Part shown: positions 1-64,000 of the stretch, piece by piece
Position numbering within the stretch: position 1 is the stretch's first letter
How the letters are laid out: each line of letters opens with the position of its first letter
Assembly: GCF_949628265.1 (NCBI RefSeq)
Contig: NC_088787.1
Span: 7,306,501-7,370,500 of the forward strand
Length of the DNA: 64,000 nt
Direction: 5' to 3'
DNA from: Cloeon dipterum
Taxonomy: Eukaryota; Arthropoda; Insecta; Ephemeroptera; Baetidae
Notes under the pieces: generated by a model
What the model was told of the DNA's origin: nothing
The model's input: the letters and a program-made list of their open reading frames with translations, nothing else
Database searches by the model: none
Program-made: the position numbers and the translations under genes

Positions 1-565
1 CTATTAATTTGCAGAAGTAACAAATTTATAACATGTCTAATTTATTTGATGCTTCAAAGTCGTAGAATATCGACTGTATCAAATAGAATTTGAAATTCGA
101 GGTCAATGGCGCATAGAGAAACGGCTCCAAATTTGTTTACTTAAATCTGCACGAACAAAACGAATTCCAGCTAACTCCTCTACAGGCGAGTTAATCGACT
201 GGAGCGTCATTAAAAACAGAAACTTGAGTGTATAGAGTATAATTAGACACATATGCAGCAGAGATTGCGGAACAAGCGTTTCGGGTCATTGCTTTTATCT
301 GCGTTTAATTGAAGGCGTTGCGAAGAAGAAATCGGGAGGACGACCGTCGATTAAGCGAACACTGCGCGCGCCATTAAGCAAATTGCGCGCATTAGCAAGT
401 TTCGGGTTGTCCCTTCTCGATGCCGAAATTTAATTAAATTCGGCTCGTGCTGTGCAGCGCTATTTATGGCTTCGGCGCATAATTCGAATTTCGCCACGCG
501 TGAATTACGGCCGTCGTAAACGCGTTGCATTTGTATTTACCAAGACACTCTGTCTCTTTTTACAG
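1..565. other. Upstream stretch, probably intron of the LNX-like gene
   Basis: No exon with a convincing domain was found. The stretch is mixed, with some GC-richer sequence around 290-500. It ends in a good acceptor (pyrimidine tract and TTTTACAG at 558-565) in front of the exon starting at 566. Confidence 0.5.
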
Positions 566-3500
566 GTTTGCCAATTATTGCGGAAATCAGGACCTGTTTT
601 ACGACTGGGCGTCTACAGGGAGCGCATCGAGGCTTATCACTCGCGCAGCTCGGCGCATTACGAGGAAGGTAATTTCGGTTCAGCCCCGTGTTTACGCCGA
701 TGCGATAAAAAGAGACGGCCGCTCGACACCTTTTTCTCTCTCTCTCATCCTGTCGAGTGCTGGCAGGAAATTGCCTGCCACCAATAGGAAGTCGTTCCAG
801 CCACTTTTGCTGTTTCTACATCTGACTGAAAGGATATTTCTTCAAGTCCCTTTGCCATAAAATATCTCGTAACTTTCCTTGGTGCAAAATTGTGATTTTA
901 AAAAGGAAAAAATATTTTTGAGAGAATTGAAGCAGTTTTGTAAATTAATTAAAATTTGGAGAGCACCGTCCACTAAGGAAAATGAAGCATTTTTTGTATT
1001 TCAAAAGGATTAATTTCAATATTTACTAATTGTTAGATTTTCGCCTCCGCAATTTAAAACTAAAAAATTTACGATTTTTCAAACGGGATTCCTTTCTTTC
1101 AACTACTCAATTTATTAATTTATCTCACCAAATTCTTTATTCAAAGAATAATGAAAAAACCACGTTTTAATCAAAATATATTTCCAAGCCAATACACCAG
1201 TTGTATTAGCCCTTGGTGTCCGAAGCCACCAACAGAGATTGCGCCACTGTATACTTTCGTAACTAATTTAATTTAATTTAAAAGCACTTCGCTGCGATTT
1301 TTTGACTCAATCCCGCCACTATACGCATTCTTCACTTAATATACATTCTTTTGACGTACTGAAAACCAAAATCGGTTAAACCAATCGCCGTAGAATCTTG
1401 AAAAATTATTTTTTTTAAATATAAAATCTTTTCCAACGTTTCTATGGCGATTGCCAGGACTGATTTTGGTTTTGAGTGCTTGAAAAGAAAATATATTTAG
1501 TGAAGAATGTACAGTAGCTAGATTGAGTCTGAAATCGCAGCGGAGTTCTTTTAAATTAAATTTTTGGTCGCAGGGAAGAGTTGACCAAATATAATTCTTC
1601 TTTTAACACAGACTTGTTTAATCACCAACAGGACTGTAATACATTCAATCAATTACAATTACAATAATATTTTATCACTAATGGCACTTACCCCAAATTC
1701 TTGGGTCCGCGAACTACTAAACGTCCGTTACAATGAACTGCCAAATGAAGAATGATACAATTTGAATATTCGCGTTAACAGTTAGAAAACAACAATGACA
1801 ATTTAAAATTCTTACACGGCAACAATGAAATAATACAGACCAAATACAACAATCAAATCAACAATACGCTATAAATTAATTACGAAAGTATACGGTGGCA
1901 CCATCTGTTGGTGGCTTCGAAAACTAAGGGTTTATACAACTGGGTAAAAATAAAACAACCAAAATTGTCTTCAATTTCATAGGAACAGCTTTAAATATTT
2001 TTTGAATAGAGTTTATCACTTTCCAACAAAAAATTACAAAATTTGAGCACAGATGTTTCCTTATAACCAATCAGATTGTCAGGAAAATGCGCTCTCAATT
2101 TTTTTCAACCCTTTTTAGTCAATCTCCTATTTCAATTAATTATTTCTCGTTGTGCTCAGAGTCGTTTATACTTGTTTTTATTCGACTGTAGAGCACTTCA
2201 GCGTGGTCTTGGAGCGGAACCAGGAGCAGCAGTTAGGCGTGCGGCTGAGCGGCTGGTGGATGGAGCCGGGCATCTTCATCCTGGAGGTCATAGAGGGCAG
2301 TCCTGCCGACAAGTGCGGCCGCTTCGAACCCTACGACCGCATCGTGTCAATTAACGGCGAGGACGTCCAGAAGCACCGACTGGAACAGGCCTCGCAATTA
2401 ATTCAGGCAAGTATAGTGCCCAGCGAGCGGCCCGAGAAAGGGACGTGTTAACAGCGTTAAAAGCGGTGACGGGGACGCGTGACAGGCAAACTAGATTGCA
2501 AAAATTGAGGGGGGGGGGGGGGGAGACAGCCTTTAGCATGAATTTAGCTGCTATTCTTAGGAAATAAATATTACTGTGTTTTAAATTTAATTTTTTATAA
2601 AGTATTGCAGTCAAATAAATTTTAAATAAATTAAACAACATATAAAATATATTTTTAAATTATTATATAATTATTATTTTTATCTTATTTTTTTATATCA
2701 ATCAATTTTATAAAACTTTTTTATTTTTTTTAATGGTTAATTCATTAAAAAAAGACTTGTTATAATAATTTTAAATTTGTTTAATCAAAATTTTTTATAA
2801 TTTATAAGGGTCGCACCTTTCAAACCTTTTAAATTCTGGAAAAACAAATAAATTAAACTGTCTCTTTCTTACACTACTTTATTAATATTATTGCAGATTT
2901 TTATTTTAAGCATCTTTTGATTAAAATCAAAATAATTCACCTCCCTCTTTGTATAGCAAAATAAGCAAACTTTTAATTTTCCTATTTCCTAGGACGCCGA
3001 AATTAATTTCAAATGAAAAATCATGACATTCTCGTGTGACTTCCCTAACTTTTTATCGACGCAAGATTAAAAAATATTTGTAAAACCTAAAGAAAAACCT
3101 CTGCTTTAATAATTTTTCTTGCAGGAAAAACATTTTTAATTTCGTTGAATTCCGTCCTCAGAGCTGTGAAAAGGTGACGTTGGTGGTGGCGCGGCGTCGT
3201 CTGAGCAAGGAGAAGCACGAGTCGTCGTCGAGCTGCTCCGAGTCGGACGCGTCGCCGTGCCGCAGTTGGCAGCAGGTGGAGTGCACGCCGGACCGCAACA
3301 TGAACACCACCAAGATCATCTACCACCACGAGGGCTTCCGCAGCAGCTCGTGCGAGGCCCTGATCGAGGAGAACCAATTCCGCTGCGTCGCCGACTCGAG
3401 CAGCAGCGCCACCTCCTCGGGCACGTCGCACAAGAGCAAGCGCTGGTCGCTGGACAACGCCGAGGACATCGCACTCATGCGATACTACCAACGTAACAGC

Positions 3501-6500
3501 AACAAGCAGCTCGACGCCGTCCTCCTCCAGCAGAAGACTGTCAGCATCTGCAAGGTAGGAGAAATATTTTTTATTGATATGTAGAATGTCCTTACTAAGA
3601 GATGGAAGAATTTTAAGTGCAATTAAAATGGTAATTAAAGACCGTCTTTGACGAAGTTTCTGAGCACACCAATCGATTCTTGAGGGTCGAATTAGGTAAA
3701 ATAGATATTTTTGCCGGCCAAAAAGTCCAGCGCGAAGTGCGTAGCACAAGTAGAACGTTTTCCCGCCAAAACAATATCAACCTTTATGTGAGAAATGCGT
3801 CAGAGCTGGCACACACCAACCGCCGGCTGCTAGCGGCTGATGAGACACCTCTCCTCGGCCACACCAGCTCTGGCACATGCGCAGTTCTCGAATATAGAGG
3901 TTCATATTGTTTTGGCGGGAAAAAGTTCTACTTGTGCTACGCACTTCGCGCTGGACTTTTTGGCCGGAAAAAATATCCTTTTTACCTAATTCGACCATCA
4001 AGAATCGATTGGTGTGCTCAGAAACTTCGTCAAAGACGGTCTTTAAGTGAAATTAGGCCTCCTTTTGTATCCAAGCGAGAAGCTACAGCGGGTAACGCCC
4101 CCCTCTGTTGACCAATCAGATGGTTTTTACAAGTTTTCTCCGAAATTACCAGCGCTTGACCATGTTTACCCCCGTGATTTGGAATCCTATGATCGAGATC
4201 TCTCTGATAGTGCTATTCTTTCTTTGGGGAAATGCGAAAATTCAGTGAAAATCGCGATTGCAAAATTCCTTCGAAAATTCGCCATTTAAAACAATGCTAA
4301 CTTTGAGGCCGATTTTCTCGAAATTTTCCATGTATTTTTAACTGTAAAAGATCCTTAGGACCTAATCTTTATTTTTATTAAAGGATTTTGCGGAAAATTC
4401 ACCATCATTCCTTCCTCTTTAAAGTCTATGCAGCGTGGATTGCACTCCTTGAAATTAGATGATTCACGTGCATGCAACCGGCTCGTCTGGTGCGCCGCGC
4501 GCGTTGCATACATCAGCCCATCAGCTTAACCGCATTCCCCGCGGAGAGTGCAACGCACGCCATTGAGATTAATGCTTGGCTGATGCGGAGCCGCTCCGCC
4601 ATAATAATTATCCGCGCCGAGAATTAGATTTGGGGGCGCATGAATTATGCAGGTGACGCTGACTGTTGGCAGGATCCAAACGAGAGCTTGGGGATGCGCA
4701 TCGGCGGCGGGCTGGGCAGCAACGAGGGCGACATCCCCATCTACATCGCCAACATCCACCCGCAGGGCTGCATCGGCAGGACGCAGCAAGTTTGGGTACG
4801 AAACGCAATCAGCCAATTTGCCCCTTCCCACGTCTCACTCCCCGCCACACCCCCGAGGTGTTCAATTTCAAAGTCTGGGCGTTGTGGTTTGTTTTCTACC
4901 CCTGGTTTATCTATTTTTGTTTCCAATTTTAGTTTACTTGTTCTTAATATTAAAACAGCAATTTTGCAGATTACTTCTTATTTGCAGTAAAACTTCTTTC
5001 TTGAAATAACCCTCTAAAAATAAAATGTTTAGCTGGAAATTTAAATTTACTAAAAACTTAGAAGTCTTGGCGAAATTCAGCAAATAAAATTGAATAGATT
5101 TTATTCATTTGCAAATTATTTTCCTAAGATCAGTGTCATGATATTTCTTGTTCTATATTTTATTTATTTCACTCTTAACAGGTTTCAGTAAAAATTTAAA
5201 TCGATTTTTAGGATTTGAGGTTGAAGAATTCAGACAATTATTTAAAAAAACCACTTACACTCTAAGGAAATTATTTAAAATTTTATTTTATCGGAGAACA
5301 CCCCTGTCATGAATATTAATTCAGCTTGACATGCTAATTTATAATTATTCCTGCCGTGTTCGTAGAAGGGAGACATTCTGCTCAGCGTGAACGGCACCAG
5401 TCTGCTCGGCCTGACACACTCGCAGGCGGTGGCCACGCTAAAGGCCACGGTCGAAAGGTCAATCGTCGGCCTTGGACTGCTCGAGGGACCTGAGACGTCG
5501 GTTGGCAGCCATAATTTCATTCCCTCTTGGCTTTACTGGCAAAAACTACCAAGGTTCGTAAAAAATAATTTTAATTTCAGGGTTCAATTTTCTGAGAAAA
5601 TGAAAATTAATATTTAAAAAAACATGGTTTGCAAGGGTTCGTTTTTTGTAAAAAATTGACTATTTAATTTTGAGTGGGAAAATTCAAAGAAATTGACTGC
5701 TACTTAAATAATCATTTTATTACCTTAATTTAAAAAATCGCTAGCATTTTTTTTCTTAGGAACTTAAAGCCAACTGTCAAAAAGCGATCGTTTTTAAGGA
5801 TTGAAGAAAATTATTTTTAGACTCCGTTACTAAAAAGCTCAAGCATAGTGGTAATTTTTTGTGATCTCCCATTGAAACATAAATTATAATAGTTTATTTT
5901 CGACAAATGTGGTGTTGCTCAGGTGCCTGCAGTTTCCGCGGATAGTGGTGCTAAACCGCAGTCCTGGAGCGAGTCTCGGCTTCAGCATCGTGGGCGGCGA
6001 CGACCCCATCAGGGGACCGGAGCCGATCCACGTGCTGTTCGTCGTGCAAGAGTCGCCAGCCGCCAAAGACGGAAAGCTCAAGTGAGTTAAACAAATAATA
6101 AAATAAAAATGCGACAAATTATTCAGGGAATTGATGCAAAATTTCGCTCCATAAATTTAATAATAAAATTGTTCATGTCCTCCTATTTCCATACCAGTTA
6201 AATTAATTTTTAAATAATACAATCTTATCGTTTTTTTAACTGCGGCTTTCAAGCAACCTCTTTGGTAATTATATATTAAGATTTATTGAAAAATCTGGAG
6301 ATTTATTTTCGCTCCCCAAAGCATTTAGCTAACAACCATAAGTCTTTAAAAATTTCAGTTGGAGAATCGGCGTAAAATGTTTGATTTTCTAATGTAATTT
6401 TTAAAATTAAATATAATTCACATCAATTTCCATGCAAAACATATCCTGTTTAATTAAAAATAATATGCGTTCGACTTGAAAATTCAATACTTTTAATTAT

Positions 6501-6989
6501 ACAAAAGTCAAATTATTCTATGACTCGCATTTTATCAGTTCACCAATTAATGTAAAACAATTTTGTCTGCTGTCTTTGTAATCCTAATAAGAAATATATC
6601 TCTAAATCTGTAAAGCATTATTACACCAAAAATAAATTAATGGTAGGAATCCCTCGTGAAATCGAATTGAGGTCAATTTTTGGTCCAAAAAGCTTGCTCG
6701 CCGCGCCGCTTTGCTGACAAAATCGGCAGAGCAGGAAGCGCGTGTGTTGTGATGCGATGGAGCCGAGTGCGCGGCAGATAAAAAGCACCACAGTCATATT
6801 ATATTATACAGCGAACAATGTGTGAGTGAGTGTGTGTGCTGTTGTTGTTGCAGATGTGGCGACCGCCTGTTGGCCGTCGACGGACACAGTTTAGAGAACG
6901 TCAAGCACGCCACCGCCGTCAAAATGCTGAAGCAGACCGGCACCAGAGTCACCCTCGAGGTCGTCTCGTGGCTCGGCACAGAGCTCTGA
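566..6989 (+). CDS. Multi-PDZ scaffold, LNX-like (ligand of Numb protein X), 3' part
   Basis: Coding exons: 566-668, 2192-2406, 3162-3554, 4673-4795, 5366-5457, 5923-6081, 6854-6989. All phases match and give 406 residues plus stop; the 5' end lies upstream of the window. Three PDZ domains are visible. The first is at about residues 35-119, with carboxylate loop QLGVRLSG and helix EQASQLIQ. The second is at about 238-309, with SLGMRIGGGLGS and KGDILLSVNG. The third is at about 311-406, with SLGFSIVGGDD and CGDRLLAVDG. A Ser-rich linker (about 120-237) separates the first two. The protein ends directly after the last PDZ at VVSWLGTEL, which from memory resembles LNX1/LNX2 C-termini. LNX proteins are RING-plus-four-PDZ ubiquitin ligases acting on Numb. 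No RING is visible here, so RING and first PDZ would be upstream or absent. The intron after 2406 uses a GC donor. Exon 566-668 is the least certain, but its phase joins cleanly to 2192. Alternative: another multi-PDZ protein of the PDZRN type. Confidence 0.8.
1197..1943. mobile_element. Fold-back MITE, family A, copy 1 (with insertion)
   Basis: The ends form an imperfect inverted repeat: CCAGTTGTAT..CCCTTGGTGTCCGAAGCC on the left is matched in reverse at 1909-1943. The body is nearly palindromic, containing GACGTACTGAAAACCAAAATC and its reverse form. Copies 2 (11838-12239) and 3 (55008-55430) are about 400-420 bases long, so this copy carries roughly 300 extra bases at about 1567-1870. The element lies in the intron between exons 566-668 and 2192-2406. 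No transposase is encoded. Confidence 0.75.
2407..3161 (+). other. GC-AG intron in the LNX-like gene
   Basis: The donor reads CAG/GCAAGT, a strong GC-type donor, and the acceptor is CTCAG at 3157-3161. Cutting at 2406 keeps phase 0 and joins LIQ to SCEKVTLVV, completing the last helix and strand of the PDZ fold. The nearby GT at 2411 would end in phase 1 and break the fold. The intron contains a run of 15 G at 2509-2523. Confidence 0.75.
2509..2523 (+). repeat. Poly-G tract (15 G)
   Basis: An uninterrupted run of 15 G lies about 100 bases after the GC donor of the LNX-like gene. G runs near donors can act as intronic splicing enhancers, but a length artefact is also possible in such homopolymers. 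Confidence 0.9.
3635..4046. mobile_element. Near-perfect inverted-repeat MITE (412 bp)
   Basis: Arms of about 160 bases (3635-3795 and 3885-4046) are almost identical in inverted orientation, beginning TTAAAGACCGTCTTTGACGA and ending with its reverse complement. Both ends carry TTAA, which could be a target-site duplication of piggyBac type, although the adjoining bases are not the canonical CCY. The high arm identity suggests recent insertion. It lies in the intron after exon 3162-3554. The long ORFs here are only the arms read through. Confidence 0.8.
4042..4441. mobile_element. Degenerate copy of MITE family B
   Basis: This stretch aligns by eye with the 12998-13434 and 16469-16910 elements. 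Shared marks are TTTTCTCCGAAATTACCAGC against TTTTCTCCAAAATTTACAG, a TCGAGATCT motif, GGCCGATTTTCTCGAAA, and the end ATCATTCCTTCCTCTTTAAA. It is much more diverged than those two copies. Confidence 0.45.
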
Positions 6990-7072
6990 GTGAGCGAAGA
7001 AAACACGGAAAAAATTAACACACACGATCGCGTCAATTGGAGAGAGAAAGAATCTGTCGAACTGAAATTATT

Positions 7073-7078
7073 AATAAA
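7073..7078 (+). terminator. Polyadenylation signal of the LNX-like gene
   Basis: AATAAA lies 84 bases after the stop codon at 6987-6989 and is the first such signal downstream. It sits only 22 bases before the left end of the inverted-repeat element at 7100. Confidence 0.55.
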
Positions 7079-7099
7079 TAATTATTAAGAATGGAAATT

Positions 7100-7265
7100 C
7101 CCTACGAGAAAAATCACGTGTCTACCACGTGAAAAACTCGTGGTTTTTGCCACGAGTTCACGTGTTTCGAAACACGTGTCTACCACGAGTTAGACACGTG
7201 TGAAGTCTCGTGTGAAATCACGTGTTTTTGGAACGAGTCACGTGTTGACACGGGTTTGGAACGAG
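7100..7265. repeat. CACGTG/CTCGTG palindrome array, left end
   Basis: Seven CACGTG hexamers plus several CTCGTG/CACGAG variants occur in about 150 bases. The arrangement folds on itself. The hexamer is the canonical E-box of Myc/Max and CLOCK-type bHLH factors, but here it is most simply explained as a subterminal repeat of the element. Confidence 0.85.
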
Positions 7266-7365
7266 TTGAAACTAGGCTATAATTTTGCATTAAATATATT
7301 TATTTTCAGCATATTAAGACCATTATACATATGCAATTACAATTATTATTCGCAAACATTTGTTC

Positions 7366-7746
7366 TACTGCTCGCGGCTAGCTCGTCGAAGGGCTCAGTT
7401 CGCACTTGAGAGGGGATTCCGACCTGGCTCTTGCACTCTCACCCTTGCAGGGAGGGTGGTGGTTGTGATTTCGGTCTTCTAAGGGAGAGTTTGACCTCAA
7501 TTTTGATTCCCCACTCGCGGAATTAACATTAAAGGGTGAATTTTCACGAGAGTATTAAGGGTAATTTTCAATTAGGCGGTATTTTGACTTTTACCCAGAT
7601 CAAAATCCCTCATAAACAACCGAAACCACAACCACCACCATCCCTGCGAGGGTGAGAGCGCGAGAGCCAGATCTGAACCCACTCTCGAACACGAACCGAG
7701 CTCTTCGACGAGCTAGCCGCGAGCAGCGAGGCAGTCGGCACAATAT
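7366..7746. mobile_element. Fold-back MITE, family D, copy 1
   Basis: The left arm CTGCTCGCGGCTAGCTCGTC is inverted at about 7705-7725, and GGGAGGTGGTGGTTGTG-like sequence is inverted in CACAACCACCACCATCCC. It shares arms, centre and the right-hand motif CAGTCGGCACAATAT (7732-7746) with the copy at 8003-8260. Confidence 0.7.
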
Positions 7747-8002
7747 CCTTTAAGTAAAGAAATGAACATGCAGACCTATGCAAATGAACAATCCTTAAAA
7801 AACTAGTTTAATACAATGTTATCTTAACTATACTTAAGTTTTAAACTCTGATAAATTTTGTTAAAAAATATATTAATTTGATGACTGAATATGTTGAAAA
7901 TAAATTCATAATTAAAACATTAAAATTAAAATGCAAGTACGAAATTAAATGTTTTGATAAACTTGAAATGGTTGGCATGTTAATAAATATAAAATTTAAA
8001 CA

Positions 8003-8260
8003 GCTTCTGCTGCTCACGGCTGGCTCGTCGGCGGGCTCGGTTCGTACTCGAGGGTTTTCCATTCTGGCTCTTTCACGCTCTCACCCTCACAGGGAGAATG
8101 GTGGTTGTGGTTTAGGTCATCTAAGGGAAGGGGAGAGTTTGACCTTACAACCATGACCACAACCACCACCCTCCCTGCGAGGGGGAGAGCGCGAGGTTGA
8201 ACCCCCTTTCGAGTGCGAACCGAGCCTTCCGACGAGCAGCAGAAACAGTCGGCACAATAT
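8003..8260. mobile_element. Fold-back MITE, family D, copy 2
   Basis: The left arm CTTCTGCTGCTCACGGCTGG pairs with GACGAGCAGCAGAA on the right. The centre ATGGTGGTTGTGG pairs with CCACAACCACCACC. Like copy 1 it is followed by CAGTCGGCACAATAT, so that motif is probably part of the element. Confidence 0.7.
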
Positions 8261-8294
8261 CGAAGACGATTCAGTCGAATCAAAAAAATTTGTC

Positions 8295-8374
8295 TCACGT
8301 GGCTCCGTATTCTTCTTGGTCTTCTTCTTCATCAGCTGCTTCTACTGCTTCCTCCTCTTCATCTTGGGCCCACT
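8295..8374 (-). CDS. Cryptic minus-strand terminal exon, acidic C-terminus
   Basis: On the minus strand a good acceptor (GGTCTGTTTTAG, ending at 8375) precedes an open frame reading EWAQDEEEEAVEAADEEEDQ, then EEYGAT and a TGA stop at 8297-8295. Its phase matches the exon at 9158-9006 exactly (phase 1). Twenty-six residues, very acidic. The family is not recognised. It could be the end of a gene or gene fragment carried by the surrounding element, or a chance match. Confidence 0.35.
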
Positions 8375-9005
8375 CTAAAACAGACCAAAAATTCAGTTGC
8401 CAATTATCTATTATTGAGTTTATACTAAAAAAAATTAATTGGTTTGTAAATTTAAGTCTAATATAACAAATTAGACTATTCATTAAAATGTATATTGGTG
8501 TTAGGATTTTCATAAATTTGTGCTGTTTGTTAAAGAGTATTTTAATTTAAAGAAATTTAATTTTGTGCACAAATTTTAATTTTCAAGGTTTAATTGACTG
8601 TATTTTGCGTATTAATCATCAAAATAATAGTATCCTTAAATAACCATTAATTACTGTTGAATCTATCAATATTAAGATTTAAATTCTTAAGAATTCCAGA
8701 CATGCTACGTTCATGTAAGAATTAAAAAAACGGGTTTTCAACAATGACAGGACTTATGTATATGTAGTAATCTTACATTCCTTTGTTCCTTACACAGGAA
8801 ATGAAATTATATAAGATATTAAAATTACTAAAGGAAGTTGCGAATATAATTATGTATACTGTCGCAAATGGAAATGCAAACAATATTAAACATTACTGGA
8901 TTTACAGGGATGTAAATGCGGTAATGAAAAAAGTTTAAGTTCATAGACACATGATATATATAACACTGATATGAACACGTTAGACATTATGCAAATATTA
9001 CCTAC

Positions 9006-9158
9006 CAGAAATATCGAACCATTTTATCCCAGGGTTTCGCTCCAAAAGAGATCCGTCCCTCACGATCAGCGCAGGAGCCTCAATGGGGTTCCTTCACATG
9101 GAAGATGCTGGGGTGGCGGGGCCATTTCGATGGAAGTTGCCGTTTCACAATTAGCAAT
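9006..9158 (-). pseudogene. Cryptic minus-strand exon with splice sites, function unknown
   Basis: On the minus strand the acceptor CTGTGTTTCAG precedes 9158 and the donor CTG/GTAGGT follows 9006, bounding a 153-base exon. The frame that continues into the 8374-8295 exon is open over its last 30 codons and includes RNPIEAPALIVRDGSLLERN. The same frame has stops near the exon start (TAA, TGA, TGA) and no ATG after them. So either translation starts elsewhere, an internal acceptor is used, or this is a decayed fragment. An upstream minus-strand donor (GCAG/GTATGT at 9509) also exists, but joining it gives an immediate stop. Confidence 0.35.
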
Positions 9159-9268
9159 CTGAAACACAGAATTTTAAACATTTTAACTAAGCAAAACAGC
9201 AAAAATAGATAGTTGCCAAAGTGCATGTTGTTTTTATCGTTTAAAAAGTATAAAATTCAGGTAATGAT

Positions 9269-9414
9269 ACACGTCTTGGTGCCGTAAAAATTGCGCATAG
9301 CTCAACAAATACCTTTATTTTCAGTGTCGAATTAGTTTTTACCCTTTATTCATGCGACAAAGAAAATCGCGTTTGGTTGTTGAGCTATGCAATTTTTACG
9401 GCACCATAAGACGC
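9269..9414. mobile_element. Short hairpin MITE (about 146 bp)
   Basis: GTGCCGTAAAAATTGCGCAT followed by AGCTCAACAA at 9279-9308 is inverted as TTGTTGAGCTATGCAATTTT followed by ACGGCAC at 9376-9405. Only one copy was noticed in the window. Confidence 0.65.
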
Positions 9415-10597
9415 GATGCCATTTACATTTCGTGAATAACAAGCTCATTTTATGTACATGCAGATATAGAAATAATAAAACTATAATGATTTTAACACAT
9501 TTACATACCTGCAAAACGATGCATCGTCGAGTTCACACCAAAATGCAGGAGATTGTGGTTGATTGACGGGTCTAAACACACAGCCGCGAGACGCGTAAAT
9601 CCAGAAGGGTTTCCGCGGGTCGTGCAGTCACTTACAGCGGTGTTAATTAGCGGATTGCGTACGTAATTATGAGTAAAGAACTGGCCGTGAATGCGCGCGT
9701 ATGTCACACTGTCGTAAGCTTAAGCTATTCTCTTTCTGCCGTTTCGTTTAACCGTTGGCTTTGGCTGCTTACGCGTTGTTTCCGATCCTGCCTGATCCCG
9801 CATGCTTGTGCTTCACCAGCTCCCGCCCCCACTTTCGCTTTTTCTCTTGCCGTTGCCGCTTACGCTGCAAGCAGCAACACCAGCCGCTCCTGCCCCTCCC
9901 GTCCCTCCTTGCTCTTCCCAGCTGGGATCTTTGTTGCGCGCGAGGATGAAATTGAAAAGCTGGTGAAAAACCAGCCGCGCATAGCGCAAGCAATGGAGTT
10001 GCTGCGGTGCCGTGCACTTGAAATTCCGCAAGCGAATTTTTTTATTTCACATCAATGAAATATAATTAAATTTAATTAATTAAAATTTAGTTAATAAAAA
10101 TTTAAATAATGTATCGAAGAAATCTAATAGGAGCTAATTAAAATAAAAAAATTAATAAATATCAAATTATTAAATTTTAATTTTAATTTGAGTAAAATAT
10201 TATGAATTATTTCTAGTAAATCATCATTTTACTTAAAATGTTGTAAAATATTATGATTTGTTTGAAGAAATAAAAAGGAATTGAAATTAAAATTTATTAA
10301 ATTTAAAAATTATTTCCTAGAAAAATTTTCTATGGTTAAAGTGGGAACATACAGAACTTTATTATATCATATATGTAGCGTAATAGCTAATTTAAGTGCA
10401 GGTTTTTTCTTTTAAAATTATTTTGAGGGCAAATTATTCAACCGAACTACTCGTGTAACGGTACTCGTGTTAAACACGTGTTAATCTCGTGGTCTCCAAC
10501 ACGAGTTAAATTGACCACGTATTTTCTACGAATTTTGAAAATTTGTGCCCATTCTTGAAATAAAATGGGCAAATTTTTATAAATTATAAGTAAATAT

Positions 10598-10742
10598 TAA
10601 ATTTAGCTAGTCGTGTATTTTAACTCGAGTTGAACACGTGATCTCTGACACGTGTTCATCACGTGATCTCTGACACGTGTTTAAAAACACGTGTTTTCAC
10701 ACGTGTTCAACTCGAGTTAAAATACACGTGTAGCTAAATTTA
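10598..10742. mobile_element. Palindromic CACGTG hairpin element
   Basis: AAATTTAGCTAGTCGTGTAT and TTTAACTCGAGTTGAACACG form one arm. The other arm reads CGTGTTCAACTCGAGTTAAA and then ATACACGTGTAGCTAAATTT. The centre is a tandem of GTGATCTCTGACACGTGTTC. It belongs to the same CACGTG-rich family as the flanks at 7100 and 11027. Confidence 0.7.
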
Positions 10743-11837
10743 ATTATTTACCCTTAAAATCATTAAATTAAGGAACAAAACTGCATATTACATAGTTGAA
10801 ATGCAATTGAAGCAATAAACAAGTAATTTAATTTTTAACTCGTATCCGGAAACACGTGTCTATCACGGGATTATCACGTGATCCAGAAATATTAAAATCA
10901 CGAAATAAATCGGAATTTCCAGTCAATATTGACTAAGGGAGCCTCAAATAACCCGGGAAAAATAACAAAAAAAATATTTGAGGGGGTCACCAAAAACTCG
11001 TGTCAACACGTGATTTTTCTCGTAGGGTTGATAAGGATATAAACAAAAAATCGTGGCTTTGGACCTTTGGACATTCAGTGCGGCACGCCGACGGAATGAG
11101 GATTGAATTCAAGAGACGGCAGTGTATTTTTTAGAATAAATATATAATATAGTAATTTTCTAACAGCGACCTCCGATTTTACAGCCTTTGCCAAATTTGG
11201 AATTCTTATACAGTGAGAGTGATTTTAGCATTCCAGAGGAGATTCAGCGATTTCATTTTATAAAAATCTGCGGATCTCAAATTTGGAAATTAGATTTACT
11301 AAATGGGGATTTGCTTTTTTAATATTAAATTGGTACTTTCCTGAATGTTTCTATGTTTTTATTTTATCATTCCGTAATCATTTCTTCCAAGCTCTGACAA
11401 TATACCGCGTAAGAAAATAAAAGCCTCGCTCTCAACTATCTTTCCTACCAAAAATGTATAACGGCTCGCTGTGGACCACACAAACATCTGATTTTTTGTT
11501 TATTAAATCGAATTTGAGTGCAATTATACTGAATTTTCTAATTTAATTTAAATATACCAATAGCTTTTCTCTGCACGAAAAAAGTAAATATTTTTTATTT
11601 TCAGTAAATAATAAAGCGCAGACGTTTTCAACGATCGTTAAATTAAAATTCTCTGTCGTGAGTTTAGTTTTGGAGGTAAAAAAATACTGATCCGAATCCT
11701 GCGAATCTCTCATAATTTTCTTTATTATCTGATCTCATCCTGAATCCACGCAGAGTAGAGCAATCTATGTGTAATTTCAATTTAATTTAACAAACCCGAG
11801 TGTGTTTCTGCCTCATCCTTACGTGATAATATTTAAT

Positions 11838-12239
11838 ATGGATGTTTGAAGCCGCCAACAGATGGCGCCACCTTATACTTAAGTATTAAATATAATTTTA
11901 AGGTAGTTTCTTATGTGATTTCGAACTCAGTCCTGCCACGGTGCACTCTTCACTTAATATTCTTTCTTTTGACGTGCTGAAATCCAAAATTGGTCAAGCC
12001 AACCGTCGCAGAATCGTGAAAAACTATTTCTTGAAATAAAAAATATTTTCCGATTATTCTACGGCGAATGGCAGGACTGATTTTGGTTTTCAGAACGTCA
12101 AAAGAAAGTAAATTAAGTGAAGAATGCACAGTCACAGGATTGAGTCTGAAATCGCAGCGAAAATGCCTTAAAATTAAATTTATTACGAGAGCATACGTTG
12201 GCGCCATCTGTTGGTGGCTTAAAACACTTATAAAACTGG
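11838..12239. mobile_element. Fold-back MITE, family A, copy 2
   Basis: GAAGCCGCCAACAGATGGCG near 11849 is inverted as GGCGCCATCTGTTGGTGGC near 12200. The body shares TTCTTTCTTTTGACGTGCTG and GACTGATTTTGGTTTTCAGA with the copies at 1197 and 55008. Confidence 0.8.
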
Positions 12240-12997
12240 TTTAATAATTATTGCAGACTCTCCTCTGGTCAGATTTTAAATTATTATTTTTTTTTGGTTC
12301 ATCCTGTGGGCTAGAATAAATCAGCTATTGGAACCAACAAGGAGAGTGTGTGATTGCAGGATGGTTTAGCCTGCTTTAATTCGATTAGCGACTAGCCATT
12401 TGTTAAGTGCGCAGCACAATTATTGCGAGAGTACATTAGGCTGGTCTGCACACGGCGATACTGCTCTATTATTATGATTATCGCCGTGTATTAGGCCCGG
12501 CGCGCTACTACTTTATTGAATTACTGCTGCGACGAGCGTGCCGTACATGTTTTCAATTAATTAATTTACGAACTAATGCGGCCGGCCTCCGACACCCGCA
12601 CAGTTATACCCACTCACACACACACATACATTCATGTAGCTTTGTCACGCAACAACGCATAAATAAAATTATTATACCGTTTGGTTAATTGCTGATATCT
12701 CTGTCGTCGCGTTTCAGTTGGCATGCGGAAAACATCCACCTATCTACCTTGCAGCCTCTCTGTGTCCGATGCATTTTTACATAATAATCTGCTTGGAGAT
12801 CTTATCTGCACTTTTAGTTTGTTTACAGTGCAGTTATAGCGGCTTTTGTCCAGCTCGGATATTTTTGGGCAACTGACTTATTTGGAATCTGGGAAAATAT
12901 TACACATTGGATCTATACCCAGGCAACCAGTTATGAAAATTCTGCATTATTGGCAATAGATTTTTTTGAATCTGTTCTTTGTAGAATTTAGCAACAA
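12240..12997. other. Non-coding stretch with one hairpin
   Basis: No gene was seen. An 11-base perfect stem, ACACGGCGATA at 12450-12460 and TATCGCCGTGT at 12479-12489, encloses an 18-base loop. The stretch from 12340 to 12660 is less AT-rich than its surroundings and could be regulatory. Confidence 0.5.
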
Positions 12998-13434
12998 TTT
13001 AAAGTGGAATGATACTGGGCAACAATTGAAAATTATTTAAATTGTTGGATGCATTTAACAATTGATGATAAACAATTTGTTCAACAATTTGCAATAATAA
13101 AAAATGACCTTCCTACAGTAAAAATTCAAATTTTGCCAATTTTCTCCAAAATTTACAGTGCTCGAACATATTTTCTTGGCACCGAATTCCTCTCGTCGAG
13201 ATCTGTCCAACGGTGTATGCCACTTGTTGGGGAAACTCTTGGTTTTGAAATAAAATCGGATTTCAAGGAGACAGCCATTGCCATTTGAAAAGCATGGTAA
13301 CTTTCCAGCCAATTTTCTCAAAAAAAATACAGTGCTTCTTAGGTCAATTTAGGCTTTAACTGAATCCTAAGGGACGAGTTTATGCATTGGCAACAAGCAT
13401 TTTCCAGGCTTTTCCAGTATCATTCCTCTTTAAA
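12998..13434. mobile_element. MITE family B, copy 1
   Basis: Terminal inverted repeat TTTAAAGTGGAATGATACTG / CAGTATCATTCCTCTTTAAA. The body is closely matched by the copy at 16469-16910, including the shared TCTCGTCGAGATCTGTCCAA. TTAA lies at both ends and may be the target duplication. Confidence 0.8.
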
Positions 13435-14880
13435 TCCATCAAAGTCAATTAATTTGTTCATAGCTGATTTCGATGCGTCTCGTCGGGATCTATCCAACGG
13501 CGTGTGAAATTCCAGGTAAAATTCTCACCACTTGCTGGTTTTCGCAACTCTCCAACAGCTTTTGGGACAAATGTCTGACAATGATATCATACAGCTGTTT
13601 TTGAATAGTATTTATCTCATTTAAATATGCATAAAACTTGCACTTGTTGATACAGTTTTCCGCAAAAATTTGTTTGCGTTTGCATTGTTGAATGTCTTCA
13701 ACTACAAGATACGTAAAGATTTATGACAAAAAGAATAAAATTAATTTTATTTTCTATAAAATAGTAAAAATAAACATTTTAGTTTATTTCAACTAAAATA
13801 TTCTTTAATTTTTTATTTATTTTTTTTAATTTATAATAAAATATTTGTAATATATAATTTATATTTAAAAGTCTTATTTTTTCTCTATTTATTTCCAAAT
13901 CTAATTTAAAAAAACCTAATTGCTTAATGCTATTTAAACATTTAGAGTCCCTGCATGAAATACATGTGTGCCATTCCTGACATAGGGCAGGCCAGTGCTA
14001 GAAATGGCATCCATGCAGTTAATTGAATATTGAATACCTCGAAATGCTTAAATAGCACTAAGTAATTAGGTTTCTTTGAATATAGATTACGGAATTAATA
14101 GAGAAAAAATAGGATTATTAATATAAATTTAGGCTCCCTAAATGGTTGTGGTGGAAAAAAGGAAGTTAAGTTTAAATGAGTGACTCTAAAAATTCTTGAA
14201 CTTGCTCGTTTACACAACTTTCCAGCGGCTTTTGGTACAATTGTCTGACAATATCGATATCATACAGCTGTTTCATAAGTTAATTACCTGATTAAATTGA
14301 TGCTGTTCCCAGTAAGGTTTGGTTTTTCTAGATGATTGCGAAGTTGGATCTCTTAAACTATAAGACTGCAAGTAAATTAATATAGGTTTAAAATTAATTT
14401 AATTTTTCAACCTAAATAGTAAAATATATTTTACTTAATTTTTAATATAATTATGTTTTATATTTAATGGTTTTTTTTAATTTTTATATTTAAAAAATTT
14501 TTAAAGTGTTAAAATTTATGTTTATAATTCCCTTTTTTCTTAATTTACTTTTTAATGTATCTTTTTTTAATGTTATATAATCCTTTCGAGTCACTCTAAA
14601 TTGTCCTCGTTGCCATTTCTGACATAGTGCTGCCTTATGTCTGAGATGACAGCGAGGGAATAAGATGGCTGACTGTTAAATGCTAAAACTTGCTGATTTT
14701 CGCACCTTTCCAGCGGCTTTTTGGCGTTTCAATGAAAGACCTCCGCTCAGGGTGGCGAAAAGATGGCCACAATTAAGCCCAAGCTCCTCTTCGGCCACTC
14801 AGGCCTGGCCTCTTGTTTTTCATTCCGCGGTGTTATTGGGACCAGGTGAGCTCATAGCCTACGCGAAGTGCTGATCAGAG
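13435..14880. repeat. Nested repeat block
   Basis: Three direct copies of a (C)TTTCCAGCGGCTTTTGG-like motif with upstream ACTTGCT occur near 13540, 14215 and 14705. The motif GTCTGACAATATCGATATCA followed by TACAGCTGTTT occurs twice (about 13577 and 14246). A fold-back lies at 13872-14113, with TTCCTGACATAGGGCAGGCC and TTTCTGACATAGTGCTGCC as further repeats. No gene was seen; the open frame at 14680-14874 is within repeats. Confidence 0.5.
13872..14113. mobile_element. Fold-back element
   Basis: CTTATTTTTTCTCTATTTAT and AACCTAATTGCTTAATGCTA TTTAAAC on the left are inverted on the right as TGCTTAAATAGCACTAAGTA ATTAGGTT and GAATTAATAGAGAAAAAATA. Arms are about 70 bases with several mismatches. 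Confidence 0.6.
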
Positions 14881-16468
14881 GTTAAATTTTAAATAAAAAT
14901 AATTAAATGACGATTTTCAACGGGGAGACAGATCCCCGCTTGATTAGCATGCAAAAATTAGAGCAAATTTTCTTACAAGTTTTATAGGCAGCGCACTTTA
15001 GGAAATTTCAGCTCTTTCTCAACTATAAAAGATTGCTTCAAGTGAAGGTAAACAGGGTTTTCACAATTTGCTTATCTTTAATAGTGCAACATTTTGAAAC
15101 CAATTCTATTTTACTGGCCGCAGCTGCAAGAAATGTTATTTTTCTCAAATATTTCAGTGTTTGAGTTCCATTCTAGTTTCCATCGACAAGATCGTAATGT
15201 ATCTAAAGTTGTGTTTGGTTCTTTTCAGGAAAACCTTTTTCTTCAGAATAAAATAAAATTTCTATGTTAAGATAATGTTCATTAATTAAAAAAAAACCCG
15301 TTGCAAATACGATTTTAAAAAAAAAATTACTATGATTTCTAGATAAATTTTGCGATTTGGATTAACTGCACGGCAGTGAGGAATGTCGTGGATTTCGTAA
15401 CAAGATTCAATAAAATTGGAAAATAATTTCGAGGACAGCACATCGTCCATTTCAAAAGGAAAAACTAATTTGATGGGTATATTACTAGGATTCAATCTTT
15501 TTCGTTTTAGCTTCTCTGTAAAAAGTGACAAGACAATAAAATAGAAACATCTTTTCCTTTTGTGTTAATTATTATTTTTTGTGAAACTTGACGAAAGCTA
15601 CCAAGCCTGCTGCACTCTCGTGAGAGCAATGAGCTGGACGGCATCTTGAAGTGCGAACAGTAAAAAAATCGTCGCCTCCATCGAGTCAAACGTCCAACAG
15701 GCAGCAGCAGCAGGTTCCTGTTTCATCTATTCCTGCGCCAAGCGCATGCCAACTATTGTTATTCAGAAAGGGTAAAATATCTTTGTATAACTGCCTCAGA
15801 CAAACTACTACTGTTACATGAAAATTAACAAAAATTACATAAAGGGTTTGTAAGAAATGAATTTCTCTAGAAAAAGGACAAAAGATTAGATGCCTTGTGG
15901 TCAGAATCAACCATTTTTTGTTCCATTTTTTCTTTTGATTAATGTCGCTTATAAGAAATTGTCAAATTTTTATATTAACAAGTTATAATTTTAAAAATAT
16001 ACGGTTAGCTTGTCAAGAATTTTAGTTTTAAAGAAATAGTTACAATTAAAATGTTTTTAAAATAAAATTATGTATATTACTAAAATTGTGACGTATACTT
16101 ATAGTATTATTTTTGTTAAGAATAAAATAAGACTATAAATTCTTTTTGATAAAAATATTTTATTATTTTTTTAATTTTTTAAATATATTTATGATATTTT
16201 ATGGCAAATATAAATAAAAATGTTTTTTTTAAATTTATGTTTTGGTTATACAAAAAAATTATAAACAGTATCGCTTGAATAAAGAAAGCAATGATTTCTA
16301 TTCTATTAATTGTTCCTCAACATTGCTACCATGAAATATTTATTAGGTATACCTTCTGACCTCATTATGTACATGCAATCGCAGTCTGCTTCACAACAAA
16401 AGCGAAGACAGGCACGTGATGAACAAAAAATGTGAAAAATATTCCAACTGTTGAAAACTATGGGAAAA
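14881..16468. other. AT-rich stretch without a gene
   Basis: Only short open frames with AT-driven composition are present. No splice-flanked coding exon, RNA gene or clear repeat was recognised. Confidence 0.5.
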
Positions 16469-16910
16469 TTAAAGTGGAATGATACTAGGCAACAATTGAA
16501 AATTATTTAAATTGTTGGATGCCATAAACAATTGATCGATTAACAATTTGTTCAACAATTAGCAAAAATAAAAAAGGACCTTCCTACAGTAAAAATTCAA
16601 ATTTTGCCAATTTTCCCCAAAATTTTGAGTGCTTGAACATATTTTCTTGGCATATTCCGATTCCTCTCGTCGAGATCTGTCCAACGGTGTATGCCACTTA
16701 TTGGGGAAACTCTTGGACTTGAAATAAAATCGGATTTCAAGTAAGGAGACAGCCATTACCATTTGAAAAGCACGGTAACTCTCCAGCCAATTTTCTCGAA
16801 AAATTACAGCGCTCCTTAGGTCAATTTAGGCTTTAACTGAATCCTAAGGGACGAAGTTATGCATTGGCAACAAGCATTTTCCAGGCTTTTCCAGTATCAT
16901 TCCTCTTTAA
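16469..16910. mobile_element. MITE family B, copy 2
   Basis: The ends TTAAAGTGGAATGATACT and CCAGTATCATTCCTCTTTAA match copy 1, and the body is about 90 percent alike by eye. TTAA occurs at each border. Confidence 0.8.
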
Positions 16911-16975
16911 GTGTTGTATTATCTTTTGATTTGTAGCTAGATAATAGGCAAATAAAGACGTTTATAATTTAAATT

Positions 16976-18130
16976 ATGAGACGAAAAATCAAGAAGCAAG
17001 GCTATCATGAGCAAGGAGTGCTGGGAAATCGACTTAGGCGTATATGCGAAGCGACCGCCATCAATTTCACGGGGCTGCAAAGGGAGCCGACGTTGCATAA
17101 GCCGAGCGCTGTTTTCGGCGAATTGAATGTGAAGTGGTGCGAGGCATGTTGCCGGCGAGCCAGAATATGGGACGAGACGCACTTCGGCTCCAATTAACTG
17201 ATAACAATCGCGCGCAATCTGCAAAAGCCACGGCTGTGCGGGAATTATACATAGTGCGCGGCCCTCGCCAGGTGAGCACAAAGGAAATTAATTCCAACGC
17301 ACCCAAAGTCATCCCAAATCAATTACAACCCCGCAAACGAGCGTTTTTTGCACCCCCGATGCTGATGCTGACGCAGGGCTATCGTTAATTGTGCTTGAAT
17401 TTTGTTAAAAATGAGAAAATTATTTTTCATGGGGTTGTGGGAGTCGATGGAAATAATTTTCTTATTTTAAATAAGAAAAAAGACACATTTAATGTTCTTT
17501 TTTTCTCTGAATTTGAAATGTGACCAAAAATTAATATGTTAAATACATTTTTTATTAAAATTAAGGTGGCAAAATTAAATATTTCCACATTTTTGTAATT
17601 TGTAACGTTGGTCCTTGAAGCCTTGTCATATTTTTTCTGCATACAAAAATTAAAAATACCAAATTTTCATTAAATTTAATAACTATATAATTCTAGAGTA
17701 TTTTCCGCATTTTCCTATCCGAAAGGATTATTTGCTTAAAGGGTTTCTATTCCATTTTTCTTAAATTATTCACCAAATATTTGTCATGTGACGACAAACA
17801 CACAGAAAATTTGTGCTCGTGCACGTTTTCCACATTGCACAAATTAGGCAAAACAATTTGCACGCGCGTCCATCGAATAAAGGGACAATGACTCTGACAA
17901 GTGCGGATGACATATAATAAAGGCGGCGATAAAAGCTGCAGCGAGCCGGCTACTCTCTTTCTCTCTCTCTCTCGTCATCGTCACATCGGTGTGCCGGCCA
18001 ACAAACCCTGGCTTGGCGACCTTGGTGCTTCGCCAGGGACGAATACAGCAGCAGCAGCAGCAGGAGATGTGCTCGGCGCGCAATTAAATCACTCGCCGAC
18101 ACAACATGCGAATTCCATTACCAATTATGC
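16976..18130. other. GC-rich islands, candidate regulatory DNA
   Basis: The stretches 16976-17380 and 17800-18130 are clearly richer in GC and CpG than their surroundings and hold overlapping open frames on both strands, none with a recognisable domain. A CT-repeat lies at about 17952-17973 and a CAG run at about 18048-18062. They may be promoters or enhancers of a flanking gene. No direct evidence of transcription is visible. Confidence 0.35.
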
Positions 18131-18170
18131 ACACTACTCAGGGTGGCCAGACAAAACTTGCCTCAATTAA

Positions 18171-19931
18171 TTGTAATTTTAATGAATTGAATTTATAAAT
18201 ATTTATATAAAAATAGTATTCTTTTTAATCAGGATTTTTGTACACTAAACAACCTTTTTACAATTTAAGTTCTGATTAGCAGTCCTTTCTGCGATGAGCA
18301 ATAATCAAATCAGGACTCTCTAACTTTAAAATTTCAGATTTCATTAAATTTTTGGTAAGGGCACCACATGGATCAGATAGCAATTTCCTTCTAATTGAAA
18401 TTTGGCGAACAAGACTGTATCGTAACTAGAAAGATGCCAAGAAAGTTAATTTCAAACTGTTTATTATCTACGCATTAAAACTAATTAAAAATTATCCCTC
18501 AACTGACCTCAGCTTACAATGAGGAAAGTTTTTAAAATGTCTCCTAAAGAGGGAGACAAAAGATGGTAAAAGTTTTGAGAGATAAATTCGATATTAAGGG
18601 AAAATTTAAATAGAAATTAAATTGTGTCTTTATTATTTTGTGACGTTTGATTTCACGTGTAATTTCTACATGTCGAAAGCAGATTTTGAATTTGAAATTT
18701 CAATTATATAAAAATGATTTATTCAGAGCATTTAATAGAAAGTGGCAATGCTCCTTTTAAATAATCTAGCCAACGATCAGCTCGTTCATTTATAGTTTTC
18801 AATTGATTTAGAGAGGTGTTGCTGATATCGTAAAAGGTATTAAAAAGTGTATTCTAGATCGTCTTTACATAGAGATTTTAATATAGTTAAATCAAACAAA
18901 TTTTGTTAAATACTATTAATGCATTTGTTTGATTTATTGCCAAAGATTTATTGACATTTACGTTTTTATTATTAAATATTAAAACTATAATTTTAAATTT
19001 TATAAATTTTTGTTTAGTCAATTCACTAATGAAACAGGCACTTTTTGTGATAAAAAATAAAAATTATTGTATTTATAAAAAAATTGCAATATAAATATTT
19101 TGTAATCAACTACTAATTTTATTTATATAAACTATAACTATTCCAATTGTGCTCTCTTGGTATTTTAGAGTTATTATCACAAAAGCAACACTCGTCATTT
19201 TAGATCAAGATACTCAAAAATACTTTACAAAATTCGACCATGCATAGAGAATGGACTAACACATGTCATAATTTCCTAGAGAATCTAACATCCCTCAATA
19301 TAATCTAGGATGTGGATTATCCCACAAGCGTTTATGCAGTGTTGATAATTGCTACACATTTTGTAAAGTACTTTAACACAAAATAAAATTACTTTTTCCT
19401 ACATATCTAATTAAATCCTTCATCCTTTGAAAAAAGTGGAAAACGAAAAAATTAGCATAACGCTTGTCATGAACAAATTAAAACTTTGGAATATTTATTT
19501 AGCCTGGTATATCGTATAAGTGAGGTGTGTGTTGCAACAATAAGATAAGCTATTTTTCGTAGTTTGCTCAGTCAGAAGCTGAGTGCTGAAAATCGCTCTT
19601 TGAAAACGTTGCTGCAAAATTGATTTTTATTTTTTCAGATAAAGTTCTGCTCTTTTGATCTATTAAAGGCTGAAATTAGAAAGCCCCATTAATTCTCAAT
19701 TTTCTAGAACACATTTTAAGTGCATATTTATATTTTTTTGGGTCGAAATATTTCCAGCCAACACAGAAGAGAATAATTATTGGTTGGTGTGTTTATATTA
19801 CATGATGAAACACGTTCATTTTAAGGAAAGTTATGTAATGGGGAAAAATTTCCTGTAGTTTTTTTCATAATTTTTTTTATAATTGCCTAAAAAAATAAAT
19901 TGCTGGTTTTAATATATTTTTTTCTTTAATT
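18171..19931. other. AT-rich stretch without a gene
   Basis: No coding exon, RNA gene or strong repeat was recognised. Confidence 0.5.
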
Positions 19932-20341
19932 TTGACCTTCCGAATGGGGAAGTTTAGCATTGCGATAGTTTTGCTGTTGCTTCCCCTCTCTCTCTCCGTT
20001 TTTTATCTATCTGCTCCTCTATATGCTGGACCAAAGTGGTGTCCGCGTGCAGTTCCGATGAATAGGCATGTAGGCCTGACTCCCACCTGCGAGCGAGAAA
20101 GCGAGTGGGCGAGCAGCCAGGCAGCCAGGCAGCCTCCCCTGCCGCGCGGCCCTCGTCCACGTAGTCACCTTCCGAGTGCAATTGGCGCCAGTTGCGTTTC
20201 ACCTTTGCGCTGCATGCTCGAGCAGAAAAAGAAATTGATTGATGGCGCCCAGGAGGAGTTGTTGGTAGCACCTTCGGACACGCCCCCTTCACCAGGATTG
20301 CGCTTTTAGTGTCTTTCGCTCATCTTTACAATTTTTCTGCA

Positions 20342-20359
20342 ATGAAGACGAGGAAAAAG
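20342..20359 (+). CDS. Candidate upstream first coding exon of the PAN/ZP gene
   Basis: ATGAAGACGAGGAAAAAG ends exactly at a consensus donor AAG/GTGAGT. The frame is phase 0, which is also the phase of the acceptor at 27101-27102. Splicing would give MKTRKKIWS in frame with the ATG at 27112, lengthening the signal peptide by nine residues. A GC-rich promoter-like stretch (19970-20340) precedes it. The implied intron of 6.7 kb is long for this locus, so the link is inferred only. Confidence 0.3.
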
Positions 20360-20361
20360 GT

Positions 20362-22460
20362 GAGTCAATCATAGCAGCCATATTATTTTAATTGAATTCG
20401 ATATTGAATAATTTAATTAATGTAAGATAGCTTTAATTAATTTTTAATTAATCGAACCGTCTAGAAAATCATTAATAATTAATGTAGCAAATTTAAGCAC
20501 ACGAGAATTTAATTTAAAAAATTAGGGAAAATCAGACAACAATTTTTACAATTTGTTTGTATCAATTTTCTTCCCCTAATTTTTATCAAATTTTGAGTGA
20601 AAATTTATAAATTTTTGGCGTGTGTCTTTTCAAAATGATGGTGCAATATTTTTCCTCCGGCCGAAAAATCATAATGGCCGCCGCAAATGATGAATCATCT
20701 CCATCATGCCATAAAACAGGCAATAAAACTTTCGAACCGACGCCATGATTTTTAGAGAACGAAATTAATCATTTTCAAATCATACGTCACGTTATATATT
20801 ACGCTTGTTGTCTTTTAAAATTGCCCCATTATTTCGATATAATGGAATAAAAACGTGTACTCTGAAAAGGAGAAAAAGCTTTCATGCGAAAAGCAGACTG
20901 CAAATCCGTTTTGCAAATATTTGAGCTGCAGAGCCGGCGCAGCGGTGCATATTATGCATTTTTCATCTCTCTCTCTGCCCTTTATACCTGCGCTGCTTTC
21001 AAGGCTGGTTTCGTAAGCGGTGTTTGCGTTAAAGACAAACGCGAGAAAGCTCGCGTTCTTATGCAACCGGCGCGACACTCAAGCTGAAAGCAGACTTACA
21101 CGTGCGAATTAAAACCATAACTCGATTATCCAGCAATTTTTAATTTGATTTTTTTAATGTTTGACACCTTCCGTGCGGGGTAAAAACAATTTTATTAATA
21201 TTCTAAAATTGGGGAAGTGTGTCAATTGATTAAAATAAATTTTGGTATGCACTAAACAAATATTCTCCTTCGTCGTGATATGTTTTAGTGTAATTTTAAT
21301 AATTGTGAATGATTCTACGGTCTCCTGGTGGTCTGTGTCAAAACGAAACACGTGATTAAATTGATTACATAACAAATTCGAGCCATTTGCATGTTGCATT
21401 GTGTTTTATAAATTACTGAACAGCTTCAAGTAAATATTTGAGACTTTTCAGAGGTCTAAAAATATTAATTATCGCATTCTCCTTAAATCTAGGGCAAGGA
21501 AAACAACCAAAAACTCAGTTGCCGAGGTTCACTTTAAGAGCTTTTTATATTTTTGTATTATTGTACTTAAAATAGTATTTTTATTCTAAAATATTTTAGA
21601 ATTTTATGTTTATATAATTATTTTTTAATTTTAAATAACCATTTTATAATTTTATTTTGTAATTGTAATTTATCTTGTAGCTTCAAAAAGTTTCATGATT
21701 TTTATTCTACGATTTAAAATGAGAAATAAAACTTGAATTTGTTTAAATCTGTTTTCATAAATAAAATACATTAGTGACATGCTTCTAGTTTAAACATTAT
21801 GTAAATTTTACAATCAATTCATACCGCCGATTTAGCTGCATACCTTGCAATGAACATATTAAACTATTTAAATAATGAAACAAATTTTTTCCAGTTAATT
21901 GTAGATTTATCTAATTAAATTTTTTTTGCCAATTTTCGATATGCTAGTGTTACGATTCGATGGTAATTCCAGATTAAAAATACAATGCGTTCTCTTCCAC
22001 TGATAGGCTTGGTGATAGTAGCCTCTTGGATAAAATTTTTTTGATACTTAATTAGAAAATTATTTAAATATTTTCATAACGCAGAAACCAGAGACAAGAG
22101 CAATCTAACAATTTTGTTGCTTCATCTGAGAATACAATGCAAAAAAAATATTAGCCACAGAACATTGACGACAAAAAACTCAATTTATTTACATACGATG
22201 ACAGCGAACTGAAATATAGATAAATTTTTCATTTATTTTCTTACTTCACAATTTTTCAAAAATATTTAATTTCGTTATTTAAATCATGCTTAATTTTGTT
22301 AATTAAATATAATATCTACATAGAGAGACTTTTCCGTACAGAAATTATAGCATTTGTTTTTTGAATAATTTAATTTAATAAATAAGTAATATAGTCCTCC
22401 AATTAGAAAGGATCAATGAAAATTTAAATCTCTCGCCGTATCAAAATAACTATGGAAACT
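20362..22460. other. AT-rich stretch without a gene
   Basis: A short GC-richer patch at 20880-21080 has open frames on both strands but no domain. Otherwise nothing was recognised. Confidence 0.45.
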
Positions 22461-22479
22461 AATGATTTAAATCAAAATC

Positions 22480-22860
22480 GTGGCATTGCTGGGCCCAAAG
22501 TTTGAGCGAAAGCGAACAAAAGTTTGGTCGGCCATTGCGGCGGCAAATCGCGCCAAGGCCTTCTCGGATCGCTTTTGCACGGCCGCGTTCGTTCGTTCGT
22601 TCGTTGGTATCCTCTCTCTCTCTCTCTCTCCGGATGCTGCAGCGCAGCATCGGCTACAGGCCCCCCTCCGCATCCGGAGCGAGCCCGCGTCCCCGTACTC
22701 GTGTGTGTCCGCGGTGCACTGCACTGCTTTGGTGGTCCGCGAACGCGCCGAGACCGGAAGCCGAGGTTGAACCTTCTTTCGTGACCTCAGCCTCTGATGA
22801 TCGTGATTTGGATTCCCTTAATTGATTTGCTGCCAGATGCTGGTTTTCACTCTGGTGGGA
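22480..22860. other. GC/CpG-rich island with microsatellites
   Basis: Four overlapping open frames on both strands reflect GC content, not coding. A GTTC tetranucleotide repeat lies at about 22588-22604 and a TC dinucleotide run at about 22612-22630. It is probably a regulatory or promoter region within the 20 kb upstream of the PAN/ZP gene. Confidence 0.4.
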
Positions 22861-23414
22861 CACGCGAATCGGCCAATTTCGCGTAATGGCCGGAATTTGT
22901 GTCGAAATTCTAGAGCTAATGATCGTTTTTTCGTAACCTAATTTGCGAAATTAATTAAATTGATAGTTAGAATGATGAAATTTTCGGGATTTTCTTATTT
23001 GATTCGTGTGTGAAAGAGGAAATTTGTGACTAATTGTAAGCTTTAGATATTAAATTGACTTCCTGAGCTTTCAAGCAAATATAAAATTTCCAGCTCCTTG
23101 AGGAGTTTTTCCCACAATTTATAGTCATTTTCTTAACCGATCCAGGAGAATAATTGCAGGAAAGGAAAATGGGAAATTCAACCTTATTTTTAACTTAAAA
23201 AATTGCATGAATTTTGATTAATTAATAGCTTTTGACTGCTAAATATAATCATTCATGGAAAAGAGATGTGAATATTTTTACTTGAGTACAAAGACAAAAA
23301 ACTACTTATTTTTTAATAGCAAAATATCATTTTAACAGCAATAAATTTATCAAAACTACCTAATGTAAAAAAATGCTAAATTCTGAACCTTTCAAGGGTA
23401 AAAACAAAAATTAT

Positions 23415-23740
23415 AAAACCCGCATTTTTCTTGAAAAACCCACTGCATTGGGAAAAATTGTATTTTGCGGGTTTTTCTGCACTTTTTTGCATGTTTCTGA
23501 AATACAGGCATTTTTATTGAAGATCAAAATCTCTGATTGATGACAAAAAAATAGGGATTTTTACACAGTTTAAGAGCCACTGGTTTTACCGAAATACAAA
23601 AACTCCAACATTAATCGTAATTTTCCAAAATTTCTGACATTTTTGGGGTTAAAATCGAAATAATGTGGAAACCCAGCTGGCATTTTGTGAAAAAAGCACA
23701 AAAGGTAGATTTTTGCGCATTGCAAAATTGGCAAACCCTG
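23415..23740. mobile_element. hAT-like MITE family 2, copy 1
   Basis: It shares the family body, including the TTGCGCATTGCAAAATTGGC region, with the other four copies, and ends in GCAAACCCTG. AAAATTAT occurs directly before 23415 and directly after 23740, consistent with an 8-bp duplication, though the sequence is AT-rich. The left terminal repeat is missing. Confidence 0.6.
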
Positions 23741-24970
23741 AAAATTATCAGTTCTGTAAATTTCAAGCCTCGCGTCGTTAAAAGATTTCGCTTAATTTGG
23801 AATCCAAAGAGCATGAAAAACAGCCAACATATCTGGCAAATAAAATATAAATATTTGGGTGCGGATGAATAACCAAAGGATAAAAATGTAAAAAAATATT
23901 TTTGGTAAACCATTGGGATCACTAATTTTTTGCAAAATGCTAAAAACGGACTCAAAAATAGCCACTATTCATTTTTGAATAAGGCTGTAACGTTGTTTAG
24001 TTTAATTGGCTCGAGATTAGGTTAAACACGTAATTACTCAAAAAGAGAATATTTTTTTATATTTTTTCATTACACTATGAAACAAGCCAGCGATAGTATT
24101 TTTTCATTTTCCTTAATTATCCATCCTTGACTACAACTTTGTAATAAATTCAATAAAGTTTTCAAGGGTTAACTTCGGTCATCATTGAAAAACTCAGTTC
24201 AAAATTTCAGGGGAAAAAGAGAATAATGTAAAAATAAAAATAAATTATTCTTATTTAGAATAAATACGTGTTTAACCTTATCTCTAGCCAATTAAACTAA
24301 ACAACGTTACAAGGCTTAATTAACAAATGCTAATTGGAGATTTTCCTTCATTTCCAAATTTCTTGGATAGAGACTGTATTAAATTATGCTGCCTTGTGCA
24401 GCTATTTATAAGCACCAGCCGTTAATTCTTCGGAATTGGCTGGACTTCCAAAGATTACAAATAAATATTCTTCTTTAAAACAAAAGAGTAAAGCGGTTTA
24501 TTTGATTATAAATCTGTTTTCCTACTCGGTTTTGAAAAAAATCATTCTTAGTTCGTGTTAAATTTCATCTCACATTTCTAACGACAATTTAACGATGCAA
24601 AAAGAACTGTTAGGGATGCTTGCAACCCTTAGAATACACCAAAACGCATTGGATTGGCTCGCATTTGGAATTATGGATTTTTTGTATTCCTCCAATTTGC
24701 ATCTCATGGCCGTGCTAAGAACAAACTTAATTTACAACGGTATAAGCTTCACAAATGAAAAAGTAGCAGACATAAGAGTGTTGCTCATAATATTTTACTC
24801 ATAACTTGGGACTTGATACAATTTAAATTCAAGGGTTTGAAGATAATTAATTGTCTTGACTTTTTCGTCCAGTTAAAGATGATTTTGTTTGTAAAAATAT
24901 TTATCCCGTTTAAAAAATAATTTTCTTCTGCAAGCCCAACAATTTATTTGAGCCGTGTTTAGTTATTTAT
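23741..24970. other. AT-rich stretch without a gene
   Basis: No coding exon or RNA gene was recognised. The open frame at 24595-24804 has no supporting splice sites or family match. Confidence 0.45.
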
Positions 24971-24999
24971 TTATATTTTGCACAATCCGTCGGCAGAAA

Positions 25000-25430
25000 T
25001 CACAAAAAATGCGTCTGTGAACTCGTTTGAGCCGTCAGGGATGATAGGTACAATCGGCCGTGTTTCCCTGGTTGCATCGCGGAAAATAAAATGGAAATGT
25101 GTCATCGGCCGTGTCGTCGTTGTGGCGGTGGCGGCGGCGGCGGCGGCAGCGAGAGAGGACGCGAATCGAGGGCGAATGACCGCGGCCAGGGCCGACGAAA
25201 GCCGCGGAAAAAGGCAGGCGAGCGTGACGCGCGCTGCTGCTTTTCAGTTTTGGTGACACAAACGATGCTATCGCTGCGAAATTGAGCCTTCGAATCGCTC
25301 GTAAATTTTGTGTTTACGCCGAAAACCACCATAAAATCTGCGCTCGCTCGCTCGCTCGCTCGGCCATCGCAATCGAAAACTCTCGCCGCCGCGCACTTTA
25401 TGTGGCCTAAATTGAATCGTCTTCTCTCCG
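25000..25430. other. GC-rich island with triplet and tetranucleotide repeats
   Basis: A GGC/GGT run lies at about 25121-25149 and a CTCG tetranucleotide run at about 25340-25363. It is CpG-rich and might be the promoter or 5' leader of the PAN/ZP gene, 1.7 kb upstream of its signal-peptide exon. Confidence 0.4.
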
Positions 25431-25439
25431 GAATCATGA

Positions 25440-27102
25440 AGCCACTTAATTTTGACCGAATTTATTACTGGGGCTTATATATATTTATTATGGACGTAAA
25501 TTTATAAAAGTGCGGAGAAAATAATGATACGCAGTTACGTAATAATCTGCTCTTGATATTATTTATGAAGGAAATGATAATATTTTTATAGGAAAAATAC
25601 AAAAGGTGCACGATTCATTTGATCTAGAATTGAATTTTTTGTTAAACCGCTGGGGAATAACAAAATTTTGTACAATTTATAAGTCTATTCCCCCATAGTG
25701 AATTGGTTTTCAATAAATAATTTCAAGTTATATATGTTTGGTTACTTTTTTCAGAATAAATTTAGTTTAATATGAAAATGAAAATTGCACAATAGCCATT
25801 TCGAACCATTTTTGTAGTTTATTTTGACAATATTAAAGCACAGATCTAGATCAATTATTTAATTTACCTTATATTAGTATGGACTTTCCTGCATTTTTGA
25901 GAGTAATCGAATAAACACTGCTTATTCATTCAGCCGTTTATTAAAAAGAAAATTCCTTGTCGTTAGTTTTCATTGTAGGAAGAGTTTTTTGAAGATATGA
26001 CTGGCTTATAAACTATATTTTAAACATGATTTTTGTATATTCACATATTTCATCACGGAATTTTCAGGCTGAACATAAAAAATTAAATTTTGGAACTGAA
26101 CGCAACGTCTGCTTTTAATAGATAATAAAAGACCTAAAGGAAATTCTGGACAATTAGCTTTTATTTAATTTTAGGACCTATGTTTCCTCATTAACTTAAA
26201 TGAGCAGGTTTGCGTTGGTTGAGAGTCTCTCAAATTTCTAAAATCCAGCAATTATTTCAATATAATTGTCATGCTTCATCCAATATTACGCTTTGATTGA
26301 ATTTTCGGTTAAAGATTGTCTACTTTAATGGCAATTGAAAATGATTGACCACAATCAGATTGGACAGACAATAATTTAGTATTTTACAATTTTAACAAGT
26401 AATCAAATGTTAGCTGAATATCCATGCTATGAAACACAACATTCGCTTTGAGTCAATAACACTATATAATATATTATAAATATTTATCTGAGCCAAAAGA
26501 TAGTAATTGTTTTCGTACGTAGCTGTAAAAAATGGAAAAAAATTTATATTTTTAATAAAATTTGTTAATATATATTGATTTAAAAGATTTTTTTGAAATA
26601 TCGCACACAAACTTTACTTCAAGAAAGCTTTTTAGTATTTTTTTAATAGTTTGCCGTTATTTCTACATCGACTGTAATGAAATTAACCTGTTTATGCGTC
26701 TCTTTTGTTTTTCAGTCCAAAAAATTTGCCAATTTGACCTTTTCCCTTTCATAAAAATCATTGCCAAACACCAAGAAACCCTGAATAATTTTACCTATTT
26801 AAATTCAACGTGATCTGGCAAATCAAAAATATCCAGTCACTTTATTAATTTGTATGAACGGGCGATTCCCTCCCGGCCGAGAGAGAAAAGCACGCAAATT
26901 AAGGGGAATAACAGGTGGAGCACAGCGTCGTTATTGTGTGCATAAATTAGCAGGCGTTGGTCCTTTGCAGAGAGGGGAGGGGGTAGAGAGATAGAATGAA
27001 AAAAGTAGTGCAAGCTCATCGGCACGGAAAATTTATCGGTGTAACTTTGTTTGCCAATGCGTGCGTGTGTTTACGTGTTTACATAATTATTATTCATTGC
27101 AG
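25440..27102. other. AT-rich stretch before the PAN/ZP signal-peptide exon
   Basis: No coding exon was recognised. A GC-richer patch at 26855-27060 precedes the acceptor TTCATTGCAG that ends at 27102, so the first coding exon is not the first transcribed exon. Confidence 0.5.
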
Positions 27103-27111
27103 ATTTGGAGC

Positions 27112-30100
27112 ATGAAGTCGAGTCGGCATCGTGCTGCGATACACCTTGTCGTCCTGATGCTCTGCGTTTATCAATGCAATGGTGAGAAAATATTTGATTA
27201 TTTAATTAAAAAAAAATGCAAGATCTGTAGAGTTGTTATTATAGAAAATAAAAACAGTTATTTGCAGAAAAATTGAAAAAAATATGTTAAAAAAATTGAT
27301 TTTGGTGAGCAGGTCAGTGTTTCGGTGGAACGGAGACTTATGAGAAAACGACGGGCGTCAAGTTCACGTTCGGCACGTCACAAGGCTTGCTGACGCAGCC
27401 AGGCACTGGAATCACAAGGGACTGCACCGCAATTTGCAGACAGACGCCGTCGTGCGCCGCTTTTTCAGTTGGTCAGTCCAAGCAGATTATTCAAAATTAA
27501 ATTTCATTACTAAAAAATCCAGATGAGAAAACCCTATTTTGTACTGTTGACCGAACTAATTACAGATTACGAGAATTCTCGTTGCCAATCGTACACAATG
27601 GGATCTTCGGGACACAGGAACAGCCTTCAGGAAAAAATCGGCAGCAATTTCTACGAGAAAATTTGCCTTCGTGGGGGTGAGTTTTGAGACTTTCGAGTCC
27701 CCAGTGCTAGTAGATCAATTTTCTAATCTATTTTCGGTCAGTTTCCAATCTGAGTGCCATGTGTGGAGACAGACTGTGGGCCTTTGAAAGGGTGCTCGGC
27801 GCCTACCTGGAGGGCTTCGACGACCGCGAGGAACGCAACGTGCAGAGCAAAACTGAGTGCGAGAAGCTGTGCCTCTTCGAGACCGGTTTCACTTGCAGGT
27901 CTGAACTGTTTTTCTATTGAGTAAAGGATTTTAATTATTTTTTAAGAAACAAAATTGATTTTAAATAAATTTAATTATTGTTAGTTAACATGCAATTTAT
28001 CAAATTTATAGTTTATTTTAATAAATTTTTAAATTTATTTATTATGTTGTTACTATTAATTAATTTTAGTTTTATTTTCATTAGGATTTATTATTAAAAT
28101 AATTTTTATCTTGTATTTTACTGAAATGAAACTTTAGCTAATTAGTTAAAAAAAGATTAAATTATTGCGCTGTTTCCCATTAATTGAAGATAATTTAATA
28201 TCTATTACAGCGACAAGGCAAACGCTATGAATATTAATTTAATAGAACTGTCAGAGATAATATTTACAATTATAAAAAAACAGGTGAAAATTAGATCTTC
28301 AAATCATACGAGCCTTGCAATTTATTTCGTGGATTTTGCATTTATTCCGCACCACGTTATTTGATTCTCCTTGTTTCGCTTTTTCAACGTTGTCCCCTGA
28401 TATAAAAAATGTTCCCTGTCACTCGACATTCGCTGTAATCAGAGTAATCCCTCTGTCGGACAGATTTTCGCAGCGTGCAAACCATTACCACTGAATAAAA
28501 ATGAACAGTCACAAAAAAGCTGTCACTTGTCCACTCACTCAGCACTGGCGAGTGGCTTTTTCCACGGCCTGTACATCGATTATCATCCCTCCCTAAAACG
28601 ACCAAAGGGAGAATAAAATACAAAATAAAAAACTGTGCATGGAATTAACAATTTTTTTAGTGCTGCATAAATGTAACTCGATTTACGCTTGAATTCGTAT
28701 TGATTTTGCGAACAGGTCAGCGGAGTATGACGAGACGCAAAATATTTGTCGGCTGAGCAGGGAAGACCGGCGCAGTCAGCCGAATGCGTTCAGAAGACAG
28801 GTCGGAGGCAATGTTGATTACCTCGAGAACCAGTGCGTTCGACGTGAGTTCACCTTTTTATTTCTTGTATTTAAAAAAATATTTTTATCCAACTTAATTG
28901 TTTTTGGTAATATAAGCTCATGTGACTATTTTTCAGTAATTAAAAGACTCTAAAAACCAGAAGCTTTTTTTCTTGAGCAAAACTTAAAATTTTTGTATTA
29001 AATTTTTATTTTAAAATTTGATAATAAAAATTTGGAGATTTGACGGTATGTTAAATAGATCAGAACATTTTTAGGTGGTTGTATGGCTGCCAAACTTATT
29101 AATTACTGATTTTATAGGCAAATATTACAAGTATTCATAATTATTTACCAAATTAAAACAATTTTTTCTTTTATAATTTTTCATATTTAAATTATACGTT
29201 TTCTCAACCAACGGTTTGTATATTTTTGTGCAGCGCTGCCGGACTGTCGTTACCACCCCCGTCCGGACAACGCGGTGCTCTCGATGGACGAGCTGCAGTT
29301 CGCGGCGAGCCAGGGCGAGTGCGAGGCGCTGTGCGACCAGGCCAGGGGCTTCACCTGCCGGGCCTTCACGTTCGCGGTGGACGAGAAGCGGTGCTACCTG
29401 AGCGGTGACGACTCCATCTCGCTCAACAACGCACCCCTCATGCTCAAGCGGGGCGCCCTCTACGCCGAGAAGCAGTGCAGCATCAGTAAGTTGTCTCTTA
29501 TTGGCTTTCCTATTTAGCTTGGACTTCGATTTGTATCCCTTACGCCAATTTTGCGCAAAAAATCAGTTAGTTTTTTTAAATTTATCTCCAAAAAGATCAC
29601 AATTCGCGTCAAAAAAGATAGAAATTTTGGAAAAATAGTATTAGAAATAGTATTAAAAAACAATTCAATTGCAACTGACCTTTTTCTGAAGACCAATTTA
29701 ATAAAAAAAATCAAGTAATCAGACCATTCAATCCCCTGTCCATTATCAATGGTCGATTATTTTTTTAACCTCGCTGGTTGGATGGATTCAGGTCAGTGCG
29801 AGGACGGGATGTTCACCTTCGAGAAGGTGACCGGCCACTTCCTGCGCTCGGCGCAGCAGGTGGGCCTGTCGATGGCGGCGTCGCCCGGCGTGACCCTCGA
29901 GTGCAGCCAGCGGTGCCTCGAGTCAGGGTCAGACTGCCCGGCCTTCACCCTCGACTACGCCGCCATGAAGTGCTTCAAGCTGGACAGGAACACGCAGGGC
30001 CGCAGCAGCGACCTCGCCGCCAGGGACGGACAGAGCTACTTTGAGAAAATCTGCTTGAGAGGTTAGAATTTTTTCTAAATTAGTTTTAACAGGATAAAAT

Positions 30101-33100
30101 CGTAGAATTAATTATTTGCATAAAGAGCATCACAAAATCACCTGTTTTGATCAAAATATAAAAAAGAAAATCCAAGAATAAAAAAAATTAAAGCCGTTTT
30201 ATTTTATTTAGCAGGTTTAAAATAGCTTTTGTATTTAAATCCGTCTGAATATAATAATTTCACCACAGAAAAAAATGTCAATTACGCATATTGCGATTTT
30301 TGAGTAAGTTTTTTAGGCTTTGCTTGCTCCAAAGATAAGGCATGTTTTAATGGTATTAAAATTGTATATACTATGAAATAATATATCTTTAAAATATTGT
30401 TCAAGAAGACCATTGAAAAAGAATAATTTTTATAAATTTGGATGTTGATGAAGGATGGGAAAAGAATATATCTAAAACACATTTCAAAAAAATGGTTTTC
30501 ATTAAAACAAATTTATACAACTCTTATACAAATCTAATTAGTTATTTTTTTTTCAAATCTGCCAAATGAAAATATTTATATAATTATTATTTAATTTTCT
30601 TAGGGAACATCCGAGGTTGTCAGGGTCGTGCGTGGGCCTTCGAGCGGCGGCCGGGCAAGGAGCTGCGCGGCCACGACGACGCCAAGGTGGGCATCGTGCA
30701 GAGCAGACGGGACTGCATGGAGGCGTGCTTGGGCGAGCGGCGCTTCGAGTGTCGCTCTGCCGAGTACGACGCCAAGACGAGCGAGTGCAAACTCAGCAGC
30801 GAGGACCGCAGGAGCAAGCCGGCAGAGTACGTCGACGCGCCGCCGCACATCGAGTACCTCGAGAACCAATGCGTCCAAGGTCGGTCTTTGTTTTTTTTTA
30901 TTAGAAATTAAAACGATTGGCTCCGTGAAAAGGGATATTTTTAGGGAAATTAAATTTTAAAATTAGATAGATGTAGAGCAAATTTAACAAGGAATTGAAC
31001 AATAATTAGCGACAAATGCATAAAATTTAAAAATTAATTTAAATTGTGATTCTGAATCATTTTTAAAACTCAGGGCCTGAACAAAAGATCGTTAATTTTA
31101 AAAATCTTTGAGAAGAATTAATAGAATTGGATCAGCGGGGGCCAGATGTGCGATAAAATTGGCTCGCACTGCGCAGATCCAAGATGGCGTCTGAATGTGG
31201 GAAACAAAAAGCTCTCTTTGGATTGCCGTACGAGTGTCGAGAGTTTGTTTTTACGATCCAAAAGACACAATTAGTACAAGTAGTGCAAATTATGTCAAAA
31301 TATTCACCAAAACTTTTTTTTTTCGCGCATTTACACCTGAACGTTTTTTCACGCCATGCTCCACCGGACGCCATATCTGCGCGTCGCACAAATCTGGTCC
31401 CCGCTGAATTGGATTTAATAGATTTCTTGACTTTTTTAGCATCGATTATTTGTGTATAGCAGTGAAAATTTATAAAAAAACATATCTTCTATAATTTTTT
31501 ATCATTTTCAGAGGTTTTATTTTCTTACTGTTGTATTTTGACCAAGACTTTTCAGTGACCAATTCGAAAAGCAATTTTCTCCTTGCAATTTCCCGATTTA
31601 CTGCGCGAGGAGAGAATGTGCAGCGTTTTGACGGCGCAATTTCCCTCGGATCGTTTGTGATAAATGACGTTGCAGGCGACTTCCGCGGCTGCAACTTCGA
31701 GGCGGTGGCCAACTCGTACCCGCGCTACCTGGACCTCGTGATTCCGTCGGTGAGCGACGAGATGGACTGCGAGAGGCGGTGCTACGCCTACAAGGACTTC
31801 ATCTGCCGCTCCTTCTCCTACTACCCCTCCGGAAATCAGTGCTTCCTCAGCGGAGATGACAGAGGCAAGTCATTTTTTATTTTCCCCTTTTGGCAGTTTT
31901 GCTGAAATTGCACTTTTTGTAGACGCAAAACTTTGAGTTTTTTACAATAAATTTATATTTCTGGAATTTATAAATCCAAAATAGATGTTCAAAACTTAAT
32001 TTTTTATAAATGTTTCTATATTTTCATGTTCAATTAATAGACAATCGATTCTAATTCTGCTTCAAGTATAACTTTTTAATAACTTATCTGAAATAAGTGT
32101 TAATGTTTTTATGTCTTATGAAAACTATGATATTTTGTCATATTTTAAGTTGTCACACCCAAGGTTTGAATCATTAATCCTGGATTTTAATTATATTTTT
32201 TTTTTCAACTGAAATTTTAGATATTTAACCTAAATGTTAGTAATCCCAGACGATAGCTGAAACAATAAAATGAAAATAAAGATTTTCAAAACCATTTTCG
32301 TGTGACTTTCAGCTTCGGCGGGCAATGAGGCGATGATGACGCGGCCAGGGACCAACTACTACGAGCGCAACTGCCGCAACGCCGATGGAAACATGAACCA
32401 ACTGCCCCCGCTGGGGCCGGGCACCCTCGACCCCCAAGGTACACTGTTTGGCAGACCCGTCGACGCCGCTGACTCGCTCCTCCCCACGGGCAAAAGCCTG
32501 AGTAATCATCGCGGATGAGTCCCGAAATTTCTTTAACTTTTGGTTCGCATGATGAGATGTAGACTAGACTAGTGCTGGAAGTAGAAATAATTTTGCACTC
32601 TATAGGAGATTAGAATAGAATATTAGAAAAATAGAACGATTTTTGGCTGGAGGGTCCCTGATCAGGGGCTGTGAAAATGACAATTTTAAGAATCAAATAA
32701 TTTTTTTATCTGAATATCAAATAAATTTGTAGATAATTTATCAGAGGCCATGGGAGAATTTAGCTAGAAATCCCTAATTTCGACTTTTCAATTTGTTGCA
32801 AATTGCTAAAAATTCGAATAATAGTCCGATTTATTAAAACCAAACTCGGCCTGCTAGAACTCGTTGAGGGGCATCGAATTTGACGTGTTGGAACCCCGTG
32901 GATTCGACCAAGGCCCCAAAAACAGAGTTCCGAAATGTCCATAACCGCGTTTTTTCAACTTTTAAATTTTCTATCTCCGGTTCTATCGCACCTACAGCGC
33001 TCTGCTAGTGCTCAAAATGTTTCTTGTCAAATTCTGCGTTGATTAGGCACCGCCCCCACCCGACCCCCGGACCCCGCTGGCCTCCAGCGCCGTACAAATA

Positions 33101-36100
33101 GTCAAAAGTTTTTTATCTTCATTTTTCTACGGATTATATTTTCTTATTACATGTATTTCAAATCCTCTTAGCAGTCCTTATTCTCAACATGAATTTAGAT
33201 AAAAATAATTTCAATTTATTTTAATCTATCTTAAATATTGAGAAGAATTTCCCATTTCTCCCAAAACACGATCCAATTCTTTCTTCGTTTAATTTTTGCA
33301 TTTGAATCTAAAAGATTTATAGCTCCTCTTTCTGCTTTAATTTTTTACGGCCTTTGGAAACGACATTTGTACTCACTTAACTGTCAACTAGAATTTTAAA
33401 AATGTCCAAATTAATTAATTTTCACAGCCCAAATTCTAACATAGTCTGCTACAACCAGACATAAATTTCAATAAATAATCTCTCTAGGCCCTGGAGCGTA
33501 TGGTCCTGGTTTCGGTCCTCCGCGTCCGTCGTACGGAGGTTCCCCGAACGTGCCTCCATTCCCGTTGGGCGTCAACCGGCCCGGCGGCCCTCCGCCCACG
33601 TTCGGCGGCCCTCCGCCCACTTTCGGCGGCCCACTGCCTCCGGGCGACGGCATTAGGTGTCCGGGACGCATGGAGTTCGAGAAGATCACCGGCTTTGAGA
33701 TGACGGGCGAGCGCGGCTTCAGCCTGGGGCGCGAGCGGCTGCCCGGCGTGACGCTGCAGTGCGCCCGCCGCTGTCAAAACGACCCGCGCTGCGCCGCTTT
33801 CAACATCGACTACAGAGCGAGCGAGTGCGTGGGCCTCACCGTCGTCACCGTGTCGAGCCGCATCGACTTGCGCCCCACCGCCGGAGTCGCTTACTTCGAA
33901 GGAATCTGCCTCAGAGGTGAGAACGAAATAAATATATATAATTAAGAAGGCTAGGCTTTTTGCCGCGCGGATCCGTCCGCCCGGTTGCATACTTCAATTT
34001 TCTTCGAGATGATGGGCTTTTCTTATGAATTTTGTTCACTTTAGAAATTTTTTCTTCCAATCAATCCAATTTTGGACCGATATTAACAGTTTTCACCAGT
34101 TTCGCCAATTTTGCAATGCGCAAAAATACACCAATGGTTTTTTGGGGGAAAAACAGCTTTAAAAAACCACCAATTTAGGGATTTTCCTAATTTAAACCAA
34201 AAGGGGTCAAATTTTGCGTCACAAAAGGCATTTTTGTTGGAAATTTCAGTCTTTTGGTGAAACGAGTGGCTTTTATACCAATTTTGTGAACATCCTTTTT
34301 TGGTTATCATTCAAGAGAATTTTCTATCTTCTTTAAAAGTGCGCAAAATGGCATAAAAACCCGCTAAAAACAGTTTTTTTTTGCTATCAAGTAGGTTTTC
34401 TGGAAAAATGCGGGGGTTTGCGAGCCCTAAAAATCATTTTTAGAAATAAAATGGGTGTTTTTTAGAGCTGTGAATTTTAGACGCTTGACAATTTTTTCTT
34501 AAGTTCAATGAACGATCAAATGCGCAATTTTAGCGCTTCGTAGGGTCTAAAAAAGAGCTAGGAACAGTTTAAAATTCAGCGTAAAGTCTGAGGAAACATA
34601 ATTTATTCTTATTGCGACAGGCAATTTTTCTCAGAATTTAATTTTAAGAGGAATTTTTATTAAATTTGTTTTCCAGATTAATTTATTTTTCATGAGTTCA
34701 AATAAAATTCAGTCCGTTGTAAGACGTTTATTATGGCATGCTTCTTTAAACTATTTTAAAGTAATAAGGTAATGTTGTTTTGTTATAAATCACGAAGAAA
34801 TTTTCAGGGCAGAAAAATTTTAACCACCAATTTTTTTTAATTTGTTTTGAAATTAATTTGGGTTATACCTTTCATACAAAAAATTTCATGTTTATTGATT
34901 TAGCGCCCGAGAGATGAGTGTTTGCAACCAATGAGACGGTCAAATTCTGTTTAACTTAGGTGGCGGCTGCGGACAAACTTGGACATTCGAACGATACGTC
35001 AACTATGAATTGCGTGGATTCGTGGCAATGCGTTACCAGGGAATCAGCAAAATCGAGTGCCAGGAGCGGTGTCTTGAAGAGCGAGCCGTCGTTTGCAGGT
35101 AAGATTTTTTTATTATGAAAAAATAATTTCTTTAATTAAAATTTTTATTGTATATTTTTACTTTTTTATTTTTTATAACAAGATTGATATTTAAAATTAA
35201 TTTTAATATTTAATTTAATTTTAAAATGATTTTTAAATATATGTAAAATAGTTAACGTAAAATGGATAACGAGCGTTGCAGTTTAGACAAATTTTTAATT
35301 AAATAAATCCTTCCAACTAGCATGATAATCTTAAAATTTTTATTTACAAAATTGTAAATGGTACATTTATTAAGATCTAGTTCAGCAAAATTATAATAAT
35401 GCGTCATATATTTATTGCCGTGTAAAGTGAAGTAAAAAAATACTCTCCTGTCATTTTATCAAAATTTTAATTTGATTAACAAAGTAGATTCGTAGGTAAA
35501 TCCGAGCACATTTATAATTAAAATATATTGTAATTAATTTTTGGATTGTAGAGGATTTATTTAAGTTTTAAGAAACCTAGCTTGTCTATCATGTTATTGA
35601 CAGAAAATGATTTTTCACAAGTCGGAGGAATACATACAATTTGCTAATTCCTTTGTATCACTCAGATCTGCGTCGTACAACTTCCGTCGTCGTGAGTGCT
35701 TCCTGAGTTCGGAGGACAGATTCAGCCAGCCGCAGGCGTTTATCGCCTCTGTCGACACCGACTACCTCGAGAACCAGTGCGCGCCAAGTAACCAAATTCT
35801 ATTTTATCGCGTCACGGTTTCTCAACTGAGCGAATTTTAAAGGACCGGCGCGGTGCGTGTACCGCAACCAGCAGCGAGACATGCAGCTCATGTACGTGGA
35901 CAAGAGTTTGTCGGCCTTCAGCGACTCCAGCTGCCAGCAGGCGTGCGACGTCGAGAGAGAGTTTGTCTGCCGCTCCTTCACCTTTTTGAGCCAGGTCAAT
36001 GAAAGTCGAATTTATTAATTTGGGTTAAAAATGGATTTTAGGATATTATTTTGGGAAAATTAATTAAAAAAAACATATTTGAATTTTTAAATTTAAACAA

Positions 36101-39100
36101 TTAAAAGTTGCTCTATTTAAAGTTTTACAAATTTCAGGAAGATCGCTAGTTCTAAATAAACAGCATTGCTAAGAAAATTATATTTAAATGGAAACGTTGC
36201 CCATGATGCTGAACATCTGTTTCAAACGATATTTTACTTTTTATGAACATGTTTAATCTCCTTGATTTTTAATTTTCAAATTTTGTTGCTTCCAAAAAAA
36301 ACGTTTTCATATCTCTAAACGTGGCCAGATTTAAAATTTAAATATAGGGACATTCTTTGAGAACAAAAATTAGAAAACCTTTAAATTAAACTTGATCTGT
36401 TATAATTTTCTTTAAAAAAATTGGTAGCAAAACAATTTAACTTGTGTACTTAATCAAAAAAGTATTTTATAAACTTTAATTTATTTGAATTCTTTAAATA
36501 AATAATTAACGTTTTAAGCCTTTATTTTAGTTAATTTAAAATTTGTGTTTATATTTATTAAAAATATCTTTAATCATTTTAGCTGTTTAAGTTTTTAAAT
36601 CATTTCGTATTAGTGTATACACATCTTATAAAACACAAATTATGAACAGAAAAAAATAAATATGTTCGACAAACTACATTAGATATCTCAATTTAAATAA
36701 AAAAATGCGTATTTAATTTGAATGAATGTTCATCTTGCTAAAATATATCTATATCAATTATTAATTATCCTTGCTTTAAATTTTTGCTCTTCAAAATTTC
36801 CATTATTTCGAACTTAATTAAACTTAAAAATATATATATTTCTGATTTTTCAGACTGGTCTGAACACAAATCAGTGCTTATTGAGCGGCGACACGGGCAT
36901 CGCGGTGGGCAGGAGCGGCTTCGTGCCCGTTCCAGGCGCGCTCTTCGCCGAGCGGGAGTGCACGGGGCCACCTGGGCCCCCAGGGACATTCCCCGGCGGG
37001 CCGCTGGGCCCATTGGGCCCGTCAAACGCGCCTCCGGGCTACAACGTGCCGCCACGTTACGGCCATAGCAACCTGCCCCCTTACCCGAGCCAGGGCTACC
37101 CTAGGCCAAGCCAGGGATACCCTGGACCGAGCCCAGCATACCCTGGACCGAGCCAGGGTTACCCTGGACCGAGTCAGGGTTACCCACGCCCGAGCCAGGG
37201 CTACCCTGGGCAACAGTACCATTCGAACTACGGCAACTCGTTCAGCCCGACCAACAACTATCCGCCGGCCCTGCTGCCAGGTCGACCCTATCAGAGCTAC
37301 CCTGGCGGAAATAACTACTACGGAGGGGGCGCAGGAAACAACTACCCTGTCGGAAGGTACAACTCAGGGCCGTCGGCCATTCCGCCCATCGGCCCTACCG
37401 TCGGAGGGTTCGCCGGACACTATCCGCCAGGCTTCCAGGGCGGTTTCCAGGGTGGATTCGTTGACGCGGCCTCCAACGGCATCTACAGCGATGCCGACCT
37501 CAGCCCCTACCCTTGCAGGTTCACCCTTACCTACGAGAAGGTTGCCGGAGCAATGTACACGAATGCGAGAAGGTAAAAATGATATTAAATTTCTAAGAGT
37601 GTATTACTCAGGGAATGCACATTATCATTTGTTGAATTAGTTTTGATGTAAATAATCGGTGAAAATTTGGTTTTTAAATAGTTTAAAACTGCAATATGAA
37701 TTATTCAATCTCTTCAATCAAAAATTTTTTGTTTGTATTATTTAAAGCAATTTTATTTTCTGTAAATTGATTGATTTAAATATTAAAAAACAAATACTTG
37801 AGCATACGACAAATTGTTACATAGTTGTAAAAGCAATATAATACGTGTTTAATGCAAGATGATTTGGTAGAATATGGTTAATAATCGGACGATTCGGAAT
37901 TTATATTAATTTGCTAAATGCAAAAGTCATGCCCCAAAAGGGGAATTTGTGTGATACCACATTTAAGCACTATTTTCATTTAATTTCAGCTCAACAACAG
38001 TGGAAAATTTAACATAATCCAAAAGTAAAGGGGATTAAAATACATTTAATTATACTCAGCAATTTTATAAAACTAACCTGAAAATCTCAGACAGATCAAT
38101 AAATTTTTTATAATTCTCTCAATTGATTGTTAAATGTATTATGGTTTCTGGAGTCTTTTTTTAATAATTGATACCTCGTAAAAAAAGTAAGTGAAAAAAC
38201 CCCTGCCGCTGATCTCCACCCTAAAAATGAATTAAATATATATTTGAATAAATATAAATAATTCCTCGTATCAGAAAAACTGCACGCATGGACAGAAACA
38301 ATTTTAATCAGTAAACATATTAAATCAGACTGTTTGAAAGTCACTTAACAAAATGCACTACTTTGAATATTTTGATTCGTTTGATCAGAATCCCAATTGA
38401 ATTTCACTAGTCTGCCTACCGCAAATATTCCGTCACTCCCTTTATTTCAAATTGCGTCTGACCGAAAAATTAATTTGCACGACACCACCCCAGCAAATTG
38501 ATTCATCATACTTTCGAGTGAAGTGCATTCAATGCCTTTATTTTTTTGCAAATGTGTGAAGCCGGGTGTGATAGCGGTGCTCTATAACCAGAATTGCATT
38601 GTTGTGACGCTCTTCCTGTGTGCAATATTGCAGAGATCCGATCAAGACCTGGGTGGATCTGGGCATCACTGCACACTGCCTGGTCGAGTGCGCGCAGCAG
38701 CGTGACCGCTGCCTTGCCGTCTCGCTGGAGAACGTGCGCGGCGGACGACAGCGGTGCTACGCGCTCGACAGGTCGGCCGACGGCGACAACCAGCCCCTGC
38801 AGGCCGCGCCCGACCTCGGATACTTCCAGAAGATCTGCTTGAGAGGTACAAATGAAGATGAATCATGATAGGATAAATAATCAGTGTTTTTTTTACGTTG
38901 TTAATTTTATTAAAATCATAAAAGGGGCCTTTGTTAAATTTAAATTTACCAAAATTTAGATTATTTTATTGTAAAATAATTTTTCTAGCAAAAGGCACAC
39001 ATTTTTGACAGTTTTGGCTCATTCAGTAAATTTCGCAACACTTTTCGCTCTTGAATCAATGAAATAAATCATACAAATTTTTATTTTTTTCTGGTGTTTA

Positions 39101-42100
39101 CAATCGGTTAACAAACTGCCAGAAAAAAACTAGTATTTAACAGTTTCCTAAAATCTTCCCACGATTTTCTTAATTCTTTATCGATGTTGCGCCAAATAAA
39201 AAGACAGAGACTATGAAAAATGGCAGTTAAAAAATAATCTTTCGTAAATCTATACAGATCTGTGATTATAATTTTAAAACAATATAATTTACGTCGTTTT
39301 TCACTTTTTTGAGGGACATTTTAAATTTATTTAATTTTAATGACGCAAATCTTATCTCATTTGAGTTAAATTTAAAATAAATAAGCTTAGATTGGATTCT
39401 TTCCATCAAGAATACCTAATTTAAGGCCAACAGACATGGTAAAAGCTTGTTACGAATAATTTTCTGTAAATATTAATGTGTTGTAGCTTAAAAAACTATT
39501 AGCATATTTTAAAAACCAGAAAATACCTTCAAAATAAGTCCCCGTACACCTAGGGGGTTGTTAAAAAATTTCTGAATGTAGTGTCCGCTTTCATTTTCAA
39601 GGAATCGCACTTCGAAATAATTAATACGATATTTTTGTATTCAAAAATGTACACAATTGCAAAAACTGAACACCGTAAGACCCTTCTGAACCTTATCTAA
39701 TGAGTAAAAGAGTTAAAGGGTTGCCCATCTCCCATGAGAAAAATTTTAATTAATTATTTTTTATAAAAAAGAAGCCTACAAATGTAATGGATTACTTTTT
39801 TTTATAAAAATATGTAGCTTTATAGGTTTTATCGATCTTCAAACCATTTTATTTTTGTTACAGAACGACCTTGTCCAAAGGCGTGGGCCTTCACACGCGT
39901 GCCCGGCTTTGAGCTGGCGCTGAAAAACACGCTGGAAGTGCGCAACGTTCACAGCCGCCGCCAGTGCCAGGATGAGTGTCTCCGCTCCTCGAACGTCATC
40001 TGCAGGTGAGTCTTCTTATCTGCGAAATTTGTATATAGACTTAATCAAAATTTAACGTCAAAGGTCTGCGACGTACTACTCTCGGGAGCGAATTTGCAAA
40101 ATCAGCGCCGACACCAGACGCACGCAGCCGGATTATTTCAAGAAAGCAACGCCTGATGTCGACTACATGGAAAACGAATGTGCTCCACGTAAGTGTGCTG
40201 TTTTCCGTCGCCATAATGTCAAAGTTTCAATCAAATTTTTAAAAATATCCCAATATAAACCTTTTAGAAACAATTAGCATTTTTTTAATGTACCATAAAT
40301 TGAAAAAATAGTAATTCGATTTCATCGCAATATTGAAGATTAGATCGTTGGGGCTTTGTACTAAAGTATTTTTCTTTTATAAAAATCACCACATGGCAGA
40401 TTGATAGATTTTTGCAATAAAGTTTTAATCTATTAGTTACACATTTATTTAAAAATAAATAAAAATCCAATCATAAATAATAATATTTTAATTTAGGTGT
40501 CATCAAATTTGGTGTTAAATTAAAATAAAGTCATAAGGAAATAGGAAAAAATCTTCCATTGAAACCTGCATAAATCATGTCTTCAATTTTTTTGTTTCTT
40601 TTATTTACTAAATTTAATCTTGAAAAATCGCTAAATAAATTACAATTGTCTTGCAGAGCCAGCTAATTGCGAGTACTCGGACTTCCCTGGCCGCTTCCTG
40701 CCCTTCTCGGACCGCTTTGTGGCGCGCGCCTTCGATGTCACCGAGTGCCGCCGCCTTTGCGACCAGGAGCGCGAGTTCCCTTGCCGCTCCTTCAACTTCC
40801 ACCCATTGAGACGCGAGTGCTTCCTCAGCTCAGACGACACTTTCACCGCCGACAAGAACGCGTTACTCACCGACAGAGACTTTTTCTACAGCGAAAGAGG
40901 CAGCTGCAGCAATGGTAAATTATAAAATTAATGCAGACACAAATAAGAAATTAAATATGACTTAAAATAAAAACTTTATAGGTTTAAAATTTTATTTTAT
41001 TTACAGGATGAAAATCAGTCTTTTAGTAGACCCAGAGATAATAATTAAAAACAGTTTCGGATTAAATTAATAATTTATTTAATTTTTGTCAGTCAAATTT
41101 TAATTTTTTAATATTTTATGCTGCTGGTCATTCTCAAATTGTTCGTGATAACACAATTGGTTACAAAGTCCCAAATCTTCTTTCATGATTATTAAAACAA
41201 GATCTGTGCAGTAATTAAATTTTCCGATTATTTTACAGTCAAGGTGGATTGCACGCAATCGGACATGTTGATCACTTTCATGTTCGCCGCACCTTTCGAG
41301 GGAAGGGTGTACGCAACTGGCAACCCTCAGGCGTGCTTTGAGCTGGGCAGCGCCCAAAATCAACTCGTACTGCGCGTACCGCTCGGAACTCAATGCGGAA
41401 CCGTCCAACAAGTAAGAAAATTATTTAGAAAATTAAAAAAACAAGGAGGTGCATTTAATTAGTAAAACCTGTTATATTTTAATTTTTTTCACAATTTTTA
41501 ATAAATATTTTCAGGGTCGTGGGCGCTACGTGAACCACGTCGTCATCCAGCAGAACTCGGTGATTATGCAGGAGACCGATAAGACGGTGCGTGTCGAGTG
41601 CGCTTTCGACGCGAGCGACCAAACGCTATCCTACGCGCCGCAGGGCAACCGACAGTTTGAGGGCGGTGGCATCAGCGTCTCGTAAGCATAATCCATATTT
41701 GCAGTCAATACCAAACCTTCCCCTAGCATTTTTCATTCAAGTTTATTGCAGAATTTTAAATAAATTATTCTGATCTTTTTAGAATTTGTTTTTTATTAGT
41801 CATTTTATAAATTAAATTAATTTTATAATTATTTCAGGGTGCCTTTCCGGCCTTCGGCGACGAACATAGTGTCCAACACGGCGCCAACGCCACACGTGAG
41901 CATGCGGATCGTGACCAGAGCCGGTCAGGTGGCCCAGGCCGTCGGCCTTGGAGAAGACCTGCAGCTCAGGATCGAAATTGACCCATCCAGCGCTTTCGGC
42001 ATTTTCGCTCGCAATTTGGAGGCCAGGACCGAAAACGGAGAATTGCTCACACTGATCGACAACACTGGGTCAGTTGAAATTTATTTTAAAATTAAATTTA

Positions 42101-44652
42101 AATTTGTAACAATTCTTGACACCCAGTTTAGTCGTATATAGCTTAAATGTTCAATATTTTATTTAAATTCTAGGTGTCCAAGAGACCCAAACATCTTCCC
42201 AGGGCTCTTCGTAGAGCAAGGAACGCGCAACCTGTTCGCAAACTTCAAGGCTTTCCGCTTCCCCTCCACGTCAAGCGTCAACTTTGTCGTGACGATCCAC
42301 TTCTGTCAGGATATTTGTGATCCGGTAAGTCCCTCAGCTTCCAAAACCTGAACCTTTTTGTCTATTCCTTCCTCAGGTGCAATGCTTCAACGGAATGTTC
42401 TCGTTTGGACGCCGCCGGCGTGACGTCGGAAACGAGACTGCGGAGCTGGAGGAAAAGGAGGAAAAGGAGGAGGTGGCCACGACGACGGCAGTTCCGGTGA
42501 CCACGACCGTTAGAATGGTGCAGGAGGCCTCGTCGACGGAGGAGGACGCTCCTCTGGAGGGAGAACTGGTTAAGGACGTTTCAGTCGACCCAGTGTCGGA
42601 GGAGCAGCCGGCGTCAACCAGCCAGCCAGAAACAAAAGCAAATAAAACCTATGGTATAAATTAAAACAAAAAAAATCTATGAGAGACAATTTCAAACATT
42701 TTACAAATCAAATTATATTACTTGATATAAAAAAATTGATATTAATTCATTAAACAAATTAGATTTAGGATAATTTAATCTTTAAATTTTTAGATTTAGT
42801 CATAGTTAAATTTCTGGAAGTATAATAAAAATAAATGTCAGTCAGTACTAATCAATCACACTGTAAATTTAATCAATTTCTTTAATGTTCTATTAAATTC
42901 GTATATAATTAAAATTTCCTTGTAAAAATTCTCCTAGATGCTGACGCACTTCATTTGCCTCCTGGCTACCCGACCGGCATCAGCGCAGAAGAGCAGCAAC
43001 TGCAATTGAACAAAGCCGTGGTGCCGAGTCCCGACAGCAAAGATGAAGACAATAAGGAGAATGAAATTAGCGGCAACGAGCTCCTGCCCAGTGAAATGCC
43101 GCTTCAGCTCAGGGTATTTCTAATCCTGCGGCTCGATTTTTACAACGCCTAATTTTAATCTTATTGTAGCTGGTTGTCGGAGAGGACTCGATGCCCAATG
43201 AAAACAATGACACGACAAAGAAGAACGTTAATCGCAACAAATTCACGGTCAACCCGAATTTCAATCCGTATGGCGCTTATCCAGAAAGTGAGTTGGATTT
43301 TTTAATATTGATATTTTTTAACAACTGTGATATATATTTGTGGGTTAGTTCATTGCATGTTTTTTTCCTAGCTCAGACAGGTATTTTCTTTATTGAAAAA
43401 AAATCATCATTAACTTTCTCTCGAATTTTTTCTATATTTTGTCAGTATTTTCACTCAAGGATCAAATTAAACCCCTCTGTTGTCCTCGGAATGTAAACAA
43501 AACTGAATGTTTTGGATATTAAAAAAAAATCTTAGATTAAGAAGCTAAATTTTCAAACAAACTCATCTTTAAAAATGTATATTTCATTCGCACAACATAT
43601 AATATTTAGCTAACACCCCGAATAGTAAATTTAAATTCGCTTTAAATTAAATTAGTCAAATTATTATTTTATTCTTTTTTTAAATTTTTCGGTGAGTGAC
43701 AGCATTAATAAATTGGAACAATTCTGCTGACTGCTTTTGCCCTGAAATCCCTTATACATAAATAATTCAAAATTAAATTAACTTCTGAATTTTAATTTTC
43801 TTTTAAAATTTGCTACGCTCCACCATTTATTGTTAGTATGCAAAAAAAAATACAGCGAATGCTTGATTTATCATGAATTTTTATATTATTTATTTCAAAT
43901 TTGTGCATTATAAGACAGAAAATGCAAAATATGTACAAAAATTAATTAAATTAGTGTAACCAGTTGAACCAAAATTGATATTTTGACATTAATTTTACTC
44001 CTATCCAATTTAGTTTATTAAATATCAATGTGCAAAATGGAAAAAACATTTTTGCACACCCCAAAAGTGAGTGAAAGCAATTAATAAATTGGCAAATATT
44101 GAGTTTAAGCCGTGTACGTAGTGAAGTTTTAAATTAAAATTGAAAATATAGGCCTAGAGGGATGAAATTAATTGTCATTTTGATATTTCACTACACACTC
44201 CGAGAACTTTTAGTAACAAAAATGGCCGGAAAATCTCCCATTTAAATTAATTTGATATTAAAAACAAAAAACACAGCAATATGCGAGTGAGAATAATACA
44301 ATTTTTTTTTTTAATTTCAGCTGTGTACTCGGAGGACGGGTACGTGTGCACGCCGTCCTCGACGGTGATCGCGTCCGTCTTCACGACGGTGTTCTTCAAC
44401 GTGGGTCTGGTGGCCGGCTTCATTTTCTTCTACCGCACCAAGAAGCGGCAGTGGCAAAAGCTGAGCGGGCTGGAGCAGCCGGCGTCGTTCCAGGGCTCGG
44501 AACAGGGCTTCTCGCCGGAGGTGCTGTTCCGCAGCGTGTACGACCGTCTGCCGCCGCGGCCTTCCTTCTCCACGCTGCAGAACGCCATCACGGCGCGGCA
44601 CACCGGCAACAAGGCGGCCGAGCAGCCGCTCTCCGACGAGATGCTGCGCTGA
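27112..44652 (+). CDS. Twelve-PAN-domain ZP transmembrane protein (NompA/Trynity type)
   Basis: Coding exons: 27112-27181, 27313-27471, 27566-27676, 27742-27898, 28716-28843, 29234-29485, 29792-30061, 30604-30879, 31676-31864, 32313-32438, 33488-33916, 34960-35098, 35666-35787, 35843-35994, 36854-37572, 38634-38845, 39864-40005, 40064-40188, 40657-40914, 41239-41411, 41515-41681, 41838-42068, 42174-42324, 42377-42653, 42938-43113, 43170-43287, 44321-44652. The total is 5661 bases, in frame throughout, for 1886 residues. Order: signal peptide (1 to about 24), twelve PAN/apple domains (24 to about 1345), ZP domain (about 1346-1590), RRRR furin-type site (1598-1601), acidic Thr/Ser-rich stalk, transmembrane helix (about 1792-1814), and a 70-residue cytoplasmic tail. 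PAN plus ZP proteins in insects (NompA, Trynity, Neyo, Nyobe) build apical extracellular matrix linking epithelia or sensory dendrites to cuticle. ZP domains polymerise after cleavage. The exact ortholog is undecided. The start is the first ATG of a good signal peptide. Confidence 0.9.
27313..29485 (+). other. PAN triad 1 (A1-B1-C1)
   Basis: Type A (27313-27676) ends FYEKICLRG. Type B (27742-28843) begins CGDRLWAFERV, is cut by a phase-2 intron after TCR, and ends DYLENQC. Type C (29234-29485) has CRAFTFAVDEKRCYLSGDD and ends EKQC. Cysteine spacing follows the PAN/apple pattern in all three. Domain borders coincide with phase-1 introns, which allow whole modules to duplicate in frame. Confidence 0.85.
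31133..31406. mobile_element. hAT-like MITE family 1, copy 1
   Basis: Terminal inverted repeat CAGCGGGGGCCAGATGTGCG / CGCACAAATCTGGTCCCCGC plus TG. It is flanked by an exact 8-bp duplication AATTGGAT (31125-31132 and 31407-31414). Eight-base duplications and CAG-starting ends are typical of hAT elements. It sits in intron 8 of the PAN/ZP gene. Confidence 0.88.
31865..32312 (+). other. GC-AG intron in the PAN/ZP gene
   Basis: The donor is GAG/GCAAGT. Splicing at 31864 keeps phase 1 and gives SGDDR-ASAGNEAMM. The alternative GT donor four bases downstream puts the next exon into a frame with an early TGA, so the GC donor is required. Confidence 0.75.
32520..33480. other. Intron DNA with an unidentified GC-rich patch
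   Basis: The patch at about 32840-33090 is GC-richer (CACCGCCCCCACCCGACCCC) and may be a fragment of an unrecognised repeat. No exon was seen. Confidence 0.4.
33488..37211 (+). other. Linker 1, PAN triad 3 (A3-B3-C3) and repetitive linker 2
   Basis: Exon 33488-33916 starts with a Gly/Pro linker carrying two GGPPPTF units, then A3 ending YFEGICLRG. B3 is 34960-35098 plus 35666-35787, split after VCR like B1. C3 is 35843-35994 plus the start of 36854-37572. Linker 2 includes about seven imperfect PSQGYPG/PSQGYPR heptads at about 37081-37205, followed by Tyr/Gly/Pro/Asn-rich sequence to about 37490. Such linkers are typical of extensible or cross-linked matrix proteins. Confidence 0.8.
34097..34429. 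mobile_element. hAT-like MITE family 2, copy 2
   Basis: It starts CAGTTTCGCCAATTTTGCAA and ends GGGGGTTTGCGAGCCCTA, with the same internal landmarks (ACACCAATGGTTTTTT, CTTTTGGTGAA, GGAAAAATGCGGG) as the 52538 copy. No clear target duplication. It lies in intron 11 of the PAN/ZP gene. Confidence 0.65.
37500..40914 (+). other. PAN triad 4 (A4-B4-C4)
   Basis: A4 starts at the end of exon 36854-37572 (CRFTLTYEKVAG) and continues in 38634-38845, ending YFQKICLRG. B4 is 39864-40005 plus 40064-40188, beginning CPKAWAFTRV and ending DYMENEC. It is split after ICR by the gene's second smallest intron (58 bases). C4 is 40657-40914 (CRSFNFHPLRRECFLSSDD). It directly precedes the ZP domain. Confidence 0.85.
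41239..42420 (+). other. ZP (zona pellucida) domain and furin-type site
   Basis: Five exons (41239-41411, 41515-41681, 41838-42068, 42174-42324 and the start of 42377-42653) encode a ZP domain. ZP-N begins VDCTQSDMLITFMF. ZP-C includes LRIEIDPSSAFGIFARNLEA, then CPRDPNIFPGL and FVVTIHFCQDICDPVQC. GRRRRD follows at once (codons at about 42407-42424), the usual convertase site that releases ZP ectodomains for polymerisation. Confidence 0.88.
44321..44652 (+). other. Transmembrane helix and cytoplasmic tail exon of the PAN/ZP gene
   Basis: A hydrophobic helix (about 44365-44434, SVFTTVFFNVGLVAGFIFFY) is followed by RTKKR as stop-transfer and a tail of about 70 residues ending LSDEMLR and TGA. 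Type I topology follows from the N-terminal signal peptide. Confidence 0.85.
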
Positions 44653-46240
44653 CTTCACCCCTTTCACGTTGTGACACACGGATTATTGTGGCATTTTAAC
44701 CGCAGCTAGCAGTTTTATGACGTAGTCTCTACACCACTCAATTGGCGCTTTTCGGACGAGCGGCCCCGCCGATGCATCGCTTTCCTGCTGCAGGGGAGGG
44801 CACGCCCATAATGGTTAAAGGGGAAAAGCTTCCACTATGTAGAATCTGAAAAATTTATTTATTTTCTTCTTTTAATTACATAAAATGGCATGATTTGATT
44901 TTGCTGGTGCCTGGTGCAAATCCATTGCGGCACAGGGAGAAATAACATTGAATCCACCGGGATTCCACCAGGATTCCACCTAGATCCACTGTGGATGGAT
45001 ATTGGAAATAAATTAACACTTGTCCCGATAAAATCAGGGTTGGTCAGTTGTTGCAACCAGCTGATTTAATTGTCAAATGATTAGAATCTTTTTGGCAAAA
45101 AAATAATGCTACAATTTAATTTGGGCAATAGGTATTTTTTTATTATTTTCATATTGGCCAAGTCACATAACGTCGCAAATGAAAATTAGCGCTGTTTTCC
45201 CTGAATAAAAATTCGTTGGGATAGTTGAAACGATTGAAATTGGGCAACCTATTGAAGTAATAATAACAAAAAGAGACTGGTTGTTAAATTGTGACGTCAT
45301 TTAATTCCAGGATAATTTAAATCATGGTTAATCTTGATTAATTATTAAATCGTTTTAGTTTATCTCTCTTACCATTTTATTTATTTCGTTGTTTTTACAA
45401 TTGATTTTTATTTTCAATGCTTTCGCCACTTATTCTATATACCCTAGTAGCCAATCCTGGTAGAATCCTGGTGGATTCAATCAGGATTCGAAGTTATTTC
45501 TCCCTGTGCCGCGGTGGATTTGCACCTGGGGTAGCAACTCATTTTTTGCCCGTTCCAATCATTTGCTTTATTTTTCCTTGTCTTTATTGAATAAAAAATA
45601 ATATCGAATGACGTCAATGATGTTCTCACGATTGCCTCCGGCTCTTTGTAACTTTACTTATGTTTCCGCTTCCCCCAATTGAAGGAAGCTTTTTCATATT
45701 TCACCGTTTTGGCGCCGTGATCTCCCCACGCCGGAAACGAACCCTAATTTAACCGATTGGCGCTGCTCGCTCGCAAACTGCTAATTGCGATTTTAATTTT
45801 AGCAATGTTATGAATAAATTAGCACCTTATTGTACAGAAAATTATAAATATGAAATCATCCATATTACCATCTTAGTTTCGTAAGTACTTTTAATTTATT
45901 GTACGGCCGCAGTTTTATCCTAAAATATAAGATCAAGTCGCTATGTCAGAGTTAAGTTTCGGCTTTAAGTGGAAATTTTATCCTTTTTAAAAAAGGAAAA
46001 TGTCCGTCTTATTTACAATGCTTTTTGATAGTTGTATTCTTTGGTGATGGAATCATTCCGAGAAGTAAAAAAATATTATGTTTTTGATATAAAAGCTTTT
46101 GTGGATTTCACGTCTGTGTAAGAAATTTTGCAATAAAATTTGAACATTCTTACCTGGCACGCACCACTTTCATTTGTTCCGCAACCGTCTAATGAGCGTG
46201 TGCTTAATTAACTGGTGCAGCGCAGGGACTGCAAGCGCGA
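44653..46240. other. 3' flank of the PAN/ZP gene and intergenic DNA
   Basis: The first AATAAA after the stop is at 45007-45012, inside the inverted-repeat element described separately. A 3' end before 44903 would lack a canonical signal. No further gene was seen up to 46240. Confidence 0.45.
44903..45535. mobile_element. Inverted-repeat element (about 633 bp)
   Basis: Arms of about 75 bases (44903-44976 and 45462-45535) share CTGGTGCAAATCC, GCGGCACAGGGAGAAATAAC and GAATCCACC in inverted orientation. It is directly downstream of the PAN/ZP stop codon and may overlap the 3' untranslated region. Confidence 0.7.
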
Positions 46241-46261
46241 ACGAGCCAACGAGCAGATGAT

Positions 46262-46269
46262 TATAAATA
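46262..46269 (+). promoter_or_regulatory. Candidate TATA box of the ligand-gated channel gene
   Basis: TATAAATA lies in a locally GC-rich patch (46200-46420). A possible non-coding first exon follows, ending at a good donor CAAAG/GTAGGC (after 46418). The channel's signal-peptide exon at 48514 begins with an acceptor, so an upstream leader exon must exist. This is the best candidate. Confidence 0.4.
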
Positions 46270-47520
46270 TGCTAGAGAGCGGGCAGATGCGGCCGGATTT
46301 TCCGCAGGCGCGCTGTTCCGCTCCTCGGAGAAGGGGGAAACGATCCTCTCGTTCAGAACATCGCTGACAAGCCACCGGGATACACGCAATTTGCATCTTT
46401 ACTAAATCTGACTCAAAGGTAGGCACGACTTCAATAATTGAATTTCCCTAAAGGGGATTTTTTTAAATATATTTTTGCTGAAATTCAAGGAAATTAAAAA
46501 AATTAATTTTTTATACATTAAAAGTGGCTTTTTATAAAAGGTCAGAAAAAATTATCCAGCCACACACTTTAATGGGTTGTAATAGTATAATTTAGTGTTA
46601 AGTCAATTAAAATCTTTCAATTAATCTGGAGAACAAAGCTTCAAGTCAAAAATACTTTAATATTCCTTGATGTAGTTTAAAGGAATATATAAAATAGGTA
46701 TTTTAGTATTTAATTTTCTAGAAAAACTCTTTAAAAGTATCATAACATACTTTTGATTAAATTCATTTAATAGTAAATGCTTTTTTTATTTATTTAAAAC
46801 TTTACATTCTATATTATTTAAATTACATTTTTATAAAAAAATAAACATTAAATACAAATTTCATATTCATATTTCATATATACATTATTTTAATATTGAT
46901 TTTTTTTGTAGCGCTAAAAAATGATTATAAATTTACCTGTGTTTAAACAGAGTAAATTATAATTAGACATAATATTGGTAAGTCAGCAATTAATGGACAT
47001 ATTATGATCAAAATGTAACATAATTTAATCGCAAGCAATCAAATTGGAAATCTACCTAAAATTATCTTTCAAGCGTGAAAACTCTAAAAATTAGGTTTCG
47101 ACGTTTTGATTACTGACGAAACTGTTGAATTCACGTGTAGATTCTCCCAGGATGTGAACCACCTACGGTGGTGGAAATATTTTGAATCGCCGGCAATTTT
47201 AGAAACTCTTTGACATTTTAAGAAAATGGCTTGATTTTAAATTACAGTTTTTGCTACAAATGGCTGAAATTTTGTTTGTAGACGCTTTTCAGGTACAAAA
47301 ATCGTTCTTACAAGCTTTGCTAGATTTTAATATATTGTAATATTTCTACCTCAGGACCAAAAAATTAAATTAATTCAAAATTTTCAAATTAAACAAATCA
47401 AAAATATTTTATGCCATTTTTTCACGAGGTTAAAAATATGCTAAATGGCCTGGCAGTATAGTCAGAAATTTTTAAAACTTTTCACTCATGCTACGTAATT
47501 TGGCAATTTGCTATTCGATT

Positions 47521-47978
47521 CAGGGTTTGCCAATTTTGCAATGCACCACTTGTTTTTTTTTAGCAAAAATCCAGCTGTAAAAACCCACCAATTTTGGCGT
47601 TTTCCGCATTATTATAAATTTAACCAGAGAAGACATATTTCGCGCTAAAATAGTCAGAAATTACGAATATAAGTGTTTGACAGTTTTTTTTTGTGAAACT
47701 GATTTTGTAAAATTCCTATTTTTGGTTATTCTTCATGAGAATGGTTTCGGAAAAAAGCTTTAAAAGTCGCACTGTTGTGACACTCTTTGGCCTGTTACTG
47801 ACCTTAGAGGCGCCATGAATATACGGTGGTTGGTTACGGTGCTATTTGTCAGCCTGGGCGCCTTGTCATGGCGCCCCTAAGGTCCGTAGCAGGCCAGAAC
47901 GTTGTACAACACGCACAAAATACCAGTTTTTGGAATGTTGTGGGTTTTACCGGAAAATGCTGGTTTTCGCGAACCCTG
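47521..47978. mobile_element. hAT-like MITE family 2, copy 3, with nested insertion
   Basis: It starts CAGGGTTTGCCAATTTTGCA and ends GGTTTTCGCGAACCCTG, as in the family. At 458 bases it is about 125 longer than other copies because a second element (47773-47911) is inserted. The 8-bp flanks (ATTCGATT and GATGGATT) agree at only five positions. Confidence 0.75.
47773..47911. mobile_element. Small TGTTGT-ended element nested in a hAT-like MITE
   Basis: Ends TGTTGTGACACTCTTTGGCC and GGCCAGAACGTTGTACAACA are imperfect inverted repeats; the arms continue with GACCTTAGAGGCGCCATG against CATGGCGCCCCTAAGGTC. CGCAC is found on both sides (47768-47772 and 47912-47916), where the uninterrupted family has it once, so it looks like a 5-bp target duplication. 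Confidence 0.65.
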
Positions 47979-48520
47979 GATGGATTTCTCATATTAAATC
48001 CTAAAAGGATTTTAATCGTTCGGGCCTCGCAAACTACATCTAATATAAAATTTCTCTTATCTCGTTAGGTACTCTAAGATTTCAATAATTTGCCCATAAA
48101 AACCAAAAGATCAAATCAAATTATAAGAGTTTCCTTGTATAAGCATATCAAAGTCAAAAGCTAATTTGCCGTGGTTTTATATATTCGTCGGGCCTGAAGG
48201 TGTCAAACTAACGAGGCAATTTTGCCGATATTGATTGATTTTTGTGCTGTGTGTAAAAATGAGAAGTAGCTGATGTGACGACCTTTCTTCTCTCCACCCA
48301 CACCGCAAGCACGGGGTCCTCAAGTTCCCTCCTTTCGCTATGCGATGTATTTTGTATGGGCCGTCGACAACTTGTGCCTCCTTCCAACCCCCATTTCACC
48401 CCCTCGTACACAGTCCACTCCCTGGCATGCTTTCGCCGAGAAGGAATAAAAAAAAATATCGCAGCCGCCGCCGCCGCGCACTGATGTGAATGTTTCTCTT
48501 TCTTTGACTTCAGGATCAAA

Positions 48521-51500
48521 ATGGCTCAACTGCGGATCAGCATTTTTCTTACTTTTCTACATTTTGGACATACATTTTCATCAGTCGGGTGAGTCCATCT
48601 GCTTTTTTCATTGCGGCCGGGTTGCTAAAGTGCATCAAAACTTCTTCATTTGCGCGGATTATGCAAAGTGGAAATGGATAAAGCAGACACAAAAGTTTAG
48701 TAAAAGCTTCTCGATTTTTTTTCTTGTGTGCATTATTTGCGATTATTATTCGATTGTTTTTCTCGCACAAAACACAACTTCCCTTTTTAACCAAGTATTT
48801 TAGAGAATAATGTGAATTGTGTGAACTATTAATGTGAAAATGACAAGTTTTTATTGTTATTTGCCTGCAGTCTCAGCTGAATAAAGGCAGTAATGAGCAA
48901 AAAATAGAAATAAGAGAAAAATATTTATAACAATCAATATATCACAGTCAAAAACATTTTAATACAAAACATGAAAACTATATTTTGTGCTTTTTTATGA
49001 CTCATATTCAGGAAAAGTCCCTTAAAATTGATAGATTTAATGATATGACTTGGAAAAACAGAAGTTTCCGGTGAAACGAATGAATATCGTGATCGAATGA
49101 CGTTATATAAGACTTCAGAAAAAGTTTTTGGAAAGCTGCTTTGCGTCTAGACTGTTAACAGAATATTTTCTCAAAATTTTAAGTTTTGTATATGGCAAAT
49201 AAGAAACCATTTTTTGCAAAATATTTAATTTCTGCAGATAATTGTAATCCAATCTGGGACAAAGAATATCTAGAAAAGCAGCGTGGGTCACATGTGCGAT
49301 AAAATTTGTTCCCACTGCGCAGATCCAAGATGGCGTCTGAGTGTGAAAAACAAAAGCTCTCTTTGGATTCCTGTACGAGTGTCGAGAGTTTGTTTTTACG
49401 ATCCAAAATACACAATTAGTTCAAGTAATGCAAATTATGTCACAATATTGATGAAAACTTGCTTCTTTTCGCGCATTTTCACGTGACCGTTTATTCGCGC
49501 CATACTCCACCGGACGCCATATCTGCGCGTCGCACGAATCTGGCCCCCGCTGTAGAAAAGCTTTAAAAGTGGACAATAACTGTTTTGGCAGCAATTAATT
49601 GGCTAAAATCAAATTCAATAAACACCGCAGCTATTAAATACGATCTCGGCATCGATTAAATGCTGATATTTTGATCATAAAAAATATGGCTTATTTTTGT
49701 CCATTTTCTAATTTTCATTTTTATTTCGATAATACACGTGAGGTGTAAACTAATTTATTTAAAATTGTTCAAGTCAGTCCCCAAGTTAGGAGGAAGGTAC
49801 ACCGTTGTAACCCAGGTAGCAGCAAGGGTCTAACAAATCTGCAATTTTTTGCTTTACAAAATTAATTTGAGCATCCTTGCAATATGAAATGTGTTTCTGC
49901 GGCATTCAATATTTTTCTTTCCCCCATAACGAGAAATTAAAGACAAAATTTCGTCTTCAGTACAGACACCAATCAATTTCACTATTAATTTACTCCAGTT
50001 GAAACAATTTTGCTGTATACGAGACACTCATAATGCAGTTCACACTCATCACGAAACAGGAGTGAAAATCCCATTTGTTTATTGAATTGAGCGCAATTCA
50101 AGAATTTCTTTCAGCACGTTCAATGGGGGGATCACACTTACGAGTGGTATATATATGGCCAAATTAATGAGGCCTCGCGAGATTTCAATCGCGCACAGAA
50201 GGAAAAAAAATGGAGTCGGGGTGGTGTGATCAAAAGGAAACAAAACTAATGAGCGCGGCTCGATCGTCGTCTTATATGCTGTGTATGTTATTTTCATGCA
50301 TTTATTTATAGTCTGGACGCTTCGGAAATGCCGACCATGGGCACGAGCGAGGAGCCCACCCCCGCCCCTGCCGCCCCCAGGAGAAGAGAAAAGCCAATTA
50401 CGCTAGAGGATATTTTGCCTGATGACCCGATGCTGTACGATAAGATGGCTCCGCCGAAAGTGGAAGGCGAGTGTTTGTTTGTTTGCATGGCGAACACGAC
50501 TTCTTGCTTTATTCTATTATTGTCTCTGCTTTGATCAAGACTTTTTGTTCTTTTCTCTTGCAGATCACCCCACCATCGTTCGATTTCACGTCACCGTCAT
50601 GAGTCTCGACTCTATTGACGAAAGCTCCATGGTAAGTTTTTCTTTTCTGAAGTTGAATCGAATTGACAGATTTTTTTTGAGTTTTTGCTACAATATTTGT
50701 CAAAGCTTGATCTAAAATTGTTGTTTCTTAGCGGTTTTAATTTTTTTGGGAGGCAGAGAGTTGAATACATTTTTGGTAACATTTTATTTTTGTTCATTGC
50801 GGGAAGTGACATGATGGATTTAATCGAAATCTTAAAAGCGTCGGAAATTTGATTTTCAGGAAGAAAATTTTGATTAAGTTTCGAAGTCTTGCTAGAAAAG
50901 TTTATATTTATCATATCAAATTATAGATTTTAGTCTGCATTTCAGCAATTTAGTCAATTTTTTTTTTATAAAATAAACAGACGATAAGTTTGAAGACGCA
51001 TTTTTTCACTCAGAATTAAATTATCGTAGTCATGATGTTTATTTTATCAGATTATTTATAATTGTCTACACTTACAGAACCTCAATACTTGTGCATACGA
51101 TATAAAAATTCAGTTATAAGCATACCCCGGTAAAATAAATTTTGCTTTGATGACAAATGCTAATAAAAATTAGATACATTATATATAATAGCTTTAAGAA
51201 ATAGGTAAATTGCCATGTTTGCAGAAGTTTATTAACAATGTAATAATTTTACAAGGTTAGCAGCCTTTTTAATTTTTAAAAATTTGAAAGCACAATATTT
51301 AAACCTTTTTTACACGCGCCTTTATAATTATTTTCATCAGCGGGGACCAGATGTGCGATAAAATTGGTTCCTACTGCGCAGATTCAAGATGGCGTCTGAA
51401 TGTGGGAAACAAAACGCTCTCTTTGGATTGCCGTACGAGTATCAAGAGTTTTTTTTACGATCCAAAAGACACAATTAGTACAAGTAACGCAAATTATGTC

Positions 51501-54500
51501 ACAATATTTACGAAAGCTTGGTTCTTTTCGCGAATTTTCACGTGACCGTTTTTTCGCGCCATACTCCACCGGACGCCATATCTGCGCATCGCACTAATCT
51601 GACCCCCGCTAATTTTCTTAACTTATATTTTTCATTTATTAATTGATACATTCAATACAATTTATTTTATTTTCCGGTACCGTTTAAAATGTATATTTAG
51701 AAGTCTTAACAATAATTGTGATAAATTAATTTAAGAATTATGTGACTCTCGCTTATATTCTTCCTATGTATTTTTAACAAAGACTGCAAATCTCTTCTTA
51801 TTCGTCATTCATATAGTCACTTAAAATTGAGCAGTCCAGGTCAACCCATTCGTTCCGACTCACGTGTGTTTGTAAATAAATTTTAGAACCGCGGGGAAAA
51901 ACTTTTCCGCAGTGCAACAAACACAACGGCGCGGTGATTCCACATCCGCACTACTTCCGCACCCCACGAGAGATTCTCGAAATCCCGCCGCTGCACGGTG
52001 TGCTCCAGATTGAGCCGCGCTCGGGCGTTTTGCGAAAATTTAAATGCAAATTTATGCAATACTTCAGAGAGTTGTAATAACAACCTTGGCTCAACAAATG
52101 CAATTAACCTGGTGCTCTCGGTGCGCATTCCACGCCGGCAGCAAGTGCATTATGAATGTGACAGAGAGCAGATAGACGCGTTCTCTTTTCGTGCCGTCTA
52201 AATAATGAAAAGAGTCCGCACTCGCTGCAAAATAATTCAGCCAACTGGAGCATTACATTCGTCCAACGCGTATTATTCTCTGTGTTCTGTTACAAAGAGT
52301 TCTCGTTCGTAAGTGATATTTCATTAGATTGCAGAAGAAAGGGTTGAAGCAGAATGACTCGCAGTTTTAACTCGAACCTTGAGATTCTTCAAAGGGAGCC
52401 AAGGAAATGCAGCAGAGATATTTTTATTAAATAAATTTTCTAGAAGATTTTTTTATGACAATAGAGATGAAGTGACACGGAAAATTTATCGATGTGGAGA
52501 TTTAATTGGATTCAGGAATTCTTCAATGATGTAATACCAGGGTTCGGTTATTTTGGAATCCGCAAAAATGCACCAATGGTTTTTTCTGCATAAAACCAAC
52601 TGGAAAAACTCACCAGGTTTCGGGTTTTCGACATTTTTCCGAATTTAACCCCCGATAGGTCACAAAAAAGTGTTAAAATTACGATTATTGTTAGAGTTTT
52701 TTGTCTTTTGGTGAATCTAGTGGCATTTTTACTGATTTTTAGAAATCCCTATTATTAATCATCCATCATGTGAATTATATTTAATTTCAATAAAAAGCGC
52801 AAAATTGCAGAAAACCCGGTTTTTGCAGTGCAGTGTTTTTTTCCGGAAAAATGCAGGTTTTCGCGAACCCTGTGTAATACCCGTGGAGTATATTAAATTA
52901 ATTTGACAGTGTTGTGGAGATCCTAAGAATTAAAATGTATATTTTAAATTTAATTTAAGAAATCGTATTTAGAACCATTTTTTTTTTAAATCACGATTCC
53001 TTTTTTCAATTTTCTGCAGACATTTGTGGCAGACATATTCTTCGCGCAGAGCTGGCAGGACTACCGGCTGCAGATGCCGGAGAACATGACCGGCGACTAC
53101 AGACTGCTGCCGGTGCAGTGGCTCAACGACATTTGGCGGCCGGACTCGTTCTTCAAGAACGCCAAGAAGGTCACCTTCCAGGAGATGACCATTCCTAATC
53201 ACTACGTGTGGATCTACAACGACACCACCATCCTCTACATGGTCAAGTGAGAAAAGCACAATTCTTACCATTCTCATAGAATAGCGTTTTGAAATAATAA
53301 TCTATTCTGGTGCGGGCGCAGACTCAACTTGCTGCTCTCCTGCGTGATGAACTTTAAGACCTACCCGCACGACACGCAAAGCTGCTCTATGCAGATTGAA
53401 AGCTGTAAGTTCAAGTGATACCTTAAATATTATAACTATTTTTAGTTGAAAATAAAATTTATAAATTTTGAAAGCTTGTAATTAAATGTAATTAAAATTT
53501 TATTTCTATTTTATTTAAATATAATTTTTATTTTGTTATCAATAATATTTTTATATAACTCTTGAAATTTTACATGATATATTTCTTTTTTTGGAAAAAA
53601 ATTTAAAGATCATAGGAAATCACGGGTAGCAATAAGGAAATAATAATATTAATTCTTTTTATGTACGTGTCGAGGATATTTATAACTTTAAAACATTATA
53701 ATTATGATCCATTTATTTCAATTTAATATTTATGATTGAAAATCCCTCAAAAGAAAGTACTTAAAGGCAAATTCTTTAATGTCAGACATTTCTGAGGCAT
53801 TTATTTTATAAACATACAAAATTATTTTTAATTTTTTGCAAACATTGTCAACACCAAAGCTCGGCTTTCATCAAATTATCAAAATTGTAGAACAAACTTG
53901 GCCCGTCATAATGAATTTTACTGATAATGAGGTTTATACTTGCACCCATTTAAAAAAAACTGCAAATATTTAAATAGAAAAAATAAATTTACCTCGATAA
54001 CAGGATTCGCAAAAACGAGCATTTTTATTGAAGATACAACATTCTCACGATGGATGACCAAATATGTATAGGGATTTTTAAAAAATAAATCAGTAAAGAA
54101 GACAATGGTTTCACCAAAAGACCTAAAATTTAAACACTTCAACCTAATTATAAAAAATTTCTGACATTTTTGGCGTGAAATGGAACTTTTCGGGGTTGAA
54201 TTCGGGAAAAATGTGGAAAAACTATATGTAACGTTTCTTTCCAGCTGTATTTTTGCGCTAAAAACCAGTGGTGCATTTTTGCGAATTTTGCAAAATTGGC
54301 GAACCCTGCTCAATAGGCATAATTTGCTTAATCATCACTAAATTAGATAATTTTAACTTGTCAAAATTCATTCTAAATTATCATCCTCTGAAATACTTCA
54401 AATTTTTTAGCGTTTTTTTTTTGTAATTTCAGTTCAAAATCACATTTATGTCAAAATTTATTTTTTTCTAGAGGGATTTGAATCCATTTTAGAACCATCA

Positions 54501-57283
54501 ACTCCAATCGAATCATTCAGCAATCAGTCAAAATGAATAAATTCGAATTATTTTTTCTCCAAAAGTATCGCACACAACAGACGACCTGGTGTTTCTGTGG
54601 GACCCGCAGATTCCGCTCGTCGTGGACAGAATCGAGTTGCCCCAGCTGGACCTGGTGAACAACGTGACCGGCGACTGCAGCCAGTCATATTCCACCGGTA
54701 AGTGCGCCGATTTCTCCAGTTGCTCACCGGCGTAAAGGTCGTTCTTGCAGGGAATTTCACCTGTCTTGAGGTGATTTTCACGCTGAAACGACGCCTCGGC
54801 TACTACATCTTCCACACGTACATCCCGACCTGTCTGATCGTCATCATGTCGTGGATCTCGTTCTGGATCAAACCGGAAGCAGTGCCTGCCAGGGTCACCC
54901 TGGGTGTCACCTCGCTGCTCACCCTCTCCACGCAGCACGCCAATTCGCAGAAGTCGCTGCCGCCCGTTTCTTACATCAAGGTAATTATTTTTTATTCTTA
55001 ATTACATTAGTTGTATAGGCCCTTTTAGTGTTCGGAGCCGCCGACAGATGGCTCCACCGTATACTTTAGTGATTAATTTAATTTTAAGGCATTTCCGCTG
55101 CGATTTCAGACTCAATCCTGCTGCTGTGCATTCTTCACTTAATATTCTTTCTTTTGACGTGTTGAAAACCAAAATCGGTTAAGCCAATCGCCGTAGATTC
55201 GTGAAAAACTATTTTTTGAAACATAAAATCTTTAACAGCGTTTCTACGGCGAATGGCTGGACTGATTTTGGTTTTCAGCACGTCAAAAGAAACCATTTTA
55301 AGTGAAGAATGTACAGTGGCAGGATTGAGTCTGAAATCACAGCGAAATTGCCTAAAAATTAAATTTATTGCTTAAGTATACGGTGGCGCCATCTTTCTGT
55401 TGGTAGCTTCGAAACATAGGATATAATTTTTATGTTATTTTTTATGCATCCGTCACTTAATGGTAAATTATTTAAGCTATTTTATAAGCTGTGCAACCTT
55501 TTTTCTACAAAATTAATAGAAAATGACCAGACGGTGGCATCGACCACTGAACAAGTTCCATATCGGGCTCTAAAGTGTTAATTCTTGCCGTGATTACTGC
55601 CTATCGAGACGGATACTCTCGCTCTCATCTGCATTTTCATGGCGTGTGCTCGTGGATATAACCTGTTTCACCGGCGCTGTGTGCGGAATTCTTTCTTGTT
55701 GAGCTAAAGTTAGCAGCGGAGTAGATATCGGCGGTGATGGGCGTTTCGAGTGCTTGCTAGGACACATACTCTCTCAAATGCTTAGCTCAGCAGCGCGGCC
55801 AAGGAGCCGAGCCATCGAGAGCTCCCTACTTCATCTCATCTCTCCGCCGCGCACAATGCGCCTCGCCAATTATACATTGCGCCAAGAGTCGATTTTATTC
55901 CATCCTCCTGCGCAGAAAATAAAACACGAAATATTGACGGGAAATAATCGAACTACTAGATTTTGGAATTTAAATTTTCATTTAATTAAAATTTGAAATT
56001 TTAGAACTGGTTAATTAATGAATTATTTCTGTGTTTTAATCTGCAATTTTATTAGGAAATAAGGACAAAATTAAAAAAGCGGTCTGGTGAATTTTTATTT
56101 CTCATGACTTATGACCTTTATCAAACCCTTCAGCGGCTCTTGATCCTTATTATTTAATCTTATGAGGGAATATGAATGAGCACTGAGCGTCGCTTTTGAA
56201 TGAAAATTCTCTCATTAACGCCGTGGTGAAATTCGCAGGCTATCGACGTGTTCATGTCGACGTGCACCATCTTTGTGTTCTTCTCGCTGATGGAGTACGC
56301 TTTGATCAACGTGATCCTCGGCGATTTCGTTGACTCCGACCGCTCCATGATCAAGAGCAGCTTTCGCTCCATGACCAAACGCCTCAGCACCAAGTTCAGG
56401 CGGTCCAAAAACAAGACCAGGAAGAACAGCTGCGTAAGAAATATTTAATAATTAGGAAAATCCATCGCAAAAATCTTTCCTGCTAATTTCATTTGATTTT
56501 TTAACGGTTACAAATTATTATTTAGTCACAGGATATTGGCAATCTTGATTTTTAATCAAAATAAAATCTCTTTAAAGAATTAAAAACTGCAACAAAAGTC
56601 AATGCTGATTCAAAATTTAAAATAAGAAATGGAGCTAACAAGAAAGACGAAGGCTAATTTCAATGGTAGGAATACTTTTTTTAGCAAAATTAATTTTTGG
56701 CAGGTCGAAGGAGTTGCTTATTGCAAGGAAATTTAATAAATTCTAAATCTTAGCAATCTCCCTACCAAAATGCGATTGATTTCTTACTCGCTTATTGTGA
56801 TTTTAATCACGCGCTGAACAATTGTTGGGAATTTTAGCAAATAATAATTTATTCGGCTATTCCGCATTGTTGAGTACATCTTCGAAGTTTTATGAACTGT
56901 GCAAAATTATTTTCCCAAAACAAATTCACTCAAAACTATTGAATAGTTTATAAAAAACTGTCCCGCCGAGCAGTTCTGCTGTGCATGTTGCATACTAAAT
57001 TTAATTTTAAGAAATTCCTCAAGCACCACTGACATATTTTCAGATGTCGGATGGTGGTCAGTCAGCCTCGGAGCTGGAGGACGCGGAGGCGGTGGTTGCA
57101 GCCACGGCGGCGGCCAACACGGCCAAGTACCGGTTGCGCGCCGACCACCAAACGTGCCGCCGACGCGCCATCTGCGTCGACCGCGTTTCCAGGGTCCTCT
57201 TTCCCTTCCTCTTCGGCGTCTTTAATGCAGGCTACTGGATCGTTTACATGTTCGTCTATGTAGATGAAAACCTCACCATTTAA
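48521..57283 (+). CDS. Cys-loop ligand-gated anion channel subunit
   Basis: Coding exons: 48521-48588, 50312-50466, 50564-50631, 53020-53246, 53322-53404, 54566-54697, 54751-54980, 56239-56433, 57044-57283. Together 1398 bases, 465 residues. A signal peptide (1 to about 20) is followed by a ligand-binding domain with FVADIFFAQSW and WRPDSFFKNAK. The Cys-loop is C180-C194 (13 residues between), with a second cysteine pair C238 and C249 as in glycine-, glutamate- and histamine-gated chloride channels. TM1 is about 262-283. PAR at 290-292 is the anion-selective signature before TM2 (293-313). TM3 is about 323-346, then a basic and then Ala-rich cytoplasmic loop, and TM4 at 437-459. It resembles the Drosophila CG12344/pH-sensitive chloride-channel group, judged from memory. 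The ligand cannot be told. It acts in the plasma membrane as a pentamer. Exon 50312-50466 is joined by a GC donor. Confidence 0.9.
49279..49552. mobile_element. hAT-like MITE family 1, copy 2
   Basis: It starts CAGCGTGGGTCACATGTGCG and ends CGAATCTGGCCCCCGCTG. An exact 8-bp duplication TAGAAAAG flanks it (49271-49278 and 49553-49560). Located in intron 1 of the channel gene. Confidence 0.88.
50467..50563 (+). other. Probable GC-AG intron in the channel gene
   Basis: The donor is AAG/GCGAGT and the acceptor CTCTTGCAG. It keeps phase 1 and gives KVEDHPTIVRF. The strong-looking GAG-TGTTTG context downstream offers a weaker GT at 50473 that also keeps phase 1 and would give KVEGEYHPT, so the GC choice is likely but not certain. 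Confidence 0.5.
51338..51611. mobile_element. hAT-like MITE family 1, copy 3
   Basis: It starts CAGCGGGGACCAGATGTGCG and ends with CTGACCCCCGCTA. The flanks ATTTTCAT (51330-51337) and ATTTTCTT (51612-51619) match at seven of eight positions, an aged target duplication. Located in intron 3 of the channel gene. Confidence 0.85.
52538..52872. mobile_element. hAT-like MITE family 2, copy 4 (reference copy)
   Basis: Ends CAGGGTTCGG and TTTTCGCGAACCCTG. An exact 8-bp duplication TGTAATAC lies at 52530-52537 and 52873-52880. At 335 bases this is the cleanest copy of the family. Located in intron 3 of the channel gene. Confidence 0.85.
54001..54308. mobile_element. hAT-like MITE family 2, copy 5 (opposite orientation)
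   Basis: It starts CAGGATTCGCAAAAACG and ends TTGGCGAACCCTG; the body matches the family in reverse. The flanks CTCGATAA and CTCAATAG agree at six of eight positions. Located in intron 5 of the channel gene. Confidence 0.75.
55008..55430. mobile_element. Fold-back MITE, family A, copy 3
   Basis: AGTTGTATAGGCCCTTTTAG and GGAGCCGCCGACAGATGGC on the left are inverted in GGCGCCATCTTTCTGTTGGT on the right. The body TTCTTTTGACGTGTTGAAAA matches copies 1 and 2. Located in intron 7 of the channel gene. Confidence 0.8.
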
Positions 57284-57682
57284 AATACAAAAAATGGTCT
57301 TCTTCTAATTTAAAAGTTTAAAAATAATTATCACGTTGTGTGAAAATTAAGATATTTTTTAAGGAGCTGATCAGCGGATGCAGTGTGGGAAAATATAATG
57401 CACTTAAAATGAATTGACACACAAATTCCTGGCAAATTCTTGCACCACGGTGGAACAAAACACACGCACAAATGGAACATGTCGCTATATTTAGGGTTGG
57501 GTTAGTTTATAATATTAATATATGTGTGTAATATTTAAATTATTAAAATATTAAGTTTGTTTTTTAGTGATATGCACCTAAAAATGTGTACATAGACTAT
57601 CATTAAATTAAATGCACAAAGACAAACAACCAAATAATTGTATGGCGCATAACATTAAATATATGTAAGTAAGCGTACGTTT

Positions 57683-57692
57683 AATAAATAAA
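57683..57692 (+). terminator. Polyadenylation signals of the channel gene
   Basis: Two overlapping AATAAA motifs (57683-57688 and 57687-57692) lie 400 bases after the stop and before the PP1 gene. Confidence 0.55.
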
Positions 57693-58225
57693 GCGTATGA
57701 AGTGACAGACATAAGTTCACTGTTGTTTATTCCACTTTTTCCGGGTATGGATCAAAAGAATGAGCGTGAAAAAAATGTTAAAATGCTTGTTCTCCCTTAA
57801 AAGGGCATGCATTCTCATTAGGGAGTTTTTTTACCGCCGTCTGAACAAGCAGACAGGTTCAGCGCCAAAGAATTCAACGCTGCCAACGTTACAAAAAATC
57901 TCCAAAGACTGTTTCTATTATTCAATCACTTTCACGGTATGATGTTATCACGATAAGAAAATGATTTCAAAGGTTGAAATAATTTGATTTTTTGAATCAC
58001 AAAACGGAGTGATGGTAGCATGTTTTAAATTATGCAATATAATAGTTTAGGTTGGCAACTTTGTTTGTTCCCGCCCCAAGCACCTGTTGAATTCTTACGA
58101 ATTCCTACATTATTTACCTTCGCAAACTGGCATTAACACTAACATTTCTCTTCCCTTTCGACTAATTTTCCCTAATGTTTGGATTGGTCCTTTCCTAATA
58201 TAACCCAACTTTCCTATTTAACAAA

Positions 58226-60136
<1,911 letters not shown>

Positions 60137-60627
60137 ACTGTAAATCGAAGCCAAATGATCTAGTTTTAATCCAACCTTGCCATTTAGATTTTGAATCAGA
60201 TCTCCGCGCGGTTGTAAATATTTTGCTGCTATTCGTAATGCAATCGATTGACTGAAAGGAATTTTGGTGCCTTGTAAATTTAGGATAATACTCACAAAGT
60301 GCAACAAATGGTTTCATGGAGATTCAAAGATGATTATTTTTAACAAGCGTAGACCTCAAGAGATGTAATTTTACTCTGCGCTTTTTAACTTTAAACTGCA
60401 GCCGACTAAAATGTGCCACACTTAAATCAATTATCTATAGTTTACACTGCTCTTATTATATATAATATTTGCCATGGTCTAGTAGTGTGTAGTATTGATG
60501 TTGTAAATAATATTAATTTAGTGCGATTAATCGTACATTTTAAAAAAAGTTATGTTGGGTCAAATAGATTAGCCCTGAATTGAATGTTCTGCAGTACAAA
60601 GTGAATGCAATAATTATAATTTGGTTA

Positions 60628-60633
60628 AATAAA
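60628..60633 (+). terminator. Polyadenylation signal of the PP1 gene
   Basis: AATAAA 492 bases after the stop codon, in AT-rich DNA; a long 3' untranslated region is implied. Confidence 0.5.
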
Positions 60634-60639
60634 ATTTAT

Positions 60640-61349
60640 TCTGTTGGCCTATCTGAAATATTGATTTTTTATTAAATAAATAAATCATTGTTACGCGGCC
60701 AGAAAAAGATTAGCATAAAAGTGCCACTTAAAGGATGGTGCGCGCGTCAATAAATTTTACGGTTATAACAATGAAGAATTTTTTCTTGAAATGATCAAAG
60801 CAAATGGAAATGGTTGCTATGTCTATGTAATAACTTTCTTATTAATTGTAATTAAGTTGGGTTAAACGATAAACGAAATTCTGGAAATTCTTCTGTCAAT
60901 CGCGATTCTTATGGGCGCAGCCGTCGCAAGTCCTACTGGTAAGCGGTCTACGCTGCCAACATAACGTAAAATAATATTAACTTCCAAAATAGTTAAGCAT
61001 CAATAATTTTATGATTTTCCTTCAGGATAATTTTTATTTTAATTTTCATAGTTACATACATCACTTAAATTTGATGATGTGAATTATCCTAATAAATCAA
61101 GAACAGTACAAGACGAAATAATTTTTAACGCTAGAGTGACGTTGGCAACACTGCTAAATCTTGTGGTGTTTGAAGTTGAAGAGCAACAGAGCAACGGTCG
61201 GTCGGTCGAAGTCGCAAGCCGCAGCCGCACTGAAGGTGTTGACGTAAACACACATACAACGAGTTTTGAATAGTATTTTTCGCTAGAATTTTGTATGGAA
61301 CCTGTTTCAAATTTGATGGAAAACGAAAACACGTAGACCTTACCCCAAA
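60640..61349. other. Intergenic DNA and probable promoter of the DEPDC1-like gene
   Basis: The patch at 61180-61250 (GGTCGGTCGGTCGAAGTCGC and Gln/Ala-like CAGCCGCA) is GC-richer and precedes the start ATG by about 100-170 bases. No TATA box is obvious. No other gene was seen. Confidence 0.4.
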
Positions 61350-63961
61350 ATGCAGTCGTCAAGGTGGAAAACGGATGCGGGAAACCCGTTCAAAGCCACC
61401 CAAAAGGTTCGCACATTCATAATTACGGTGAAGCCGTTGATCAGATTGAATTTTACACATTCCTACGGATTTGAATTTTCAGTGGAATGCAGCGGTTGAC
61501 ATTTTCCGCGTGGAAATGCCCGTGAAGAGCCACCGGCACTTCTTGCGGAATTACGAGGATACGTTCACAGGCGCCGAGGCGGCCACCTGGTTCCTGGCCA
61601 AACTGCAGGGCAGCAACCACTTCGAGTACCTGAGCAAGAGCCAAGTGATCGCTTTGCTGGACAAGTTCCTCAAGGCAAAAGTGTTTGAGCCTGTGCTCAG
61701 TGACAAATCGAATGAGTTCAAGCCAAATAACACGCTCTACCAGTAAGAGAAAATAATTTTTCAAGCTTAAGAAAGCGTTATTAATTTTATCAATTCAGGT
61801 TTCCAAGCCGGTTGCCCCTGCGGACGGTTCCGATTCCCAATTTTGCGACTCTTCCTGTGCCCAGGGTCGTCAGTCCTGTTCGTCTGGCGCGTTCTCCAAT
61901 GAAAAGAAAAAGCTGTTCTGCTGAGAGTCTCACAGACCCGAAGCACTTTCTCGAGGACCTCAAAGCGCAGGCTGCCAAGAGGCAGAAAAACGCTCTTGAG
62001 ACGGAGAAAGTTTGGGAAACCATCCTTTTTGGGAGGTAAGATTTTAGGATATTCAATGAAATTCTTGTATTTAAATCTGTATTTAGGTTAGAGGCCTTAT
62101 TCGACGGGAAGGACATCCAGGAGTTGATTCCGCCAAATTTCATAAACGGCACTTGGATTGCCGAGAATGCAAACTACGACCCACCAGCCTCCATCAAAGA
62201 GTACTTTGAGAAAAATAAAAGGGATTTCCCTACTTGGGTGCAGGCGGCCATGAAGAATCTCTCCAACTGTGAGCAGATTTTAATCTGATGACAATTTTTA
62301 TATTAATTTTGATTATTACAGGGCCTTCAATATCAGGGTTTGGCGGCAGTCACACTTATGCTGGCTTCGAAAAGGACGTTCTGCTGGAGATAGTGAATTA
62401 TTTCAAAGCGTCAGAACAGCCTTTTATTTCTTGGGAACTGGCTGACATTTTCCGCTATGCCTTCATCTTCCTTGAAACGCAAGACTGCGACCTGAAAAGT
62501 GAGATTTTTTTATCTAATTAAGTGGGACAAAATGAACCAGATAATTTTTATCGACAAACGGTTTAGAGAGATAAAAATTCCATTATTTAATTTTTCCTTG
62601 TATTGTAAAACAAAATTTCTCAAAAATTATCTAAAAAATCAATTTATATCAGGCGTGAGCCAAGACTCGCTGCTTTCGCCGACAAAGTCATGGACTGAGC
62701 GTTTGAAGAGCATAGATCCAATTGACTACGAGGACGACTCGCTGTCTGTGGAGCAAGAAGTGCCTTGGAAGGTTCGCCCGGCGAGTACCAATCCCTTCAT
62801 CGACTACACGCACGAGAGCATCAATATGAGCCAGTTAGCCGCCTACAAACTGCCTCCAGACACTTGCTTCGAAACCGCATTCACCACGGAGAGCCCCACA
62901 ACCAGGGTCGTCCACACTGGCACTCTAAAGTTCAATAGACTCAGGTATTTAACTATTTTATCACTTAATCTGATGGATAATTTAATTGTGTACCCTCTGC
63001 TGCTTAAAATGGATAGAACTGGAATGGTATAACATTTTTAAACTTGTTAACTTTTGAAAATGATTAATTTTTTGCTGAGTTGCATTTGGTTACCACCCCT
63101 TTTTTCAGCACTGTTTTTTACCACTCAATTTTTACCAATTTATTGCCCTAGAAATTAATTTATTTCATTTTTCCCCTGCGAAAATCTAAAATTTGCGGTC
63201 GGAGTGGCCAAAATTTTGTCTACTTTTCAGATTTTTTCTTTTAAATTGCCATTTGCTGTCTCAATTTCTCCAAATATTTCTCTCTGACAATTTTTTTGGT
63301 TGAGGTCACGAGCAAATAATTAGAAAATTATTGAAAGCTGAAGGTGAAAACATTGCCTGCAGGAAACTGGTTAACATGGAAAAAGCCGATTTTTACCACT
63401 GCATTTCTGAAAAAATCGGGGTTTTTCAACCCTTTTTTGCATTTTGCTATTTTTCTCAGTGCTCTTACGTTTAATTTAGTTCAATATAATTTACATTATA
63501 TTGGAAAGGAAAGTACTATTATATTTTGATTGAGGAAACTAGCTAAAAATTATCTTTTAAAATACACTAAAATAATTATTTGTATCTTACCTAATCATCT
63601 TTCAGGGATAAGCAAAACCGCAGTCGGTCGTCGGACAACATTTTCGAGCAAGACTCATGGCACTCTGTCTCGCATTTGGAGAAAGAAATGTCATCGCTGA
63701 GTGTGGAAAGGTCAACAAACCCTTTCGAACCGTGCCATTCAAGGAGCCACTCAGGAGGCTACGTCAATCTGGGCTTGTCCGATTCCGTAGAGGAAGAGCC
63801 GCCCCTTGAAGAGCTCAACATGAGCACTGCCCTGGCCACCATCAAGGTGCTGGCCAAGAAGGCAAAGCAGGGCAGGAAGCTCGAGGACCAGTCGCTCAAC
63901 TGCAACACCAGTGTCGCCTCCACGAAGACCACAGCTAGTAGAGCAACAACTGTTGCTTCGG
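61350..63961 (+). CDS. DEPDC1: DEPDC1-like DEP-domain protein, 5' part
   Basis: Coding exons: 61350-61406, 61483-61742, 61799-62035, 62087-62268, 62322-62498, 62653-62944, 63606-63961, with phase-matched joins. The last exon ends at a GTAGGT donor and the gene runs on past the window. 520 residues are visible. A DEP domain spans about 20-108: FRVEMPVKSHRHFLRNYEDT, FTGAEAATWFLAKL, VIALLDKFLKAKVFEPV and LYQFPS, the layout typical of DEPDC1A/B. The region from about 185-305 (WVQAAMKNLSNWPS, FRYAFIFLETQ) corresponds to the start of the divergent RhoGAP-like part. A Ser/Pro/acidic-rich region follows. Vertebrate DEPDC1 proteins are cell-cycle-regulated and act in mitosis and membrane-linked Rho signalling. 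The start is the first ATG, followed by 19 codons and a donor at 61407. Confidence 0.88.
62945..63605. other. Intron of the DEPDC1-like gene
   Basis: At 661 bases this is the longest intron of the visible part. AT-rich, with no repeat or RNA gene recognised. Confidence 0.5.
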
Positions 63962-64000
63962 GTAGGTTTTGTTTTTCTAAATATACAAATTCTTTGTTAT

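What the first reader, a model, noticed from the sequence alone, without database searches (positions are those of the whole stretch)
27313..40914. Twelve PAN domains arranged as four A-B-C triads in front of a ZP domain
Seen: three PAN subtypes recur in fixed order four times. Type A ends Y-F-x-K/G-I-C-L-R-G; type B begins W-x-F-x-R and ends D-Y-x-E-N-x-C; type C has C-R-S/A-F and C-(F/Y)-L-S-(G/S)-D-D. Nearly all module borders are phase-1 introns. Known: PAN plus ZP matrix proteins such as NompA have only a few PAN domains. Inference: a three-domain cassette was duplicated as a unit, perhaps to lengthen an extensible tether between epithelium and cuticle.
Basis: partly seen in the sequence, partly recalled or inferred. 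Interest (0 to 1): 0.75.

Follow-up and report, generated by a model that had tools for sequence, protein, structure and literature searches.

The report
Ancient twelve-PAN cuticle-surface matrix protein
A mayfly gene encodes a large secreted surface protein built from a three-part domain cassette repeated four times; the same layout is found in relatives from ticks, spiders and crabs to cockroaches, so the repeat is very old, and no study of this protein turned up in the papers searched.

Summary
A 27-exon + strand gene (27112-44652) encodes 1886 residues: signal peptide, twelve PAN/apple domains in the order ABC-ABC-ABC-ABC, an eight-cysteine ZP module, an RRRR furin-type site, a membrane helix and a short tail. 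The window is at or near the mayfly Cloeon dipterum. Domains group by subtype, not by triad. The arrangement is not a mayfly novelty: 43 of 76 proteins examined (75 hits plus this one) read exactly ABCABCABCABC, including chelicerates, a millipede, crustaceans, springtails and non-holometabolous insects. Each triad forms its own clade across arthropods, so all four predate living arthropods. Nine of eleven domain junctions have median lengths of 3-10 residues; the other two are long and variable, giving blocks of 6+3+3. The sea spider Pycnogonum has a fifth triad, a copy of triad 2. It is not NompA. The 'extensible tether' is untested and not favoured. Best reading: an apical-matrix ZP protein with a hinged, multivalent PAN arm. 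No holometabolan ortholog was seen, with limited sensitivity.

The parts
27112..27314 (+). signal peptide (exon 1 27112-27181 and first bases of exon 2)
   Evidence: hydrophobic N-terminus read from the sequence, no signal predictor run
27313..27676 (+). PAN A1 (2 exons: 27313-27471, 27566-27676)
27742..28843 (+). PAN B1 (27742-27898, 28716-28843; internal phase-2 intron)
29234..29485 (+). PAN C1 (one exon)
29792..30061 (+). PAN A2 (one exon)
30604..30879 (+). PAN B2 (one exon)
31676..32374 (+). PAN C2 (31676-31864, 32313-32374; GC-AG intron between)
32375..33657 (+). variable Pro/Gly-rich linker between triads 2 and 3 (78 residues)
33658..33916 (+). PAN A3 (in exon 33488-33916)
34960..35787 (+). 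PAN B3 (34960-35098, 35666-35787)
35843..36961 (+). PAN C3 (35843-35994, 36854-36961)
36962..37513 (+). variable Pro/Gly/Tyr-rich linker between triads 3 and 4 (184 residues; contains 21-bp tandem repeats 37085-37209)
37514..38845 (+). PAN A4 (37514-37572, 38634-38845)
39864..40188 (+). PAN B4 (39864-40005, 40064-40188)
40657..40914 (+). PAN C4 (one exon)
41239..42409 (+). ZP module (exons 41239-41411, 41515-41681, 41838-42068, 42174-42324 and start of 42377-42653), 8 cysteines
42410..42421 (+). furin-type site RRRR
42422..43287 (+). variable acidic stalk (rest of exon 42377-42653, exons 42938-43113, 43170-43287)
44321..44652 (+). last exon: membrane helix (44365-44430), short cytoplasmic tail, stop

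Best explanation
The gene encodes an apical extracellular matrix protein of a pan-arthropod family (here called 4xABC-ZP). Shown by sequence: an ABC PAN cassette in front of a ZP module was amplified to four copies before the living arthropods split, and order, spacing and the identity of the copies have been kept since. Inferred working: the protein reaches the apical membrane with its C-terminal helix, is released at the RRRR site, and its ZP module builds or joins a pre-cuticle/envelope layer, as reported for Trynity and LET-653. The PAN array (a six-domain block, a hinge, a three-domain block, a hinge, and a three-domain block directly joined to ZP) projects from that layer as a largely rigid, hinged, multivalent arm that binds other matrix partners and sets matrix spacing. 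It is not itself an elastic element.
For: Twelve PAN_1 matches. Subtype clades 60/60 each. 43 of 76 proteins exactly ABCABCABCABC, 17 more with only A1 matched in two pieces. Triads L1-L4 each 14 of 14 rows in a clade, bootstrap 97-99. An ortholog is closer than the best own paralog in 138 of 156 comparisons. Nine of eleven junctions have median length 3-10 residues; C2-A3 and C3-A4 have medians 51 and 69. AlphaFold2: 562 of 819 residues at pLDDT 90 or more in the 8-PAN model of Homarus P0084, linker 571-629 below 50; triad 4 plus ZP of Blattella P0076 confident, then a disordered stalk and a helix. Foldseek: factor XI and kallikrein apple domains and HGF N domain, ZP3. Of 43 full-array proteins 38 have eight ZP cysteines, 39 a furin-type site and 38 a hydrophobic helix. 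Literature: ZP-only Trynity still forms matrix in S2 cells, Trynity without ZP does not (PMC12758534, section 7 read); LET-653 PAN domains bind a loose luminal core and its ZP domain a membrane-proximal matrix (PMC4970718, passages).
Against: No expression, localisation or binding data for any member were found. The models do not fix how PAN domains pack (pTM 0.48 and 0.54; factor XI and kallikrein matches have global TM of at most 0.21), so a rigid arm is inference. Trynity's PAN domains are dispensable for matrix formation in S2 cells and LET-653's partly so for function; that could hold here too. Pfam's CUT_N scores 21.6 bits, below its cut-off of 27, in this protein. Copies of triad 3 are less clear: only 7, 9 and 10 of 13 orthologs of A3, B3 and C3 beat the best own paralog, and B3 misses its clade by four rows. 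Deep branches ordering the four triads are weak (29/0 to 89/79). The 75 hits were found by likeness to this protein and within 0.55-1.75 of its length, so they favour the same layout.
Confidence: 0.7

Rival explanations
1. Extensible tether: repeats were added to lengthen an elastic link between epithelium and cuticle.
For: Two Pro/Gly-rich linkers, long in the mayfly (78 and 184 residues), could give some slack; Trynity matrix is described as elastic (PMC12758534, section 7).
Against: Linkers are as short as 14 and 37 residues in other species and differ in composition (Pro/Gly, Gly-only, Ser/Thr), so their length looks weakly constrained. In complete records the number of triads stayed four, Pycnogonum with five being the exception. 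Disulfide-tied domains should not unfold easily (recalled).
Confidence: 0.12
2. It is the mayfly NompA and links sensory dendrites to the cuticle.
For: Same general plan of PAN domains, ZP, furin-type site and membrane helix; NompA-type proteins are weak hits (28% identity).
Against: The two NompA-type proteins score B-B-B-B-C with no A type; their ZP lies outside the 13 of 13 clade of this family (97/96); Cryptotermes has both a member of this family (P0007) and a NompA-type protein (P0074).
Confidence: 0.04
3. The gene model joins two neighbouring genes, or the repeats were homogenised recently.
For: No transcript was examined here; the Cloeon record P0001 lacks the end of the stalk and the membrane helix.
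Against: Neocloeon's record is also 1886 residues at 80% identity over 99%; the same order occurs in distant species; P0001, apart from a longer N-terminus and small differences, parts from the model only where it appears to read into the intron after 43113; orthologs beat paralogs in 138 of 156 comparisons, the opposite of homogenisation.
Confidence: 0.03
4. The PAN arm is only a passive spacer or bulk mass that sets layer thickness, without specific ligands.
For: PAN domains of Trynity are not needed for matrix formation in S2 cells.
Against: Eight of twelve positions are exact clades of 15 and three more miss by one, all four triads are clades, and several PAN modules are nearly as conserved as ZP (B1 62%, A2 and B2 58%, ZP 61%), more than a filler would need.
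Confidence: 0.2

Closest known systems
Trynity (Drosophila) and other three-PAN ZP proteins
   Same: PAN domains, ZP, furin-type site and membrane helix; [quoted passage not shown] A three-PAN ZP protein of Trichogramma (P0167) scores weak A/B, then B, then C in order.
   Different: One cassette at most instead of four; ZP of P0167-P0169 in another clade. That P0167 is Trynity was not tested; no Drosophila sequence was obtained.
Single-cassette ABC-ZP proteins of chelicerates and crustaceans (P0088, P0111, P0112 and others; unnamed)
   Same: A-B-C then ZP, about 530-1080 residues; in the ten used, all A, B and C domains fall with the A, B and C of the long protein.
   Different: One cassette; separate ZP clade (9 of 9, 97/99). 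Its named members are chelicerates and crustaceans; many hits there are unnamed.
NompA (P0075 Cimex, so named by a source; P0074 Cryptotermes, same pattern)
   Same: Several PAN domains, Gly-rich stretch, ZP, furin-type site, membrane helix (for Cimex).
   Different: Five PAN matches B-B-B-B-C, no A type, different ZP clade.
C. elegans LET-653, NOAH-1/2, CUTL-18
   Same: Multiple PAN domains with a ZP domain in apical matrix (PMC4970718, PMC5769628, PMC11398461: passages).
   Different: Sequences not obtained here, so subtype content and kinship were not tested.

Membership tests
PAN/apple domain (Pfam PF00024) | profile match above the curated cut-off | tested here: met
   12 stretches in the whole protein; the nine domains scanned singly score 23.5-61.9 bits against 21.4. 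B3, B4 and C4 were not scanned singly; the piece A4-C4 plus ZP gives three stretches.
PAN/apple domain (Pfam PF00024) | six cysteines (apple type) and apple fold | tested here: met
   six in each of 12; Foldseek of the Homarus ortholog to factor XI, kallikrein and HGF N domain
ZP module proteins | ZP-N/ZP-C profile match | tested here: inconclusive
   CUT_N 21.6 bits, below cut-off 27; 7 of 7 members of alignment A1 (this protein included) match CUT_N at E up to 1, best 4.6e-08
ZP module proteins | ZP fold and 4+4 cysteines | tested here: met
   eight cysteines (38 of 43); model of the Blattella ortholog matches ZP3, E 3.4e-07, target TM 0.36
ZP module proteins | furin-type site and C-terminal membrane helix | tested here: met
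   RRRR and helix in this protein; 39 of 43 and 38 of 43 in the set
ZP module proteins | forms or joins matrix after cleavage | not testable with these tools
   needs protein
NompA family | five PAN domains of B/C type and the NompA ZP clade (as seen in two records) | tested here: not met
Trynity-type three-PAN ZP proteins | three PAN domains before ZP and membership of that ZP clade | tested here: not met
   twelve PAN domains; ZP in a separate clade from P0167-P0169; Trynity itself was not in the tree
pan-arthropod 4xABC-ZP family (unnamed, defined here) | ABCABCABCABC with position-specific copies A1 to C4, then ZP | tested here: met
LET-653/NOAH of nematodes | orthology | not tested
   no nematode sequence obtained

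The most novel reading that the evidence does not exclude
A distinct, ancient class of apical-matrix protein, carrying a twelve-domain arm whose copies have each kept a private role since the first arthropods, was lost from Holometabola (and perhaps true bugs). Fly genetics would therefore have missed a basic layer of the arthropod body surface.
Probability: 0.35. Interest if true: 0.7.

Novelty: new variant of a known kind. Interest (0 to 1): 0.55.

Why it matters
PAN-ZP proteins shape the outer layer of cuticle and narrow tubes in flies and worms, but what the PAN domains do is unclear. A protein with four fixed cassettes, conserved from ticks to cockroaches yet shown mostly as 'uncharacterized' or 'hypothetical' and sometimes as let-653 or plasminogen, gives a direct handle: which copy is indispensable, and why the order stays. 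If the apparent absence from Holometabola is real, it marks a difference between the surface matrix of flies and that of most other arthropods, including ticks and mites.

Tried and rejected
NompA orthology: rejected. Recent or mayfly-specific duplication: rejected. Simple doubling of a six-domain ABCABC block, which predicts triads 1+3 and 2+4 as sisters: not seen; 1+2 was an exact clade for B and near for A, 1+4 (unsupported, 15) for C, and 3+4 appeared; the order of duplications stays unresolved. Short ABC-ZP proteins as recent truncations of the long one: disfavoured by separate ZP clades, though short A and B domains nest among long ones.

Literature: nine searches ran. No paper held both 'Cloeon dipterum' and 'PAN domain', none any of six LOC names, none 'PAN domains', 'ZP domain' and 'arthropods' together. 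A phrase search for twelve, 12, multiple or tandem PAN domains matched 214 papers, of which 20 were listed; by title one concerned PAN domains, a C. elegans preprint (passages). Supplements and most subscription journals were not searched.

Ranatra P0107 (380-residue ZP fragment, true bug) is unresolved: its ZP scores highest with this family's profile (141.5 bits; short 127.1, NompA 84.0, three-PAN 54.6, arachnid 22.1, profiles built from unequal numbers, 12 to 2) but joins NompA on long branches in the tree (88/78).

Absence from Holometabola rests only on no such named hit among 75 and 32 proteins. Two Trichogramma three-PAN proteins at 26-27% identity show that Hymenoptera are in the database, but only two NompA-type records surfaced, so recall is poor near 28% identity. 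cannot exclude unnamed holometabolan hits, because the named reference set that I used held none.
Full report
What is there. Splice sites were chosen by eye from consensus; one intron uses GC-AG. A Pfam scan finds twelve PAN_1 stretches, each domain has six cysteines, and after them come an eight-cysteine ZP module, an RRRR site, a variable stalk, a membrane helix and a short tail. The nearest database protein is a Cloeon dipterum prediction, 98% identical over 92%, and Neocloeon's record has the same 1886 residues at 80%. The Cloeon record lacks the end, apparently because it reads into the intron after 43113; the window encodes the remaining exons.

Subtypes and cassettes. Within this protein 2 of 20000 shuffled labellings reach the grouping by identity of A/B/C, while 19272 of 20000 reach that of the triads. 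In a tree of 180 domains from 15 of the 43 complete proteins, one per genus, A, B and C are exact clades of 60; eight of the twelve positions (A1, A2, B1, B4, C1 to C4) are exact clades of 15, A3, A4 and B2 miss by one and B3 by four. Of 13 module borders 12 have an intron, all phase 1, against 4 of 14 other introns. B1, B3 and B4, not B2, share an internal phase-2 intron.

Age. The search returned 75 proteins, limited to 0.55-1.75 times the query's length. With subtype profiles, 43 of 76 (window protein included) read exactly ABCABCABCABC; 17 more differ only by an A1 matched in two pieces (unnamed metagenome proteins; nearest named relative a mite in 15 and a tick in 2); 2 are NompA-type; the other 14 are fragments, interrupted or have extra domains. 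The set is not one per species: it holds isoforms and near-duplicates. Named complete members include mayflies, damselfly, katydid, locust, cockroach, termites, stick insect, thrips, springtails, crab and crayfish, a copepod, Daphnia, Artemia, ticks, horseshoe crab, spiders, mites and a millipede (group names recalled). Position-specific profiles label the copies A1 to C4 in order in all 43 (built from the same 43, so only a consistency check). In a tree of concatenated cassettes (14 long, 9 short and 2 three-PAN proteins; 67 rows), L1, L2, L3 and L4 are each 14 of 14 with bootstrap 97 to 99; L3+L4 is 89/79 and the rest of the order is unresolved. So four distinct cassettes existed before chelicerates and mandibulates parted. 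The Pycnogonum protein has 15 domains; its second and third cassettes are sisters (100/99) inside L2, an independent case of the cassette being copied as a unit.

Spacing. In the 43 complete proteins nine of eleven junctions have medians of 3 to 10 residues; four records (P0010, P0024, P0048, P0050) have outliers there, perhaps annotation faults, not checked. Only C2-A3 (14 to 246) and C3-A4 (37 to 281) are long throughout, and those printed look low in complexity. The plan is therefore six domains, a linker, three, a linker, three, then ZP. In 14 species mean identity is 23 and 32% for the linkers, 40-62% for PAN domains, 61% for ZP and 20% for the tail; an ortholog beats the best own paralog in 138 of 156 comparisons, with A3, B3 and C3 the weakest (7, 9 and 10 of 13). 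AlphaFold2 on whole Homarus (P0084) and Blattella (P0076) proteins gives confident PAN and ZP domains and low-confidence linkers and stalk. Best PDB matches are factor XI and kallikrein apple domains and, for the second model, these and ZP3. Global TM scores are low, so packing between domains is not established.

Relatives. A profile of short A-B-C-ZP proteins found 66 proteins: its named members are chelicerates and crustaceans, plus three more distant ones (Nymphon and two Trichogramma); many others are unnamed or ZP fragments without PAN matches. Domains of the ten short proteins used fall with A, B and C of the long ones. The ZP tree separates the long family (13 of 13, 97/96), short family (9 of 9, 97/99), three-PAN, arachnid five-to-six-PAN and NompA types. 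A reasonable inference is that one ABC cassette in front of ZP is the older state and that the long family multiplied it.

How it may work. In S2 cells ZP-only Trynity still makes matrix and Trynity without ZP does not (PMC12758534, section 7). In worms LET-653 uses its PAN domains to bind a loose luminal core and its ZP domain to bind near the membrane (PMC4970718, passages), acting through ZPc with a role for cleavage (PMC7665627, passages). By analogy the long protein should be cleaved at RRRR, enter a pre-cuticle or envelope layer through ZP, and present twelve PAN domains as an arm with two hinges. That positions kept their own identity argues for specific partners. These steps are inferred, not shown.

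Absence from Holometabola. No named holometabolan protein was among the hits. Orthologs in other insects are found easily, so one of ordinary divergence should have been seen; a strongly diverged one could be missed, and unnamed hits were not tested against holometabolan sequences. This is a lead, not a result.

Verdict. It is a new variant of the PAN-ZP matrix proteins, not a new kind.

Noticed in passing
window 31133-31406 and 49279-49552: Two copies (88-90% identical in three aligned pieces) of a 274-bp element with inverted ends CAGCGGGGGCCAGA/TCTGGTCCCCGCTG and 8-bp flanking duplications (AATTGGAT; TAGAAAAG): looks like a hAT-type MITE (class recalled), the first inside the B2-C2 intron. 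Part of a third copy lies near 51366 (73 of 80 bases).
   Followed up: partly
window 2191-6986 (+), 53038-56433 (+), 58576-59824 (+), 61492-63930 (+): Neighbouring genes: a PDZ protein (probably several PDZ), a neurotransmitter-gated ion channel, a PP1-like metallophosphatase and a DEP-domain protein (coding segments; six pieces scanned with Pfam, two of them below cut-off). An ordinary setting.
   Followed up: partly
P0049 (Pycnogonum litorale): Fifteen PAN domains: the second cassette has been duplicated.
   Followed up: yes
P0070: A protein filed under the moss Sphagnum jensenii looks like a mite member of this family (76% to Dinothrombium over 633 residues): animal DNA in a plant assembly.
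   Followed up: partly
P0051, P0052, P0054-P0065, P0067, P0071, P0072; P0136-P0138, P0141-P0143 (unnamed metagenome proteins): Large members of the long and short families with long inserts; the second set is nearest to the gall mite Fragariocoptes (49-56%). An intron-poor mite lineage is a guess; the DNA was not looked at.
   Followed up: partly
P0107 (Ranatra chinensis, 380 aa): A lone ZP fragment in a true bug that scores highest with this family's ZP profile but groups with NompA in the tree: possible remnant.
   Followed up: partly
P0093, P0094, P0097 (scorpion, spiders): ZP proteins of 858-939 residues with five or six PAN matches in a two-cassette-like order, another branch of the PAN-ZP group.
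   Followed up: no
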